NCBI GenBank assembly: GCA_905250025.1
Contig: CAJNOJ010000208.1
Location: 120,455-184,454 of the forward strand
Direction: 5' to 3'
DNA length: 64,000 nucleotides
Source: Adineta ricciae
Taxonomy: Eukaryota; Rotifera; Eurotatoria; Adinetida; Adinetidae
How positions within the stretch are numbered: position 1 is the stretch's first letter; the number at the start of each line of letters is the position of its first letter. Positions 1 through 64,000 of the stretch are shown piece by piece. The notes under the pieces are model-generated. The model was not told the origin of the DNA. It saw nothing but the letters and a program-made list of their open reading frames with translations, and did not search any database. The position numbers and the translations under genes are program-made.

Positions 1-50
1 CATCGCTTCTGTAGCAGGAAAAAAACAGACGTTACTGACGTGAGAGAAAA

Positions 51-1395
51 TCAATTCAGAGATACTTTTTCCAGAAACTGATGTTTTGTTCGATTTAGTT
101 GAAACAGAACATGATTGAAGAGTGACAATTTTTGTTTTGTTACTCGATTTCGTATGCTCTTTGGAATTCTGCCCCTTTTGAATACCTGCTTTCGTTGCTT
201 TGCTAACGTTGGGTTCGTGAGGTATTCATTCAAATAGATGTTTGACATTTTGTGCTGTAAGAAATCTTCGATCACACTGGCATTTGTTTTCGAGAATCGT
301 AGGCGTTAGTTTATCCCAATGTGCTCTTACTAATTCTTCGATTCTATAGTACTTTGGCAGGTTTTCAATTTGGACAGTTCTTGCATCGTACCATTGATGA
401 GTTATCCTAAATATTTTTCTGTTGAGTGCTTCCATTTGATTCTTTTTATCTCTCGAGAGCATTGAATAGATGTTTAAGATTGGTTGGACGTACGACCTAA
501 TGAAGGCATTGCATAGACGATAGTTTACTTCTTCACACATCATACGACTAGATGCTAATCTTTTGAAAACGTTGATGTTTGTGTATATTTTCGATCTGAT
601 GTAGTCCAGATGTGGTGAGAAGAATAGATTTGCGTCTATTATTGTGCCTAAGTATTTGATTTGTTTCACATGGTTGATTATATGACCTCTACATCTAATA
701 ACAGGTATCTCACGAGCACCCTTACGATTGTAAAGTGTCCAGAACTTTTTTCGATAGTTGATAGATGGTTTCCATTTCTTAGAATATTTAATTAGACGAA
801 CTAGCACTTGTTTTAACTGTTTAATCATCGATTCAATCATGTTTATCGATGATAATGCAGATGACGGAGCAATTAGTATGGCCAGATCATCGGCGTACAG
901 ATGTTTCCAATGAATTGTTGATAGTGCTTCCAGTATGTCATAATGATAGACAATGGACAACACCGGCCCCACACAACTTCATTGAGGAACTCCCTTTGAT
1001 AAGTTGAAAGTGACGGACGATATTTCTTCAATAAAAATGTAAGCTTTCCTTTCTTCGAGATAATGTCGCAGCCATTGCATTAGGTAGAGTGGACAATTTA
1101 GTTTCGTTAGTTTCAACCAGAGACCATTGAACCACAGTTGGTTGAAAGCGGAACTAAAATCCACAAAAAGTGCAGCAGTTGCTGTATTCATTGATAAACT
1201 TTGTCTGATTTGATCGATCATTGATACAAGACGAACTGCCATGTTATGCTTTGGCCTAAAACCAGTTTGTTCTTGAGGTAGAATGCCTGCATCTTTAGCC
1301 CAAATTTGGAAATGAGAGAGAAAGCATTTTTCGAACAGTTTAGAAAAACATCGAAGTAATGAGATTGGTCTCGTTTTATCGACCGATATAGTTTT
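51..1395 (-). mobile_element. Degraded, 5'-truncated non-LTR retrotransposon (reverse transcriptase part)
   Basis: Read on the minus strand, three reading-frame pieces together give most of a LINE-type reverse transcriptase. The first (about 1390-979) holds the region leading to the FRPKH and FVDFSSAFN motifs and ends at GVPQ. The second (972-226) has the catalytic YADD motif followed by the thumb region with KYLGTIID. The third (275-51) continues the C-terminal part. A stop and frameshift interrupt the conserved GVPQ-G-S motif around 975, and another frameshift lies near 250, so the element is dead. Homology begins abruptly near 1390, consistent with 5' truncation. No endonuclease domain is present, and the 3' end lies beyond the window or is not recognisable. 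The clade cannot be assigned by eye. Confidence 0.85.
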
Positions 1396-2346
1396 TGATT
1401 GACTTTCTCATATAAAAGCAATACTAAATAAAAAAAAACCTAATCAGAGGATTAACTGCGATTATGAATTCTGTAGGCGAAATTACATGAGGAAAAAACT
1501 CGAGAGTTTTCATTCCCAATTATTACAATGAGTCCTTCCTCGGAAAAAAATTGTTCCCAACTAAATTATTCGCCCTAACCAAAATTAAGAAAAATTCCGA
1601 AAATCTTCCCATAGTGGATCAGATAAAAAGAAGTAGACTATGCAATTTTAGCCTCGTAACACCAAAAACATGACAAAGTGGAACTGAAATTACAACAGCA
1701 AACAATACTTTAAATAAAAGTATTCGAATAAATCGATAATCTTTTGAACGCATTGTTTTACTTCTTATGTTGTTATCGTGCGGAGCAAAATTATTAGTCT
1801 TTCTGAGGGAGTGGTCCCCTTCATATCTCTTGTAACTGCACACATCGTTTGGATAATTAAGAAGTCTTTTTGTTCGTTTGTTGTTAGTAATACAATTATA
1901 GTTTTTTTCAATTTTACTGTACATACTATTGTTTAGCTGTACTTTTCATATACATACTCGCTTATACTCAATATTCACTTCTTTTAGTGTTAGGTATAGC
2001 TACAGAACATTTTTTTTCTGTCGTGTAGTTGTTGATTATATCATCATTGTGTCTTTATATGTAGTATTGAAAAACAAATAAATGCACTTCGTATCAGTAA
2101 ACATTTTCTCTTAAATAAAATAAACAAAAACTTAACAGCAATTTGACTATATATTTATCTTTCAGTTGAGGATAAAGCGAGTTAGCTTCGGCGAGCGTTA
2201 TTTTTTTTAATAGTTAGTTTTATCTATTTAATAAAACCTTTATTAATAAAATAATACAAGAAATAGCAGAATTTACTGTTGACAGTAGAAATTACAAGAA
2301 ATCAAACTATACTTTATATTATTTTAAAAATCTTATTGAACTTTTT
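1396..2346. other. Intergenic, no convincing gene
   Basis: AT-rich sequence between the retrotransposon fragment and the lectin exon. A minus-strand ATG-initiated frame at 1619-1924 (101 codons) has a hydrophobic stretch after a basic patch (RSKDYRFIRILLFKVLF) that resembles a rhodopsin-type GPCR helix 6. It has no other GPCR features, so it is at most a decayed fragment. A 23-bp motif at 2161-2183 recurs imperfectly at 5339-5361. Confidence 0.4.
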
Positions 2347-2712
2347 TCAGATTTTCTTGTATAATACTGTAATTGAACTCATTGTATTAACAGTCCAATC
2401 TGTATTATATTTCTCAATGAATGCTCCATTCAATCCTGACACCTTATAAAACTGTGAGCCGCCTATAATATCTAAATTAAATTCAGCTGACCATTGACCA
2501 CTTGTCGTACCACCAAATTGTTGTGTACAGTCAGTTGCTGAAAAGCAAAATTGTAATGCGTCAATCCAAGCACCAGATTGTACTCTTAAAACTCTTAGTT
2601 CCTTATTGACTAAACTGAATTGACCTTTGTTTCCAATTTTAAATCCAAAAAAGCGAACAGTATTGTCTGTGTAGGTAAATTCCAAACCATGAACGTAATT
2701 GTCATGATAAAC
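2347..2712 (-). CDS. Jacalin-like lectin domain, C-terminal part of a gene cut by a gap
   Basis: The minus-strand frame is open from the N at 2713 to a stop at 2347. It encodes about 120 residues of a beta-prism jacalin-like domain, with VYHDNYVHGLEF, SGAWIDALQFCF and FGGTTSG, and the final beta strands (GAFIEKY, WTVNTMSSITVLY). It closely parallels the first jacalin domain of the gene at 2714-4063. It is therefore either a second lectin domain at the C terminus of the same protein, with the peptidase core missing in the gap, or the end of a paralogue. No signal peptide is visible because the 5' side is lost. Sugar-binding lectin function is inferred from the family only. Confidence 0.65.
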   Translation of the reverse strand, partial: VYHDNYVHGLEFTYTDNTVRFFGFKIGNKGQFSLVNKELRVLRVQSGAWIDALQFCFSATDCTQQFGGTTSGQWSAEFNLDIIGGSQFYKVSGLNGAFIEKYNTDWTVNTMSSITVLYKKI

Positions 2713-2713
2713 N
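2713..2713. other. Single-N assembly gap inside a lectin/peptidase gene
   Basis: One N separates two pieces of related coding sequence that do not read through. On the minus strand the peptidase-like exon ends at 2714, and a jacalin domain missing its start begins at 2712. The true missing length is unknown. Confidence 0.8.
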
Positions 2714-4063
2714 AAACAAACATGTAAACTGTAATGGCAAATTCTGTGGCCTAATGAACTTTGTTGGATTGTTTATAACAACTTCTCTACACATGCCAAA
2801 TAAATCTGATTCCTTGGCTTGAATTTGTGCTGTAGTCATATCAGTTTGTAATACATGGATTTTTGGATCTAAAAGAAAATAAATCTATATCCTACAATCA
2901 CTTCTAAATAGAAACTATTCGATTGCTTACAATATTCTTCATTTATAAGTTCACTTTCATCCAATCTAAAGCAACGATGACCAGAAATATTATTTCGCTT
3001 ATAAATTTGATCATCTGTAAACGCTTGCCAAAGCCATGCCATTGTTCGATACTTCCATTTAGCTGATTCTAAATTATTTACTTCACCTGGTTCCGTATCA
3101 TAAACTAATTTGCTGTCCTTCGCAACAACCATAACCAAGTGTACGGGTTCAACTGTCGAGTCCTCTTCGTAGACTAAATTTATCGTCAAACTACATTTCG
3201 CTCCTTGGTTTGAAGTTTCCTTAAAAAAAAATTAATAATGAATATACTAACAAGAAAAAAATATTAAAATGTAGTACATCGTAAGTGATGGTGATTTTGT
3301 TAGTTCCCTTCTCAAGCTTTATTAAGCCTTTGAATTGATTAAAGATGTTGACAGGCCATTGAGTATCGATTTTATCTGCATAGTTGATTGAGTTTGCATT
3401 ATTCACATGAATGTTACGTATTGTGTTCTGCCCATCATTAGTAATGATCTCGCCATTAAATATTACAGTTTTATGATTGAATATTTCATTGTCTTTCATA
3501 TTTGTCAACGAAATTGTGCAATGTTTTTGCGTTGAATCGATCAATTGGTACGACACACTTAATATATTTAAAGTATTAACGGTCCAATATGCAGTATATT
3601 TCTCAATATATGCTCCACTTAATGCAACAATTTTATAATTTTGATTTGTTAAATTATTTAAATTGAATTCAACGATTTCACCACCTCCAGTACCACCAAA
3701 ATGTTGTGTACAATCAGTTGCTGAGAAACAAAATTGTATCGAATCGACCCAAGCGCCAGATTTTACTCTCAAAATTCTTATCTCTTTCTTTATTAAGCTA
3801 ACTGTGCTTTTAGTTCCTAATTTGTATCCAACAGAATTTACAGTATTATCTGTAAATGTGAATTCCAAACCATGAATATATATATCATGATAAACACTGA
3901 TTGATTTGAGTTTTGCATTTTGAGTGTTTGTGAAATCGATAGTAAAAGGAACTTGATCCGCTTGAACTGAACCAAAGTTTTGTGATTTCAATATTTGCGT
4001 TGCTGATGCACTATTTACTATTGCTATGAAGCTGCACAGATAAAGAACATATGAACAGCGCAT
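2714..4063 (-). CDS. Secreted jacalin-like lectin/metallopeptidase protein, 3' end missing
   Basis: Three exons can be joined on the minus strand: 4063-3278 (262 codons, ATG with signal peptide ending near ATQIL), 3219-2931, and 2868-2714 running into the gap. The introns are 3220-3277 (58 nt) and 2869-2930 (62 nt), both GT-AG, and the frame holds across each. Residues about 20-165 form a jacalin-like domain (SGAWVDSIQFCFSA, FGGTGGG). The following region (HCTISLTNMKDNEIFNHKTV, later AKWKYRTMAWLWQAF and PKIHVLQTDMTTAQI) resembles the N-terminal part of the PF12044-type putative metallopeptidases, which carry jacalin domains in fungi. The zinc-binding HExxH would lie beyond the gap and is not seen, so peptidase activity is inference. 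Codons and splice sites look intact. Domain confidence is good for jacalin and moderate for the peptidase part. Confidence 0.65.
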
Positions 4064-4172
4064 AGTTGTTTTTATCTAAAATATATAATGTGTTTATTAT
4101 GTATAACTATGCAACAAATATGTACTATTTATCGATCAGTTATACAATTACGTTTTGTTTTTATATTCCGCA
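4064..4172. other. 5' flank of the lectin/peptidase gene
   Basis: AT-rich upstream sequence between the lectin start codon and the MITE left end. No clear core promoter motif was identified. Confidence 0.3.
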
Positions 4173-4760
4173 CAGGGCTCTGCGTGGGATGGGATGGGAC
4201 GGGACGAAAAAAACCGTCCCGTGGGATAATTTTTTCTTCGTGCATCCCATGGGATGGGATAGGACAGAAATTTTTTGTCTTTTTTAAAAAATACATATCG
4301 TCATTTATTTAAATACAAAAAAAATAATTGAGTATCTTAGAGTCATAAATGAAGACCCCCTCATCTCCCTCAGGAACAAGATGCCCGGCCTTAAATTATG
4401 TCGCGACACACTCGGATCAAAACTTAGCCAAATTTTCGCCAAAACACACATTTTCCCCAAAAATTTTATTCAAGTGGCTTTCTGTTATGTCAGTAGAGAC
4501 ATCTCCTGACATAACACTTTCTAAGCATGAGTGAATTTTTTACTTCGAACTTGCAACATCTTTATTTTGATCGAGATTATCGTCTAGTTGTTATGCGTCG
4601 TAACCCCCCAAAGAGTCTTTTGAAAACATACTTTGATGTTACTTTTGTTGAAGAATTTAAAACAGTATCTATATGATTTTTTTCGATAAACTGGAAAATT
4701 TTACATAAACGTTTATCCCATTGGATGGGATGGGATTATCCCATCCCACGCGGAGTCCTG
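4173..4760. mobile_element. Non-autonomous DNA transposon (MITE-like) with GGGAT-rich terminal inverted repeats
   Basis: The left end 4173-4195 and the reverse complement of 4738-4760 match at 21 of 23 positions. Both start CAG and run into tandem GGGAT repeats (CGTGGGATGGGAT). Inner GGGAT/ATCCC arrays at about 4188-4265 and 4715-4745 can also pair, so the element could fold into a long hairpin. The interior has no transposase and no credible coding frame. The CAG-start resembles hAT-type termini, but no 8-bp target-site duplication is evident next to the ends, so superfamily and exact boundaries are tentative. Confidence 0.7.
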
Positions 4761-7002
4761 GTTCTCAATACAGAGTATCGCGTTCTAGTAAAAGCGCATT
4801 ATAATTTTACTATATACTTTTGCCTAGTGAATGCAAACGGAGTAAAAAAAAGCGCTTTTATCCTAAATAAAAAGTCTTGAGTAGGTCTTTATAAATATTT
4901 ACTTTCAATTATGATCAATTACATTTCTTATTTTTAGCTAACAAAAAATGAACCTTCAAAAGCAAAATTTATATTCTCTATAAATAATAAACTACGTGGA
5001 TTTTTAATTATAATTTGCATCCAGTTCTGCACAGAAATGTGGGCCATAAGATTAGATAACATTAATTATATTTCGGTAAAGCTGATATCTAGTAAATGAT
5101 ATATTCCCTCGATTCAAGGGAGAGTCAGACGAAGGAATGCATTTGTTTGTTTGCCTGTCGTCGAGTCAAAGATCAAAGATAAAAAAGAACACTCACGGGA
5201 AACTCATGATAAAAGAAAAGCACATTCATCCTCAAGTTTGATCAAAGGTAGTCGAGGTCGAGGAATAGATTGACACTAGTTAGTTTTAAATTAATGTATA
5301 TAATTCACCCCTAGTGACAAAAAAATTATTAGATCAAATTCAGTTGAGAGTTAAGCGAGTTCTAACGAGGAGCATCTTGAGGGTGATAATCAATAGAATG
5401 ATCTATGAATGAAAACAAAAAAAAGTAAACTATGAAATCATTAACCATAGTGCAAATCATCGATAAGTGAGAAAAGAAGAAAAATACGAGTGATCGACTC
5501 TACTGTATAGAATCATTCACAACGATACGTCTATTTCTGTTTTAAAATATGAGAATATTGTATGCGTATAGAGAAAAATTGCTCTTAATTTATTCTGAAT
5601 CTCTGGAACTTTTAAAAACTCCCGTGCAAACCATAGAAGTAGAAACCTTTTTGTCCTAGTTCTAAGCTTTTCGTAGCAATAATCGTCGGGTATTTAAATA
5701 AAAATTTAATTAAAAAAATTAAAATACTTGAAACTTACCGTTTCTAATTACGTTATAAATGTAACAAAGTCAGAAGCGTGTTTTGTATTGTATTGTAAAA
5801 CTTAGTTTTTTTTTGTTAGAATGATCGAAAACAATAAAAATACTTTCTTTTATACAGGCACACTTTATCCAAGATTTGTTTTTTGCATGGTATTCTAGAA
5901 AGAAAGTGAATGTATTAATATTTAATACGTCATGTTTATCCCTCTTTGATATATTGATGAAGGCTTAACTCATCAGTCGGATGCTTTTTTCTTTTCACAA
6001 CTGATATTCGATATGCCACGTTTATCACATCTGTAATATACTGGTCAAACATTATACTCTAAAAAAGAGATATTCTACAAAAGTAAAATAGTTTTTCCCC
6101 CCGATACAGGGGAAGAACCTGTTTTGGTTCTGTAGAAATGCATTTTTTTCCACCGAACTTTTGCGAAATAATTGAAATGAGGATTTCGTACAAAGTACTT
6201 TGCATTACGCTTTTTAACTTGTTGAATAAAATGGTTTTGCGCATAATCAACACTCCATTCCATTTAAGATTCAATTTAATGATGATTTTCGTGTCAAAAG
6301 GAAATCATAAATGGAAGTAAATAAATGAATTTAACTTTATACAATACGAAACGTACCTTCAACAAAAATTTGCAATTTAATCCATAACGTTAAAATAAAA
6401 AATAACAGTTTTCTCTTATAATATTAAACTTAATTAATAATTTTGATACCTGAAGAGTTCTGTAACAGAAAGTTAAATATATTTTTGTAGAACTCGAAGA
6501 TCATACTCACATCTAAATAACATTTCTGGAATAATCTGCAATAAGAAGAGGAATGTATCGATTTTCATTGTCGAAAATCATATTCAATTTACATTTCATA
6601 CTTAAGATGATCTTTATCAAAAAAGAGCTTGATAGATATTAAAATTACTCTAGATATTTTCATGAAAGTTTATCTATAATAAAAAAGTAAAAAGGTTTAT
6701 TTTTCATAGAATTCAACTCACTTTTTTTCTGATTAGAACTTTGAAGCAATCCAAAATCATACATGTAATACTCAAAAGCTGAGCTTAGCTATTCAGATAA
6801 TCATCCGCAAAAATATCAAGTGACGGTAAAAAGGAGACGTGTGCCTTATTACAAGATCGAGGGTGCCACGAAGGGTGTTGTCTCGGAAGGCAGCGATGAG
6901 AAAATCACGTGTGTTGGCGTGATTTTGGAACTCCATAACTGAAAATTTACATATTCAAATATAATAGTTGAATAAATGAATTCAACTTTCGAGTTTGACA
7001 CT
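4761..7002. other. Long AT-rich intergenic region with one short coding-like islet
   Basis: No gene of convincing length is present. Short frames at 6059-6320 overlap each other on both strands and have low-complexity composition. One islet stands out: 6769-6942 on the plus strand is open for 57 codons and is less AT-rich than its surroundings from 6817 on (VPYYKIEGATKGVVSEGSDEK..., stop TGA at 6940). It has no in-frame ATG and no recognisable family, so it may be an exon or remnant. The 5339-5361 motif repeats the one at 2161-2183 with about 20 of 23 matches. Confidence 0.4.
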
Positions 7003-7260
7003 ACTGAAATTATCTATATTTTGTGTTCAAATTTTCGGTGCTTAACTTCTTGGTACTCATCATTCCTTGTGCTCACCGTTCTGGCTCCCCTTTTATATAC
7101 TCTTTAGTGAATATATCATTCTCATACGTATTAACAGACTCATACGATACGATGATACCTACAATATATTTATATATTAAGAAATGAAGTATAGATAATT
7201 ATTTTTTTGTTTCTTATAATAAAATAAATTGTTAAAATAGAATAATCTTCTATAATACTT

Positions 7261-7922
7261 CTATAGTTTTTTACATAATAATTTATGTTCATATGTTTTC
7301 CAGTCCATTACTTGACATTCTTGTGAACAGTAACGCGCTTGTTTACATCTACCACACACATGTGGTGCATTCGGTTCATTGCAACATCGACACATATTCA
7401 TTACTCGCTCAGATTCATTGTGCATCACAATTGATAAGGGATCATCGATTCGGATCAATGGCTTTAGATCGTATGCCCCCAACCGCAAATACGGATTTAC
7501 AATACTCATTTTGGTTCCAATCGTGTATGTTGTACTAGTTAGATAGCGTCCTTGGTTGTTGGGAAAATTGTATATACACATCTGTTCACAATCATGGCGT
7601 TCATCTTCGACCACGAGATGGATTGATGGAGACCAAGACATAGCTTCTTCAATAATAGTTACAGACAGAACGTATCCTTCATAAACACGATCCTTTGTTG
7701 GATCCATTTCTCTTAAAGAAATTTGTTTCAAACCAACCAATGAGTTGGCTGTTCGTTGTTTAACAGGAGGTGTTTCAGATCTGAATACCGCAGTGGATTT
7801 CGAATCATTTTGCATTTGAAAGGTTCTCACTTGCCATTGACGATGCCGTGTAATGATTTCAATACGATGCGGATTCGTCAGTCTTTTTTTCAGATCAACA
7901 CAAGGTGGTGACGCGTTTAGCA
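7261..7922 (-). CDS. HEPN/TPR/Sel1/MYND protein, C-terminal fragment (copy B side)
   Basis: This is the 3' end of the same gene that is complete at 8491-11778. It encodes the last ~220 residues, including the MYND zinc finger (CRCCNEPNAPHVCGRCKQ, then CSQEC and HKLLC). Homology to the complete copy starts in the 3' flank (about 7011 versus 8232) and runs without a break to the N at 7923. It stops there at the point matching 9153 of the complete copy. The truncated N-terminal counterpart at 17017-19094 starts at the point matching 9701. The two pieces are therefore probably one gene missing about 550 bp, not a separate pseudogene. Confidence 0.8.
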
Positions 7923-7923
7923 A
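7923..7923. other. Single-N assembly gap inside the MYND gene
   Basis: The coding frame of the MYND gene is lost immediately at the N. Sequence after it (7924 on) is not homologous to the gene interior. Confidence 0.85.
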
Positions 7924-8490
7924 NCGAGGATAAAGAAAGATCAAAGAAAATTTTTCTCCGAACGTTTTCCGGTGAATGAAAATGTCACCATTGGACTCAG
8001 AATTAAATTCTACATCGAATACACTCGGTTTTATCGACCGGAATTCGTTTTCAGAAAATCCTTAGTTTAATGGTGCTAGCTCGATGGTGCTAGCTTCAGA
8101 CCGATAAAAAAAAATATACATGCAGATTCTGCACATCTGTTTAAAAGTTTGTAGATCTAAAAATTTATGTTAATATCTTCATATTCGAGAAAAAGATTTT
8201 GAAAGGGTTTCATTTAGCACTTATTTTTAAAGTGTAAAATGATCTATATTTTGTGTTCAAATTTTCGGTGCTTAACTTCTTGGTACTCATCATTCCTTGT
8301 GCTCATCGTTCTGGCTCCCCTTTTATATACTCTTTAGTGAATATATCATTCTCATACGTATTAACAGACTCAGACGATACGATGATACCTACAATATATT
8401 TATATATTTAGAAATGGAGTATAGTTAATTATATTTTTGTTTCTTATAATAAAATAAATTGTTAAAATAGAATAATCTTCTATAATATTT
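7924..8490. other. 3' flank of the complete MYND gene; collinearity breakpoint
   Basis: 8232-8490 is homologous to 7011-7260 (shared 3' flank). 7924-8231 has no match to the sequence upstream of 7011, so the two copies stop being collinear near 8232. A small direct duplication of a 12-bp GGTGCTAGCT-containing unit lies at about 8070-8095. No gene is seen. Confidence 0.5.
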
Positions 8491-11400
8491 CTATTGTTTT
8501 TTACATAATAATTTATGTTCATATGTTTTCCAGTCCATTACTTGACATTCTTGTGAACAGTAACGCGCTTGTTTACATCGACCACACACATGTGGTGCAT
8601 TCGGTTGATTACAACATCGACACATATTCAGTACTCGCTCAGATTCATTGTGCATCACAATTGATAAGGGATCATCGATTCGGATCAACGGCTTTAGATC
8701 GTATGCGCCCAACCGCAAATACGGATTTACAATACTCATTTTGGTTCCAATCGTGTATGTTGTACTCGTTAGATAGCGTCCTTGGTTATTGGGAAAATTG
8801 TAAATACACATCTGTTCACAATCGTGGCGTTCATCTTCGACCACGAGATGGATTGATGGAGACCAAGACATAGCTTCTTCAATAATAGTTACAGACAGAA
8901 CATATCCTTCATAAACACGATCCTTTGTTGGATCCATTTCTCTCAAAGAAATCTGTTTCAAGCCAACCAATGAGTTGGCTGTTTTTTGTTTAACAGGAGG
9001 TGTTTCAGATCTGAATACCGCAGTGGATTTCGAATCATTTTGCATTTGAAAGGTTCTCACTTGCCATTGACGATGCCGTGTAATGATTTCAATACGATGC
9101 GGATTCGTCAGTCTTTTTTTCAGATCAACACAAGGTGGTGACGCGTTTAGCAAAGTTTCCATGTTAAGCATGTTTTTAATGAGTAATTTACTATTGGACT
9201 TGTAAGGTAAGAAACACGGTAATTGTAATTTTTCTGCTTCTTCACCTTGTCCATATAACTTCTTGATGATATCTATTCTATCATTCTGCGCACTCGGATC
9301 TAAATGACAGCTAGCCATAGCATAATAAGATTCAGGCACTTTGCGATGATCGTTGGGCGCTGCCAGTAAAAATGCTTGATAAGCCTGAATTGCTTCCTTC
9401 ATATCCTTCCCGAGCAGACGTAATGCGACAGCTTTATGATACAATATTTCACAATTACTTGGATCTAGTTCTAAGCCCGTGTTACTATCGTAAAGAGACG
9501 CATCGTATTGTTTCAGCCAACCGTATATTGCGGAACTTAATTCGAAAATAAAAGTCGATTTGGGATATTTTTGTTTACACCGGACGAGAAATTGATCAAT
9601 TGATTCAAGCGAATCCATATTTAATACAACATAACATATTCGAGCATTTTCGTCGAGTAACGAATCATCAGCTTTCGATGTATTGCAACGCCGGAGCACG
9701 CCGTCGACAGTATCACAAGCTTTCTGACGCATTTCAACTGTGAAATATTGGGCAACAATATGTTCAAGGCGATAACATTGCGAAAGTTCTTGTATAAATA
9801 GATTTTCTTCTTGCTCGGACAGTGTTTCGGATTTCGTAAGAACGGATAATGCTCGGCAAAAATGTTCTATAGCATTGTACATCTTCTTGGCTGTTAATGA
9901 ACCACGATTGGCATATTCAATGAATACTTTATAATTAGCGATGTAGGATTGATTAGACGTATTACTGACAGATCCTTTGGATTTAAACGAATCCAACATA
10001 TTTTGAATAACATCCATAATGCGTAACTTCTCTGGAGGATATTCGTCAAGTAGTTTCTGCTTTCCTTGAAAACGCTTTTCAAATTCATTGCGATTTGTTT
10101 TAGCTATAACGTTACCGGATTCGCATGCACGATCAAACCAAACTTTGGCCATTTTTAGATCATTTTTATCAAACAAGATTGTCGCTAAGGTTTGCATGGC
10201 ATTTGGGTCGCCTCCTCTTGCTGCCATTTCTATCAGTTGCTCGGCTTTGTCGAGATTCTTCTCAACGCCAGCACCCTCTAAATACATTACACCTAGATTA
10301 TTCGCTGAGTTTGCACAGCCATGTTTAGCACCACGTTCATACCAGTATGCGGCTGTCGCTAAGTTTTTATGAACACCGACGCCATCCGCATATCGCAATC
10401 CGAGAGAATGCTCAGCTTCTGCAACACCAACATTTGGTAGGTGTGACAGCACTGGATGTTGAGGCGACTGGGCAGCTGCTTGCTCCAATAACTTATAAGA
10501 CAATTGAATGTCTTTTTTAACGCCTAAACCAAGACCAGTTAATCGAGCTAAATTATATAAACCTTCAGCATTGCCTTGACTTGCCGCTTTAGCGAAGTAC
10601 TTGGCAGCTTGCTCATAATCTTGTTTACAATCTATATCTCCATGTTCATATTTATGTCCTTGTAATACATCGCCTGCGGTAGGATTTATTTTTCCAATCA
10701 TGCTATCTGCCAGCCGCGAGCGTTCTAAACTTACGCCCATGTTTTCTTTCATTTCGTTTAATACTTCGGCTCTTGTCTTTGGTTGTAGTCTTGGATCGAG
10801 ATGTTCCTGACGAACTTGACGTCCATATATCTGTCGACTGTCAGTTAACGCAGTTTGTACTTCAACATTAGATGGATCAAGAGCTAATGCTCGTTCAAAG
10901 GATTTAATTGCCTTTTCGTGTTCATTTGAGCTGGCATAAGCTTTGCCAACACGATAATGTGCTTTCCACCATGTTTGCCAAAGATTTCGAGCCTGTTTTG
11001 CGTCCTGTAATACACGGTAACGTAGATCAGCAGGATCCTCGATCTCTGATGCACTCGAAGCGCCAAATTTTAATTCGTACAATGCAAGACGACTAGAAGA
11101 CATGTTTGAATAGAAAATAGCTCGATCATGATCGCTAACACCTGCTAATGTGATTGCTTTGGTAAAGAATGCGATTGCATCAGAATATTTCCGATCTTTA
11201 TGAGCTTGAGTGCCAAGCGAATTCAAGCGTGCAGCTTCCTGAACATTCGCTTCGCTTATTGGTTGATCGCTCCTATTAAACGAGCTATCATCTTTAAGCT
11301 TATCCAATTCAGTATCATCTTCTCCAAATGCAACTAAAATTGTTGATATTCGATTCCAAAGTTGATTAAATTCAACATCAGAAACGGTTTTAGTGGGGTG

Positions 11401-11778
11401 ATGAGCTAATTCATTCCGAATAGTTCGTAATTGCACTAAATGACTATCTTCCACTTGGAGCTGTTGAATTTGTGCATTCGATAATGTTTTTGGTCGGCCA
11501 ATATTCGATAAAAGAGCGGTTAACGTTGTTAGATCCCATTCACTTGAGTTACCACTTTGAACCGAAATCTTTTGAACTGAAGTCAAATGAAATCCTTTAT
11601 TTTTCGCAATGACATTCGTATAATAATTTCCTCCACATGTTGGTGAATCGTCCCATACTTGACCATTGTTGAACAATGAATAGCGCGTTTTAAATAATTG
11701 TCGAAGTGTGCCATATGAATGACCTATCAAACGGTCTAATTTTATATAATTACGAACGTCGTTTGGTATAGTAGACAT
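8491..11778 (-). CDS. HEPN-TPR-Sel1-MYND zinc-finger protein (1095 aa), copy A
   Basis: One long intronless frame. Residues ~40-150 form a DZIP3-type HEPN domain: WDLTTLTALL and the hallmark RN-x4-H at IRNELAHH (~121-127), which is the catalytic motif in HEPN ribonucleases. Residues ~180-310 are TPR repeats (AHKDRKYSDAIAFFTKAI, ALALDPSNVEVQTAL). Residues ~370-560 are Sel1-like repeats (AAKYFAKAASQGNAEGLYNLARL, GVGVHKNLATAAYWYERGA). A further TPR lies near 760-830. The C terminus is a MYND zinc finger (~1053-1093, C-x2-C...C-x2-C spacing with CSQEC and HKLLC). TPR/Sel1 and MYND are protein-interaction modules. The HEPN could make this an RNA-acting or regulatory scaffold, but the substrate is unknown. 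Start ATG at 11778; the next gene is divergent, 1.7 kb away. Confidence 0.85.
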   Translation of the reverse strand: MSTIPNDVRNYIKLDRLIGHSYGTLRQLFKTRYSLFNNGQVWDDSPTCGGNYYTNVIAKNKGFHLTSVQKISVQSGNSSEWDLTTLTALLSNIGRPKTLSNAQIQQLQVEDSHLVQLRTIRNELAHHPTKTVSDVEFNQLWNRISTILVAFGEDDTELDKLKDDSSFNRSDQPISEANVQEAARLNSLGTQAHKDRKYSDAIAFFTKAITLAGVSDHDRAIFYSNMSSSRLALYELKFGASSASEIEDPADLRYRVLQDAKQARNLWQTWWKAHYRVGKAYASSNEHEKAIKSFERALALDPSNVEVQTALTDSRQIYGRQVRQEHLDPRLQPKTRAEVLNEMKENMGVSLERSRLADSMIGKINPTAGDVLQGHKYEHGDIDCKQDYEQAAKYFAKAASQGNAEGLYNLARLTGLGLGVKKDIQLSYKLLEQAAAQSPQHPVLSHLPNVGVAEAEHSLGLRYADGVGVHKNLATAAYWYERGAKHGCANSANNLGVMYLEGAGVEKNLDKAEQLIEMAARGGDPNAMQTLATILFDKNDLKMAKVWFDRACESGNVIAKTNRNEFEKRFQGKQKLLDEYPPEKLRIMDVIQNMLDSFKSKGSVSNTSNQSYIANYKVFIEYANRGSLTAKKMYNAIEHFCRALSVLTKSETLSEQEENLFIQELSQCYRLEHIVAQYFTVEMRQKACDTVDGVLRRCNTSKADDSLLDENARICYVVLNMDSLESIDQFLVRCKQKYPKSTFIFELSSAIYGWLKQYDASLYDSNTGLELDPSNCEILYHKAVALRLLGKDMKEAIQAYQAFLLAAPNDHRKVPESYYAMASCHLDPSAQNDRIDIIKKLYGQGEEAEKLQLPCFLPYKSNSKLLIKNMLNMETLLNASPPCVDLKKRLTNPHRIEIITRHRQWQVRTFQMQNDSKSTAVFRSETPPVKQKTANSLVGLKQISLREMDPTKDRVYEGYVLSVTIIEEAMSWSPSIHLVVEDERHDCEQMCIYNFPNNQGRYLTSTTYTIGTKMSIVNPYLRLGAYDLKPLIRIDDPLSIVMHNESERVLNMCRCCNQPNAPHVCGRCKQARYCSQECQVMDWKTYEHKLLCKKQ

Positions 11779-13460
11779 AGTGAGAGATGATTTATTAATA
11801 TTTGGTGTATGCGCAGTTCGTGTTTTGATTCTATAATGTCACCAATAATCTATAAAAAAGTATATTTTATTTTTGACGCATATGCCTTAGGTTCGATGTT
11901 ATGCTTAAATCTGACCGAAGTCTATAGTTTCGGAGCGTTTAAACTTCTTTTGCAAACTCACTGCTCAAATTAATGCATCAGCTACAATTTCGCGTGATAT
12001 TGTCGAATGAATAACATAATGTTAAAAATGATTTTGTTGTCGCGTAGAATATGATAAGACACGTGAATACGAAAAAAACCCCACTTTCTATACCCAGAAA
12101 AATGTATACATATCTCCTATCAAATATTTCAATCAATAATAATATATTTTCGTCTCTCTTCATTGCTACGTTACCAGTCATATTGTATCCTCGTTTTTTA
12201 TTTTCACTGTGTCTGATTTCTGCAATCGTTTTTGGAATAACACTAACAGTGAATGGGGGTATCGAAAGAAACATTTGACATAAACTCGTCATTTTCGTTC
12301 AAATTAGTACCGAGAAAAAAGGCGATGGTTATAGGTGGAAAAGAAAAGAAAAATGCTTGAAACATCAGCGAGTGTTCCATCGCTGTCTTGTTAAACAAAG
12401 AAAATGCAGTGCGAAACCGACGCATTTTAATGTTGCGATCTTGTTCCATTTGTGAATAATTTCATCGCGAATTATGATGACTTACCACTTGTACACAACT
12501 TAGGATAATAATATTTTTCTATGGTTCATTTTTTCTCAACTAGAATGGTGTGTATCGTAGAAAAATAAGAAAATGGCGTTTTTATTATTATGGAAGTGCA
12601 ACTATTTTCTCTCTCTTTCTTTTACTAGCAAAGCCGTTCTTTTCTACTATACTGTAGCAATCTAAACAGAGTAATCGTGTTTTGTGTTAAAGAACGAGAC
12701 GCATAATCTTAAGAAGAAAACGATTTTGGCACAAGGATTTGTCTAGACTACGAAGAAGTACGACCAATATGAAGAGAGTAATCTTATTGGAGAGGAACGA
12801 ACTTTTTTTTTCTTTAGTTCTGTTTCCTGGAACTATTGAGAGAGCTGCATAAAATGGAAAATAATCACGTGTGGAGTTTTCTCTGATTGAGTATGATTAG
12901 TACCATTTGAACGACACATCAATATATTAGATAATGAATGAATGCATCACAATAGAACTGGGTCAAGCATCGGACCATATTTTCATATCCGTAATAGTTC
13001 AAACTTTAGGAGAGAAATGCAATGGATTTAGGAAAAAAGAGCATGAATTCAATACAGATTCGAAGATATTTTCACAATGCACGTTGGCATTGTAAAACAC
13101 TATAGAACTCATTCATATATATATATTGATCAAAGAGTTGTCCTCACTGCATTAAAGTGCAATATTTTTGTACAACCAGGTCATCGCGTATCTTAGGAAA
13201 CGACACTTGGCAAATATAAGACATATCCGGTCGTAGTCAATTTTCATGTTTGGAAGCTGACTGGTAATAAGAGAAGCAAAAACTGCGAATATTAATAGAA
13301 CAAATATAAGAACTACCTTCCAGTTATATAACTTCTATTGTCTATTTGTTTGGTATTAACTATATCTGTGAAAAACATATCCTTTGTATGCATATTGATC
13401 AAACTCGCAAATCTATCCGTAGTCAAATATTATAGCAGCGTCTGATATTCTCACAAAATA
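11779..13460. other. Divergent intergenic region between MYND and ART genes, copy A
   Basis: AT-rich sequence, collinear with 19095-20853 of copy B with several indels. Copy B has about 60 extra bases near 20545-20605. Short overlapping frames at 11978-12449 lie on both strands and are not conserved in length between copies, so no gene is called. Confidence 0.5.
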
Positions 13461-15457
13461 ATGACTGAAGAAAACGTCGCACATCGGGTCATCGTTCGAC
13501 TGATCGGATGTGCAACGAACAGCGGCAATGTCAAGAGCGGTCTTGTTCGAATTTCCAATGCTGAACGACTACAACGTGAAAATAAGACTCTACGAAAAGA
13601 ACTTAAATTCTGGATACCTTTACATTCTCAAAACAATGAAATCTGCATCGAAATGTTGGAACGTACTCGTATCGAATCCAAAGAATTTGATGATCTGACT
13701 TCATGTGTCCAATACATTCGTTCATCTATTCAAAAACGCGTGGTTCTCATCCTCTACAACCATTATGCAAGTAATAGAAAAATTGCCAACGAATTTACCA
13801 AATTCTCTCAAATCATCGCAATCTATCGTTGTATCTCTGAAGACTGTTTCAGCAAATGGTATACATGTCGAATCTTTGAAAATCAACCATTGATCGGGCA
13901 GTTTTTATCTCGACGATTGCTTCATACGCCAATCAAACAACTCGATGACGCTAGCCAGCTTCTACTCATGCAGATTTGTCTAACAGAACTGATTATTAAT
14001 TTACCTCGAACAAACGAAGCTAAGCAAGATTTCTTGAAGTTTTGTCGAGAGACATACAGAACGAATTCGACCTATATGTCCAAAATCGAAGAATTCGAAC
14101 GAACTTACGATGAACCGCATGCTATTCAATGGTATTCAGCAGCGAGTAGTTTCGTTTGCCAAATCGTTAGCAAAACATGTGCACTGATGGATTTCGCTGC
14201 ATTTTTTCGAATTCGTTTTATTCTCCGCGATTTATACACTCAATTGCAGCAACTTCATGAACAACAGTTAGCGAATCTTCTTCGTCGAGACTTAATCGTC
14301 TATCGAGGCAAGAAGTTGTCAAAAGAAGAAGTGAACCGCCTGAAAATCAAAGGAGAATTGTTCGTCACGAGAAATTTTCTCTCAACATCAATACAAGAAG
14401 ATGTCGCCGGTATGTTTTCCGGAGAAGGTACTCGAAATGAAGATGAAATATCTGTTCTAATCTGCATGCACATCGAACAGACTGAAGTTCAAGAGAAGCC
14501 AATTGCTTTTATCGGTGAAATGAGTTTCATGCAGTTCGAAGATGAAGTCATGCTACCTATGGGTCTAGTGTTCCGCACGGAATCGTACGAAGAAATCAAC
14601 GACGACGAAGCTTATGCAATAAAAATCAATATGGTGCGTGGAAATGGTGAACGACAAATCGAAAAAGAGCAAGGTCGATATCGACTTTTAACTGAAACGG
14701 GTCAAACTGGTATGATCAATGGTATGGCTGCTCTGTTGAAATCGATGAAGAATAATGAATATGTAGAAGAATTTAATCAACTGATATCTAACAGTGAACT
14801 TGCTGAACAACTTCGGCTGGACTCTTCAGAAGTAAGAAATGTTGATGAAACAGATAAAACCGATGTGTTTAACGATTGTTTATGTTGTAGAAAAGTTCTC
14901 TGAGTTCATTGAACAATGTGTTTCTCGCAATGAAGCAACATCCTATTTATCTAACTCTCACGTTTATTGGTATTATTATTGTAATTGCTGCCATTGTCAC
15001 GCCACTGGTGATTCTTCTTCCTTCGAATTCAATTACACCTATTGCAGAAATCAACGTAACTGAACCATGCATCATCAATACTTTTAAAGACACCCATGTG
15101 CTTGAAAAATACCAAGCGTCACGTATTAATATAAATTGCTCTCTTATTCCCACTAATATGGTTCTTATATTAAATGTGGATCGTACACACAATGAAAAGA
15201 ATCTATCAAATACTCACTTTCCTCCAAATCAATTAGTTCACATAAAATGGGACTACTTAGAGAATCCGCCAACGCTTACCTATACTTGGACTTTCGAGCG
15301 ACAAGAAGATGTCGTTGACACCATGTTCTATGGTTCTGTCTTGGTGCGGTTTTTATACGAACAGAACGGCACCCGTCTTTCAAATAATGATAGTTGGGAA
15401 TTCTGGTTTCAAATCACGGATGGGGCAAATCGTACGATGTCTGGTTCTTTCGACTAG
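13461..15457 (+). CDS. Membrane-anchored mono-ADP-ribosyltransferase with extracellular domain, copy A
   Basis: Two exons, 13461-14831 and 14891-15457, separated by a 59-nt GT-AG intron in phase 0; the spliced product is 645 aa. Residues ~1-250 are an N-terminal helical/Rossmann-like region (VVLILYNHYASN). Residues ~275-400 are an R-S-E class ADP-ribosyltransferase that transfers ADP-ribose from NAD+: Arg282 in VYRG, Ser308-Thr-Ser310 in FLSTS, and the ExE motif at Glu360-Asp-Glu362. The ExE form is typical of arginine-directed enzymes. Residues ~477-500 form a single hydrophobic helix. The following ~145 residues carry six N-x-S/T sequons (NVT, NCS, NLS, NGT, NDS, NRT) and two cysteines, as expected outside the cell. 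Basic residues before the helix suggest the catalytic domain is cytosolic. If the intron is retained, a stop at 14901 gives a 480-aa soluble form. Polyadenylation signal near 15510. Confidence 0.85.
14832..14890 (+). other. 59-nt intron linking ART and transmembrane/ectodomain exons, copy A
   Basis: It starts GTAAGA and ends in a T-rich stretch with TTGTAG. Exon 1 ends exactly after codon 457 (GAA), and exon 2 opens as AAA AGT TCT in the frame of the downstream membrane domain. The same boundaries and length occur in copy B (22225-22283). At 59 nt it is not a multiple of three, so retention changes the C terminus. Confidence 0.85.
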
Positions 15458-15632
15458 TCCAAGAGCAAGGCAAAACTATATATACTATCTTTACGGATAA
15501 AATTTGATGAATAAAAAACTGAACATCACTTGACTTTTTCTCTCTCTCTTATGAGAAAAGGAATTCTATGGCAATTTATTTCAAAATCTAATAAAAGGAT
15601 CGCAGTGTTCACAAAGAAAAGTCTTTTTTGCA

Positions 15633-15956
15633 TTACTTTTTGCTCGAGCCTTGTGAACGTTTTACTAACTCATCACGTTTCTTTTCTAACGTCTTGATTT
15701 GTTCCTCAATACGTTTCTGTTCTTGTTCGATGCTATCCGATTGCTTTTCCAAGTCAGTATGTCGATCACGTAATTGTGCCAAAAGTTCGTCATTTAATTT
15801 ACGAAAATAGGCGTTTTCAAACGCTTGTTCACGTTCGGAAAACTTATCATGAGCAGCATTGATTGAGCCAGGTGCTGGATCAGTACTTGTTAATCTTGTC
15901 GTGAGGAAAAATTGAGATGTTGGTCGTCGTAACAACTGCGCACATGTACGAAGCAT
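15633..15956 (-). CDS. ATPIF1: Mitochondrial F1-ATPase inhibitor IF1 homologue, copy A
   Basis: A 107-residue protein. The N terminus (MLRTCAQLLRRPTSQFFLTTR) is basic and hydroxylated, as in a mitochondrial targeting peptide. It is followed by the IF1 signature FSEREQAFENAYFRKLNDELLAQL, matching the inhibitory helix of animal IF1 (F-x-x-RE-x-A-x-E-x-x-YFR). A long charged coiled coil (LEKQSDSIEQEQKRIEEQIKTLEKKRDEL) would mediate dimerisation. IF1 blocks ATP hydrolysis by the ATP synthase when the membrane potential falls. The gene is intronless and convergent with the ART gene, 175 bp away. Confidence 0.88.
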   Translation of the reverse strand: MLRTCAQLLRRPTSQFFLTTRLTSTDPAPGSINAAHDKFSEREQAFENAYFRKLNDELLAQLRDRHTDLEKQSDSIEQEQKRIEEQIKTLEKKRDELVKRSQGSSKK

Positions 15957-16562
15957 TTTTATTTGTACCGAAATGAAAATTTTCTTATAACGTAAAATAG
16001 AGAGAGAGGGAGGGAGAGAGTATGTTTTTTGCGCAGAAGAAAAATCCGTTTATCTGACGAAGAACACGAAAAAAAAACGCACATACTTCTTTCTTTCGTT
16101 TTTTTTCTTTCACTTCGAATCGACATTGCAAGAATAAGACGCAGATGTGCGATTGACTGCAATGCACTTACTGTAGAACGAAAGAAATTTTATCTGGGAC
16201 GTTTCGTTCGGTGATAAAAACGTCTTAGAGATTCGCCGATGCACAGAGAAATATATAGACCAACTTACTGTTCTGCTGAAACGACATGCGAACAGCATTG
16301 CAATATTGTAGTGGTAGTACCCACCCTTTCCTTGGTACCAGGTACAGATAACAGAAGCATTAGACGAGAAAAACGCGTGATTGATAATTATATTGCTTTG
16401 TTAAGCCGTATGATATGAAAAAATTGATTGCTGCCTTTGACGTCATCACAATGATCGAGAGGATTAAACTCACTAATCATACTGAATGCCTTTAAAAGAC
16501 TGAGTATTTTTGTGCATTTCAATTCCAAAATCATTTGTAAGAAAACAGAGCGAGATAAAATA
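15957..16562. promoter_or_regulatory. Shared divergent upstream region of IF1 and PHB depolymerase, copy A
   Basis: 600 bp separating divergently transcribed genes and collinear with 23342-23938. It contains a short GAGAGA/GGGAGA microsatellite at about 16000-16020, shorter in copy B. No core promoter motif could be fixed. Frames that extend the IF1 ORF upstream in copy B are not conserved in copy A. Confidence 0.4.
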
Positions 16563-17015
16563 ATGCAACGGGGTATCATTACTCTCTTTGTTCTCATCAC
16601 TGTTCCTTTGGTTACTGCAAAGTCGCCACGTACAGATGTAACTGTGTCTGGGCTTTCATCGGGTGCTGCAATGGCTACTCAACTCCATTTCGCATTCTCT
16701 AAAGACATCAGCGGTGCCGGTGTCTTAGCTGGTCCTCCCTATTATTGTGGTGGCAACGGAATGACAGTTGCCCTCTGCATGAGTGGACCTGCATTATACG
16801 TGTCGGTTTCTGTTCTTCAATCGAAAATTAATTCATATAAATCAGCTGGTAGCATCGATGATCCTGCCAACATTGCCAACGATCCTGTGTACGTTTTTTC
16901 GGGTAAATATGATACCGTTGCATATCCTGGTGTCGTCAAACTCAACAAGGATCTCTATGCACGATTCAATGCCAATGTGAAAACAAATTTCGACATGGCA
17001 GCTCACCATGGTTTT
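16563..17015 (+). CDS. Secreted PHB depolymerase-like esterase, 5' part (copy A, cut by gap)
   Basis: N-terminal ~151 residues of the protein that is complete at 23939-25222. It has the signal peptide ([19 protein letters not shown]), the lipase box GLSSG (Ser32), the YDTVAYP aspartate and the start of the AHHGF histidine motif. Coding stops at the N. The following bases belong to another gene on the opposite strand, so the frame apparently continuing to 17117 is an artefact. The missing middle (matching 24392-24624) and the 3' end found at 48597-49198 complete this copy. Confidence 0.85.
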
Positions 17016-17016
17016 N
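17016..17016. other. Single-N assembly gap joining two unrelated gene interiors
   Basis: Left of the N is the plus-strand PHB depolymerase at its HHGF motif. Right of it is the minus-strand MYND-gene interior (equivalent to 9701 in copy A). Neither gene continues across. Confidence 0.9.
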
Positions 17017-19094
17017 CCGTCGACAGTATCACAAGCTTTCTGACGCATTTCAACTGTGAAATATTGGGCAACAATATGTTCAAGGCGATAACATTGCGAA
17101 AGTTCTTGTATAAATAGATTTTCTTCTTGCTCGGACAATGTTTCGGATTTCATAAGAACGGATAATGCTCGGCAAAAATGTTCTATAGCATTGTACATCT
17201 TCTTGGCTGTTAATGAGCCACGATTGGCATATTCAATGAATACTTTATAATTAGCGATGTAGGATTGATTAGACGTATTACTGACAGATCCTTTGGATTT
17301 AAACGAATCCAATATATTCTGAATAACATCCATAATGCGTAACTTCTCTGGAGGATATTCGTCAAGTAGTTTCTGCTTTCCTTGAAGACGCTTTTCAAAT
17401 TCATTGCGATTTGTTTGAGCTAAAACATTACCGGATTCGCATGCACGATCAAACCAAATTTTTGCCATTTTTAGATCATTTTTATCAAACAAGATTGTCG
17501 CTAAGGTTTGCATGGCATTTGGGTCACCTCCTCTTGCTGCCATTTCTATCAGTTGCTCGGCTTTGTCGAGATTCTTCTCAACGCCAGCACCCTCTAAATA
17601 CATTACACCCAGATTATTCGCTGAGTTTGCACAGCCATGTTTAGCACCACGTTCATACCAGTATGCGGCTGTCGCTAAGTTTTTATGAACACCTACGCCA
17701 TCCGCATATCGCAATCCGAGAGAATGCTCAGCTTCTGCAACACCAACATTTGGAAGGTGTGGCAGTACTGGATGTTGAGGCGACTGGGCAGCTGCTTGCT
17801 CCAATAACTTATAAGATAATTGAATGTCTTTTTTAACGCCTAAACCAAGACCAGTTAATCGAGCTAAATTATATAAACCTTCAGCATTGCCTTGACTTGC
17901 CGCTTTAGCGAAGTACTTGGCAGCTTGCTCATAATCTTGTTTACAATCTATATCTCCATGTTCATATTTATGTCCTTGCAATACATCGCCTGCGGTAGGA
18001 TTTATTTTTCCAATCCTGCTATCTGCCAGCCGCGAACGTTCTAAACTTACGCCCATGTTTTCTTTCATTTCGTTTAATACTTCGGCTCTTGTCTTTGGCT
18101 GTAGTCTTGGATCGAGATGTTCATGACGAACTTGACGCGCATGTATCTGTCGACTGTCAGTTAACGCAGTTTGTACTTCAACATTGGATGGATCAAGAGC
18201 TGATGCTCGTTCAAAGGATTTAATTGCCTTTTCGTGTTCGTTTGAGCTGGCATAAGCTTTGCCAACACGATAATGCGCTTTCCACCATGTTTGCCATAGA
18301 TTTCGAGCCTGTTTCGCGTCCTGTAATACACGGTAACGTAGATCAGCAGGATTCTCGATCTCTGATATACTCGAAGCGCCAGATTTTAATTCGTACAATG
18401 CGAGACGACTAGAAGACATGTTCGAATAGAAAATAGCTCGATCATGATCGCTAACACCTGCTAATATAATTGCTTTGGTAAAGAATGCGATTGCATCGGA
18501 ATATTTCCGATCTTTATGAGCTCGGGTGCCAAGCGAATTCAGCCGTGAAGCTTCCTGAACATTCGCTTCATTTATTGGTTGATCGCTTCTATCATACGAG
18601 CTATCGTCTTTAAGCTTATCCAATTCAGTATCATCTTCTCCGAATGCAACTAAAATTGTTGATATTCGATTCCAAAGTTGATTAAATTCAACATCAGAAA
18701 CGGTTTTAGTGGCGTGATGAGCTAATTCATTCCGAATAGTTCGTAATTGTGCTAAATGATTATCTTCCATCTGGAGCTGTTGAATTTGTGCATTCGATAA
18801 TGTTTTTGGTCGGTTAATATTCGATAAAAGAGCGATTAACGTTGTTAGATCCCATTCACTTGAGTTACTACTTTGAACCGAAATCTTTTGAACTGAAGTC
18901 AAATGAAATCCTTTATTTTTCGCAATGACATTCGCATAATAATTCCCTCCACATGTTGGTGAATCATCCCATACTTGACCATTGTTGAACAATGAATAGC
19001 GCGTTTTAAACAGTTGTCGAAGTGTGCCATATGAATGACCTATCAAACGGTCTAATTTTATATAATTACGAACGTCGTTTGGTATGGTAGGCAT
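17017..19094 (-). CDS. HEPN-TPR-Sel1-MYND protein, N-terminal 692 residues (copy B, cut by gap)
   Basis: Collinear with the complete copy from its start ATG (19094) through the HEPN domain, TPRs and Sel1 repeats, ending at the N. The RN-x4-H HEPN motif (IRNELAHH) and the repeat register are intact. Substitutions are scattered and conservative, with no stops. The C-terminal MYND end of this copy is most likely the fragment at 7261-7922. Confidence 0.85.
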
Positions 19095-20853
19095 AGTGAG
19101 AAATAACCTATTAATATTTGGTATATAATCAGTTCGTGTTTTGATTCTATAATGTCGCCAATAACCTATAAAAAGTATATTTTTTTAACGCATATGCCTT
19201 AGTTTCGATGTTATGCTCAAGTCTCACTGAAGTCTTTTCGGAGCGTGTAAACTTCTTTTGCAAACTCACTGCTCAAATCAATGTATTAGCTTCAAACATC
19301 AACTCCTCAGATATAGTTCGCGTGATACTATCGAATGAATAACATAGTGCTAAAAATGAGAGAATTTTGTTATCGCGTAGAATATGATAAAACACGTGAA
19401 TACGAAAAAAACCCTACTTTATATACCCACAAAAATGCATACATATCTCCTATTAAATATTTCAATCAATAATGATATATTTTCGTCTCTTTTCATTGCT
19501 ACGTTATCAGTCATATATTGTATCCTCGTTTTTTTGTCACGGTGGCTGATTTCTGCAATCGTTTTTTGAATAACACTAGTAGTGTATGGAAGAATCGAAA
19601 GAAACATTTGACATAAACTCGTCATTTTCCTTCAAACTAGTACCGAGAAAAAGGCGACGGCTATAGATGGAAAAGAAAAGAAAAATGCTCAAAACATCAG
19701 CTAGTGTTCTATCGCTGTCTTGTTAAACGAAGAAACTGTAGTGCGAAACCGACGCATTTTAATGTAAGCATAAATTATTCATATACGCTTGCGATTTTGT
19801 CCCGTTTGTGAATAATTTCATCGCGAATTATGATGACTTGCCACTTGTACACAACTTAGGACAATAATATTTTCCTACGTTTTTTTTGTCAACTAGAATG
19901 GTGTGTATCGTAGAAAAATAAGAAAATGGCGTTTCTATTATTATGAAAGTGCAACTATCTTTTTTCTCTTTCTTTTACTAGCAAAACTGTTATTTTCTAT
20001 TTCGTGTTTTGTGTTAAAGAACGAGACGCATAATCTGAAGAAAAGAACGATTTTGAGACAAGGATTTGTCTAGACTACGAAGAAGTACGACCAATATGTG
20101 GCGAGTAATCTTATTGAAGAGGAACAAACTTTTTTTTCTTTAGTTCTGTTTCCTGAAACTATCGAGAGAGCTGCATAAAACGATAAATAACCACGTGTGG
20201 AGTTTTCTCTGATTGAATATGATTAGTAACATTTGAACGACACATCAATATATTAGATAATGAAGGAATACATCACAATAGAAAATGGGTCAAGCATCGG
20301 ACCATGTTTTCATATCCGTAATGGTTCAAACTTTAGGAGAGAAATGCAATGAATTTAGGAAAAAAGAACATGAATTCAATACAGATTTGAAGAGATATTT
20401 TCACAATGCACGCTGGCATTGTAAAATACTATAGAACTCATTTATATTTATTGATCAAAGAGTTGTCCTCATTTCATTAAAGTGCAATATTTTTGTACAA
20501 CCAAGTCATCGCGTATCTTAAGGAAACGGCACTTGGCAAATATAAGCCCAATCTATTCATAGACAATCTGTTCATGTATTCTCGAATAAAACTCTTCTGT
20601 AATGATAACAACACATATCCGATCGTAGTCAATTTTCATTTTTGGTAAGCTGACTGGTTATAAGAGAAGCAAACACTGCGAATATTAATAAAACAAATAT
20701 AAGGACTACCTTCCAGTCGTATAACTTCTATTGTCTATTTGCTTGGTATTAACTTCAGCTGTGAAAAACATATCCTTTGTATGCATATTAATCAAACTCG
20801 CAAATCTATTCGTAGTCAAATATTATAGCAGCGTCTAGTATTCTCACAAAATA
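19095..20853. other. Divergent intergenic region between MYND and ART genes, copy B
   Basis: Counterpart of 11779-13460. A segment at about 20545-20605 is absent from copy A. No gene is seen. Confidence 0.5.
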
Positions 20854-22850
20854 ATGACTGAAGAAAACGTCGCACATCGGGTCATCGTTCGACTGATCGG
20901 ACGTGCAACGAACAGCAGCAATGTCAAGAGCGGTCTTGTTCGAATTTCAAATGCAGAACGACTACAACGTGAAAATAAAACTCTACGAAAAGAGCTTAAA
21001 TTCTGGATACCTTTACATTCTCAAAACAATGAAATCTGCATCGAAATGTTGGAACGTACTCGTATCGAATCCAAAGAATTTGATGATCTGACTTCATGTG
21101 TCCAATACATTCGTTCATCTATTCGAAAACGTGTGGTTCTCATCCTCTACCACCATTATGCAAGTAATAAAAAAATTGCCAACGAATTTACCAAATTCTC
21201 TCAGATCATCGCAATCTATCGTTGTATTTCTGAAGACTGTTTCAACAAATGGTATACATGTCGAATCTTTGAAAATCAACCATTGATCGGGCAGTTTTTA
21301 TCTCGACGATTGCTTCATACGCCAATCAAACAACTCGATGATGCTAGCCAGCTTCTACTCATGCAGATTTGTCTAACAGAATTGATTCTTAATTTACCTC
21401 GAACAAACGAAGCTAAACAAGATTTCTTGAAGTTTTGTCGAGAGACATACAGAACGAATTCTACTTATATGTCCAAAATCGAAGAATTCGAACGAACTTA
21501 CGATGAACCGCATGCTATTCAATGGTATTCAGCAGCGAGTAGTTTTGTTTGCCAAATCGTCAGTAAAACATGTGCACTGATGGATTTCACTGCATTTTTT
21601 CGGATTCGTTTTATTCTCCGCGATTTATACACTCAATTGCAGCAACTTCATGAACAACAGTTAGCGAATCTTCTTCGTCGAGACTTAATCGTCTATCGAG
21701 GGAAGAAGTTGTCCAAAGAAGAAGTGAACCGTCTGAAAATCAAAGGAGAATTGTTCGTCACGAGAAATTTTCTCTCAACATCAACACAAGAAGACGTCGC
21801 TGGCATGTTTTCCGGAGAAGGTACTCGAAATGAAGATGAAATATCTGTTCTAATCTGCATGTACATCGAACAGACTGAAGTTCAAGAGAAGCCAATTGCT
21901 TTCATCAGTGAAATGAGTTTCATGCAATTCGAAGATGAAGTCATGCTACCTATGGGTCTAGTGTTCCGCACGGAATCGTACGAAGAAATCAACGACAACG
22001 AAGCTTATGCAATAAAAATCAACATGGTGCGTGGAAATGGTGAACGACACATCGAAAAAGAGCAAGGTCGATATCGACTTTTAACTGAAACAGGTCAAAC
22101 TGGTATGATCAATGGAATGGCTGCTTTATTGAAATCGATGAAAAATAATGAATATGTAGAAGAATTCAATCAACTGATATCTAACAGTGAACTTGCTGAA
22201 CAACTTCGGGTGGACTCTTCAGAAGTAAGAAATATTGATGAAACAGATAAAAACGATGTGTTTAACGATTGTTTATGTTGTAGAAAAGTTCTCTGAGTTC
22301 ATTGAACAATATATTTCTCGCAATGAAGCAACATCCTATTTATATAACTCTCACGTTTATTGGTATTATTATTGTAATTGCTGCCATTGTCACGCCACTG
22401 GTAATTCTTCTTCCTTCGAATTCAAGTACACCTATTGCAGAAATCAACGTAACTGAACCATGTATCATCACTACTTTTAAAGCTACCTATGCGCGTGAAA
22501 AATACCAAGTGTCACGTATTAATATCAATTGTTCTCTTATTCCCACTAATATGGTTCTTATGTTAAATGTGGATCGTACACACAATGAAAAGAATCTATC
22601 AAATAGTCATTTCCCTCCGAATCAATTAGTTCACATAAAATGCGACTACTTGGAGAAGCCGCCAACTCTTACCTATATTTGGACCTTCGAGCGACAAGAA
22701 GATGTCGTTGACACTATGTACTATGGTTCCGTCTTGGTGCAGTTTTCATACGAACAGAACGGCACCCGTCTTTCAAATAATGATAGTTGGAAATTCTGGT
22801 TTCAAATCACGGGTGGGGCAAATCGTACGATATCTGGCTCTTTCGACTAG
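20854..22850 (+). CDS. Membrane-anchored mono-ADP-ribosyltransferase with extracellular domain, copy B
   Basis: Exons 20854-22224 and 22284-22850 around a 59-nt intron at 22225-22283; 645 aa when spliced. All catalytic motifs (VYRG, FLSTS, E-D-E), the transmembrane helix and all six glycosylation sequons of the ectodomain are conserved with copy A. Substitutions elsewhere are scattered, and the ectodomain looks somewhat more divergent than the catalytic part (for example TFKDTHVLEKYQA versus TFKATYAREKYQV). Conservation of frame, intron and sequons in both copies argues that the spliced product is real. Confidence 0.85.
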
Positions 22851-23017
22851 TTCAAGAGCAAGGCAAAACTATAGTATCTATACGGATAAAATTTGATGAA
22901 TAAAAAACTGAACATCACTTGACTTTTTCTCTCTTATGAGAAAAGGAATTCTATGGTAATTTATTTCAAAATCTAATAAAAGGATCGTAGTGTTCACAAA
23001 GAAAAGTCTTTTCTGTA

Positions 23018-23341
23018 TTATTTTTTGCTCGAGCCTTGTGAACGTTTTACCAACTCATCACGTTTCTTTTCTAACTTCTTGATTTGTTCCTCAACACGTT
23101 TCTGTTCTTGTTCGATGTTATCCGATTGTTTTTCCAAGTCAGTGTGTCGATCACGTAATTGTGCCAAAAGTTCGTCATTCAATTTACGAAAATAAGCGTT
23201 TTCAAACGCTTGTTCACGTTCGGAAAACTTATCATGAGCAGCATTGATTGAACCAGGTGTTGGATCAGTGCTTGTTAATCTTGTCGTGAGGAAAAATTGA
23301 GACGTTGGTCGTCGTAACAACTGCGCACATGTACGAAGCAT
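23018..23341 (-). CDS. ATPIF1: Mitochondrial F1-ATPase inhibitor IF1 homologue, copy B
   Basis: 107 residues with the same targeting peptide, REQAFENAYFRK inhibitory helix and coiled coil as copy A, and a handful of conservative changes (N for S in the coiled coil, K for T). The frame can be extended upstream to 23545 but only in this copy and through microsatellite sequence, so the ATG at 23341 is chosen. Convergent with the ART gene. Confidence 0.88.
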   Translation of the reverse strand: MLRTCAQLLRRPTSQFFLTTRLTSTDPTPGSINAAHDKFSEREQAFENAYFRKLNDELLAQLRDRHTDLEKQSDNIEQEQKRVEEQIKKLEKKRDELVKRSQGSSKK

Positions 23342-23938
23342 TTTTATTTGTACCGAAATGAAAATTTTCTTATAACGTAAAAGAGAGAGAGGGAGAGTAT
23401 GTTTTTTGCGCAGAAGAAAAATCCGTTTATCTGACGAAGAACACGAAAAAACAAATGCACATACTTCTTTCTTTCGTTTTTTTTCTTTCACTTCGAATCG
23501 ACATTGCAAGAATAAGACACAGATGTGCGATTGACTGCAATGCACTTACTGTAGAACGAAAGAAGTTTTATCTGGGACGTTTCGTTCGATGATAAAAACG
23601 TCTTAGAGGTTTGCCGATGCACAGAGAAATATATAGACCAACTTACTGTTCTGCTGAAACAACATGCGAACAGTACTGCAATATTTTAGTGGTAGTACCC
23701 ACCCCTTCCTTGGTACCGGGTACAGATAACAGAAGCATTAGACGAGAAAACGCGTGATTGAGAATTATATTGCTTTGTTAAGCCGTATGATATGAAAAAT
23801 TGATTGCTGCCTTTGACGTCATCACAATGATCGAGAGGATTAAACTCACTAATCATAGTGGATGCCTTTAAAAGATTCAGTATTTTTGTGCATTTCAATT
23901 CCAAAATCATTTGTAAGAAAACAGAGCGAGATAGAATA

Positions 23939-25222
23939 ATGCAACGGGGTATCATTACTCTCTTTGTTCTCATCACTGTTCCTTTGGTTGCTGCAAAGTC
24001 GCCACGTACAGATGTAACTGTGTCTGGGCTTTCATCAGGTGCTGCAATGGCTACTCAACTCCATTTCGCATTCTCTAAAGACATCAGCGGTGCCGGTGTT
24101 TTAGCTGGTCCTCCCTATTATTGTGGTGGTAATGGAATGACAGTTGCCCTCTGCATGAGTGGACCTGCACTATACGTGTCGGTTTCTGTTCTTCAATCGA
24201 AAATTAATTCATATAAATCAGCTGGTAGCATCGATGATCCTGCCAACATTGCCAACGATCCTGTGTACGTTTTTTCGGGTAAATATGATACTGTTGCCTA
24301 TCCCGGTGTCGTCAAACTCAACAAGGATCTCTATGCGCGATTCAATGCCAATGTGAAAACAAATTTCGATATGGCAGCTCACCATGGTTTTCCAACAGAT
24401 AACTATGGTACAAAATGCAGTGCACTCAACAAAGAAAGTTTCATCAATGATTGGTAAGTAGGAAAATGACACAAGGTGAGACAATATACTGCTTTGTGTT
24501 TAGCCAATTCAACATGGCCTACGATGTATTGAATCATCTTTTCGGTGGAGATCTAATTAAACCTGAATTTGGTTTGAAATCTTCTATGGCTGGTCAAATG
24601 CTTGTCTTTAGTCAAGATGCATTCATCAATCCTCCATCGTTTTTATCAACAGGAGAAAACGCTAGTTCAGCGATAACACAATGGCTTGGCAAAAGCATGG
24701 CTATCCACTATCCAACTAGTTGGGAGCGATCGGTCAAAGGTTTCTTCAATCAAGCCATGCCGGATGTAACCATTCCATTGAAAGAGAAAACGCAAGCACG
24801 GAGCTTATCCGCTAGTCTCGACGAACAAGGTTTCGTTTATTTTCCATCTGCTTGTACTAATGGTGAAAAATGTCCAATTCATGTTGCTTTACACGGATGT
24901 CAACAAGGTTTCTATTTTTCGAACTTCCAGTGAATCCGTTCATTGTCTTTTTTCTTTTTTTCATATAGGAAAATACTACGTCGATGATGTCTTTGCTGTC
25001 AAAGCAGGTTATCTCGAAGTAGCTGAACTCAACAACATCATTGTTATTTTCCCGCAAGTTGCCCGCTCACTTGCTCTTCCCACAAATCCAATGGGTTGTT
25101 GGGATTGGTGGGGATATAGTTCCCTCTATTATGCTACTCAAGGTGCCCCGCAAATGGCTGCTGTCAAGCAAATGATCGACACTGTTCGCATGATTAACAA
25201 CGCTTTTGTTGCTGCTAAATAA
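23939..25222 (+). CDS. Secreted PHB depolymerase-like esterase, complete (copy B)
   Basis: Three exons, 23939-24453, 24504-24907 and 24969-25222, with 50-nt and 61-nt introns; 390 aa. An N-terminal signal peptide is followed almost at once by the lipase box GLSSG (Ser32), then Asp117 in GKYDTVAYP and His148/149 in AAHHGFPTD. The C-terminal half has [20 protein letters not shown] and [11 protein letters not shown]. This order, with the nucleophile near the N terminus and the oxyanion-side HGC motif late, is the circularly permuted layout of fungal secreted PHB depolymerases. Such enzymes cleave poly(3-hydroxybutyrate) esters outside the cell. A ~60-residue insert (about residues 195-255) is less familiar. 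The family is not typical of animals, so horizontal acquisition followed by intron gain is inferred. Polyadenylation signal at 25259. Confidence 0.85.
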
Positions 25223-25463
25223 TATAGCTCGATGTTTTATTTCTGAGAATAACTCATTCAATAAACACTTGCAGTAACCTTTCATACGCGACCTAAACTA
25301 GTCATCTCAATTTCATTTAGTCATGTAAAACAAAACTGATAAAAGATTTTATAATGTTATTTATCTTAAGCAAACACGTGTAAAAGATAGATCTTAGTGA
25401 GAAGAGAAAATATGATCTTGCCATGCGCTGGATATTCAGACACTTCGAGAATCATTACAAAGA

Positions 25464-26348
25464 ATGATTAAACTGCATCGGACATATCCTGTATGGCTTC
25501 ATTTACTTCATCTAACCTACCATACAGGTTTGTTTCTATACCAGGCAGTTGGTTTTACTACTTCATTTCAATCATCGACGAACTCGATCAGTACAGATGA
25601 AGTCAACGGACCCGGATGGCGTTTTCGTTATGTGACAACATGGATCCTATCTGTACTATCCATATACATCATTGCAGCTCTCCTCTATGATATACTTCTT
25701 ATTCTGCGCGGCCTGAACGATACAATAATCAAACAATTTCGAATTCATCTCGATCGATTTTATTGTTTAATGTTTTCAACTAGTGTAGGCATGGGATTTT
25801 TCTTTCATTTATTCTTCTTCTTTAACTGCATCAATAATCATCACTGTCCGAAGTATACAGATTCACTATTATTTATTCATTTGATGCCGTTCTGGTATGG
25901 CCTAGCTGAATTTTTATTTGTCCCCCATGATACAAAACGTGACATAAAGACCACACCGATTCTTGTTTTCATCTTCTGCTTCATTTACTTCATTAACTAT
26001 TGGTTGTTCGTAGCGCAAACGCACGGACATCATCCATACGGCGATCCATGGCCAATCTGGCAGTGGTTTGTGTACTTTTGTTTTCCATTAGGAATGTTAG
26101 CATTACGACTAATGGCAATCATACGTCGGCGATTGTTTTACAAGAGAGGATTACGTTCACCATGCATTTATCCACAAAATGAACTCTATGCGAATCCTTG
26201 GATAGGATGGCATTTCGATTATTCTCGCTTGGATCAATCCGAAATGCAACCAATCGACTGGAAAGCAATTGGCGCGATGAATGGAATATTGTTGACTCTG
26301 ATATCTATTTGGAATCTTGTTTATCTAGTTTCATCTGGATCAAAGTGA
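25464..26348 (+). CDS. AIG1/ADTRP-like multi-pass membrane hydrolase, copy B
   Basis: 294 residues, intronless, with about six hydrophobic helices. The segment WRFRYVTTWILSVLSIYIIAALLYD corresponds to the threonine-bearing helix of the FAR-17a/AIG1 family. HLMPFWYGLAEFLFVPHD matches the family's H...P...E...H region. In animals AIG1 and ADTRP are threonine hydrolases of fatty-acid esters of hydroxy fatty acids. The catalytic Thr/His assignment here is by analogy and not certain. A cytosolic RRRLFYKRGLRS loop lies before the last helix. The gene starts 240 bp after the PHB depolymerase on the same strand. Polyadenylation signal near 26358. Confidence 0.6.
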   Translation: MIKLHRTYPVWLHLLHLTYHTGLFLYQAVGFTTSFQSSTNSISTDEVNGPGWRFRYVTTWILSVLSIYIIAALLYDILLILRGLNDTIIKQFRIHLDRFYCLMFSTSVGMGFFFHLFFFFNCINNHHCPKYTDSLLFIHLMPFWYGLAEFLFVPHDTKRDIKTTPILVFIFCFIYFINYWLFVAQTHGHHPYGDPWPIWQWFVYFCFPLGMLALRLMAIIRRRLFYKRGLRSPCIYPQNELYANPWIGWHFDYSRLDQSEMQPIDWKAIGAMNGILLTLISIWNLVYLVSSGSK

Positions 26349-26575
26349 AAGCATCACAATAAAAAATAACACAGGTTGCATAACATATTTTTGCTTCATT
26401 CCTAATGAAAGTGCGCCATCTATTATCTACATCTTACAGTGATGTAAATACCGAACCAATAGAATATTTTTTAGTTGAGACATCAGAAATTTTCCTTTTC
26501 AATTTTAATTACAAGATTGTATGCATTTCTGTCTTTCGTGAAGCATCTTTATTCGTAGTCTTTGTTTACATACAA

Positions 26576-27397
26576 ATGGCAACGGCTGTCCTAGATTTTC
26601 CCTTGAATCATGATGATGAAGAACCCAATCACATTATATTTTGGCTGGACCAAGGTATTGGCCTTCCCACAGAATATATACATTTGAAAAAGGCGTTCGG
26701 TAGTAACACTGATCCGCGTCATGAAACTTTCACTATGCTCAACGATAAAGATTACGACGATTTACTTGATTCTAAAGAACCTGTTACCGTGCTATTCGGA
26801 GGTGTACAATTCCTTTTACAAGCATTTGTCGACGAAAATGCTTGCTTGGAAGCCTTTGAAGTAAATCAAAACAAACGAATCTTCTTTATCACATCTGGTT
26901 CGCTCGGTGAGAAGGCCGTTCCGAGAATTATTGAAAGCTACCGCAATGTCTTTACCGATCCTATTACTAGTAAACCATACCATTCGGTCTATATTTTTTG
27001 TGGCATTATTGATAATCATGTGGATTGGGCAATGGAATATTATGAATACATTCAAATGTTTGACTTCGACAGAGATTTACTACAACGAATGACACATGAT
27101 ATTGCTGATTACTTTTTTGAACGAGGTCGACGGATACTCGAAGACACTGAACCAAAAGATCCTCTTAAATACTTATATTGGGCAAAGCGACTCTATCATC
27201 GATTCGACAAGTTAGAAGCAGATATTGATACAGATAATCCTCGACCAGTGAGACCGAGCAAAGACACACGAAAAATTATAGATTTCATCGAAAAAGTTGA
27301 ATCAGAGAAGTGTGCAAACAATGTTGAAGAAAACGCTCCAACCAATGATGGTGGCGACGATTCTGATACGCCATACGGTGAATCATCTGATTACTGA
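26576..27397 (+). CDS. Small receiver-like (Rossmann-type) rotifer protein, copy B
   Basis: 273 residues from the ATG at 26576, chosen because the upstream extension is not open in copy A. The core alternates hydrophobic strands and helices: HIIFWLDQGIG, VTVLFGG, KRIFFITSGSLGEKAVPRI, HSVYIFCG and VDWAMEYYEYIQMFDFDRDLLQRM. From memory of bdelloid proteins this pattern is the N-terminal module often fused to ADP-ribosyltransferase or TPR domains. Here it stands alone with an acidic tail. No catalytic motif is visible, so no function is assigned. TIR- or receiver-like folding is a guess from the strand pattern. Confidence 0.65.
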   Translation: MATAVLDFPLNHDDEEPNHIIFWLDQGIGLPTEYIHLKKAFGSNTDPRHETFTMLNDKDYDDLLDSKEPVTVLFGGVQFLLQAFVDENACLEAFEVNQNKRIFFITSGSLGEKAVPRIIESYRNVFTDPITSKPYHSVYIFCGIIDNHVDWAMEYYEYIQMFDFDRDLLQRMTHDIADYFFERGRRILEDTEPKDPLKYLYWAKRLYHRFDKLEADIDTDNPRPVRPSKDTRKIIDFIEKVESEKCANNVEENAPTNDGGDDSDTPYGESSDY

Positions 27398-27701
27398 TTC
27401 TTTCTTGTCTTAGATTGGATTGTTTTGCCAAGTGTTACAATAAGATTTTTCATAGCTTTCACGTTTCTATGTTGGAACGAGTTCTTTTATCACATCAACA
27501 TTGAGATTCCATGGAGTACAAGAGAGATATGAGACAACTTAAAAAATTCACATACGCTAGAAATACATGTCAGTAATCATTAATTGAATGGATATTTATG
27601 CGTACCTTTGGCATAGATTTTCTATAGATAATCGGATCAACTACGATTATTTACTTGACAGAGAAAAAGTAAGGTAAATTAATCAAAATTGTTGTATTAC
27701 T

Positions 27702-28365
27702 ATGTCGCATCATACTTTAACAGAAAATTATACTACTGTTGAGAAGACAAAATGCCATGAATTCAGGGTCTATACAACAACTCATGGATTACTACGTGTC
27801 GTTCGTAATGACAGCTTGCTTAATCGCATCTACTAGTCAATTGGTTCGATAGCTTTTGCATCGCTCATGACTTATTTCACAATTGAAAAGCACATATCGA
27901 TGCTGAGTGGCCACAACGTTTTCCTGCCTTCGCTCTATGCAATACTGGCACTTTGCATTTGAATAAATTCATTAGATCATTCACAAATTTTGCCAAGCCA
28001 TCAAATATTACTAACATAATCAATTCGACGGTCATATCTCCTGAACAAATACACTAGGTCGGACCTTTTGTCTTTGAACAATTCTTCTACTTGCTTTCAT
28101 CGATGTTCCATATACAGTCGCAGATTTCCTTCCAGTCATCACAAAAAAATAGGGTCACTATTACATACTCAATGGTAAAATAAAGAGTGTAAGTGCTGAT
28201 AGTATTCGTTATAAAGGCAGTGCAAGTATTCCGATTCTAGTACATGATAACGCTCAAGTTCCATTGGTAGGCACGTGTGGTTTTGATTATATCCCTGGGC
28301 AAAAACGTATATTCATTCCATCTCCCTATACAATATGCAGTGAAAATGTTGAAGTTTGGATGTAA
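27702..28365 (+). pseudogene. Decayed gene of unknown family, copy B
   Basis: It begins with an ATG frame (MSHHTLTENYTTVEKTKCHEF...) that hits stops within ~45 codons. It continues with a hydrophobic remnant (SLMTYFTIEKH, LPSLYAILALCI) and ends in a clean frame at 28153-28365 (VPLVGTCGFDYIPGQKRIF..., stop TAA). The second copy at 51707-52224 keeps recognisable pieces but has different deletions. It is interpreted as an old gene now broken in both copies. The family is not recognised, and some gaps could be unrecognised introns. Confidence 0.45.
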
Positions 28366-28844
28366 CTCATGTTCGATACTATTCGAATTTTGATTATCAA
28401 TACTTGTAAAGTCTTTGTCTGAAATTCGAATTGTTGTAAAACAAACCGCATTTAAAATTTATATTTGGTGTACTTCAGTAGTGTCCACCGTGGATACGTA
28501 AATTCGGCTTATTGGGACTCTCGCAAGATTATTTTACCAAACAGAACAGATGCTTTTGTTGCTCCAGTATACAATCGATCTAACCTTTGTCCACGTAACG
28601 CAATAACAACGTTCACCTCAACGCTGGTGGATTCGAAGGACAATCTTCGTATCAAACGTAAAATTTATTGTTAAAAAATCTTCACTAATAACACTGATGG
28701 AATGGTAATGTCTCGGTGTAAAAAAAACTAGTCGAACAATTAACGATTCCTTATCCTTTCGATTGATACGGTATCAACGTCTTCAATTCGATCAAAAATC
28801 AAACAATATCTACTCCGATAAGAGCGTCAAAAAAGTTTCAGTAC
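28366..28844. other. Intergenic, nothing recognised
   Basis: A 69-codon plus-strand frame at 28465-28674 is not preserved in the other copy (52309-52521 carries stops), so no gene is called. Confidence 0.4.
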
Positions 28845-29126
28845 TTAAATGGAAAGAAATAAATTGAATAAACTAATAATGGGAATTGAGAACATTGTTG
28901 TTGATAAAGCATTACCAGTGCTGCAAGTTGCAGTTACTGAATTGGCACTTGCGCAAGCACTCATATACGTACTCCTACAGTATGAGACGTGACAATTTGA
29001 GCATAAAACTGTCGAGGTACCTGAAACAGAGCCACCACAGGTGCAAGTACAAAGACCAGTATTCACCGGCATAATAAACAATCCCATGAGAAATGTAAGT
29101 AGTATTATACTCGTCAATGTATTCGT
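28845..29126 (-). CDS. Small Cys/Ser/Thr-rich secreted peptide, copy B, start codon lost
   Basis: The frame encodes a hydrophobic signal sequence (TSIILLTFLMGLFIMPVNTG), a Cys-rich core (CTCTCGGSVSGTSTVLCSNCHVSYC) with eight or more cysteines, and a hydrophobic C-terminal tail (MFSIPIISLFNLF) like a GPI-attachment signal. The position equivalent to the start codon of the other copy (52975) reads ACG instead of ATG at 29126. The next in-frame ATG would cut into the signal peptide. Either this copy is silenced or it uses a non-AUG start. No named family is recognised. Confidence 0.6.
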   Translation of the reverse strand, partial: TNTLTSIILLTFLMGLFIMPVNTGLCTCTCGGSVSGTSTVLCSNCHVSYCRSTYMSACASANSVTATCSTGNALSTTMFSIPIISLFNLFLSI

Positions 29127-29505
29127 CCAGAATTGATATATATCGAACAGTATTACACTTTTAATTTATAGACATTCTTTTTCTGTCAAGATTTGTCTTC
29201 CAATACCATAGTAACACTACTCTCATATAGAGAAGAACATCGAAATGAAGCGAAGAAAAGCCTTTCAAAAAATTGTGACTATTATTATGCAAACGACTCT
29301 CATGTAAATCATTTTTTGAATACGAAATCATTGTCTAAAAAAACATGTGCGTTCGCCGCTTCTTATCTATGTACTCGCGTAATGGACTTCGTTCTGATGA
29401 CAAAAACGCATCGGCATGTTCGTATTTAACCCATAGAATAAAAGTGCATTTGAAGAATATCATCGTTTGCATACTTTCTTTTCTTTCGTTCTTCAAATTT
29501 ATCGA
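29127..29505. other. Divergent region between the Cys-rich peptide and IDO, copy B
   Basis: 380 bp, collinear with 52976-53335. Short frames in it are not conserved. A T-rich stretch directly precedes the IDO start codon. Confidence 0.4.
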
Positions 29506-30819
29506 ATGCGTATTCACGAACATATCGAAGATGCATCTTCTCTTTTACATCAAACTTTAGTACCATACTACGGACCAGATTTACCACATCCATCAGCATA
29601 TTTAATATTCGATGGTGAAACTGCTGAATTACTCGATGACCAAATTGCACGTCTACTAGCATCGTACTCTGTTGATATCAACCATGGTTTCGTACCTTTT
29701 CCAGATCCATTGGATCAGTTACCGCTTTCAAGTAAATTTGGATGTTGGGAGGTCATTATGAAGGATTTATCGGGATATTTACATGCTAGAAATGTTCGCT
29801 CAACAATTCTTTCCCGGTTAGAAGTCATTCCCATTGAACAAGGTGATTTACTCGACGAACGCGAATTACAACGTGCTTTACTCGTTCTTGCTATGTTAAG
29901 CCATGCCTTTGTCTGGGGTGAACAACCAGTTAGTACGTACATACCTGCATGTCTAGCTGTTCCGTGGGTGGAAGTAACAAGAAAAGCCTGCCGACTACCT
30001 ATGCTGACACATTCGTTAATGGTATTATCCAACTGGAAACGATTTGACGTGAATAAACCGATTGAATTAGGAAATATTGCGTTGTTAAATGGTTTTCTAT
30101 CTGGAACAGACGAAGCAAATTTTTATTTAGTTACCATTGAATTAGAAGATCGCGGCGGCAAAGCTCTAAAACATATGTTAAAAGCGCAATACTTTGCCGG
30201 CAAAGAAAACGAGCAAGACGTTACGAATGAATTGAAAGCAATTGAAAATATTCAAAAATCGATGCTTAATACTTTATCGAAAATGTTTGATCGCGTCGAT
30301 CCGTACATTTTCTATCATCGAGTACGACATTTTCTTAGCGGCTGGAAAGGAAATTCATCATTACCAGATGGAATTGTATACGAAGGTGTGAGTGAAACGC
30401 GGCAGTTTCTACATGGTGCATCGGCTGCTCAGTCTTGCTTAATCGCAGCTTTTGACGTTTTCTTCAATGTTCAACACGTTAGTGATCAAACCCGTGATTT
30501 CATCGATGAAATGCGTCTTTACATGCCATTCAAACATCGTCAGTTCCTTCATATGTTAGGTGAGCATGCGCATTACCTCAATGACTTTGTCCAGAAATCA
30601 ACGTCAAAAGAACTTCGTCAGGCGCACAACGCTTGTATTGATCAATTAGTCGAATTTCGAAACAAACATATTCAAATAGTGACAGTATTTATATTGGCAC
30701 AAATGCGGAAGAGCGATGATGAGACATCGTCATCAGCTCGTGGCACAGGTGGTACAGTACTGATGCCGTTTTTAAAAACAAGTCGTGATGAGACCAAAAT
30801 AAAACGAGAAAAATTTTAG
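29506..30819 (+). CDS. IDO: Indoleamine 2,3-dioxygenase, complete (copy B)
   Basis: 437 residues, intronless, ATG at 29506. It carries the heme dioxygenase landmarks FGCWEV, LMVLSNWKR, FLSGTDEANFYLVTIELE, FYHRVRHFLSGWKGN, GASAAQSCLIAAFDVFF and MPFKHRQFLHML. The proximal heme ligand is His388 in FRNKHIQIV, and the C-terminal GTGGT loop that closes over the substrate is present. The enzyme opens the indole ring of tryptophan to N-formylkynurenine, the first step of the kynurenine route toward NAD+. It is cytosolic. The stop lies 63 bp from the convergent WxxW gene. Confidence 0.93.
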   Translation: MRIHEHIEDASSLLHQTLVPYYGPDLPHPSAYLIFDGETAELLDDQIARLLASYSVDINHGFVPFPDPLDQLPLSSKFGCWEVIMKDLSGYLHARNVRSTILSRLEVIPIEQGDLLDERELQRALLVLAMLSHAFVWGEQPVSTYIPACLAVPWVEVTRKACRLPMLTHSLMVLSNWKRFDVNKPIELGNIALLNGFLSGTDEANFYLVTIELEDRGGKALKHMLKAQYFAGKENEQDVTNELKAIENIQKSMLNTLSKMFDRVDPYIFYHRVRHFLSGWKGNSSLPDGIVYEGVSETRQFLHGASAAQSCLIAAFDVFFNVQHVSDQTRDFIDEMRLYMPFKHRQFLHMLGEHAHYLNDFVQKSTSKELRQAHNACIDQLVEFRNKHIQIVTVFILAQMRKSDDETSSSARGTGGTVLMPFLKTSRDETKIKREKF

Positions 30820-30882
30820 ATTTTTTACAAGGTTCGAATAAAATCAGTTCGGAGGATTTTTTATTTTCATTCTCAAGATTAT

Positions 30883-31333
30883 TCAGCGTGAAATAGATGC
30901 ACTTGGACAACAGTAGCGGACTTTATAATCCGTACATAATCGATTCTTGTAGTTGTTTACTTGCTGATTTAAACAGAAAAAACCATCTTTAGTTGAAATA
31001 CGAAAAACATCACCAGTTGTCGTTGGACTTGTATCGTACGATGTTTGAGCCTAAAACGGCCATTGGCTCGAAGAACGAAAGAAAAATAAACGAAATCATT
31101 TCACATACCTCAATCGCACTGGGTGATGAACACATGTAAGTCGGAAGTAGTTGTTTAATATGATTGGTTATTTCAAAATCACCCTGTACTGAGCTCGGGT
31201 CATTTGTGTCGAACCATATTGTCCATTTATTACTACCAGTACAAGAACCCTGTGTAAACGTCGAAGGATCGAAAATACCTTGAGATGCAACACTATTGAA
31301 TAGAAGAATCGCGAACAAGGTAATGAAAAACAT
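30883..31333 (-). CDS. Secreted WxxW-domain (mucin-2 type) protein, complete (copy B)
   Basis: Two exons, 31333-31109 and 31050-30883, with a 58-nt intron at 31051-31108; 130 aa. A signal peptide (MFFITLFAILLFNSVASQ) precedes a single Mucin2_WxxW domain: NKWTIWFDTNDPSSVQGDFE, then after the intron GFFCLNQQ...CTDYKVRYCCP. The second half of the domain and its cysteines appear only when the intron is removed, which supports the splice sites. WxxW domains occur in CILP and gel-forming mucins. The function here is presumably extracellular and otherwise unknown. Confidence 0.82.
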
Positions 31334-33926
31334 TGCCTTCTCGTTTCTCAATTGATATTATTGAGTTAGATTATTGTTGATCGAATCGAAACAATACTGT
31401 GAAAAGGAATGCATTCAAATAGTAGGCAAACTAAGCCTTTTCTTTTCATTGTATAAGCTTTACAAGATGATTGAAATTAGAGAGGTTATTGACGAAAATA
31501 GTATTCGAATGTTTTTCTTCCTACGCTTCGTTCTTTGACAATTAAAATGTATCCGTTTGAAGCGAATAAGTCATCGAATAACAAAAAAAAAGTACATGAA
31601 TATCAGGTCTATTGATTGATATTTATTCGAAACAGTGATTAATACTAACACATAAAAGGACATTGTTAAGAATGACACGATTTTCAAAGTATTATCCTCA
31701 ATAAACACCAATTTAAATGCTAATGTATGAGTCATAATCCTTCTCGTTTTGTTTTTCTGATAAATCCGTCAAAAAGAGCATTCACATGTACAAAACTTAA
31801 TCGTTCGCTTTTGAACAGAGCTAATCTTTCCGTATGCTTAACATAAACTTTAACCAGAAAACTACCTAAAATACAAAGCATAGGAATGTCAAAATGTGTA
31901 TAGTGGAACATTTTCGAGTCGACGGAAGGATGTTGTTTTTGTTAAAATGTTTGACGTTTCAATATTTCAGTCTAGGTTTGTTCTCAAATTTCTTTCGGTC
32001 ACCCCATAATAAGAGAACAGAACTACTGATTTATACGTTATCGTTTACAGTTTAGTTCTTTTTTCAGTACGTGGTAATTGTGTTTAACTTTATTTGAAAA
32101 TATAATTACGTGAAAAAGTGTGGCAATGTTTTCATCAGAGACTTCATTTGTCGGAATTGCATACGATTAACAAACGAGACGCTAAAATCAATTTTTGAAT
32201 GAGTTTACAGAGATTCGTTTGCAAATCGTTTGGTTAGATCTAGGTTAAATCTGTTCGGAAAGTTGAATAGACAAAAGAGCACATCAAAATGTACTTCAGA
32301 TATAAAAAAAAAAGTGAATGCAAAGAAAAAGAATTCAAACTCGTAGAAGAGTTATGTTTTCGTTACAATATTTTGAGAACGCGAGAGTCTGGTATACCTA
32401 GATTTGCAAATTTCTCGCAGATATGCGTGGTTAACGAAAATAAAGCGCATTAGTTTTGCCGATTGTTATAAATAATCTTTCCATCGTTAGTTTTGTTTCG
32501 AACGCTGTAATTAAAATTTTTTTCTAGTCCAGATATCATACAAGCATTTATTTCAGTTCGATAGGGATCGCGTGCTGCAGTTAAGCAAGTACGAATTAGT
32601 GTGAGAGAATTTCGAGTAGTTGAATCGAAACGAACTAGATCAACGCATGTATCTTCTATTGCTGAGAGTTTTAATGAGATCATGTACGATGAATACGATA
32701 CATTTTGGAGGAGAAGCAGACGTTTCATCGTTATACCACTGATCGTTGCTTGCGTAACTGATTCCGACGATGATAAAAAGTGATAAATTAGGTTTAGAAT
32801 TCTATAGTCTCTCTTCATACACTTAATGAATGATGATCGCAGCAATAATAGTCGCATGATAGCAATTAACGGAGCACAGACCAATTTGTTCTCGTTTGCT
32901 GATAACTCATGTGAAAAGTGTGTTAAATTGTTTTATACTAACAAGATTTTGCTTGTTAGAAGCGTCTGACGTATCCGCAACACAGTCGATACCTACCATA
33001 ACAGTAAAAGCAAACAATGGAACACGAGGAACTGATAATAGATATCTGTTCCAAATAGATAGTTCGAAGCTCAACACCGATATCCGTAGTTTTATACACA
33101 AACGAAAACGATTTTGTGCCTAGAGTGATAGAACGTTTACATATCAAACAAAAAGTACATCACTTCGAATAAGGCGCATCAACTACAACACGACGAACAA
33201 AAACTGAAGCTAAAAACTTTCTACCAAGAAATGCTGGATCGAGCTGAACAGCTTTATCCGCAACAGTAAGTATCTTAACAATAAATAGTGATCAGTTCGT
33301 AGGTCCAATCATACTTATTCCATCGATCTAAACATTACTATGAACGATATCTAATACCTGTACTTTTATAAGACAAACAAGCATTCTATTATGTCGTAGT
33401 GGCCTTCTTCTTTTGGTTGTTATTTAGATGATGTCGAACGACTACAAATAGCTTGACAGAACATTTCACGAAGATGAAACCAACGTTACTTCTTTTTTTT
33501 TTGTCAAACTTTTCTTATTCAGACAAAACAGCGCTTTCTTACAAATCTCGAGACATAAACATATTTAGTAAATATTTCAAATATAATCATTCTGTTTTTT
33601 TTTACTGTGGTTATATGACGCAAGGATTTATTCAATATTACAAAAAATACCCATAGAAATAACAGCAGAATACAGTGAAAAATATCATCGGAATCTTTTA
33701 TCGATCGAAGTCAATACGTGTTGGTTAAAGTTTCGCTTTTCAAAATATTTGACTCAATATCATGTTAAAAGATCAAATATTCAAGTAACCACTGATTATT
33801 TTGTGTATTTATCGTTATCAAACATGACAAGCAGAAAAGACATCATATAAAATCTTACCCTTCTTTTTCGTATGTCAGATATTGTGTTATATCATCATCA
33901 CCATATATTCAACAAGAGTAAAAAAA
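31334..33926. other. 2.6-kb gene-poor region, copy B
   Basis: No supported gene. A minus-strand 144-codon frame (32450-32884) and a plus-strand frame (32896-33123, ending SFIHKRKRFCA) are the longest. The first is broken by deletions in the other copy (about 54900-55170). The second is partly conserved (55284-55481), including its last 20 codons, and could be a remnant exon. Copy A is about 600 bp shorter here. Confidence 0.45.
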
Positions 33927-35003
33927 ATGTCTTCAACGTCATTTATTGATCTTCGTTCAGATACAGTAACAAAACCGACAGCAGAAATGCGTCAAGCGAT
34001 GTTTGAAGCAGAAGTTGGTGATGATGTCTACGGTGATGATCCAACAGTTTTAAAACTACAAGATATGGCAGCGAAGTTATTAGGCAAACAAGCAGCACTA
34101 TTCGTTCCATCGGGAACTATGGCCAATCTTATTTGTGTTCTTAACCATTGCTCACAATTTGGCTCGGAAATGATCCTAGGCGATGAAAGCCATATACATC
34201 TGTTTGAACAAGGTGGATGTTCTACATTGGGCAGAGTCCATCTAAGAACGGTTCCGACACAACAAGACGGAACACTTCGGATTCAAGATATTGAGCAACG
34301 AATTCGAACTGTAAAAGATGATGCTCATTTTCCTCGCACGAAACTGGTTTGTTTAGAAAACACGCATAATCGTATGGGAGGAAAAGTATTAACAGTTGAA
34401 TACATCCAAAGCGTCGGGCAGTTATGTCAACAATATGGAATTAAATTACATATGGACGGAGCAAGATTGATGAATGCTGCAGTTGAATTAGATGTTGATC
34501 CAGCGGTATTAGTCGAATGCTGTGATTCAGTTTCGTTATGTTTATCGAAAGGCTTAGCAGCACCGATGGGCTCTCTTATTGCCGGTACGGAAGAATTTAT
34601 TCGAGAAGCAAGACGATTACGGAAAGTATTGGGTGGAGGATTGAGACAAGTCGGTATTGTAGCGGCTGCTGGTATTGTTGCATTAACACAAATGCCGAAA
34701 TTATTAAAATTAGATCATCAGCATGCGAAATTACTTGCTCAAGGATTAGCAAAACTACCTGGCTGCAAAATCGATCCTGAGAAAGATGTGCAAACAAATA
34801 TTGTCTTTTTCGAAATTGATTCTCAAAAGATTCAAATTGATGCATCTGCGGTGGCTCAAAGCTTAGAAGTAGAGCATGGAATATTGATAGGTGTTAGCGG
34901 AAAGTGGAAATGTCGATTGCTGACACATTATATGATTACCAAAGAAAATGTGGAATATGTTTTAGAACAGATGAAGACCGTCTTCGAAAAAAATCGAATT
35001 TAA
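33927..35003 (+). CDS. Low-specificity L-threonine aldolase, copy B
   Basis: 358 residues, intronless, ATG at 33927. A fold-type I PLP enzyme: FIDLRSDTVTKPT at the N terminus, GDDVYGDDPTV, FVPSGTMANL (phosphate-binding loop), GDESHIHLFEQGG, LENTHNRMGG, LHMDGARLMNA, and the Schiff-base lysine at Lys208 in SLCLSKGLAAPMGS. It splits threonine (or allo-threonine) to glycine and acetaldehyde. The usual length for the family is 330-400 residues, so it is complete. The downstream polyadenylation signal lies near 35047. Confidence 0.92.
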   Translation: MSSTSFIDLRSDTVTKPTAEMRQAMFEAEVGDDVYGDDPTVLKLQDMAAKLLGKQAALFVPSGTMANLICVLNHCSQFGSEMILGDESHIHLFEQGGCSTLGRVHLRTVPTQQDGTLRIQDIEQRIRTVKDDAHFPRTKLVCLENTHNRMGGKVLTVEYIQSVGQLCQQYGIKLHMDGARLMNAAVELDVDPAVLVECCDSVSLCLSKGLAAPMGSLIAGTEEFIREARRLRKVLGGGLRQVGIVAAAGIVALTQMPKLLKLDHQHAKLLAQGLAKLPGCKIDPEKDVQTNIVFFEIDSQKIQIDASAVAQSLEVEHGILIGVSGKWKCRLLTHYMITKENVEYVLEQMKTVFEKNRI

Positions 35004-35483
35004 CACAAACGACTTTTTTTAAACTGATTTAGATATATAGATGTTAAATAAAAGATGTATGTGTTCCAGAAGCGAGTTTTCCACTTAAGTTAACTTTTTT
35101 ATACACTTCTTCACAAAAACTTCGTAGTATGCCGATGGAGGCCAAACATAAACGAAGAAAGTCATGGCTAATGAAATATATGAAGTTAAATAAGTAATAA
35201 TAGCTATGAATAACTGTTGTTGATCAGTAAAAAATGGTAATTTGAATGCAATCATAATGAATGGACTAAAGAGATGATGTTTATTCGCTCAACTTTGTTT
35301 AACACGAGCATAGATGATAAGTAGAATAGTAGAATAGATAAGCTTGATGGCGATATTTGATCAAACACCATTGTCGATCATCGTTTCGAGGATCCGTAAC
35401 AAAATTGGTTAGGCGCTGCGTCAGCAGTTAAAGTAGGCTGCTCGCCAGTTCTTAGCTCAACATTTCAAAAGCTAGATAAGAAA

Positions 35484-35860
35484 ATGCCACATACTGCTAC
35501 GAACGATATCGGTCGAGTTGCAAATGAGGTTGATCCATTGGTCATCGTCGAAGTAGAAGCACCTGAGTCTTATAGTCCGAATGAAATTGCTAAGATACTT
35601 AGCGATATCTTAGGAAAGTCAGTACCAGCAACTGTGATGTCAGAAGATGATGTACAAGCATTCTGTATAAAATGCGAATGGCCAAAGGTCACAGCTGACA
35701 ATTGGATTGAAATGTTCAAAGGATTTAATGATGCCACTATTTGTTAGACGACAGGTGGTAAAATTATTCGAATTCAAGGCAAAGTTACTGCGGATGATGT
35801 TCTTCGAAAAAGCTTACAATACCTTTTCAATGGCTTTCTGCATGTGTGTGTGTGAGTGCG
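35484..35860 (+). pseudogene. NmrA-like NAD(P)-binding protein, C-terminal remnant, copy B
   Basis: Only the C-terminal ~100 codons of an NmrA-type atypical short-chain dehydrogenase are recognisable: NDIGRVANEV, YSPNEIAKILSDILGKSVPATVMSEDDVQAF, then TIC-stop-TTGGK. The stop at 35745 replaces CGT TGG of the other copy by TGT TAG. After it the frame shifts through the KVTADDVL-like tail. No N-terminal dinucleotide-binding motif is present upstream. It is clearly non-functional. Confidence 0.7.
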
Positions 35861-36120
35861 AATTGATTGATGTAGAACGATGTTGCCGCCGCGAATTATT
35901 ATTTTATTGTAGACATGAATACAGCGACTTTATGGAAAAAATCGATGTCTCTTTGGATCAGGATCTCGAGAAAAAGATTATCTTATAAGTAGAAATGTCC
36001 TCAATCTAGATCGATTCAAAATGTTCACATCAATAGCAAAACCTTTCCAATGGAGAATTACGTAACTATCTTTTGAGTACTTCGGACACACATATTTACA
36101 ATCATCAACACAAAGAAACT

Positions 36121-38085
36121 CTATTTAAGATTAGGAATACGAAGATCATAGCCAACAAATTTTCGTCCGTGATCCTCTTCGCGACTACTTTCTAGCCATA
36201 ATCGAATTCCTAAATCATTTGTTAGAGTTTGTTGCTCTGACAGTTGTTCACCTTCATATCGCTGACCGGCACTTATCGGTGTGACATGGCTTTTACGACA
36301 TGAAAAGCAATGTGTTTGTGCCACAGCTACAGAAGATGTGAACGTATTGGATCTCTCTTCAAAGCAACACCAGTTTCTATTCGGACGAAATTTTTTATGG
36401 AAAGCTTTGGCACCATTCTCCGGTTTCCGATTGAAAAAATCGATTACTTCTTCCTCTGTATCATCCACTGGTATCCAGTCAGTACGAAATCGATGCGCAA
36501 CTTGAATAGCCGTTTTTGACGGTGGCATATTTACAATAGCTGATGAAATGATCTGATACATTAATTTCGCATCATCGATCGGCAATGGTCGATGATTTCC
36601 ACGAGTCTGAAATCGACTAATTCCACAACAGTGAACATCGCCACTGAAAAAAGTTATTCGTACTCTTTTCTTCTCAGCCAGCTGCTGGAAACGAACGAGA
36701 GCACGATTTCGCTCATCGATATGTGCTTCATGTGTCCATTCGTCGAGAAGATCATCATAGAGTTCAGGCAGACCAAAAATAGAATTGGTTTTTTTGACAG
36801 GTGGAAGCTTTCGCCATTTATTTGGGAGATTCTTCATCTTTTCAAAAACTGATTCAGCAACACGAACGCGAACAAACGAAAACGGAACAGGAAACACGAT
36901 AATTAAATGTTCGATATCATCGAGCTCATTTTCAAGCCGGTCGAAGATCATTTGCCAGGATTTTTCATGATGTACAGCTTCCGTATTACGTTCAGTCCTC
37001 TCATCCATACCCATAATCGCCAGATGTCGACCACATCGTGCGAACAAATTGAAACCTTCGTGTCCAAACAGATAATGTTCTCGTGCTCGATTCAATGTCG
37101 TATGATGTTGAAAGAGAAGCCGCATCTTCTGTGCTGCACTAAACAATCCCATCATCATGGGACTATCATGCAGTAGAGGTGGATATGATCCGGCACCATC
37201 GAATATATCATGATCATCCCACATCATTAAGCTCGGAATCGATTGTAATGCCTTTCTAATTTCCAGACGACAATTCCAATTTTCAACGTAAGTATTAAAA
37301 TAGTATTCTTCAACCTGCTCTTTTAAATCATCACGAAAATCTGTCGTCCATTTGGCATTCCATTCCATATTGACCCATGCACGAAGAAATGGTACGTCTT
37401 CGAAAATGAAGTCAATGTAAATCTGATCACCACCCCAGAATAATAAATGTAACGGTTTCTCGTCGTGAACTGAAAGAAGATGATTCCAAACATTCGAACA
37501 AGTTAAATCCATAGCTACTTCTTTGGGAACATATGCATCGAAACCATTGCAAGAAAAGAAACCTCCTCGCCACTTTTGCTCAAGACGAGGAACATAGAAG
37601 TGACCATTACTTTTCTCGTTCTCATCACCCCACTGAATCGTCCACTGAATCCTTTCATTACCTTCACCGGAACGTAGTCCAATGAAAAGATTAACACGGT
37701 ATGCACGTAAATTGAATAAGTTCTCGTATAGAACTTCCCAATTGAAATCGATTTTCACATCCGACTGAAATTCGACTATTGGTCGTTTATCCGATGAAAT
37801 ATGTCGAAAGATTAACATGCTTCCTTTCCATATCATATTCTTTAGGTCAGTGGTGAGAAATTGAAGAAATGGTCCTAGCTTTTGCCCTGGTGGTCGTGGT
37901 GGATGAACGATCACTGATGAGTCTGTATTGGGTTCACCTGATGGATCCGCATCGGGAACTTTTGATGTTGTCAATTTCGGTGGAGGATAATCACCCGTAT
38001 ATTTAGGATCAGGATTGACTGGATTCGGAGCATTAGCATCCCAATCACCATATTTATCTTTCATGTTCGAATTATTCTCATCCAT
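36121..38085 (-). CDS. PhoD-like metallophosphatase, copy B
   Basis: 654 residues, intronless. The metallophosphoesterase core has GGDQIY (218-223), WDDHDIFDGAGS (289-300) and SGDVHCCG (481-488), the metal-binding motifs of the PhoD family. A ~100-residue Pro-rich N terminus (NAPNPVNPDPKYTGDYPPP) precedes it, and there is no signal peptide, so a cytosolic location is likely. The closest layout is that of the long PhoD-like proteins of fungi and protists. The substrate is unknown. A C-terminal CFSCRKSH segment is conserved in the other copy. The upstream 570 bp hold no gene. Confidence 0.85.
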   Translation of the reverse strand: MDENNSNMKDKYGDWDANAPNPVNPDPKYTGDYPPPKLTTSKVPDADPSGEPNTDSSVIVHPPRPPGQKLGPFLQFLTTDLKNMIWKGSMLIFRHISSDKRPIVEFQSDVKIDFNWEVLYENLFNLRAYRVNLFIGLRSGEGNERIQWTIQWGDENEKSNGHFYVPRLEQKWRGGFFSCNGFDAYVPKEVAMDLTCSNVWNHLLSVHDEKPLHLLFWGGDQIYIDFIFEDVPFLRAWVNMEWNAKWTTDFRDDLKEQVEEYYFNTYVENWNCRLEIRKALQSIPSLMMWDDHDIFDGAGSYPPLLHDSPMMMGLFSAAQKMRLLFQHHTTLNRAREHYLFGHEGFNLFARCGRHLAIMGMDERTERNTEAVHHEKSWQMIFDRLENELDDIEHLIIVFPVPFSFVRVRVAESVFEKMKNLPNKWRKLPPVKKTNSIFGLPELYDDLLDEWTHEAHIDERNRALVRFQQLAEKKRVRITFFSGDVHCCGISRFQTRGNHRPLPIDDAKLMYQIISSAIVNMPPSKTAIQVAHRFRTDWIPVDDTEEEVIDFFNRKPENGAKAFHKKFRPNRNWCCFEERSNTFTSSVAVAQTHCFSCRKSHVTPISAGQRYEGEQLSEQQTLTNDLGIRLWLESSREEDHGRKFVGYDLRIPNLK

Positions 38086-38658
38086 TTTCTTCTTGAATGA
38101 AAAATGAATTCTGACAAGAAAAGTTTCTATGCACCATGTGTAAAGAATTCTTTTTCTTTTTACTCAATCATCACCTCTCTACTCTCAGAAGAACGACAAA
38201 ATACACTTGATCAACACACAACGCAATGCTGCTTAGTGACGATAGGAGCTGCTGTACATATTCAATAAGATTTCAGTTATGTTGAGAACCTTGGCTACCG
38301 ATGAATTAGTTAAACTGATCGATTTTGATACATCAAAACGTGCCATAGCATCATGTTTTATGCACTGTACATATATTTTTATTGCTTGATCATTATCGTT
38401 TTACTCGTTTTGGGCACCTGATTTTTTTTGTTTAGCTATATGATATAAACAAAAATACGTAATCCTGCGTTTTTTATCGGGTAAAAACGAAAATAGAGGT
38501 GAAAAAAAATGTCAATACGCGCATTTTATCTATTATTTTCAGTTTAGTCTGTACATGATTAAAATCTTACGCATGAGATTATAGCATATTTTCCGTATTT
38601 ATTTAAGAAAGAAACATATGATTATAAACAGATTTGTCTGTGGTCAATGCGGATGCTT
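38086..38658. other. Intergenic upstream of the PhoD-like gene, copy B
   Basis: AT-rich and collinear with 60129-60665 with small indels. No gene or RNA was recognised. Confidence 0.5.
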
Positions 38659-38944
38659 TTACCATCCACCATATGAATAACCATAGCCACCACCATATCC
38701 GCCAACACCTGGTGCGCCACCATAAATTTGACCATATGTTGGATTAGAATTTCCACCCATGAAATTATCCAATCGTTCACCGAGAGCACCTATAAATTTA
38801 AAAAAGTCATCTATAGCATGAAGAAGATCGTTTGTCATGCATACTGTTTAATCCACCGGGAACGTTTTGTTGAATCCACATATCAGATCTCATTTCTGAA
38901 CTTCCACCGCCATATCCGCCGTATCCACCGAATCCACCGTACAT
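38659..38944 (-). CDS. Small Gly/Tyr-rich protein with one intron, copy B
   Basis: Exons 38944-38845 and 38789-38659 with a 55-nt GT-AG intron; 76 aa. It starts MYGGFGGYGGYGGGSSEM, has a polar middle (MWIQQNVPGGLN then ALGERLDNFMGG), and ends YGGGYGYSYGGW before a TAA stop. The low-complexity Gly/Tyr ends flank a conserved centre, and there is no signal peptide. The frame holds across the intron in both copies, which is the main evidence that it is a gene. No family is assigned. Such composition is seen in RNA-binding tails and in structural or stress proteins. Confidence 0.7.
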
Positions 38945-39734
38945 TTTGTATATATTATTAGATTAGTAAAAACGAATGATAAATTTGTTTTGATCAATGA
39001 ATGAAAATCTGCTGGTGAAAACTTTGTTTATATACGAAAACCTTTTCTTACTCTCTTTCTTTCGTACGTCACTGGCGAGAAACACAAAACATCAACCAAT
39101 TCATTCAACTATAACGCAAAACAATATTTTATTGACGTATATTTCTTTGTCTTTTTCTCCCTACCTACCTATATGTTTGTTATTCAACTTCTAATTTTAA
39201 CATCTATTCTCTTCCTTTCCATTGAATCAACCGATTATTCATCTATTTCTCATCTTTATCACAATCAAGATGTACTCGGATTTATGCAATAGAACAACCT
39301 TGATACTCACACGTGTTTATAATAAAAAAAGTTAATAACTATTTTGTGTAAGCAACAACAGATTCACAAGTATTTTCATCTATGCATACATTATACGACT
39401 GCACTCTATGATATGCTGTGAACAATTTGAAATATCACGCGCGTCATTCATTCCTCGTGCTCATCTCAGGAGTTTCTTTGAAGTGATATTCTTTTAGTTT
39501 TTTTCTATGGCAAAGAGTTTACACATGCAACGAAATAAGTGTTCACAGAAAAACACAAATAATCATCCTATTCGCTTTTTGATTATTCCGAAGAAGTGCG
39601 ATGCATCTCGGACTTCATAACCAGAAAACGATAATGGATCTATTTTAAACTTAATAGCAGATGTTTAAGATGTCTCTATTTATATGAAAAAGTTTAAAAA
39701 CAGGAGATAGTACTTTGTAAAAGTTTTTTCAACT
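38945..39734. other. Intergenic, nothing recognised
   Basis: Collinear with 60964-61737. A conserved 65-103-codon plus-strand frame starts at 38997 (61016 in the other copy) but is low complexity, and its C terminus differs between copies, so it is not called. Confidence 0.45.
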
Positions 39735-40483
39735 ATGACACTACAAATTTTGCTCTATCTATTCGTACTAGTAGTACTAGTGAGTTCGCAGGATCTCTGT
39801 TCATTACGTTTATCGAAACTGGTCGGAATGAAATATCAATGTAACGATACGACTTGTTCATCGGTTGGTGCTGTGAAAAACATTGACTCGGATAATGTGG
39901 CAATTTTACGTAATGTTGACAATAGTACACTTGCAAATCAATCTGTCTACGCTACGGGTTCTGGTTCCTATTCGGTAAAAAATAGCTTATTTAAATAATG
40001 ACCAAAAACCTGATGTTATCATTGCAAACAAAGATCTAGCAAGCATTTGTATTCTTTTCAATACTGACGATAATGATGACGCACTACTAGATCAAGCCAT
40101 TTATGCAGTCGCGTTCTACACCTCATGCATTGGCCATCAAAGATGTGAATAATGACTCGAAAGTTGATATTATTGTTGCCATTCAAGATTCGAACAATGT
40201 TGGCGTTTTACTCAATATAGGAAATGGTAGTTTCTAGGCACAAGCGACTTATTCGACCGGATCTGAACAGTGACAATAAATTGGATATTATCGTTGCAAA
40301 TTATTATGATAACAATATGAGTATTCTCCTTAATAGGGGTACTGAAGGCTTTTTCTTACAAACGACTTATACCACCGGAACTTATCCATTTCTTTTGCGA
40401 GTGAATGATATCGATGGTGACAATAAACTCGATATGATAACTGTAAATTGGAGCTCAAATGATATTGTTGTTCTTCGATAATG
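39735..40483 (+). pseudogene. FG-GAP/VCBS-repeat secreted protein, frameshifted, copy B
   Basis: A signal peptide (MTLQILLYLFVLVVLVSS) is followed by a Cys-containing segment, and later by VCBS/FG-GAP repeat units of the D-x-N-x-D-x-x-DI-x-VAN type (DLNSDNKLDIIVANYYDNNMSILLN, DIDGDNKLDMITVNW). One extra A in a run (six here, five in the other copy, near 39978) throws the frame. A further shift lies around 40110-40250. The repeats normally form a calcium-binding beta-propeller on the cell surface. With fewer than seven repeats and frameshifts it is read as inactive. Confidence 0.65.
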
Positions 40484-40688
40484 TTAAACTATGGTTTTCA
40501 GACTCTATCGTATTTAATCTAATAAAAGATTTGAAAAACTCGTTGTTTATTGATGAAGTAATGACAGACGCAAAATGCAAGGGAAAACAGTTTTGTTGAT
40601 CATCAGTAACGATGGAAAAAAGCGAATCCAAACGCACGAGCGACAGTGCCTCAGAGGAAAGCTTATTGTTTATCGAAGAAGCCTTCTG
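40484..40688. other. Short convergent spacer
   Basis: Carries a probable polyadenylation signal for the VCBS remnant near 40520 (AATAAA). Nothing else is seen. Confidence 0.3.
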
Positions 40689-41867
40689 TTAATATAATTC
40701 AGTACTGTTAGACGCTTTACGGTCGGCCGTTCCACCGACGACAATTACTTGTCCATGCGATAATGGAGAAACTGTGTAATGTTGTCGAAGGCATGTCATA
40801 TTACTATACTAAGAGTCCATTCTTTCGCTGATACGTTTAATAATTCAAAATTTGCCACTGGCTCATTATCAGAAACCCCACCAATAATTAATACATTGCT
40901 ATTGCTTAATAGAACTGCCGAATGTTGTGCTCGTGCAATATTCAAATCAGCAATACGTGTCCAAGTATTTGTTGACGGATCGTATTGCCTTTCATTCCAC
41001 CAGTAAATCATACTTTCTCATCTTGCAACAGTGTAACTGCACTGTTCATTCGTTGCTTTCTCGTGTTACTGTTAATTGTCCAATTTTCTGATGAATAATC
41101 GTATGACATGATACTGTTTCCACCACCGATAACTAATACAATTCCATTTTTTAATACAACTGTTGTATAATATCCTTCATCGAGAATTCGGCTTGTACTG
41201 TTTATCCACGTCTCAGAGGCAACGTCATAAATTTCAATTGTGTATAGTTTCTGTGCTCTAGTTTGCTACCGACAACAATAACGTTCCCATTTGGTAGAAC
41301 AGATACTGTATGATAGTCCCGATCGTATGTCATATGACCAGTCTCATTCCAAACTCCTGTTGCTGGATTGTAGATTTCAGCACTGTCCAAATAAGCACTA
41401 TCGTTGAATAGACCACCAGAAACTAATATTCTCCCATTGTTCAAATTCGATGCTGTATGCGAGTATCGTGCATGCTTCATAGTTTTAGGAGACTTATTCA
41501 TTGCTGTTGTTGTTGTATTGCTCATTGAAGTTTCTAAGAAAAGATAGCCTGTTTTTTTTTATAAATAAGTAATCAAAACGAGACGATCTGCGTACCTCTT
41601 GTTGTCGTTTCCACAATCTGATTGATAATTATCGTATTTGCTGATTCAGTATCCGATTTTGCTTTCTTCACAGTAACAACAATGATGATAATGGCAATAG
41701 CTAAGAGAACTACACCAAAAAGAATCAATACATAATTTTTCTTGCTATTGGTTCGAACTCTAAATTACAACTGAAGATTATTTTTGATTACGAATAAAAG
41801 ATGAAGGATAAGATACTTACCGAACGGGCTGTGAAGATTGATAGTTTTGAACTTCATTTGTGTTCAT
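40689..41867 (-). pseudogene. Single-pass membrane kelch-repeat protein, frameshifted, copy B
   Basis: The 5' structure is intact: exon 41867-41821 (MNTNEVQNYQSSQPV), a 61-nt intron, exon 41759-41596 with a transmembrane helix (NYVLILFGVVLLAIAIIIIVV), a 61-nt intron, and an exon from 41533 that begins the kelch repeats (HTASNLNNGRILVSGG, YHTVSVLPNGNVIVVG). The frame is broken near 41250 and again near 41010, yet kelch motifs resume in other frames (GIVLVIGGG, SNVLIIGGV, GQVIVVGGT) up to a stop at 40689. The topology would be type II, with the propeller outside the cell. Two frameshifts suggest loss of function, unless they are sequencing indels. Confidence 0.7.
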
Positions 41868-42007
41868 CGTTGACTAATGTAAATTGTGACTTTTTTCTAC
41901 CTTTTATATTTTATATCTTTTCTCTTTTCAGATATCAACTTTTCATACAAAATCGAACATGCTTTGGTCTCTGTGTACAGATAGCTAAAATAAATGTTAT
42001 ATTAAAA

Positions 42008-42364
42008 ATGACATCGTACAATTATGCCACGATCACCGAAGCAGCTATATACAAACGTCCGAAACAAAGTGGACCTAATCTCGTTGGTCACTGGGGTGTC
42101 ATGGTCAATGTAGAAGGCCATGGTAAATATCTTATTCATAATACGCCTGAATCAGGTACAGTTGCTACAGCGGCAAGTGACATGAGCCCAAAATGGAGTT
42201 TAGTATCTTCCCTTCCAGTTCGTAGTAACAAAACGATTCGCGGTTGTATGCAAGCGTCCGGTGGTGCTCATACGAACTATGTATCATCCGCTTTAGCAAG
42301 ATACATTATGGGAGACACATGTGTAGGTACTGCTGCAGCTATTGGACAATATTTGATAGACTGA
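42008..42364 (+). CDS. Small HWG-motif protein, possible LRAT/NlpC-like fold, copy B
   Basis: 118 residues from the ATG at 42008. Features: KQSGPNLVGHWGVMVNV, where an H(W/Y)G(V/I) strand is typical of the permuted papain-like (LRAT/NlpC) superfamily, then YLIHNTPESG, a cysteine in IRGCMQASGG and a Cys in MGDTCVGTAAAIG. The second cysteine could be the partner nucleophile, but the match is weak. The gene is intronless, divergent from the kelch gene (140 bp between starts) and convergent with FCP1. The function is not assigned. Confidence 0.6.
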   Translation: MTSYNYATITEAAIYKRPKQSGPNLVGHWGVMVNVEGHGKYLIHNTPESGTVATAASDMSPKWSLVSSLPVRSNKTIRGCMQASGGAHTNYVSSALARYIMGDTCVGTAAAIGQYLID

Positions 42365-42454
42365 TAATCAGAGACAACTTTTTATTACAAAAGTATTTAT
42401 TTTGTGAAAGAATCATTTTTATGCGAGAAAATTTTACGAAAAAATACATAAAGG

Positions 42455-44125
42455 TCATTGTCTTCGTCTTTCGTCTTCTTTCCAACGACGAGGTACTTCA
42501 TCATCACCAAGATACTCATCATCTGAAGAGTCGTCATCAAAGTCTTCATTGTCATCAGTATTCAGTTGACTTATAATATCCGTTGTTGACACTGTACGCG
42601 GTCGTTTAGATGAGAGAAGACGCTCATCGACATTCAATTCACGAGTTTTCACTAAGAGATTTTCAGTAGTAAATGTTTGTTGCTCTGCGCTATCCTCGTC
42701 ACGATGTCGTTTCAGTATACGAGGAATGATTTCTGGTAATAGCCGACATTTCTGAACATCATAATCACCAGTAAGAATATAATTCTCTTCTGGTTTTCTT
42801 TCCCATTGCTCATAACAATCAAGTAACCATTCTAATGTGACAACTTTAATATTACTTTGTAGTGCTTGGTGTACTTTCAATGTATGCTTTCCAGCAATAA
42901 CATGTGTCGTTCGATTGAGACTGTGTGAATCGAGCTGTAAGTCTTCAGTGACTTGTGCACCCATCGCTCGGGCAATGAATGTTCCACGAAAGCTTTCCAA
43001 TGGATAATCCTGTGGTAGCAAATAAGAAAAACAAAGAGAAACAGACTTGAGTATTTGTTGACGAAGAATTGGCATGATTTGTTTAAGATCTGGAATCGAA
43101 TGAAGTCTGTTTTGAGCGCATTGAGCATCATAAATCTGATAGAATTTTGCATGAATATGTTTTAAAATCATTTCTAATTGATATAAATATTGATCATCAT
43201 CATTGACTACGCCATATTGAAATGGAATGCTCTTGACTTCGGCGAACGTTGGTAAATAAATACTATTAATATCGCCAACATCATGAAACCACGCATACGG
43301 TTTGACTCGGACTACATTCGATGCATACTTCCATACATCTTCTCGATCATCTATGATACAAACTAGTGAATCACCACAAGGAAAGAGTGTACTTAAATTA
43401 GCGGATTTATCGGTCGAACTGATAGAGTCATCACGTGATAAGATTCGATGAGAGAAAAACGTTCCCTTGGGATCGATTAATTTGACTATCGCATCGGCAT
43501 ATGGTCGGTCACCAAATGTAACGATATGAAAGACATAGTAAGACTGCAGATTGGTAAGGAATTCTTTGACACCAGGACGTAGTTTTGTATAAAGTGTCTG
43601 TGCTACTGGATGATCCAAATAGATTGAAATAATGTCATCTGATGATGGACAATGATTGGGAGAATTGCTAGTGTGAACAAGTGTTTGATCCAGATCAATC
43701 AACAAATGAAGTTTACGTCTACGAAGTAGTAAATTACGTTCGTTACTATCGTATTTTATCGCTCTTTCTCTAGTAGTTTTTACACAACGGGATGCCGGCT
43801 CTATTGCCATAACTTTCTGCATCGAGTTGGATGGTTCCAATGTTTTGTCGACTTTTTTACCACAAACAGCACATAAATCTTTGTAGATAACTGCATGCGA
43901 ACATTCTTGATATTCAAGGATCAGCGATCCATATGAAAGTATATCTTTTTCGTGAACGTATATTTTAGTAACTACGCCTGATATAGGTGACACGAACGAT
44001 TGTTGCTGTCCAGTACTACTAATCATGATGAAAATGATCTCATTTTCCACTAAAAATTTATCTGTATGAGCTATAATTTTGCCCACTTGTACGAAGTTAT
44101 ATGAATCGAATTTCAGTTGATTCAT
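42455..44125 (-). CDS. CTDP1: RNA polymerase II CTD phosphatase FCP1
   Basis: 556 residues, intronless, ATG at 44125 (upstream frame lacks ATG). The N-terminal ~90 residues form the biotinyl-like domain typical of FCP1 (SPISGVVTKIYV) with a CAVCGKKV knuckle. The FCPH catalytic domain has DLDQTLVHT (144-152, the aspartyl-phosphate site), LRPGVKEFL, TFGDRPYADAI (variant of the usual T-x-G-x-x-x-YA) and the second acidic motif IIDDREDVW. A BRCT domain follows (~385-475, GTFIARAMGAQVTED... VVTLEWLLDCYEQW). The acidic C-terminal tail (DDNEDFDDDSSDDEYLGDDE) fits TFIIF binding. It removes phosphate from the RNA polymerase II tail in the nucleus. Confidence 0.93.
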   Translation of the reverse strand: MNQLKFDSYNFVQVGKIIAHTDKFLVENEIIFIMISSTGQQQSFVSPISGVVTKIYVHEKDILSYGSLILEYQECSHAVIYKDLCAVCGKKVDKTLEPSNSMQKVMAIEPASRCVKTTRERAIKYDSNERNLLLRRRKLHLLIDLDQTLVHTSNSPNHCPSSDDIISIYLDHPVAQTLYTKLRPGVKEFLTNLQSYYVFHIVTFGDRPYADAIVKLIDPKGTFFSHRILSRDDSISSTDKSANLSTLFPCGDSLVCIIDDREDVWKYASNVVRVKPYAWFHDVGDINSIYLPTFAEVKSIPFQYGVVNDDDQYLYQLEMILKHIHAKFYQIYDAQCAQNRLHSIPDLKQIMPILRQQILKSVSLCFSYLLPQDYPLESFRGTFIARAMGAQVTEDLQLDSHSLNRTTHVIAGKHTLKVHQALQSNIKVVTLEWLLDCYEQWERKPEENYILTGDYDVQKCRLLPEIIPRILKRHRDEDSAEQQTFTTENLLVKTRELNVDERLLSSKRPRTVSTTDIISQLNTDDNEDFDDDSSDDEYLGDDEVPRRWKEDERRRQ

Positions 44126-44371
44126 GTTGCGCTTCTCTCTGCGTGTTTCTGATTCGAATGACAACAAGAAACTTTTGGTGGTGAAATGCGGCGCAGCTTA
44201 TATTTTTCTTTTTGCTATTTACCGTGACTCATGTATCGAAAGGAAAAAAGCCCATGTTATTGCGTCACAGGGAACGTAAGTCAATATCAATAGACTACAG
44301 AAGAAAGGAAAAAAACAATATTTTCTTGAGTATGCTTGAGCCGTTTGTGAAACGAAAATTCGTCAAGGAAA

Positions 44372-45787
44372 TCATGAACTCGGATGCGAATATTTGTGTC
44401 GGTGGTAATCACTCTTATCGTAACAACTTGAGCCATGTTTGCACGGGATCCGATGATCATTTATGTCCGCATGAGAATATTTCGCTCGATGATGTTGACC
44501 ACTGTTTCGAGTAGTAGTACTACTTTCCGGATGCAAAAATCTTGCTCGATGATAGTCGCTTCGATCATGACAACGCGCCCCATGCTTGCATGGTGTTCCA
44601 CCGGTAGAGCTACCAATTGAAGTCTTATCATCACTTAAATCAATTGATGAGTAATCCCAATTCTTTGCTTTTTGAACAATGCGTTTCGCTTGTTCGAAGC
44701 TGACTGGTTTATTCTCTTCTAATTTATAATCCATTTCAGCTGCTTTAGTATGAGAAACGGTGGGTATCAATTGTTGGTATTGTTGTTGAATGTCGGACAT
44801 ATCTGTACATTTCGCGTAGCATTCTTCGGCTGCTTTTGACGGTGTTCCAGCTTCATTTCTCATGCGATTAACAACGACGTTCTTTTCGGAAAAGATCTTC
44901 TGTAATCGTTTGGCTGCTTCATTGTCGTCAACTCCATCTCTAGCTGCCTTATGCACCTCCCGAGCAATGTCTCGCTTAGAACTATTCATAACTCGATCAA
45001 GCGATATTTCTTCGCGTACGCCGCCAATGATCATTTGTGCTAGTTTATTTGCATCTGCCATTGGAACATATTGTCCACCTGTGATGTGTGCAATAGCCAT
45101 GAAAAACTCACGATAAGGTACTACAATGGAAAAGATACCGATTGGAATAGTTTTCATACGATAAAATAAATTACCGATAGGTGGTTCGACACCGACAGTG
45201 TAGAGAGTGATGTTTTTTTCGACCATTTTCCGTGCAATGTTGAGTGAATCGTGACCAGCTGGACATCCACTGGGAAAACCATCTCCGGCTGCGACAAGAC
45301 CATGAGGTGGTGCGTCAGATATGAGAATGCAGATTTTAGCCGCATCGGAACGCCACGGAAGACTGAAAGCCTCATGAAGCGCGTCAGCCACAGCCTCTGG
45401 TCCATCACCACCACCTTGAGCAGAGCATTGTTCCAGCCATCCTTTCATTTCTGTCACTGTATTTGTAAAACTATGAACACGAGTTACAAATGTACTGTCC
45501 TGAAAGATATATAACGTATTGAATGTATAATCGTCATTATTTCATACAGACTTGAGGAGGATGATCACGATACTCGACGAGAGCAAGTCGTATAGTGACT
45601 TTCTCTTTGGCAATAATTTCATCAATAATCATACGAATGTTGTCTGTTGCACTTTTGATATACGAACCCATTGAACCAGTGCAATCCATCGCAAAGACAA
45701 GATCTAATCAAATTGTAGAATAATACAGTTCGTGTTCATCGTTTTTTTTCTTTCAGCCATACCGAGATTTGAATTATTAGTTGCCAT
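44372..45787 (-). CDS. VWA-domain protein with C-terminal PBZ zinc fingers
   Basis: Exons: 45787-45763 (MATNNSNL), 45703-45552, then 45499-44372, with introns of 59 and 52 nt. A 54-nt in-frame GT-AG segment at 45121-45174 is very likely a further intron, since removing it restores the usual VWA sequence before YREFFMAIAHITGG. The product is about 416 aa. The VWA domain has an intact MIDAS start (DLVFAMDCTGSMGS) and ISDAPPHG. A charged linker (~230-335) follows. The end has two PBZ fingers, PCKHGARCHDRSDYHRARFLHP and PCKHGSSCYDKSDYHRHKYSHP, with a degenerate one between (HHRAKYSHAD). PBZ fingers bind poly(ADP-ribose), so a nuclear or DNA-damage adaptor role is inferred. Present once because copy A leaves the window earlier. 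Confidence 0.8.
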
Positions 45788-47240
45788 TATTTAGTACGCT
45801 GCTTGTATTTTTTCACAAAGTCTAAAAGAAAAATTTAAGTTTTGTTCTGTTCTTCCTCGCTGGAAGAATGCGTAAATATACCAACATAAAAACAAATGAC
45901 TTACTGTCACACAACTGATGATAAGAATTCTCATTGTTACTGTTGCAAGAATCGAATTTTTCTTCTGATGTGGTTATGAAATCAATGTCACATGGTCGCC
46001 TTTGTTGCTCTTGCCAGAAAATAAAGCGAATGAAAAACATGTTAACATCGACTTTTAACGAGCAGAATTTTGTTTCAATTTCGACATCATAATAGTTCAT
46101 CGTAAATTGCTGATAGAGTGTATAGGTCAATCGCGACATCTACTCACAGGTCGACCGTTGTCGAACAAGTATTCCCGCAGGTCTATAGTGGAAATAGCTT
46201 ATCTTCTCTTCGGAATTTCCAAAAAAGAAACCATTTGACTAATGATCACAACCAATATGTGGATCATAAATTTGCGTCTAGAATACTCTCACGTTTATTT
46301 TGACTTAATCATGTCGGTGTCGAATAAACAAATATCCTCGCTGTTCAGATGGCGTGCAAAGTTTAACTAACTCTCCAGTGCATTCAGATTTGATCTTAGT
46401 GAAAGGTAATGAAAGTAAATAATATTACTTCGTCATTTCCCATGATCCTGTTGTGTGAAACTTTTGTTTAATTGCTTTTATAATCAGAATACGTTCGCAT
46501 TTGAAGAACAGAGAATATGCTGTGCAAGTAATAAGTGATCACCTTGTGATCAAAGTAACACACTCATGATTCAATGCTATATGATCACATCTTGAAAAAA
46601 CTTTCGAAATTGTTTTGGTCCTTCTTCAGATCTCATAAAATGTATACTCAAAAACATGCACGATCTACAAACTGCGACTTTCGTAGTTTGAAAAAATTCA
46701 AAAGCACACTATTAACCTGTTCGGCATTCAACTATTCGCCTTTTCCTAGGACACCAGGAATATTAAAGAAGGACGTTAAACGTCAGTCTTCCTATTTTGC
46801 TTCCTTGTGACCTAACATAACTCATCGATGCATATTCTCTTCTTTCAGGCATATGTATCACTACAAAAAGTACTCAATTTAGTTTATTTTAGTTCTGTAA
46901 AAAATCAACTTCATATAGCTACCCATTCAAGCATGCTCGTGAACAACAGATACCGTGATGCAAGTAATGACTGTGATACACATCGTCTGATAAGTAAACA
47001 TCACGTAAAGCAACAGTCATAGCAATAAATATCCCCCAATTAAAAAAACTAGATACTTCCAATGATATCATCGACGCAATGTTGATCCAAAACTCTGCGT
47101 AGTTTTTGAATACTATCTATGATCACATCTTCTACATTGATCCCTCACATCGAGAACCTTGCTTCGCCTGAGGAAAAGTCAAACAATGTTAATAAAACTG
47201 AGCAAAACATCACGCACGAATTTCCCTCATAATCCCTATG
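45788..47240. other. Intergenic between VWA-PBZ gene and satellite, no supported gene
   Basis: A minus-strand 105-codon frame (45822-46139) could be read as an upstream exon but lacks domain signal or clear splice links. Other frames are short. Sequence near 46490-47170 is rich in GATCAC motifs related to the satellite unit downstream. Confidence 0.4.
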
Positions 47241-48595
47241 TTCAAGTGTGATGCTCACTTGCAAGTGAACACTGCCAGTTGATCACATCATCCACCATCA
47301 CATCACAAATCAATCATTCTCATCATCACTCTGTTCAAGTGTGATGCTCACTTGCAAGTGAACACTGCCAGTTGATCACATCATCCACCATCACATCACA
47401 AATCAATCATTCTGAAGATCACTCTGTTCAAGTGTGATGCTCACTTGCAAGTGAACACTGCCAGTTGATCACATCATCCACCATCACATCACAAATCAAT
47501 CATTCTCATCATCACTCTGTTCAAGTGTGATGCTCACTTGCAAGTGAACACTGCCAGTTGATCACATCATCCACTATCACATGGAACATGGGTAGATGAT
47601 ACGACCACATTTTTCACATTTAATGCTCTATGCATAAATACAATCATCAGCCAGTGCGTTCAGCAACTAGCTCACATCATTCACCATCACATCACAAATC
47701 AATCATTCTCACCATCGCTCTGTTCAAGTGTGATGCTCACTTGCAAGTGAACACTGCCAGTTGATCACATCATCCACCATCACATCACAAATCAGTCATT
47801 CTCATCGTCACTCTGTTCAAGTGTGATGCTCTCTTCCAAGTGTACACTGCCAGTTGACCACATCATCCACCATCACATCACAAATCAATCATTGTGAGGA
47901 TCACTCTGTTCAAGTGTGACGGTCACTTGCAAGTGGACACTGCCAGTTGATCACATCAGCCACCATCGCATCACAAATCAATCATTCTGAATATCACTCT
48001 GTTCAAGTGTGATGCTCACCTGGAAGTGAACACTGCCAGTTGACCACATCATTCACCATCACATCATAAATCAATCATTGCGAGGATCACTCTTTTCAAG
48101 TGTGATGCTCACCTGGAAGTGAACACTGCCAGTTGACCACATCATTCACCATCACATGATAAATCAATCATTCTGAATATCACTCTGTTCAAGTGTGATG
48201 CTCACCTGGAAGTGAACACTGGCACTTGACCACATCATCCACCATCACATCACAAATCAATCATTCTCATGATCACTCTCTTCAAGTGTGATGCTCACTT
48301 GCAAGTGAACACTGCCAGTTGATCACATCATCCACTATCACATCACAAATCAATCATTCTCATGATCACTCTCTTCAAGTGTGATGCTCACTTGCAAGTG
48401 AACACTGCCAGTTGATCACATCATCCACTATCACATCACAAATCAATCATTCTCATGATCACTCTCTTCAAGTGTGATGCTCACTTGCAAGTGAACACTG
48501 CCAGTTGATCACATCATCCACTATCACATCACAAATCAATCATTCTCATGATCACTCTCTTCAAGTGTGATGCTCACTTGCAAGTGAACACTGCC
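47241..48595. repeat. 93-bp tandem satellite array (about 14 units) ending at a gap
   Basis: Units beginning TTCAAGTGTGATG recur every 93 bp at 47241, 47334, 47427, 47520, then 47723, 47816, 47909, 48002, 48095, 48188, 48281, 48374, 48467 and 48560. A degenerate segment (47580-47690) breaks the period once. Each unit contains the perfect 14-bp palindrome TCACTTGCAAGTGA (variant TCACCTGGAAGTGA in four units) and several GATCACATCATCCA blocks. The last four units are nearly identical, suggesting recent amplification. The array runs into the N, so its true length is unknown. Confidence 0.9.
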
Positions 48596-48596
48596 N
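48596..48596. other. Single-N assembly gap between satellite and PHB depolymerase interior
   Basis: The satellite stops mid-unit, and the next base is inside the second exon of the PHB depolymerase (equivalent to 24625 in copy B). Confidence 0.9.
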
Positions 48597-49198
48597 ATCA
48601 ATTCCCCATCGTTTTTATCAACAGGAGAAAACGCTAGTTCAGCGATAACACAATGGCTTGGCAAAAGCATGGCTATCCACTATCCAACTAGTTGGGAGCG
48701 ATCGGTCAAAGGTTTCTTCAATCAAGCCATGCCGGATGTAACCATTCCATTGAAAGAGAAAACGCAAGCACGAAGCTTATCGGCTAGTCTCGACGAACAA
48801 GGTTTCGTTTATTTTCCATCTGCTTGCACCAATGGTGAAAAATGTCCAATTCATGTTGCTTTACACGGATGTCAACAAGGTTTCTATTTTTCGAACTTCC
48901 AGTGAATCCTTTCACTGTCTTTTTTCTTTTTTCTTTTCATATAGGAAAATACTACGTCGATGATGTCTTTGCTGTCAAAGCAGGTTATCTCGAAGTAGCT
49001 GAACTCAACAACATCATTGTTATTTTTCCTCAAGTTGCCCGCTCACTTGCTCTTCCCACAAATCCAATGGGTTGTTGGGATTGGTGGGGATATAGTTCCG
49101 TATATTATGCTACTAAAGGTGCCCCACAAATGGCTGCTGTCAAGCAAATGATCGACACTGTTCGCATGATTAACAACGCTTTTGTTATTGCTAAATAA
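48597..49198 (+). CDS. PHB depolymerase-like esterase, 3' part (copy A)
   Basis: Continuation of the copy A gene started at 16563. It has the end of exon 2 (to 48879, with [13 protein letters not shown]), a 65-nt intron (48880-48944), and exon 3 with [11 protein letters not shown] up to a stop at 49198. The intron is 4 nt longer than in copy B (an extra T-rich stretch). Only about 233 bp (24392-24624 of copy B) are missing between 17015 and 48597. Confidence 0.85.
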
Positions 49199-49440
49199 TA
49201 TAGGTCGATGTTTTATTTCTGAGAATAACTCATTCAATAAACACTTGCAGTAACCTTTCATATGCGACTTAAACTAGTCATCTCAATTTCATTTAGTCAT
49301 GTAAAACAAAACTGATAAAAGATTTTATAATGTTATTTATCTTAAGCAAACACGTGCGAGGAATAGATTTTAGTGAGAAGACAAAAAGATGATCTTGCCA
49401 TGCGCTGAATATTCAGACACTTAGAGAATCATCATAAAGA

Positions 49441-50328
49441 ATGATTAAACTGCATCGGACATACCCTATATGGCTTCATTTACTTCATCTAACCTATCAT
49501 ACGAGTTTGTTTCTATACCAGGTAGTTGGCTTTAGTACTTCATTTCAATCATCGACGAATTCGATCAGTACAGGTGAAGTCAACGGGCCCGGATGGCGTT
49601 TTCGTTATGTGACAACGTGGATTCTATCTGTACTATCCATATACATCATTGCAGCTCTCCTCTATGATATACTTCTTATTCTGCGCGGCCTGAACGATGC
49701 GATAATCAAACAATTTCGAATTCATCTCGATCGATTCTATTGTTTAATGTTTTCAACTAGTGTAGGCATGGGATTTTTCTTTCATTTATTATTCTTCTTT
49801 AACTGCATCAGTAATCATCACCACTGTCCAAAGTATACAGATCCATTATTCTTTATTCATTTAATGCCATTCTGGTACGGCCTAGCTGAATTTTTATTTG
49901 TCCCTCATGATACAAAACGTGACATAAAAACCACACCGATTCTTGTTTTCATCTTCTGCTTTATTTACTTCATTAACTATTGGTTGTTCGTAGCGCAAAC
50001 GCATGGACATCATCCATACGGCGATCCATGGCCAATCTGGCAGTGGTTTGTGTACTTTTGTTTTCCATTAGGAATGTTAGCATTACGACTAATGGCAATC
50101 ATACGTCGACGATTGTTTTACAAGAGAGGATTACGTTCGCCATGCATTTATCCACAAAATGAACTCTATGCGAATCCTTGGATAGGGTGGCATTTCGATT
50201 ATTCCCGCTTGGATCAATCCGAAATGCAATCAATCAACTGGAAGGCAATTGGCGCGATGAGTGGAATATTGTTCACTCTGATATCTATTTGGAATCTTGT
50301 TTATCTAGTTTCATCTGGATCAAAGTGA
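49441..50328 (+). CDS. AIG1/ADTRP-like multi-pass membrane hydrolase, copy A
   Basis: 295 residues; one extra His in the loop (SNHHHCPKY versus NNHHCPKY), otherwise collinear with the 25464 copy and with the same helices and the HLMPFWYGLAEF region. No stops. Spacing to the upstream esterase (242 bp) and to the downstream receiver-like gene is kept. Confidence 0.6.
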   Translation: MIKLHRTYPIWLHLLHLTYHTSLFLYQVVGFSTSFQSSTNSISTGEVNGPGWRFRYVTTWILSVLSIYIIAALLYDILLILRGLNDAIIKQFRIHLDRFYCLMFSTSVGMGFFFHLLFFFNCISNHHHCPKYTDPLFFIHLMPFWYGLAEFLFVPHDTKRDIKTTPILVFIFCFIYFINYWLFVAQTHGHHPYGDPWPIWQWFVYFCFPLGMLALRLMAIIRRRLFYKRGLRSPCIYPQNELYANPWIGWHFDYSRLDQSEMQSINWKAIGAMSGILFTLISIWNLVYLVSSGSK

Positions 50329-50555
50329 AAGTATATCACGAGAAAAATAAAACAGATTGCATGACATATTTTTTGCTTCATTCCTAATGAAAGTGCGCCA
50401 TCTATTATCTACATCTTACAGTGATGTAAATACCAGACCAATAGAATCCTCTGGTTGAGATATTAGGTATTTTCCTTTTCAATTTCAATTAAAAGATTGT
50501 ATAGATTTCTGTCTTTCATGAAGCATCTTTATTCGTAGTCTTTGTTTACATACAA

Positions 50556-51377
50556 ATGGCAACGCCTGTTCTAGACTTACCCTTGAGTCATGATGATGAA
50601 GAACCCAATCACATTATATTTTGGCTTGACCAAGGTATTGGCCTTCCCACAGAATATACACATTTGAAAAAGGCGTTTGGTAGTAACACTGATCCGCGTC
50701 ATGAAACTTTCACTATGCTCAACGATAAAGATTACGACGAATTACTTGATTCTAAAGAACCTGTTACCGTGCTATTCGGAGGTGTACAATTCCTTTTACA
50801 AGCATTTGTCGACGAAAATTCTTGCTTGGAAGCCTTTGAAGTAAATCAAAACAAACGAATCTTCTTTATCACATCTGGTTCCCTCGGTCAGAAGGCCGTT
50901 CCGAGAATTATTGAAAGCTACCGCAATGTCTTTACCGATCCTATTACTAATAAACCATACCATTCGGTCTATATTTTCTGTGGCATTATTGATAATCATG
51001 TGGATTGGGCAATGGAATATTATGAATACATTCAAATGTTTGACTTCGATAGAGATTTACTACAACGAATGACACATGATATTGCTGATTACTTCTTTGA
51101 ACGAGGTCGACGGATACTCGAAGACATTGAACCAAAAGATCCTCTTAAATACTTATATTGGGCAAAGCGACTCTATCATCGATTCGACAAGTTAGAAGCA
51201 GATATTGATACAGATAATCCTCGACCAGTGAGACCGAGCAAAGACACACGAAAAATTATAGATTTCATCGAAAAAGTTGAATCAGAGAAGTGTGCAAACA
51301 AGGCTGACGAAGACGCTCCAACCAATGATGGTGGCGACGATTCTGATACGCCATATGGTGAATCATCTGATTACTGA
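50556..51377 (+). CDS. Small receiver-like rotifer protein, copy A
   Basis: 273 residues, collinear with the 26576 gene. FFITSGSLGQKAVPRI and the MFDFDRDLLQRM helix are conserved, and changes cluster in the first 15 residues and the acidic tail. The start ATG is the same; upstream of it the frame is closed here, which fixes the start in both copies. Confidence 0.65.
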   Translation: MATPVLDLPLSHDDEEPNHIIFWLDQGIGLPTEYTHLKKAFGSNTDPRHETFTMLNDKDYDELLDSKEPVTVLFGGVQFLLQAFVDENSCLEAFEVNQNKRIFFITSGSLGQKAVPRIIESYRNVFTDPITNKPYHSVYIFCGIIDNHVDWAMEYYEYIQMFDFDRDLLQRMTHDIADYFFERGRRILEDIEPKDPLKYLYWAKRLYHRFDKLEADIDTDNPRPVRPSKDTRKIIDFIEKVESEKCANKADEDAPTNDGGDDSDTPYGESSDY

Positions 51378-52693
51378 TTCTGTCTTGTCTTAGGTTGGAT
51401 TGTTTTGCCAAGTGTTGTAATAAAATTTTTCATAGCTTTCACGTTTCTACGTTGCAACGAGTTCTTTTATCATATCAACATTGAGATTCCATGCAGTACG
51501 AGAGAGATATGAGACACAAATGTAGTTATTTGCGAGATAACTTTAAAAAATTCACATATACTAAAAAGTACATGTCAAGAATCACCAATTGAATGAATAT
51601 TTATTCGTACTTTTGGGATAGATTTTCTATAGATAATCGGATCAACTTCTATTATTTGCTTGACAGAGAAAAAGTAAGGTAAATTAATCAAAATTGTTGT
51701 ATTACTATGTCGCACCATACTTTAACAGAAAATTATACTACTGTTGAGAAGACAAAATGTCATGAATTCAGTGTCTATACAACAACGCATGGATTACCGT
51801 GTGTTGTTCTTAATGACAGCTTGCTTCGATAGCTTTTGCATCGCTTATGACTTATTTCACAACGTTTCTCTGCCTTCGCTCTATGCAATACTAGCACATT
51901 GCGTTTGAATCGATGTTCCATGTACAGTCGCAGATTTCCTTCCGGTCATCACAAAAAAATATGGTCACTGTTACATACTCAATGGTAAAATGATGAGTGC
52001 AAGTGCTGATAGTATTCGGGATGGAACATAGTATGGATGTATAGAAGAGCTTGATTTAAGTCTTTATGCGCAGAGTCATTGGTATATTCCGGTTCTAGTA
52101 CATGGTAACGCTCAAGTTCCATTGGTAGGTACGTGTGGTTTTGATTGTATCCCTGGGCAAAAGCGTACATTCATTCCATCTCCGTATACAATATGGCAGC
52201 GAAAATGTTGAAGTCTGGGCGTAACCCATGTTCGAATTTTGATTATCCATACTTGCAAAGTTTTTGTCTGAAATTGTAATTGTTGTAAAACAAACCGCAT
52301 TTAAAATTTATATTTGGTGTGCTTCAGTAGTGTCCACCTTGGATACGTAAATCTGGCTTATTGGCACTCTCGCAAGATTATTTGACCAAACAGAACAGAT
52401 GCTTTTGTTGCTCTACTATACAATCGATCTAACCTTTGTCCACGTAACGCAACAACAACGCTCATCTCAATGCTGATGGATTCGAAGGACGATCGTCGTA
52501 TCAATCGTAAAATTTATTGTTAAAAAATCTTCATTGATAACACTGATAGAATGGTAATGACTCGGTATAAAAAAAACTAGTCGAACAATCAACGATTCCT
52601 TATCCTTTCGATTGATACGGTATCAACGTCTTCAATTCGATCAAAAATCAAACAATATCTACTCCGATAAGAACGTCAAAAAAGTTTCAGTAC
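51378..52693. pseudogene. Decayed gene remnant and flanks, copy A
   Basis: 51707-52224 matches the remnant at 27702-28365 but with large internal deletions (about 51830-51905 versus 27830-28090) and extra sequence near 52020-52080. The VPLVGTCGFDCIPGQ segment is still readable. The rest is intergenic. Confidence 0.45.
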
Positions 52694-52975
52694 TTAAATG
52701 GTAAAAAATAAATTGAATAAACTAATAATGGGAATTGAGAACATTGTTGTTGATAAAGCATTACCAGTGCTGCAAGTTGCAGTTACTGAGTTTGCACTTG
52801 CGCAAGCACTCGTATACGTACTCCTACAGTAGGAGACGTGACAATTTGAGCATAAAACTGTCGAGGTACCTGAAACAGAGCCACCACAGGTGCAAGTACA
52901 AACACCAGTATTCACCGGCATAATAAACAATCCCATGAGAAATGTAAGTAGTATTATACTCGTCAATGTATTCAT
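52694..52975 (-). CDS. Small Cys/Ser/Thr-rich secreted peptide, copy A (intact start)
   Basis: 93 residues starting MNTLTSIILLTFLMGLF, a clear signal peptide. The Cys-rich core and hydrophobic C-terminal tail match the 28845 copy with few changes. The ATG at 52975 is present here and mutated in the other copy, so this is the expressed-looking allele. Confidence 0.65.
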   Translation of the reverse strand: MNTLTSIILLTFLMGLFIMPVNTGVCTCTCGGSVSGTSTVLCSNCHVSYCRSTYTSACASANSVTATCSTGNALSTTMFSIPIISLFNLFFTI

Positions 52976-53335
52976 CCAGAATTGATATATATCGAACAGA
53001 ATTACACTTTTAATTTATAGGCATTCTTTTTCTGTCAAGATTTGTCTTCCAATACCATAGTAACACTACTCTCATATAGAGAAGAACATCGAAATGAAGC
53101 GAAGACAAGCCTTTCAAAAAATTGTGACTATTATTATGCAAACGACTCTCATGTAAATCATTGTCTAAAAAAGCATGTGTGTTCGTCGCTTCTTATCTAT
53201 GTACTCGCGTAATGGACTTCGTTCTGATAACAAAAACGCATCGGCATGTTCGTATTTAACCCATAGAATAAAAGTGCATTTGAAGAATATCATCGTTTGT
53301 GTATTTTCTTTTCTTTCGTTCTTCAAATTTATCGA

Positions 53336-54001
53336 ATGTTTATTCACGGACATATCGAAGACGCCTCTTCTCTTTTACATCAAACTTTAGTACCATACTA
53401 CGGACCAGATTTACCACATCCATCAACATATTTAATATTCGATGGCGAAACTGCTGAATTACTCGATGACCAAATTGCACGTCTATTAGCATCGTACTCT
53501 GTTGATATCAACCATGGTTTCGTTCCTTCTCCAGATCCATTGGATCAGTTACCGCTTTCAAGTAAATTTGGATGTTGGGAGGTCATTATGAAGGATTTAT
53601 CGGGATATTTACATGCTAGAAATGTTCGCTCAACAATTCTTTCCCAGTTAGAAGTCATTCCCATTGAACAAGATGATTTACTCGACGAACGCGAATTACA
53701 ACGTGCATTACTCGTTCTTGCCATGTTAAGCCATGCTTTTGTCTGGGGTGAACAACCGGTTAGTACGTACATACCTGCATGTTTAGCTGTTCCGTGGGTG
53801 GAAGTAACAAGAAAAGCCTGCCGACTACCTATGCTGACACATTCATTAATGGTATTATCCAACTGGAAACGATTTGACGTGAATAAACAGATTGAATTCG
53901 GAAATATTGCGTTGTTAAATGGTTTTCTATCTGGAACAGACGAAGCAAATTTTTATTTAGTTACCATTGAATTAGAAGATCGCGGCGGCAAAGCTCTAAA
54001 A
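53336..54001 (+). CDS. IDO: Indoleamine 2,3-dioxygenase, N-terminal half (copy A, cut by gap)
   Basis: 222 codons from the ATG at 53336 to the N, matching residues 1-222 of the complete enzyme through FLSGTDEANFYLV. The heme-ligand half is missing in the gap, which corresponds to about 1057 bp of copy B (30172-31228). This is an assembly loss, not a truncated gene. Confidence 0.88.
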
Positions 54002-54002
54002 N
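54002..54002. other. Single-N assembly gap between IDO and WxxW genes
   Basis: Left flank matches copy B up to 30171 and right flank from 31229, so roughly 1057 bp are missing. Confidence 0.9.
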
Positions 54003-54107
54003 ATTACTACCAGTACAAGAACCCTGTGTAAACGTCGAAGGATCGAAAATACCTTGAGATGCAACACTATTGAATAGAAGAATCGCGAACAAGGTAATGA
54101 AAAACAT
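54003..54107 (-). CDS. WxxW-domain secreted protein, N-terminal part (copy A, cut by gap)
   Basis: The first 35 codons from the ATG at 54107: the same signal peptide and the SFTQGSCTGS-type start of the mature protein as the 30883-31333 gene. The WxxW core is lost in the gap. Confidence 0.75.
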
Positions 54108-56095
54108 TGCCTTCTCTTTTCTCAATTGATATTATTGAGTTAGATTATTGTTGATCGAATCGAAACAATACTGTGAAAAGGAACGGATTCAAATAGGAGG
54201 CAAACTAAGCCTTTTCTTTTCATTGTATAAGCTTTACAAGATGATTGAAATCCGAGAGGTTATTGACGAAAATAGTATTCGAATGTTTTTCTTCCTACGC
54301 TTCGCTCTTTGACAATTAAAATGTATCCATTTGAAGCGAATAAGTCATCGAATAACAAAAAAAGTACATGAATATCAGGTCTATTGATTGATATTTATTC
54401 GACACAGTGATTAATACTAACACATAAAAGGACATCGTTAAGAATGACACGATTTTCAAAGTATTATCCTCAATAAACGCCAATCTAAATGCTAATGTAT
54501 GACTCATAATCCTTCTCGTTTTGTTTTTCTGATAAATCCGTCAAAAAGAGCATTCACATGTGCAAAACTTGATTGTTCGTTTTTGAACAGAGCTGATTTT
54601 TCCTTATGCTTCCCATAAACTTTAACCAGAAAAGTACTCAAAATACGAAGCATTGAAATGTCAAAATGTTTGACGTTTCAACATTTCTTTCGGACATCCC
54701 ATAATAAGAGAACAAAACTACTGATTTATACGTTATCGTTTACAGTTTAGTTGTCTTTTCAGTACATGGTAATTGTGTTTAACTTTATTTGAAAGTATAA
54801 TTAAGTGAGAAAATGTGCCAATGTTTTCATCAAAGACTTCATTTGTCGGAATTGTACACGATTAACAAACGAGACGCTAAAATCAAGTTTTGAATGAGTT
54901 GCAACCTTTCCATCGTTAGTTTTGCTTCGAAAGCTGTGGTTAAAATTTTTTTTCTAGTTCAGATATTAGGGATCGCGTGCTGCTGTTAAGCAAATACGGA
55001 AATCGAAACGAACTAGATCAACACATGTATCTTCTATTGCTGAGAGTTTTAATGAGATCATGTACGATGAATACGATACGCTTTGGAGGAGAAGAAAGAC
55101 GTTTCATCTTTATACCACTGATCGTTACTTGCGTAACTGGTTCCGACGATGATAAAAAGTGATACATTAGGTTTAGAATTCTACAGTCTCTCTTCGTACA
55201 CTTAATGAATTATGATCAGCAATTAATGGAGCACAGACCAATTTGTTCTCGTTTGTTGGTAATTCATACGAAAAGTGTGCTAAATGGTTTTTATACTAAA
55301 AACATTTTGCTTGTTAGAAGCGTATGGTGTGTCCGCAACACAGTCGATAGCTATCATAACAGTAAAAGCAAACGGTGGAACACGAGGAACTGGTAATAGG
55401 TATCTATTCCAAACGGACAGTTCGAAGTTCAACACCGATATCCCTAGTTTTATACACAAACGAAAACGATTTTGTGCCTAGAATGATAGAACGTTTACAT
55501 ATCAAACAGAAAATACATCACTTCGCACTGGATAGGTCTAAAAGGCAGTTAGAAATCTAGCTGAAAATTTTATCTCTTTCTAACAAGGCGCATTAACTAC
55601 AACACGATGAACAAAAACTGAAGCTAAAAACTTTCTACCAAGAAATACTGGATCGAGCGGAACAGTTTCATTCGCAACAGTAAGTATCTTAACAACAGAT
55701 AGTGGTTAGTTCGTAGGTCCAATCATACTTATTCCATCGATCTATATATTACCATGAACGATAACTAATACATGTACTTTTATAAGACAGACATGCATTC
55801 TATTATTTCGTAGTGGTCTTCTTCTTCTTTTGATTGTTAGTTAGATGATGTTGAGTAATCACAAATAGTTTGACAGGACATTTCACGACGATGAAGCCAA
55901 CGTTACTTCTTTTTTCGAAAAAATGGACTTTTTGATACAAAGATCAAATATTCAAGTAACCACTGATTATTTTGTGTATTTATCGTTATCAAACATGACA
56001 AGCAGAAAAGACATCATATAAAATCTTACCCTTCTTTTTTGAATGTCAGATATTGTGCTATATCACCATCACCATATATTCAACAAGAGCAAAAA
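54108..56095. other. Gene-poor region, copy A
   Basis: Collinear with 31334-33926 but about 600 bp shorter through several deletions (for example near 54960-55010 and before 55920). No gene. The SFIHKRKRFCA frame end is conserved at 55284-55481. Confidence 0.45.
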
Positions 56096-57172
56096 ATGTC
56101 TTCGACATCATTTATTGATCTTCGTTCAGATACGGTAACAAAACCGACAGCAGAAATGCGTCAAGCCATGTTTGAAGCAGAAGTTGGCGATGATGTCTAC
56201 GGTGATGATCCAACAGTTTTAAAACTACAAGATATGGCAGCGAAGTTATTAGGCAAACAAGCAGCATTATTCGTTCCATCGGGAACTATGGCCAATCTTA
56301 TTTGTGTTCTTAACCATTGCTCACAATTTGGCTCGGAAATGATCCTAGGCGATGAAAGTCATATACATCTGTTTGAACAAGGTGGATGTTCTACCTTGGG
56401 TAGAGTTCATCTAAGAACGGTTCCGACACAACAAGATGGAACACTTCGGATTCAAGATATTGAGCAACGAATTCGAACTGTAAAAGATGATGCTCATTTT
56501 CCTCGCACGAAACTGGTTTGTTTAGAAAACACGCACAATCGTATGGGAGGAAAAGTGTTAACAGTTGAATACATTCAAAGCGTCGGACAGTTATGTCAAC
56601 AATATGGAATTAAATTACATATGGACGGTGCCAGATTGATGAATGCTGCAGTTGAACTGGACGTTGATCCAGCGGTATTAGTCGAATGCTGTGATTCGGT
56701 TTCGTTGTGTTTATCGAAAGGCTTAGCAGCACCGATGGGCTCTCTTATTGCCGGTACGGAAGAATTTATTCGAGAAGCAAGGCGATTACGGAAAGTATTG
56801 GGTGGAGGATTGAGACAAGTCGGTATTGTAGCGGCTGCTGGTATTGTTGCATTGACACAAATGCCGAAATTATTAAAATTAGATCATCAGCATGCGAAAT
56901 TACTTGCTCAAGGATTAGCAAAACTACCTGGCTGCAAAATCGATCCTGAGAAAGATGTGCAAACAAATATTGTCTTTTTCGAAATTGATTCTCAAAAGAT
57001 TCAAATCGATGCATCTGCAGTAGCTCAAAGCTTAGAAGTGCAGCATGGAATATTGATAGGTGTTAGCGGAAAGTGGAAATGTCGATTGCTGACACATTAT
57101 ATGATTACCAAAGAAAATGTGGAATATGTTTTAGAACAGATGAAGAATGTCTTCGAAAAAAATCGAATTTAA
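56096..57172 (+). CDS. Low-specificity L-threonine aldolase, copy A
   Basis: 358 residues, nearly identical to the 33927 copy (differences confined to a couple of residues near the C terminus, such as EVQHG for EVEHG). The Lys208 PLP site and the other motifs are intact. Most nucleotide differences are silent, which points to purifying selection in both copies. Confidence 0.92.
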   Translation: MSSTSFIDLRSDTVTKPTAEMRQAMFEAEVGDDVYGDDPTVLKLQDMAAKLLGKQAALFVPSGTMANLICVLNHCSQFGSEMILGDESHIHLFEQGGCSTLGRVHLRTVPTQQDGTLRIQDIEQRIRTVKDDAHFPRTKLVCLENTHNRMGGKVLTVEYIQSVGQLCQQYGIKLHMDGARLMNAAVELDVDPAVLVECCDSVSLCLSKGLAAPMGSLIAGTEEFIREARRLRKVLGGGLRQVGIVAAAGIVALTQMPKLLKLDHQHAKLLAQGLAKLPGCKIDPEKDVQTNIVFFEIDSQKIQIDASAVAQSLEVQHGILIGVSGKWKCRLLTHYMITKENVEYVLEQMKNVFEKNRI

Positions 57173-57649
57173 CACAAATGACTTTTTTTTACTGATTTAG
57201 ATATATAGATGTTAAATAAAAGATGCATGTGTTCCAGAAGCGAGTTTTCCAATCAAGTTAACTTTCTTATACATTTCTTCACAAAACCTTCGTAGTACGC
57301 CGATGAAGGCAAAACATAAACGAAGAAAGTCATTGCTAATGAAATTTATGAAGGTAAATAAGCAATAATAGCTATGAATAATTGTTGTTGATCAGTAATA
57401 CATTTGGATGCAATCATAATGAATGAACTGAAGAGACGATGTTTACTCGCTCAAATTTGTTTAACACGGGCATAGATAATAACTAGAATAGTTATCGAGA
57501 TAAGGCAAATCAAAAGTGGAATAGAGTAGAATTGATGAGCTTGATGGCGGTATTTGATCAAACGCCATTGTCGATCACCGTTTCGAGGATCCGTAACCAA
57601 ATTGGTTAGGCGCTGCGTCAGTAGTTAAAGCAGGCCAGCAAATGAAGTT

Positions 57650-57892
57650 GATCCAGTGGTCATCGTCGAAATGGAAGCACCTGAGCCTTATAGTCCGAAT
57701 GATATTGCTAAGATAGTTGGCGATATCTTAGGAAAGTCAGTACCAGCAACTGCGATATCAGAAGATGATGTGCGAGCATTCTGTACAAAATGCGGATGGT
57801 CAAAGCTCACAGCTGACAATTCGATTGAAATATTCAAAGGATTTGATGATGACACTATTCGTTGGACAACAGGTGGTAAATTTTACAAATAA
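57650..57892 (+). pseudogene. NmrA-like remnant, copy A
   Basis: Keeps YSPNDIAKIVGDILGKSVPATAISEDDVRAF and TIRWTTGGK (without the stop of the other copy), but then ends at GKFYK-stop through a deletion. It lacks an upstream start region, which is partly deleted compared with 35484-35520. Confidence 0.65.
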
Positions 57893-58163
57893 CTTTTCAA
57901 TGGTTATCTGTACGTGTGTGCGAGTGCGAATTAATTGAGGTAGAACGCTGTTGCCGACGAATTATTATTTTATTGTAAACATGATACAGCGATTTTCTGG
58001 AAAAATTCGATGTCTCTTTAGATCAGTATCTCGAGAGAAAAATTATCTTATAAGTAGAAATATCCTCAATCTAGATGAATTCAAAATGTTTACGTCAATA
58101 GCAAAACCTTTCCAATGGAGAATTACGTAAAAAAATATTTACAATCATCAACGCAAAGAAACT

Positions 58164-60128
58164 CTATTTAAGATTAGGAATACGAAGATCATAGCCAACA
58201 AATTTTCGTCCGTGATCCTCTTCGCGACTACTTTCTAGCCATAATCTAATTCTTAAATCATTTGTTGCAGTTTGTTGCTCTGACAGTTGTTCACCTTCAT
58301 ATCGCTGACCGGCACTTATCGGTGTTACATGGCTTTTACGACATGAAAAGCAGTGTGTTTGTGCCACAACTACAGAAGATGTGAACGTATTGGATCTCTC
58401 TTCAAAACAACACCAGTTTCTATTCGGACGAAATTTTTTATGGAAAGCTTTGGCACCATTTTCCGGTTTTCGATTGAAAAAATCGATTACTTCTTCCTCT
58501 GTATCATCCACTGGTGTCCAGTTAGTACGAAATCGATGCGCAACTTGAATAGCCGTTTTTGACGGTGGCATATTTACAATAGCTGATGAAATGATCTGAT
58601 ACATTAATTTCGCATCATTGATCGACAATGGTCGATGATTTCCACGAGTCTGAAATCGACTAATTCCACAACAGTGAACATCACCACTGAAAAAAGTTAT
58701 TCGTACTCTTTTCTTCTCAGCCAGCTGCTGAAAACGAACGAGAGCACGATTTCGCTCATCGACATGTGCTTCATGTGTCCATTCGTCGAGAAGATCATCA
58801 TAGAGTTCAGGCAGACCAAAAATAGAATTGGTTTTTTTGACAGGTGGAAGCTTTCGCCATTTATTTGGAAGATTCTTCATCTTTTCGAAAATTGATTCAG
58901 CAATACGAACGCGAACAAACGAAAACGGAACAGGAAACACAATAATTAAATGTTCGATATCATCGAGCTCATTTTCAAGCCGATCGAAGATCATTTGCCA
59001 GGAGTTTTCATGATGTACAGCTTCCGTATTACGTTCAGTCCTCTCATCCATACCCATAATCGCCAGATGTCGACCACATCGTGCGAACAAATTGTAACCT
59101 TCATGTCCAAACAGATAATGTTCTCGTGCTCGATCCAATGTCGTATGATGTTGAAAGAGAAGCCGCATCTTCTGTGCCGCGCCAAATAATCCCATCATCA
59201 TGGGACTATCATGCAGTAGAGGTGGATATGATCCGGCACCATCGAATATATCATGATCATCCCACATCATTAAGCTCGGAATCGATTGTAGTGCTTTTCT
59301 AACTTCCAGACGACAATTCCAATTTTCAACGTAAGTATTAAAATAGTATTCTTCAACCTGTTCTTTTAAATCATCACGAAAATCTGTCGTCCATTTGGCA
59401 TTCCATTCCATATTGACCCATGCACGAAGAAATGGTACGTCTTCGAAAATAAAGTCAATGTAAATCTGATCACCACCCCAGAATAATAAATGTAAAGGTT
59501 CCTCGTCGTGAACCGAAAGAAGATGGTTCCAAACATTCGAACAAGTTAAATCCATAGCTACTTCTTTGGGAACATATGCATCGAAACCATTGCAAGAAAA
59601 GAAACCTCCTCGCCACTTCTGCTCGAGACGAGGAACATAGAAGTGACCATTACTTTTCTCGTTCTCATCATCCCACAGAATCGTCCACTGAATCCTTTCA
59701 TTACCTTCACCGGAACGTAATTCAATGAAAAGATTAACACGATATGCACGCAAATTGAACAGGTTCTCGTATAGAACTTCCCAATTGAAGTCGATTTTCA
59801 CATCCGATTGAAATTCGACTGTTGGTCGTTTATCCGATGAAATATGTCGAAAGATTAACATGCTTCCTTTCCACGTCATATTCTTTAGGTCAGTGGTGAG
59901 AAATTGAAGAAATGGTCCTAGTTTTTGCCCCGGTAGTCGTGGTGGATGAACGATCACGGACGAGTCTGTTTTCGGTTCACCTGATGGATCCGCATCAGGA
60001 ACTCTTGATGTTGTCAATTTCGGTGGAGGGTAATCACCCGTATATTTAGGATCAGGATTGACTGGATTCGGAGCATTAGCATTCCAATCACCATATTTAT
60101 CTTTCATGTTCGAATTATTCTCATCCAT
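58164..60128 (-). CDS. PhoD-like metallophosphatase, copy A
   Basis: 654 residues, the same length as the 36121 copy. GGDQIY, WDDHDIFDG and GDVHCCG are intact. Scattered conservative changes, no indels. The Pro-rich N terminus is conserved, so it is probably functional. Confidence 0.85.
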   Translation of the reverse strand: MDENNSNMKDKYGDWNANAPNPVNPDPKYTGDYPPPKLTTSRVPDADPSGEPKTDSSVIVHPPRLPGQKLGPFLQFLTTDLKNMTWKGSMLIFRHISSDKRPTVEFQSDVKIDFNWEVLYENLFNLRAYRVNLFIELRSGEGNERIQWTILWDDENEKSNGHFYVPRLEQKWRGGFFSCNGFDAYVPKEVAMDLTCSNVWNHLLSVHDEEPLHLLFWGGDQIYIDFIFEDVPFLRAWVNMEWNAKWTTDFRDDLKEQVEEYYFNTYVENWNCRLEVRKALQSIPSLMMWDDHDIFDGAGSYPPLLHDSPMMMGLFGAAQKMRLLFQHHTTLDRAREHYLFGHEGYNLFARCGRHLAIMGMDERTERNTEAVHHENSWQMIFDRLENELDDIEHLIIVFPVPFSFVRVRIAESIFEKMKNLPNKWRKLPPVKKTNSIFGLPELYDDLLDEWTHEAHVDERNRALVRFQQLAEKKRVRITFFSGDVHCCGISRFQTRGNHRPLSINDAKLMYQIISSAIVNMPPSKTAIQVAHRFRTNWTPVDDTEEEVIDFFNRKPENGAKAFHKKFRPNRNWCCFEERSNTFTSSVVVAQTHCFSCRKSHVTPISAGQRYEGEQLSEQQTATNDLRIRLWLESSREEDHGRKFVGYDLRIPNLK

Positions 60129-60665
60129 TTTCTTCTTGAATGAAAAATGAATTCTGACAAGAAAAGTTTCTACACACCATGTGTAAAAAAATTCTTTTTT
60201 TTACTCAATCATCACCTCTCTCCTCTTAGAAGAACGACAAAATACACTCGATCGACACACAACGCAATGCTGCTTAGTGACGATAGGAGCTGCTGTACAT
60301 ATTCAATAAGATTTCAGTTATGTTGAGAACCTTGGCTACCGATGAATTAATACATCAAAACATGCGATAGTATCATGTTCTATGCACTGTACATATATTT
60401 TTATTCTTTGATCATTATCGTTTTGGATACCTGACTTTTTTGTTTGGCTATATGATATAAACAAAAACACGTAATCCGGCTTTGTATTGGGTAAAAACGA
60501 AAGCAAAGGTGAAAAATACGTCAATACGCACGTTTTATCTATTACTCTCAGTTTAACCTGTACACGATTAAGTTCTTACGCATGGGATTATAGCGTATTT
60601 GCCGTATTTATTTAAGAAAGAAACATGATTATAAACAGATTTGTCTGTGGTCAATGCGGATGCTT
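60129..60665. other. Intergenic upstream of the PhoD-like gene, copy A
   Basis: Counterpart of 38086-38658, slightly shorter. Nothing was recognised. Confidence 0.45.
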
Positions 60666-60963
60666 TTACCATCCACCATATGAATAACCATAGCCACCAC
60701 CGTATCCACCAACACCTGGCGCACCACCATAAATTTGACCATATGTTGGATTAGAATTTCCACCCATGAAATTATCTAATCGTTCACCGAGAGCACCTAT
60801 AAATTTAAAAAAGTCATCTATAGCATGAAGAAGATCGTTTGTCATACATACTGTTTAATCCACCGGGAATGTTTTGTTGAATCCACATATCAGATCTCAT
60901 TTCTGAACTTCCACCGCCATATCCACCGCCATATCCGCCGTATCCACCGAATCCACCGTACAT
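60666..60963 (-). CDS. Small Gly/Tyr-rich protein with one intron, copy A
   Basis: Exons 60963-60852 and 60796-60666, 55-nt intron; 80 aa. It has four more residues than the other copy through one extra 12-bp GGY-G unit in the N-terminal repeat. The difference is in frame, and the intron boundaries are the same, supporting a real protein. Confidence 0.7.
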
Positions 60964-61737
60964 TTTGTATATATTATTAGATTAGTAAAAACGAACGATA
61001 AATTTGTTTTGATCAATGAATGAAAATCTGCTGGTGAAAACTTTGTTTATATACGAAAACCTTTTCTTACTCACTTTCTTGTGTACGTCACTGGCGAGAA
61101 ACACAAAACATCAACCAATTCATTCAACTATAACGCAAAACAATATTTCATTGACGTATATTTCTTTGTCTTCTTTCTCCCCACCTACCTATCTGTTTGT
61201 TATTCAAATTCTAATTTTAACATCTATTCTCTTTCTTTCCATTGAATCAACCGATTATTCATCTATTTCTCATTTTTATCACAAAAATACACCAAGTACT
61301 CGGATTTATGCAATAGAACAACCTTGATACTCACACGTGTTTATAACAAAATAAAGATAGTAACTATTTTGTGTAAACAACAGCAGATTCACAAGAATTT
61401 TTATCTATGCATACATACATTATAAGACTGTACTCTAATATATTGTGAAAAACTTGAAATATCACGCGCGTCATTCATTCCTCGTGCTCATCTCATAGTT
61501 TCTTTGAAGTGATATTCTTTTAGTTTTTCCTATGGCAAAGAGTTTACAGAAAAACACAAATAATCATCCCATTTGCCTTGTGATTACTCCGAAGAAGTGC
61601 GATGCATCTCGGACTCCATAACCAGAAAACGATAATGGATCTCTACTTTAAAAGTAATAGCAGATTTGTAAGATGTCTCTATTTATATGAACGAGTCTAA
61701 AAACCGGAGATAGCACTTTGTAAATGTTTTTTCAACT
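60964..61737. other. Intergenic, nothing recognised (copy A)
   Basis: Collinear with 38945-39734 with small deletions. Confidence 0.4.
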
Positions 61738-62198
61738 ATGACACTGCAAATTTTGCTCTATCTATTCATACTGGCAGTTCTAGTGAGTTCGCTGGATTTC
61801 CGTTCACTAAGTTTTTCGAAACTGGTTGGAATGAAATATCAATGTAACGATACGACTTGTTCATCGATTGGTGCCGTGAGAAACATTGACTCGGATAATG
61901 TGGCAATAGTACACTTTTAAATCAATCTGCCTACGCTACGGGTTCTGGCTCCTATTCGGTAAAAATAGCTTATTTAAATAATGACCAAAAACCTGATGTT
62001 ATCGTTGCAAATTATAATGATAATAATGTGAGTATTCTCCTTAATAATGGTATTGGAGGCTTTTTCTTACAAATGACTTATGCCATCGGAGTTTATCCGT
62101 TTCTTTTGGGAGTGAATGATATCGATGGTGACAATAAACTCGATATTATAACTGTAAATCGAAGCTCAAATGATATTGCTGTTCTTCGACAATGTTAA
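61738..62198 (+). pseudogene. FG-GAP/VCBS-repeat secreted protein, frameshifted, copy A
   Basis: Same signal peptide (MTLQILLYLFILAVLVSS) and Cys segment as at 39735, but a deletion of about 19 bp after VAI (near 61908) closes the frame at 61920. A larger deletion removes one to two repeats. The 5-A run that is expanded in the other copy is intact here. The last repeat (DIDGDNKLDIITVN) remains readable to a stop at 62196. Confidence 0.65.
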
Positions 62199-62404
62199 AC
62201 TATGGCTTTCAGACTCTATCGTATTTAATCTAATAAAAGATTTGAAAAATTCGTTGTTTACTGATGAAGTAATGACAGACACAAAATGAAAGGGAAAACA
62301 GTTTTGTTGATCATATAAGTAACGATGCAAAAAGGCGAATCCAAACGCACGAGCGAAAGTGTCTCAGAGGAAAGTTTATTGTTTATCAAAGAAGAAGGTT
62401 TCTG

Positions 62405-63309
62405 TTAATATAATTCAGTACTGCTAGACGCTTTACGGTCGGCCGTTCCACCGACGATAAGTACTTGTCCGTGCGATAATGGAGAAACTGTGTAATGTTG
62501 TCGAAGGTATGTCATATTACTACTAAAAATCCATTTTTTTGCTAATACGTTTAATAATTCAAAACTTGCTACTAGCTCATTATCAGAAACCCAACCAATA
62601 ATTAATACATTGCTATTACTTAATAGAACTGCTGAATGTTGTACTCGTACGACATGATACTGTTTCCAACACGGATAACTAGTACAATTCCATTTTTTAA
62701 TACAACTGTTGTATAATCTCCTTCATCGAGAATTCGGCTTGTACTGCTTATCAACGTCTCAGAGCAGTATGAAGAGCCCGCGCACGAGTCATATTACCTG
62801 TCTCATTCCAAATTCCTGTTGCTGGATTGTAGATTTCAGCACTGTTCAAATAAGCATTATCGATGAATAGACCATCAAAAACTAATATTCTCCCATCGTT
62901 CAAATGCGATGCTGTATGCAAGTATCGTGCATGCTTCATAGTTTTAGGAGACTTATTCATTGCTGTTGTTGTTGTTGTATTGCTCATTGAAGTTTCTAAG
63001 AAAAGATAGCCTGTCTTTTTTTGATAAAGAAGTAATCAGAACGAGACGATCTGCGTAACTCTTGTTGTCGTTTCCACAATCTGATTGATAATTATCGTAT
63101 TTGCTTTCTTCACAGTAACAACAATGATGATAATGGCAATAGCTAAGAGAGCTACACCAATAAGAATAAATATATGATTCTTCTTGCTGTTGGTTCGAAC
63201 TCTAAATTACAACTGAAGATTATTTTTGATTACGAATAAAAGATGAAGGATAAAATACTTACCGAACGGGCTGTGAAGATTAATAGCTTTGAACTTCATT
63301 TGTGTTCAT
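62405..63309 (-). pseudogene. Membrane kelch-repeat protein remnant, copy A
   Basis: The 5' exon (63309-63263) and transmembrane exon are preserved. The kelch exon starts at about 62995 but ends in a stop near 62751 after one and a half repeats. About 180 bp of kelch repeats present in copy B are deleted around 62660. The frame is more damaged than in copy B. Confidence 0.6.
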
Positions 63310-63441
63310 CGTTGACTAATGTAAATTGTGAATTTTTTCCACCTTTTATATTTTATATCTTTTCTCTTTTCAGATATCAACTTTTCACACAAAATCGAAC
63401 ATGCTTTGGTCTCTGTGTACAGATAGTTAAAATAAATGTTA

Positions 63442-63680
63442 GAAATAATAATAATTACAGACATGATAGACATGTTTCACTGGAATATTGCCTTATTGAA
63501 GTATCCTTTGGATTTGACGTCAGCGAAAGTATGCTCATTGCTGTGTTGACACAATTCTCGTTGTCATAGATGACGCTCTTGTATACAATCAAATTTCAAC
63601 TAGAGCAAAGATTGGTTACCTTTTGCATGAATACTTCCTACTCTTTCCAACATAATATTTTTCTCTTTTGTCGGTTTTCA
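63442..63680. other. 239-bp segment present only in copy A, between kelch and HWG-motif genes
   Basis: The sequence is identical on both sides to copy B (AAATGTTA before, TATTAAAAATGACATC after), where the two flanks are directly joined at about 42000. No terminal inverted repeats or target-site duplication are evident, so insertion here and deletion in the other copy are both possible. Confidence 0.7.
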
Positions 63681-63688
63681 TATTAAAA

Positions 63689-64000
63689 ATGACATCGTAC
63701 AATTATGCCACGATCACCGAAGCAGCTATATACAAACGTCCGAAACAAAGTGGACCTAATCTCGTTGGCCACTGGGGTGTCGTGGTCAATGTAGAAGGCC
63801 ATGGTAAATATCTTATTCATAATACGCCTGAATCAGGTACAGTTGCTACAGCGGCAAGTGACATGAGCCCAAAATGGACTTTAGTATCTTCCCTTCCAGT
63901 TCGTAGTAACAAAACGATTCGCGGTTGTATGCAAGCGTCCGGTGGTGCTCATACGAACTATGTATCATCCGCTTTAGCAAGATACATTATGGGAGACACA
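63689..64000 (+). CDS. HWG-motif protein, 5' part (copy A, runs off window)
   Basis: The first 104 codons of the 118-residue protein at 42008, with almost identical sequence (GHWGVVVNV, IRGCMQASGG). It is cut by the window end, not by damage. Confidence 0.6.
   Translation, partial: MTSYNYATITEAAIYKRPKQSGPNLVGHWGVVVNVEGHGKYLIHNTPESGTVATAASDMSPKWTLVSSLPVRSNKTIRGCMQASGGAHTNYVSSALARYIMGDT

What the first reader, a model, noticed from the sequence alone, without database searches (positions are those of the whole stretch)
13461..15457. A cytosolic ADP-ribosyltransferase joined by a 59-nt intron to a transmembrane helix and a glycosylated ectodomain
Two frames only a few bases apart look like separate genes, but a GTAAGA...TTGTAG intron in phase 0 fuses them exactly in frame in both copies. 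The result is a receptor-like layout: R-S-ExE transferase inside, one helix, ~145-residue outside domain with six conserved N-glycosylation sequons. Intron retention would give a soluble 480-aa enzyme, so splicing could switch location. I know of no described receptor enzyme with this order, so this is the best candidate for an undescribed system.
Basis: partly seen in the sequence, partly recalled or inferred. Interest (0 to 1): 0.85.

Follow-up and report, generated by a model that had tools for sequence, protein, structure and literature searches.

The report
Membrane-spanning ADP-ribosyltransferase gene in bdelloid rotifer
A rotifer gene most likely joins an ADP-ribosylating enzyme that stays inside the cell, through one membrane helix, to a sugar-decorated outside domain, a layout that our searches did not find described for this enzyme class and that has not been shown to work as a receptor.

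Summary
A 59-nt GT-AG intron (14832-14890) joins an R-S-ExE ADP-ribosyltransferase (ART) exon in frame to a transmembrane helix and a ~145-residue ectodomain; the 646-codon frame has the same layout in both copies. The two copies abut at a single N and are probably alleles stacked by the assembler, so they are not independent. Independent support lies outside the window: a paralogous locus ~31 kb upstream as assembled (ART 32-36% identical) can be spliced in frame to the same order, ART - hydrophobic segment - ectodomain, 690 aa. The ectodomain is homologous to domains of secreted-looking proteins in the same genome. One close ART relative (C186) has a soluble tail; 19 of 20 more distant ones sampled continue without a helix, one is unresolved. 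Best reading: a type II membrane mono-ART with cytosolic catalytic domain, made when exons for a secreted-protein domain were captured at the enzyme's 3' end. Receptor function and a splicing switch are not shown. PARP16 has the same inside-out order but is another ART class with only a ~22-residue lumenal tail. Main rival: two cistrons separated by trans-splicing. No RNA evidence was available.

The parts
13461..14831 (+). Exon 1, copy A: N-terminal region plus R-S-ExE ADP-ribosyltransferase domain (aa 1-457)
   Evidence: Open frame; Pfam PF03496 E 2.1e-5, 24.4 bits vs cut-off 23.4, aa 276-390
14304..14306 (+). Catalytic Arg282 (YRG)
   Evidence: Invariant in 5 of 5 aligned sequences; codon checked; role recalled
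14382..14384 (+). Catalytic Ser308 (LSTS)
   Evidence: Invariant in 5 of 5; codon checked
14538..14546 (+). ExE motif, Glu360-Asp-Glu362
   Evidence: Both Glu invariant in 5 of 5; codons checked; ExE as mark of arginine specificity is recalled
14832..14890 (+). 59-nt phase-0 intron, GTAAGA...TTGTAG
   Evidence: phase-0 donors near the end of the ART exon also in L016 (GTGAGT) and L019 (GTAAGT)
14891..15457 (+). Exon 2, copy A: juxtamembrane segment, helix, ectodomain, stop (188 aa)
14951..15019 (+). Transmembrane helix, aa 478-500
   Evidence: 19-mer hydropathy 3.12; helix H18-42 of exon 2 in a low-confidence model
15020..15454 (+). Ectodomain, aa 501-645: 6 sequons, Cys517 and Cys540
   Evidence: homologues in secreted-looking proteins
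15510..15515 (+). AATAAA ~50 nt after the ectodomain stop; none between the two frames
   Evidence: a further AATAAA lies inside the ART exon at 14618 and one at 15590
13130..13217 (+). Degenerate remnant of an upstream paralogue's ectodomain 3' end
   Evidence: 78% identical to C208:105410-105499; protein match with 2 stops
17016..17016 (.). Single N at which copy A's block ends and copy B's block begins
20854..22224 (+). Exon 1, copy B (probable allele)
   Evidence: 97% aa identity to copy A; PF03496 23.0 bits, just under the cut-off
22225..22283 (+). Intron, copy B
   Evidence: 2 of 59 differences from copy A
22284..22850 (+). Exon 2, copy B
   Evidence: 89% aa identity to copy A

Best explanation
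One gene encodes a single-pass type II membrane protein: a cytosolic N-terminal region and R-S-ExE (arginine-type) mono-ADP-ribosyltransferase, a helix at aa 478-500, and a ~145-residue, N-glycosylated, beta-rich ectodomain with a likely disulfide. Seen in sequence: intact frames, splice signals, motif, helix, and the same order at a paralogous locus. Inferred: the ectodomain holds the enzyme in the plasma or secretory membrane and binds something there, so that arginines on membrane-near cytosolic targets are ADP-ribosylated; whether outside binding regulates catalysis (a true receptor) is a further, unproven step. Inferred origin: a soluble ART gained the 3' exons of a secreted-protein domain at a phase-0 intron.
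For: In-frame join with strong splice signals; strict fusion in 3 of 2000 shuffles. Paralogue at C208:103.1-105.5 kb (L016): four exons joined at GT-AG junctions give an open 690 aa, ART - hydrophobic segment (19-mer 1.84) - ectodomain with 6 sequons (1.6 expected, p 0.0012). R, S and both Glu invariant in 5 of 5. No hydrophobic N-terminus in A, B or the paralogue. Two sequon positions and one Cys aligned with the paralogue's ectodomain; the other Cys is one column off. Domain homologues sit beside a PAN domain and a signal-peptide-like start at C162 (PAN 23.0 bits vs cut-off 21.4 in one copy, 16.4 in the other) and a signal-peptide-like start at C7. AATAAA 30-55 nt after the ectodomain stop at both loci, none between the parts. 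Constraint on both exons between copies: dN/dS 0.013/0.114 (exon 1) and 0.048/0.126 (exon 2). C186 relative: phase-0 intron after the ART, then a 58-aa soluble tail.
Against: No RNA reads. The paralogue's hydrophobic segment is weak (1.84; 5 windows over 1.6), its junctions were picked by eye, and its ART scores 20.3 on PF03496, under the cut-off 23.4; the C186 relative matches no ART family at E<=1. Both loci have a Met just before the hydrophobic segment, as a separate gene with its own signal sequence would. The paralogue's second allele (L018) has its ectodomain in two frames as assembled. Models are poor (pLDDT 50.4 and 32.7; the ART model has no strands); no Foldseek match at E<=0.001. 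Absence of AATAAA in intervals this short is weak evidence. Ligand, substrate and activity unknown. No other bdelloid genome could be searched.
Confidence: 0.77

Rival explanations
1. Two cistrons: the acceptor at 14890 receives a trans-spliced leader, so exon 2 makes its own membrane or secreted protein from ATG 14930, and the upstream transcript makes a soluble 480-aa ART.
For: [quoted passage not shown] ATG 14930 and the Met in exon 3 of the paralogue precede the hydrophobic segments. Homologues of the ectodomain exist in proteins without an ART.
Against: A good donor lies at 14832, and two relatives have a phase-0 donor near the end of the ART exon. Both loci can keep frame across every junction. 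No AATAAA between the frames, though the intervals are short. Copy A, but not copy B, has an out-of-frame ATG upstream of 14930 in the would-be 5' UTR.
Confidence: 0.13
2. Fusion is real, but the protein is an ER-resident, PARP16-like sensor or anchor rather than a cell-surface receptor (a sub-case of the best explanation, so the two odds overlap).
For: PARP16 has a cytosolic catalytic domain and a C-terminal helix in the ER (PMC3372510, passages; PMC10789625, passages). Sequons and Cys pair fit any secretory compartment.
Against: PARP16's lumenal tail is about 22 residues (aa 300-322); here ~145, with homologues in proteins that look secreted. Copy A, copy B and the paralogue do not end in a KDEL-type motif.
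Confidence: 0.3
3. An ecto-enzyme: the whole protein, ART included, is outside, as in vertebrate GPI-anchored ARTs.
For: Human ARTCs are GPI-anchored or secreted (PMC10789625, passage).
Against: No signal-peptide-like N-terminus and no hydrophobic C-terminus; 19 of 20 sampled relatives continue into long non-hydrophobic tails, TPR-like by eye.
Confidence: 0.03
4. Intron retention is a regulated switch between membrane and soluble enzyme (compatible with the best explanation).
For: Retention gives a 480-aa frame ending at 14903; the intron differs at only 2 of 59 sites between copies.
Against: A stop soon after a retained intron is ordinary; both differences change the retained-frame residue; stretches taken as introns in the paralogue are also little diverged between its alleles (6/154, 0/47, 10/148, two of whose borders are one base off).
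Confidence: 0.07

Closest known systems
PARP16/ARTD15 (human, tail-anchored ER mono-ART)
   Same: Cytosolic ART domain on the N-terminal side, one C-terminal helix, C-terminus in the lumen (PMC3372510, passages)
   Different: PARP (ARTD) class, not R-S-E; lumenal tail about 22 residues, no ectodomain; no PARP family match for this protein at E<=1
ARTC family: human ARTC1-4 (GPI-anchored) and the secreted member
   Same: R-S-E (cholera-toxin-like) ART class (class features recalled); membrane association for ARTC1-4 (PMC10789625, passage)
   Different: Catalytic domain outside, signal peptide and GPI signal (recalled); this protein shows neither
Other ART genes of the same genome
   Same: Homologous ART domain (93 matches, a lower bound)
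   Different: Of 20 sampled, 19 continue 197-500 aa without a helix (four of them run to the end of the stretch), one stops after 16 aa and is unresolved
Receptor kinases and receptor guanylate cyclases (recalled)
   Same: Ectodomain, helix, cytosolic enzyme
   Different: Ectodomain first; here the order is reversed and the enzyme differs

Membership tests
R-S-E (ARTC, cholera-toxin-like) ADP-ribosyltransferases | Profile match to an ART family over the curated cut-off | tested here: met
   PF03496 24.4 vs 23.4 bits for copy A only; copy B 23.0, paralogue 20.3, C186 none at E<=1, so 1 of 4 over the cut-off. Profile of 5 matches the solved arginine ART named Vis, E 3.4e-5
R-S-E (ARTC, cholera-toxin-like) ADP-ribosyltransferases | R, S and ExE catalytic residues | tested here: met
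   R282, S308, E360, E362 invariant in 5 of 5
R-S-E (ARTC, cholera-toxin-like) ADP-ribosyltransferases | NAD-dependent arginine modification | not testable with these tools
   Needs an enzyme assay
Vertebrate GPI-anchored ecto-ARTs | N-terminal signal peptide | tested here: not met
   Max 19-mer hydropathy in the first 60 aa 0.77, 0.38, 0.83 for A, B, paralogue; no dedicated signal-peptide program was available
Vertebrate GPI-anchored ecto-ARTs | Hydrophobic C-terminal GPI signal | tested here: not met
   In A and B all 19-mers over 1.6 begin at 473-488, none at the C-terminus
PARP16 / ARTD | PARP catalytic domain | tested here: not met
   Only PF03496 reported at E<=1 for the ART exon
PARP16 / ARTD | Cytosolic ART, C-terminal helix, short lumenal tail | tested here: inconclusive
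   Order as in PARP16 by hydropathy; the tail here is ~145 residues, not short
Receptor enzymes | Ligand binding outside alters catalysis inside | not testable with these tools
   No ligand or activity data
Unnamed C-terminal extracellular domain of this genome (C162, C538, C7, C534, C246) | Sequence homology of the ectodomain | tested here: met
   The paralogue's ectodomain finds C538 3e-38, C162 3e-30 and 1e-28, the window copies 2e-11 and 1e-9, C7 1e-7, C534 1e-4, C246 2e-4

The most novel reading that the evidence does not exclude
A receptor ADP-ribosyltransferase: ligand binding to the glycosylated ectodomain controls arginine ADP-ribosylation of cytosolic targets, a receptor-enzyme class parallel to receptor kinases, assembled in bdelloids by exon capture and kept at two linked loci.
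Probability: 0.22. Interest if true: 0.9.

Novelty: new variant of a known kind. Interest (0 to 1): 0.6.

Why it matters
Human R-S-E ARTs are GPI-anchored or secreted (PMC10789625, passage); a cytosolic one held by a helix with a folded outside domain would be a new way to place, and perhaps control, ADP-ribosylation. This genome carries very many ARTs (93 matches to this exon and 150 to PF01129, both lower bounds). In Adineta vaga, ADP-ribosylation is an enriched term among genes over-expressed on desiccation and radiation and among genes under-expressed in spaceflight (PMC10809525 and PMC12220480, passages); which genes are meant I did not see. The gene gives a testable construct: junction, topology, activity.

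Tried and rejected
Sequence search of solved structures: no match for the ART exon (E<=1) or exon 2 (E<=10); profile of the ectodomain: one match, E 1.5, taken as chance. Structure prediction from the two window copies only: pLDDT 50.4 (exon 2) and 32.7 (ART exon); Foldseek of the exon 2 model against PDB: 0 of 1141 matches at E<=0.001, a mixed set of mostly beta proteins among those listed; I read nothing from it beyond a helix followed by strands. Viral contigs: no relative. Tree of 10 ectodomains: window copies on a long branch (2.84); clade with the paralogue's ectodomain supported 67/77, neither shown nor rejected, so one or two captures of the domain stay open. Literature (open-licence library): bdelloid + ADP-ribosyltransferase 0 papers; Adineta + ADP-ribosyl 10, 9 listed; rotifer + ADP-ribosyltransferase 10; 8, 7 listed; 5, 4 listed. 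None is about this architecture by title and start of abstract; passages were read in PMC12220480, PMC10809525, PMC3482391 and PMC10789625, the others not.

Considered and rejected: frame fusion as a mere chance join (8 fusing GT-AG pairs exist, but the strong donor and the paralogue argue against it); the two copies as tandem genes (single-N junctions).

Full report
WHAT IS THERE. Two frames, 13461-14903 and 14930-15457, are joined in frame when 14832-14890 is removed as a 59-nt phase-0 GT-AG intron; the same holds at 20854-22850. The joined frame is 645 aa plus stop in each copy. The second frame is open from exactly the acceptor. Fusion alone is weak evidence, as 8 GT-AG pairs could do it, but only the donor at 14832 is GTAAG and 14890 is its T-rich acceptor; in 2000 shuffles a GTAAG...YAG fusion arose 3 times, a GT...YAG one 140 times. 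In four bdelloid genomes compared, including Adineta ricciae, most introns were 30-100 bp (PMC5916493, passages).

WHERE IT LIES. The window is the end of contig C208 (bases 120455-184454) of a 130.5-Mb genome. GC is 36.4%. The paper gives A. ricciae 35.6% GC and 4.55% median divergence of homologous copies; that this is A. ricciae or a close relative is my inference. All 5 single Ns in the window are edges of repeated blocks: 7924, 17016, 48596 and 54002, and 2713. Copy A's block (9701-17015) and copy B's (17017-24391) abut at the N at 17016, with identities of 92.3 and 95.6%. The pattern recurs upstream at C208:115145 (95.1%). The simplest reading is that two alleles were strung together by the assembler. 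The two copies thus count once.

INDEPENDENT SUPPORT. A genome search with the ART exon gave 93 matches (lower bound). After the window copies come C208:103198 and 117579 (36 and 34% identity, E 2e-73 and 4e-73) and C186:7623 (34%, 3e-68); the next is at 3e-34. The exon 2 search found 7 places at E<=1; besides the two window copies, two lie just downstream of the C208 ART relatives. At C208:103.1 kb (L016) exon 1 ends at a GTGAGT donor; two short exons follow, the second hydrophobic, then the ectodomain exon (introns 8578-8732, 8838-8885, 9001-9148 of L016). All junctions keep frame and give 690 aa. I chose these junctions by eye; the last acceptor was chosen for frame and because both alleles have it. 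The allele at 117.5 kb (L018) has the ectodomain in two overlapping frames as assembled: an assembly error or a broken allele. At C186 (L019) a GTAAGT...TTTAG intron of 54 nt after the ART leads to a 58-aa tail without a helix. So a phase-0 donor near the end of the ART exon is common to the three, and different 3' exons follow.

ENZYME. Pfam ADPrib_exo_Tox reaches its cut-off in copy A (24.4 vs 23.4) and misses it in copy B (23.0) and the paralogue (20.3); C186 matches no ART family at E<=1. R282, S308, E360 and E362 are invariant in 5 of 5 sequences. A profile of the five matches the solved arginine ART named Vis, E 3.4e-5. That R-S-ExE marks arginine-specific ARTs is recalled.

TOPOLOGY. 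The one strong hydrophobic segment is aa 478-500 (19-mer mean 3.12); the N-terminus is not hydrophobic. Ectodomain sequons are 6 against 2.4 (A), 2.3 (B) and 1.6 (paralogue) expected, p 0.014, 0.009 and 0.0012; the cytosolic parts show no excess. By alignment, two sequon positions and one Cys are shared with the paralogue, and the other Cys is one column off. The paralogue's hydrophobic segment is weaker, 1.84. No dedicated topology program was available.

ECTODOMAIN. No Pfam family reaches its cut-off in it or in the homologues tested. Homologues occur at C162 (two copies; signal-peptide-like start, PAN over cut-off in one of two, Ser/Thr-rich linker), C538 (a 126-aa frame alone), C7 (signal-peptide-like start and Cys-rich part), C534 (near a hydrophobic frame and a Ser/Thr-rich frame, intron structure unresolved), C246 (near Cys-rich frames), and weaker C23, C293, C19, whose surroundings I did not fetch. 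Signal peptides were judged by eye. Where a context could be read it looks extracellular; C538 has none. The paralogue's ectodomain is closer to C538 (51%) and C162 (44-45%) than to the window's (29-32%); the tree does not settle whether the domain was captured once or twice.

OTHER ART GENES. I fetched 1.5 kb after the ART of 20 of the 88 more distant matches. Of these 20, 19 continue for 197-500 aa with no 19-mer over 1.5; four of the 19 run to the end of the stretch. One (L066) stops after 16 aa and was not resolved; another frame 1.3 kb downstream holds a 19-mer of 2.17 with nothing to tie it to the ART. That the tails are TPR-like is read by eye. The other 68 were not sampled. So the helix-ectodomain layout was seen at two loci only.

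SELECTION. Between copies A and B, dN and dS are 0.013 and 0.114 for the ART exon and 0.048 and 0.126 for exon 2 (0.056 and 0.162 for the ectodomain part): both parts look constrained, the outside part less so. The intron differs at 2 of 59 sites.

RIVALS. Bdelloids use trans-spliced leaders (PMC1925144, passages), so the acceptor at 14890 could start a separate cistron; both loci carry a Met just before the hydrophobic segment. Against this stand the donors, the kept frames, and AATAAA 30-55 nt after the ectodomain stop at both loci with none between the parts; one AATAAA also lies inside the ART exon (14618), and short intervals without one mean little. The Met residues may instead be a trace of a captured secreted gene whose signal sequence became the helix (inference).

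KNOWN SYSTEMS. PARP16/ARTD15 has the N-cytosolic, C-lumenal order with a tail of about 22 residues (PMC3372510, passages) and is called the only human PARP known to be membrane-associated; human ARTCs are GPI-anchored or secreted (PMC10789625, passages). The present protein would join the R-S-E class to PARP16-like topology plus a real ectodomain. Searches list no paper on such an architecture by title and abstract start (open-licence library only).

VERDICT. The architecture is probable (0.77), receptor function is open, and a splicing switch is unsupported.

Noticed in passing
window 2713, 7924, 17016, 48596, 54002: Each of the 5 single Ns in the window is the exact edge of a repeated block (about 3-8% diverged): the assembly appears to string alleles in tandem, so other 'duplications' here (e.g. 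24625-41999 vs 48597-63441) are suspect too.
   Followed up: partly
window 13130-13217: Eroded remnant of a paralogue-type ectodomain 3' end just upstream of the ART gene, suggesting a lost tandem copy of the ART-ectodomain gene.
   Followed up: partly
window 8491-11778 (-) and 16842-19094 (-): HEPN_DZIP3 + TPR + Sel1 protein, with a MYND finger in the first; the second frame runs across the N at 17016.
   Followed up: no
window 29506-30819 and 53336-54031: Indoleamine 2,3-dioxygenase gene (PF01231, E 1e-104) and a partial second copy whose frame runs across the N at 54002.
   Followed up: no
window 47162-48687: Array with 93-nt spacing, 13 registered copies of the reference stretch, overlapping the N at 48596.
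   Followed up: no
window 26405-27397 and 50556-51377: Proteins without a Pfam match at E<=0.01 that by eye resemble the N-terminal region of bdelloid ARTs.
   Followed up: no
genome G000: Very large ART complement: 93 matches to this ART exon and 150 to PF01129, both lower bounds.
   Followed up: partly
L021, L022 (C162): Secreted-looking PAN + Ser/Thr-rich linker proteins ending in the same C-terminal domain; no Pfam family reached its cut-off for the domain.
   Followed up: partly
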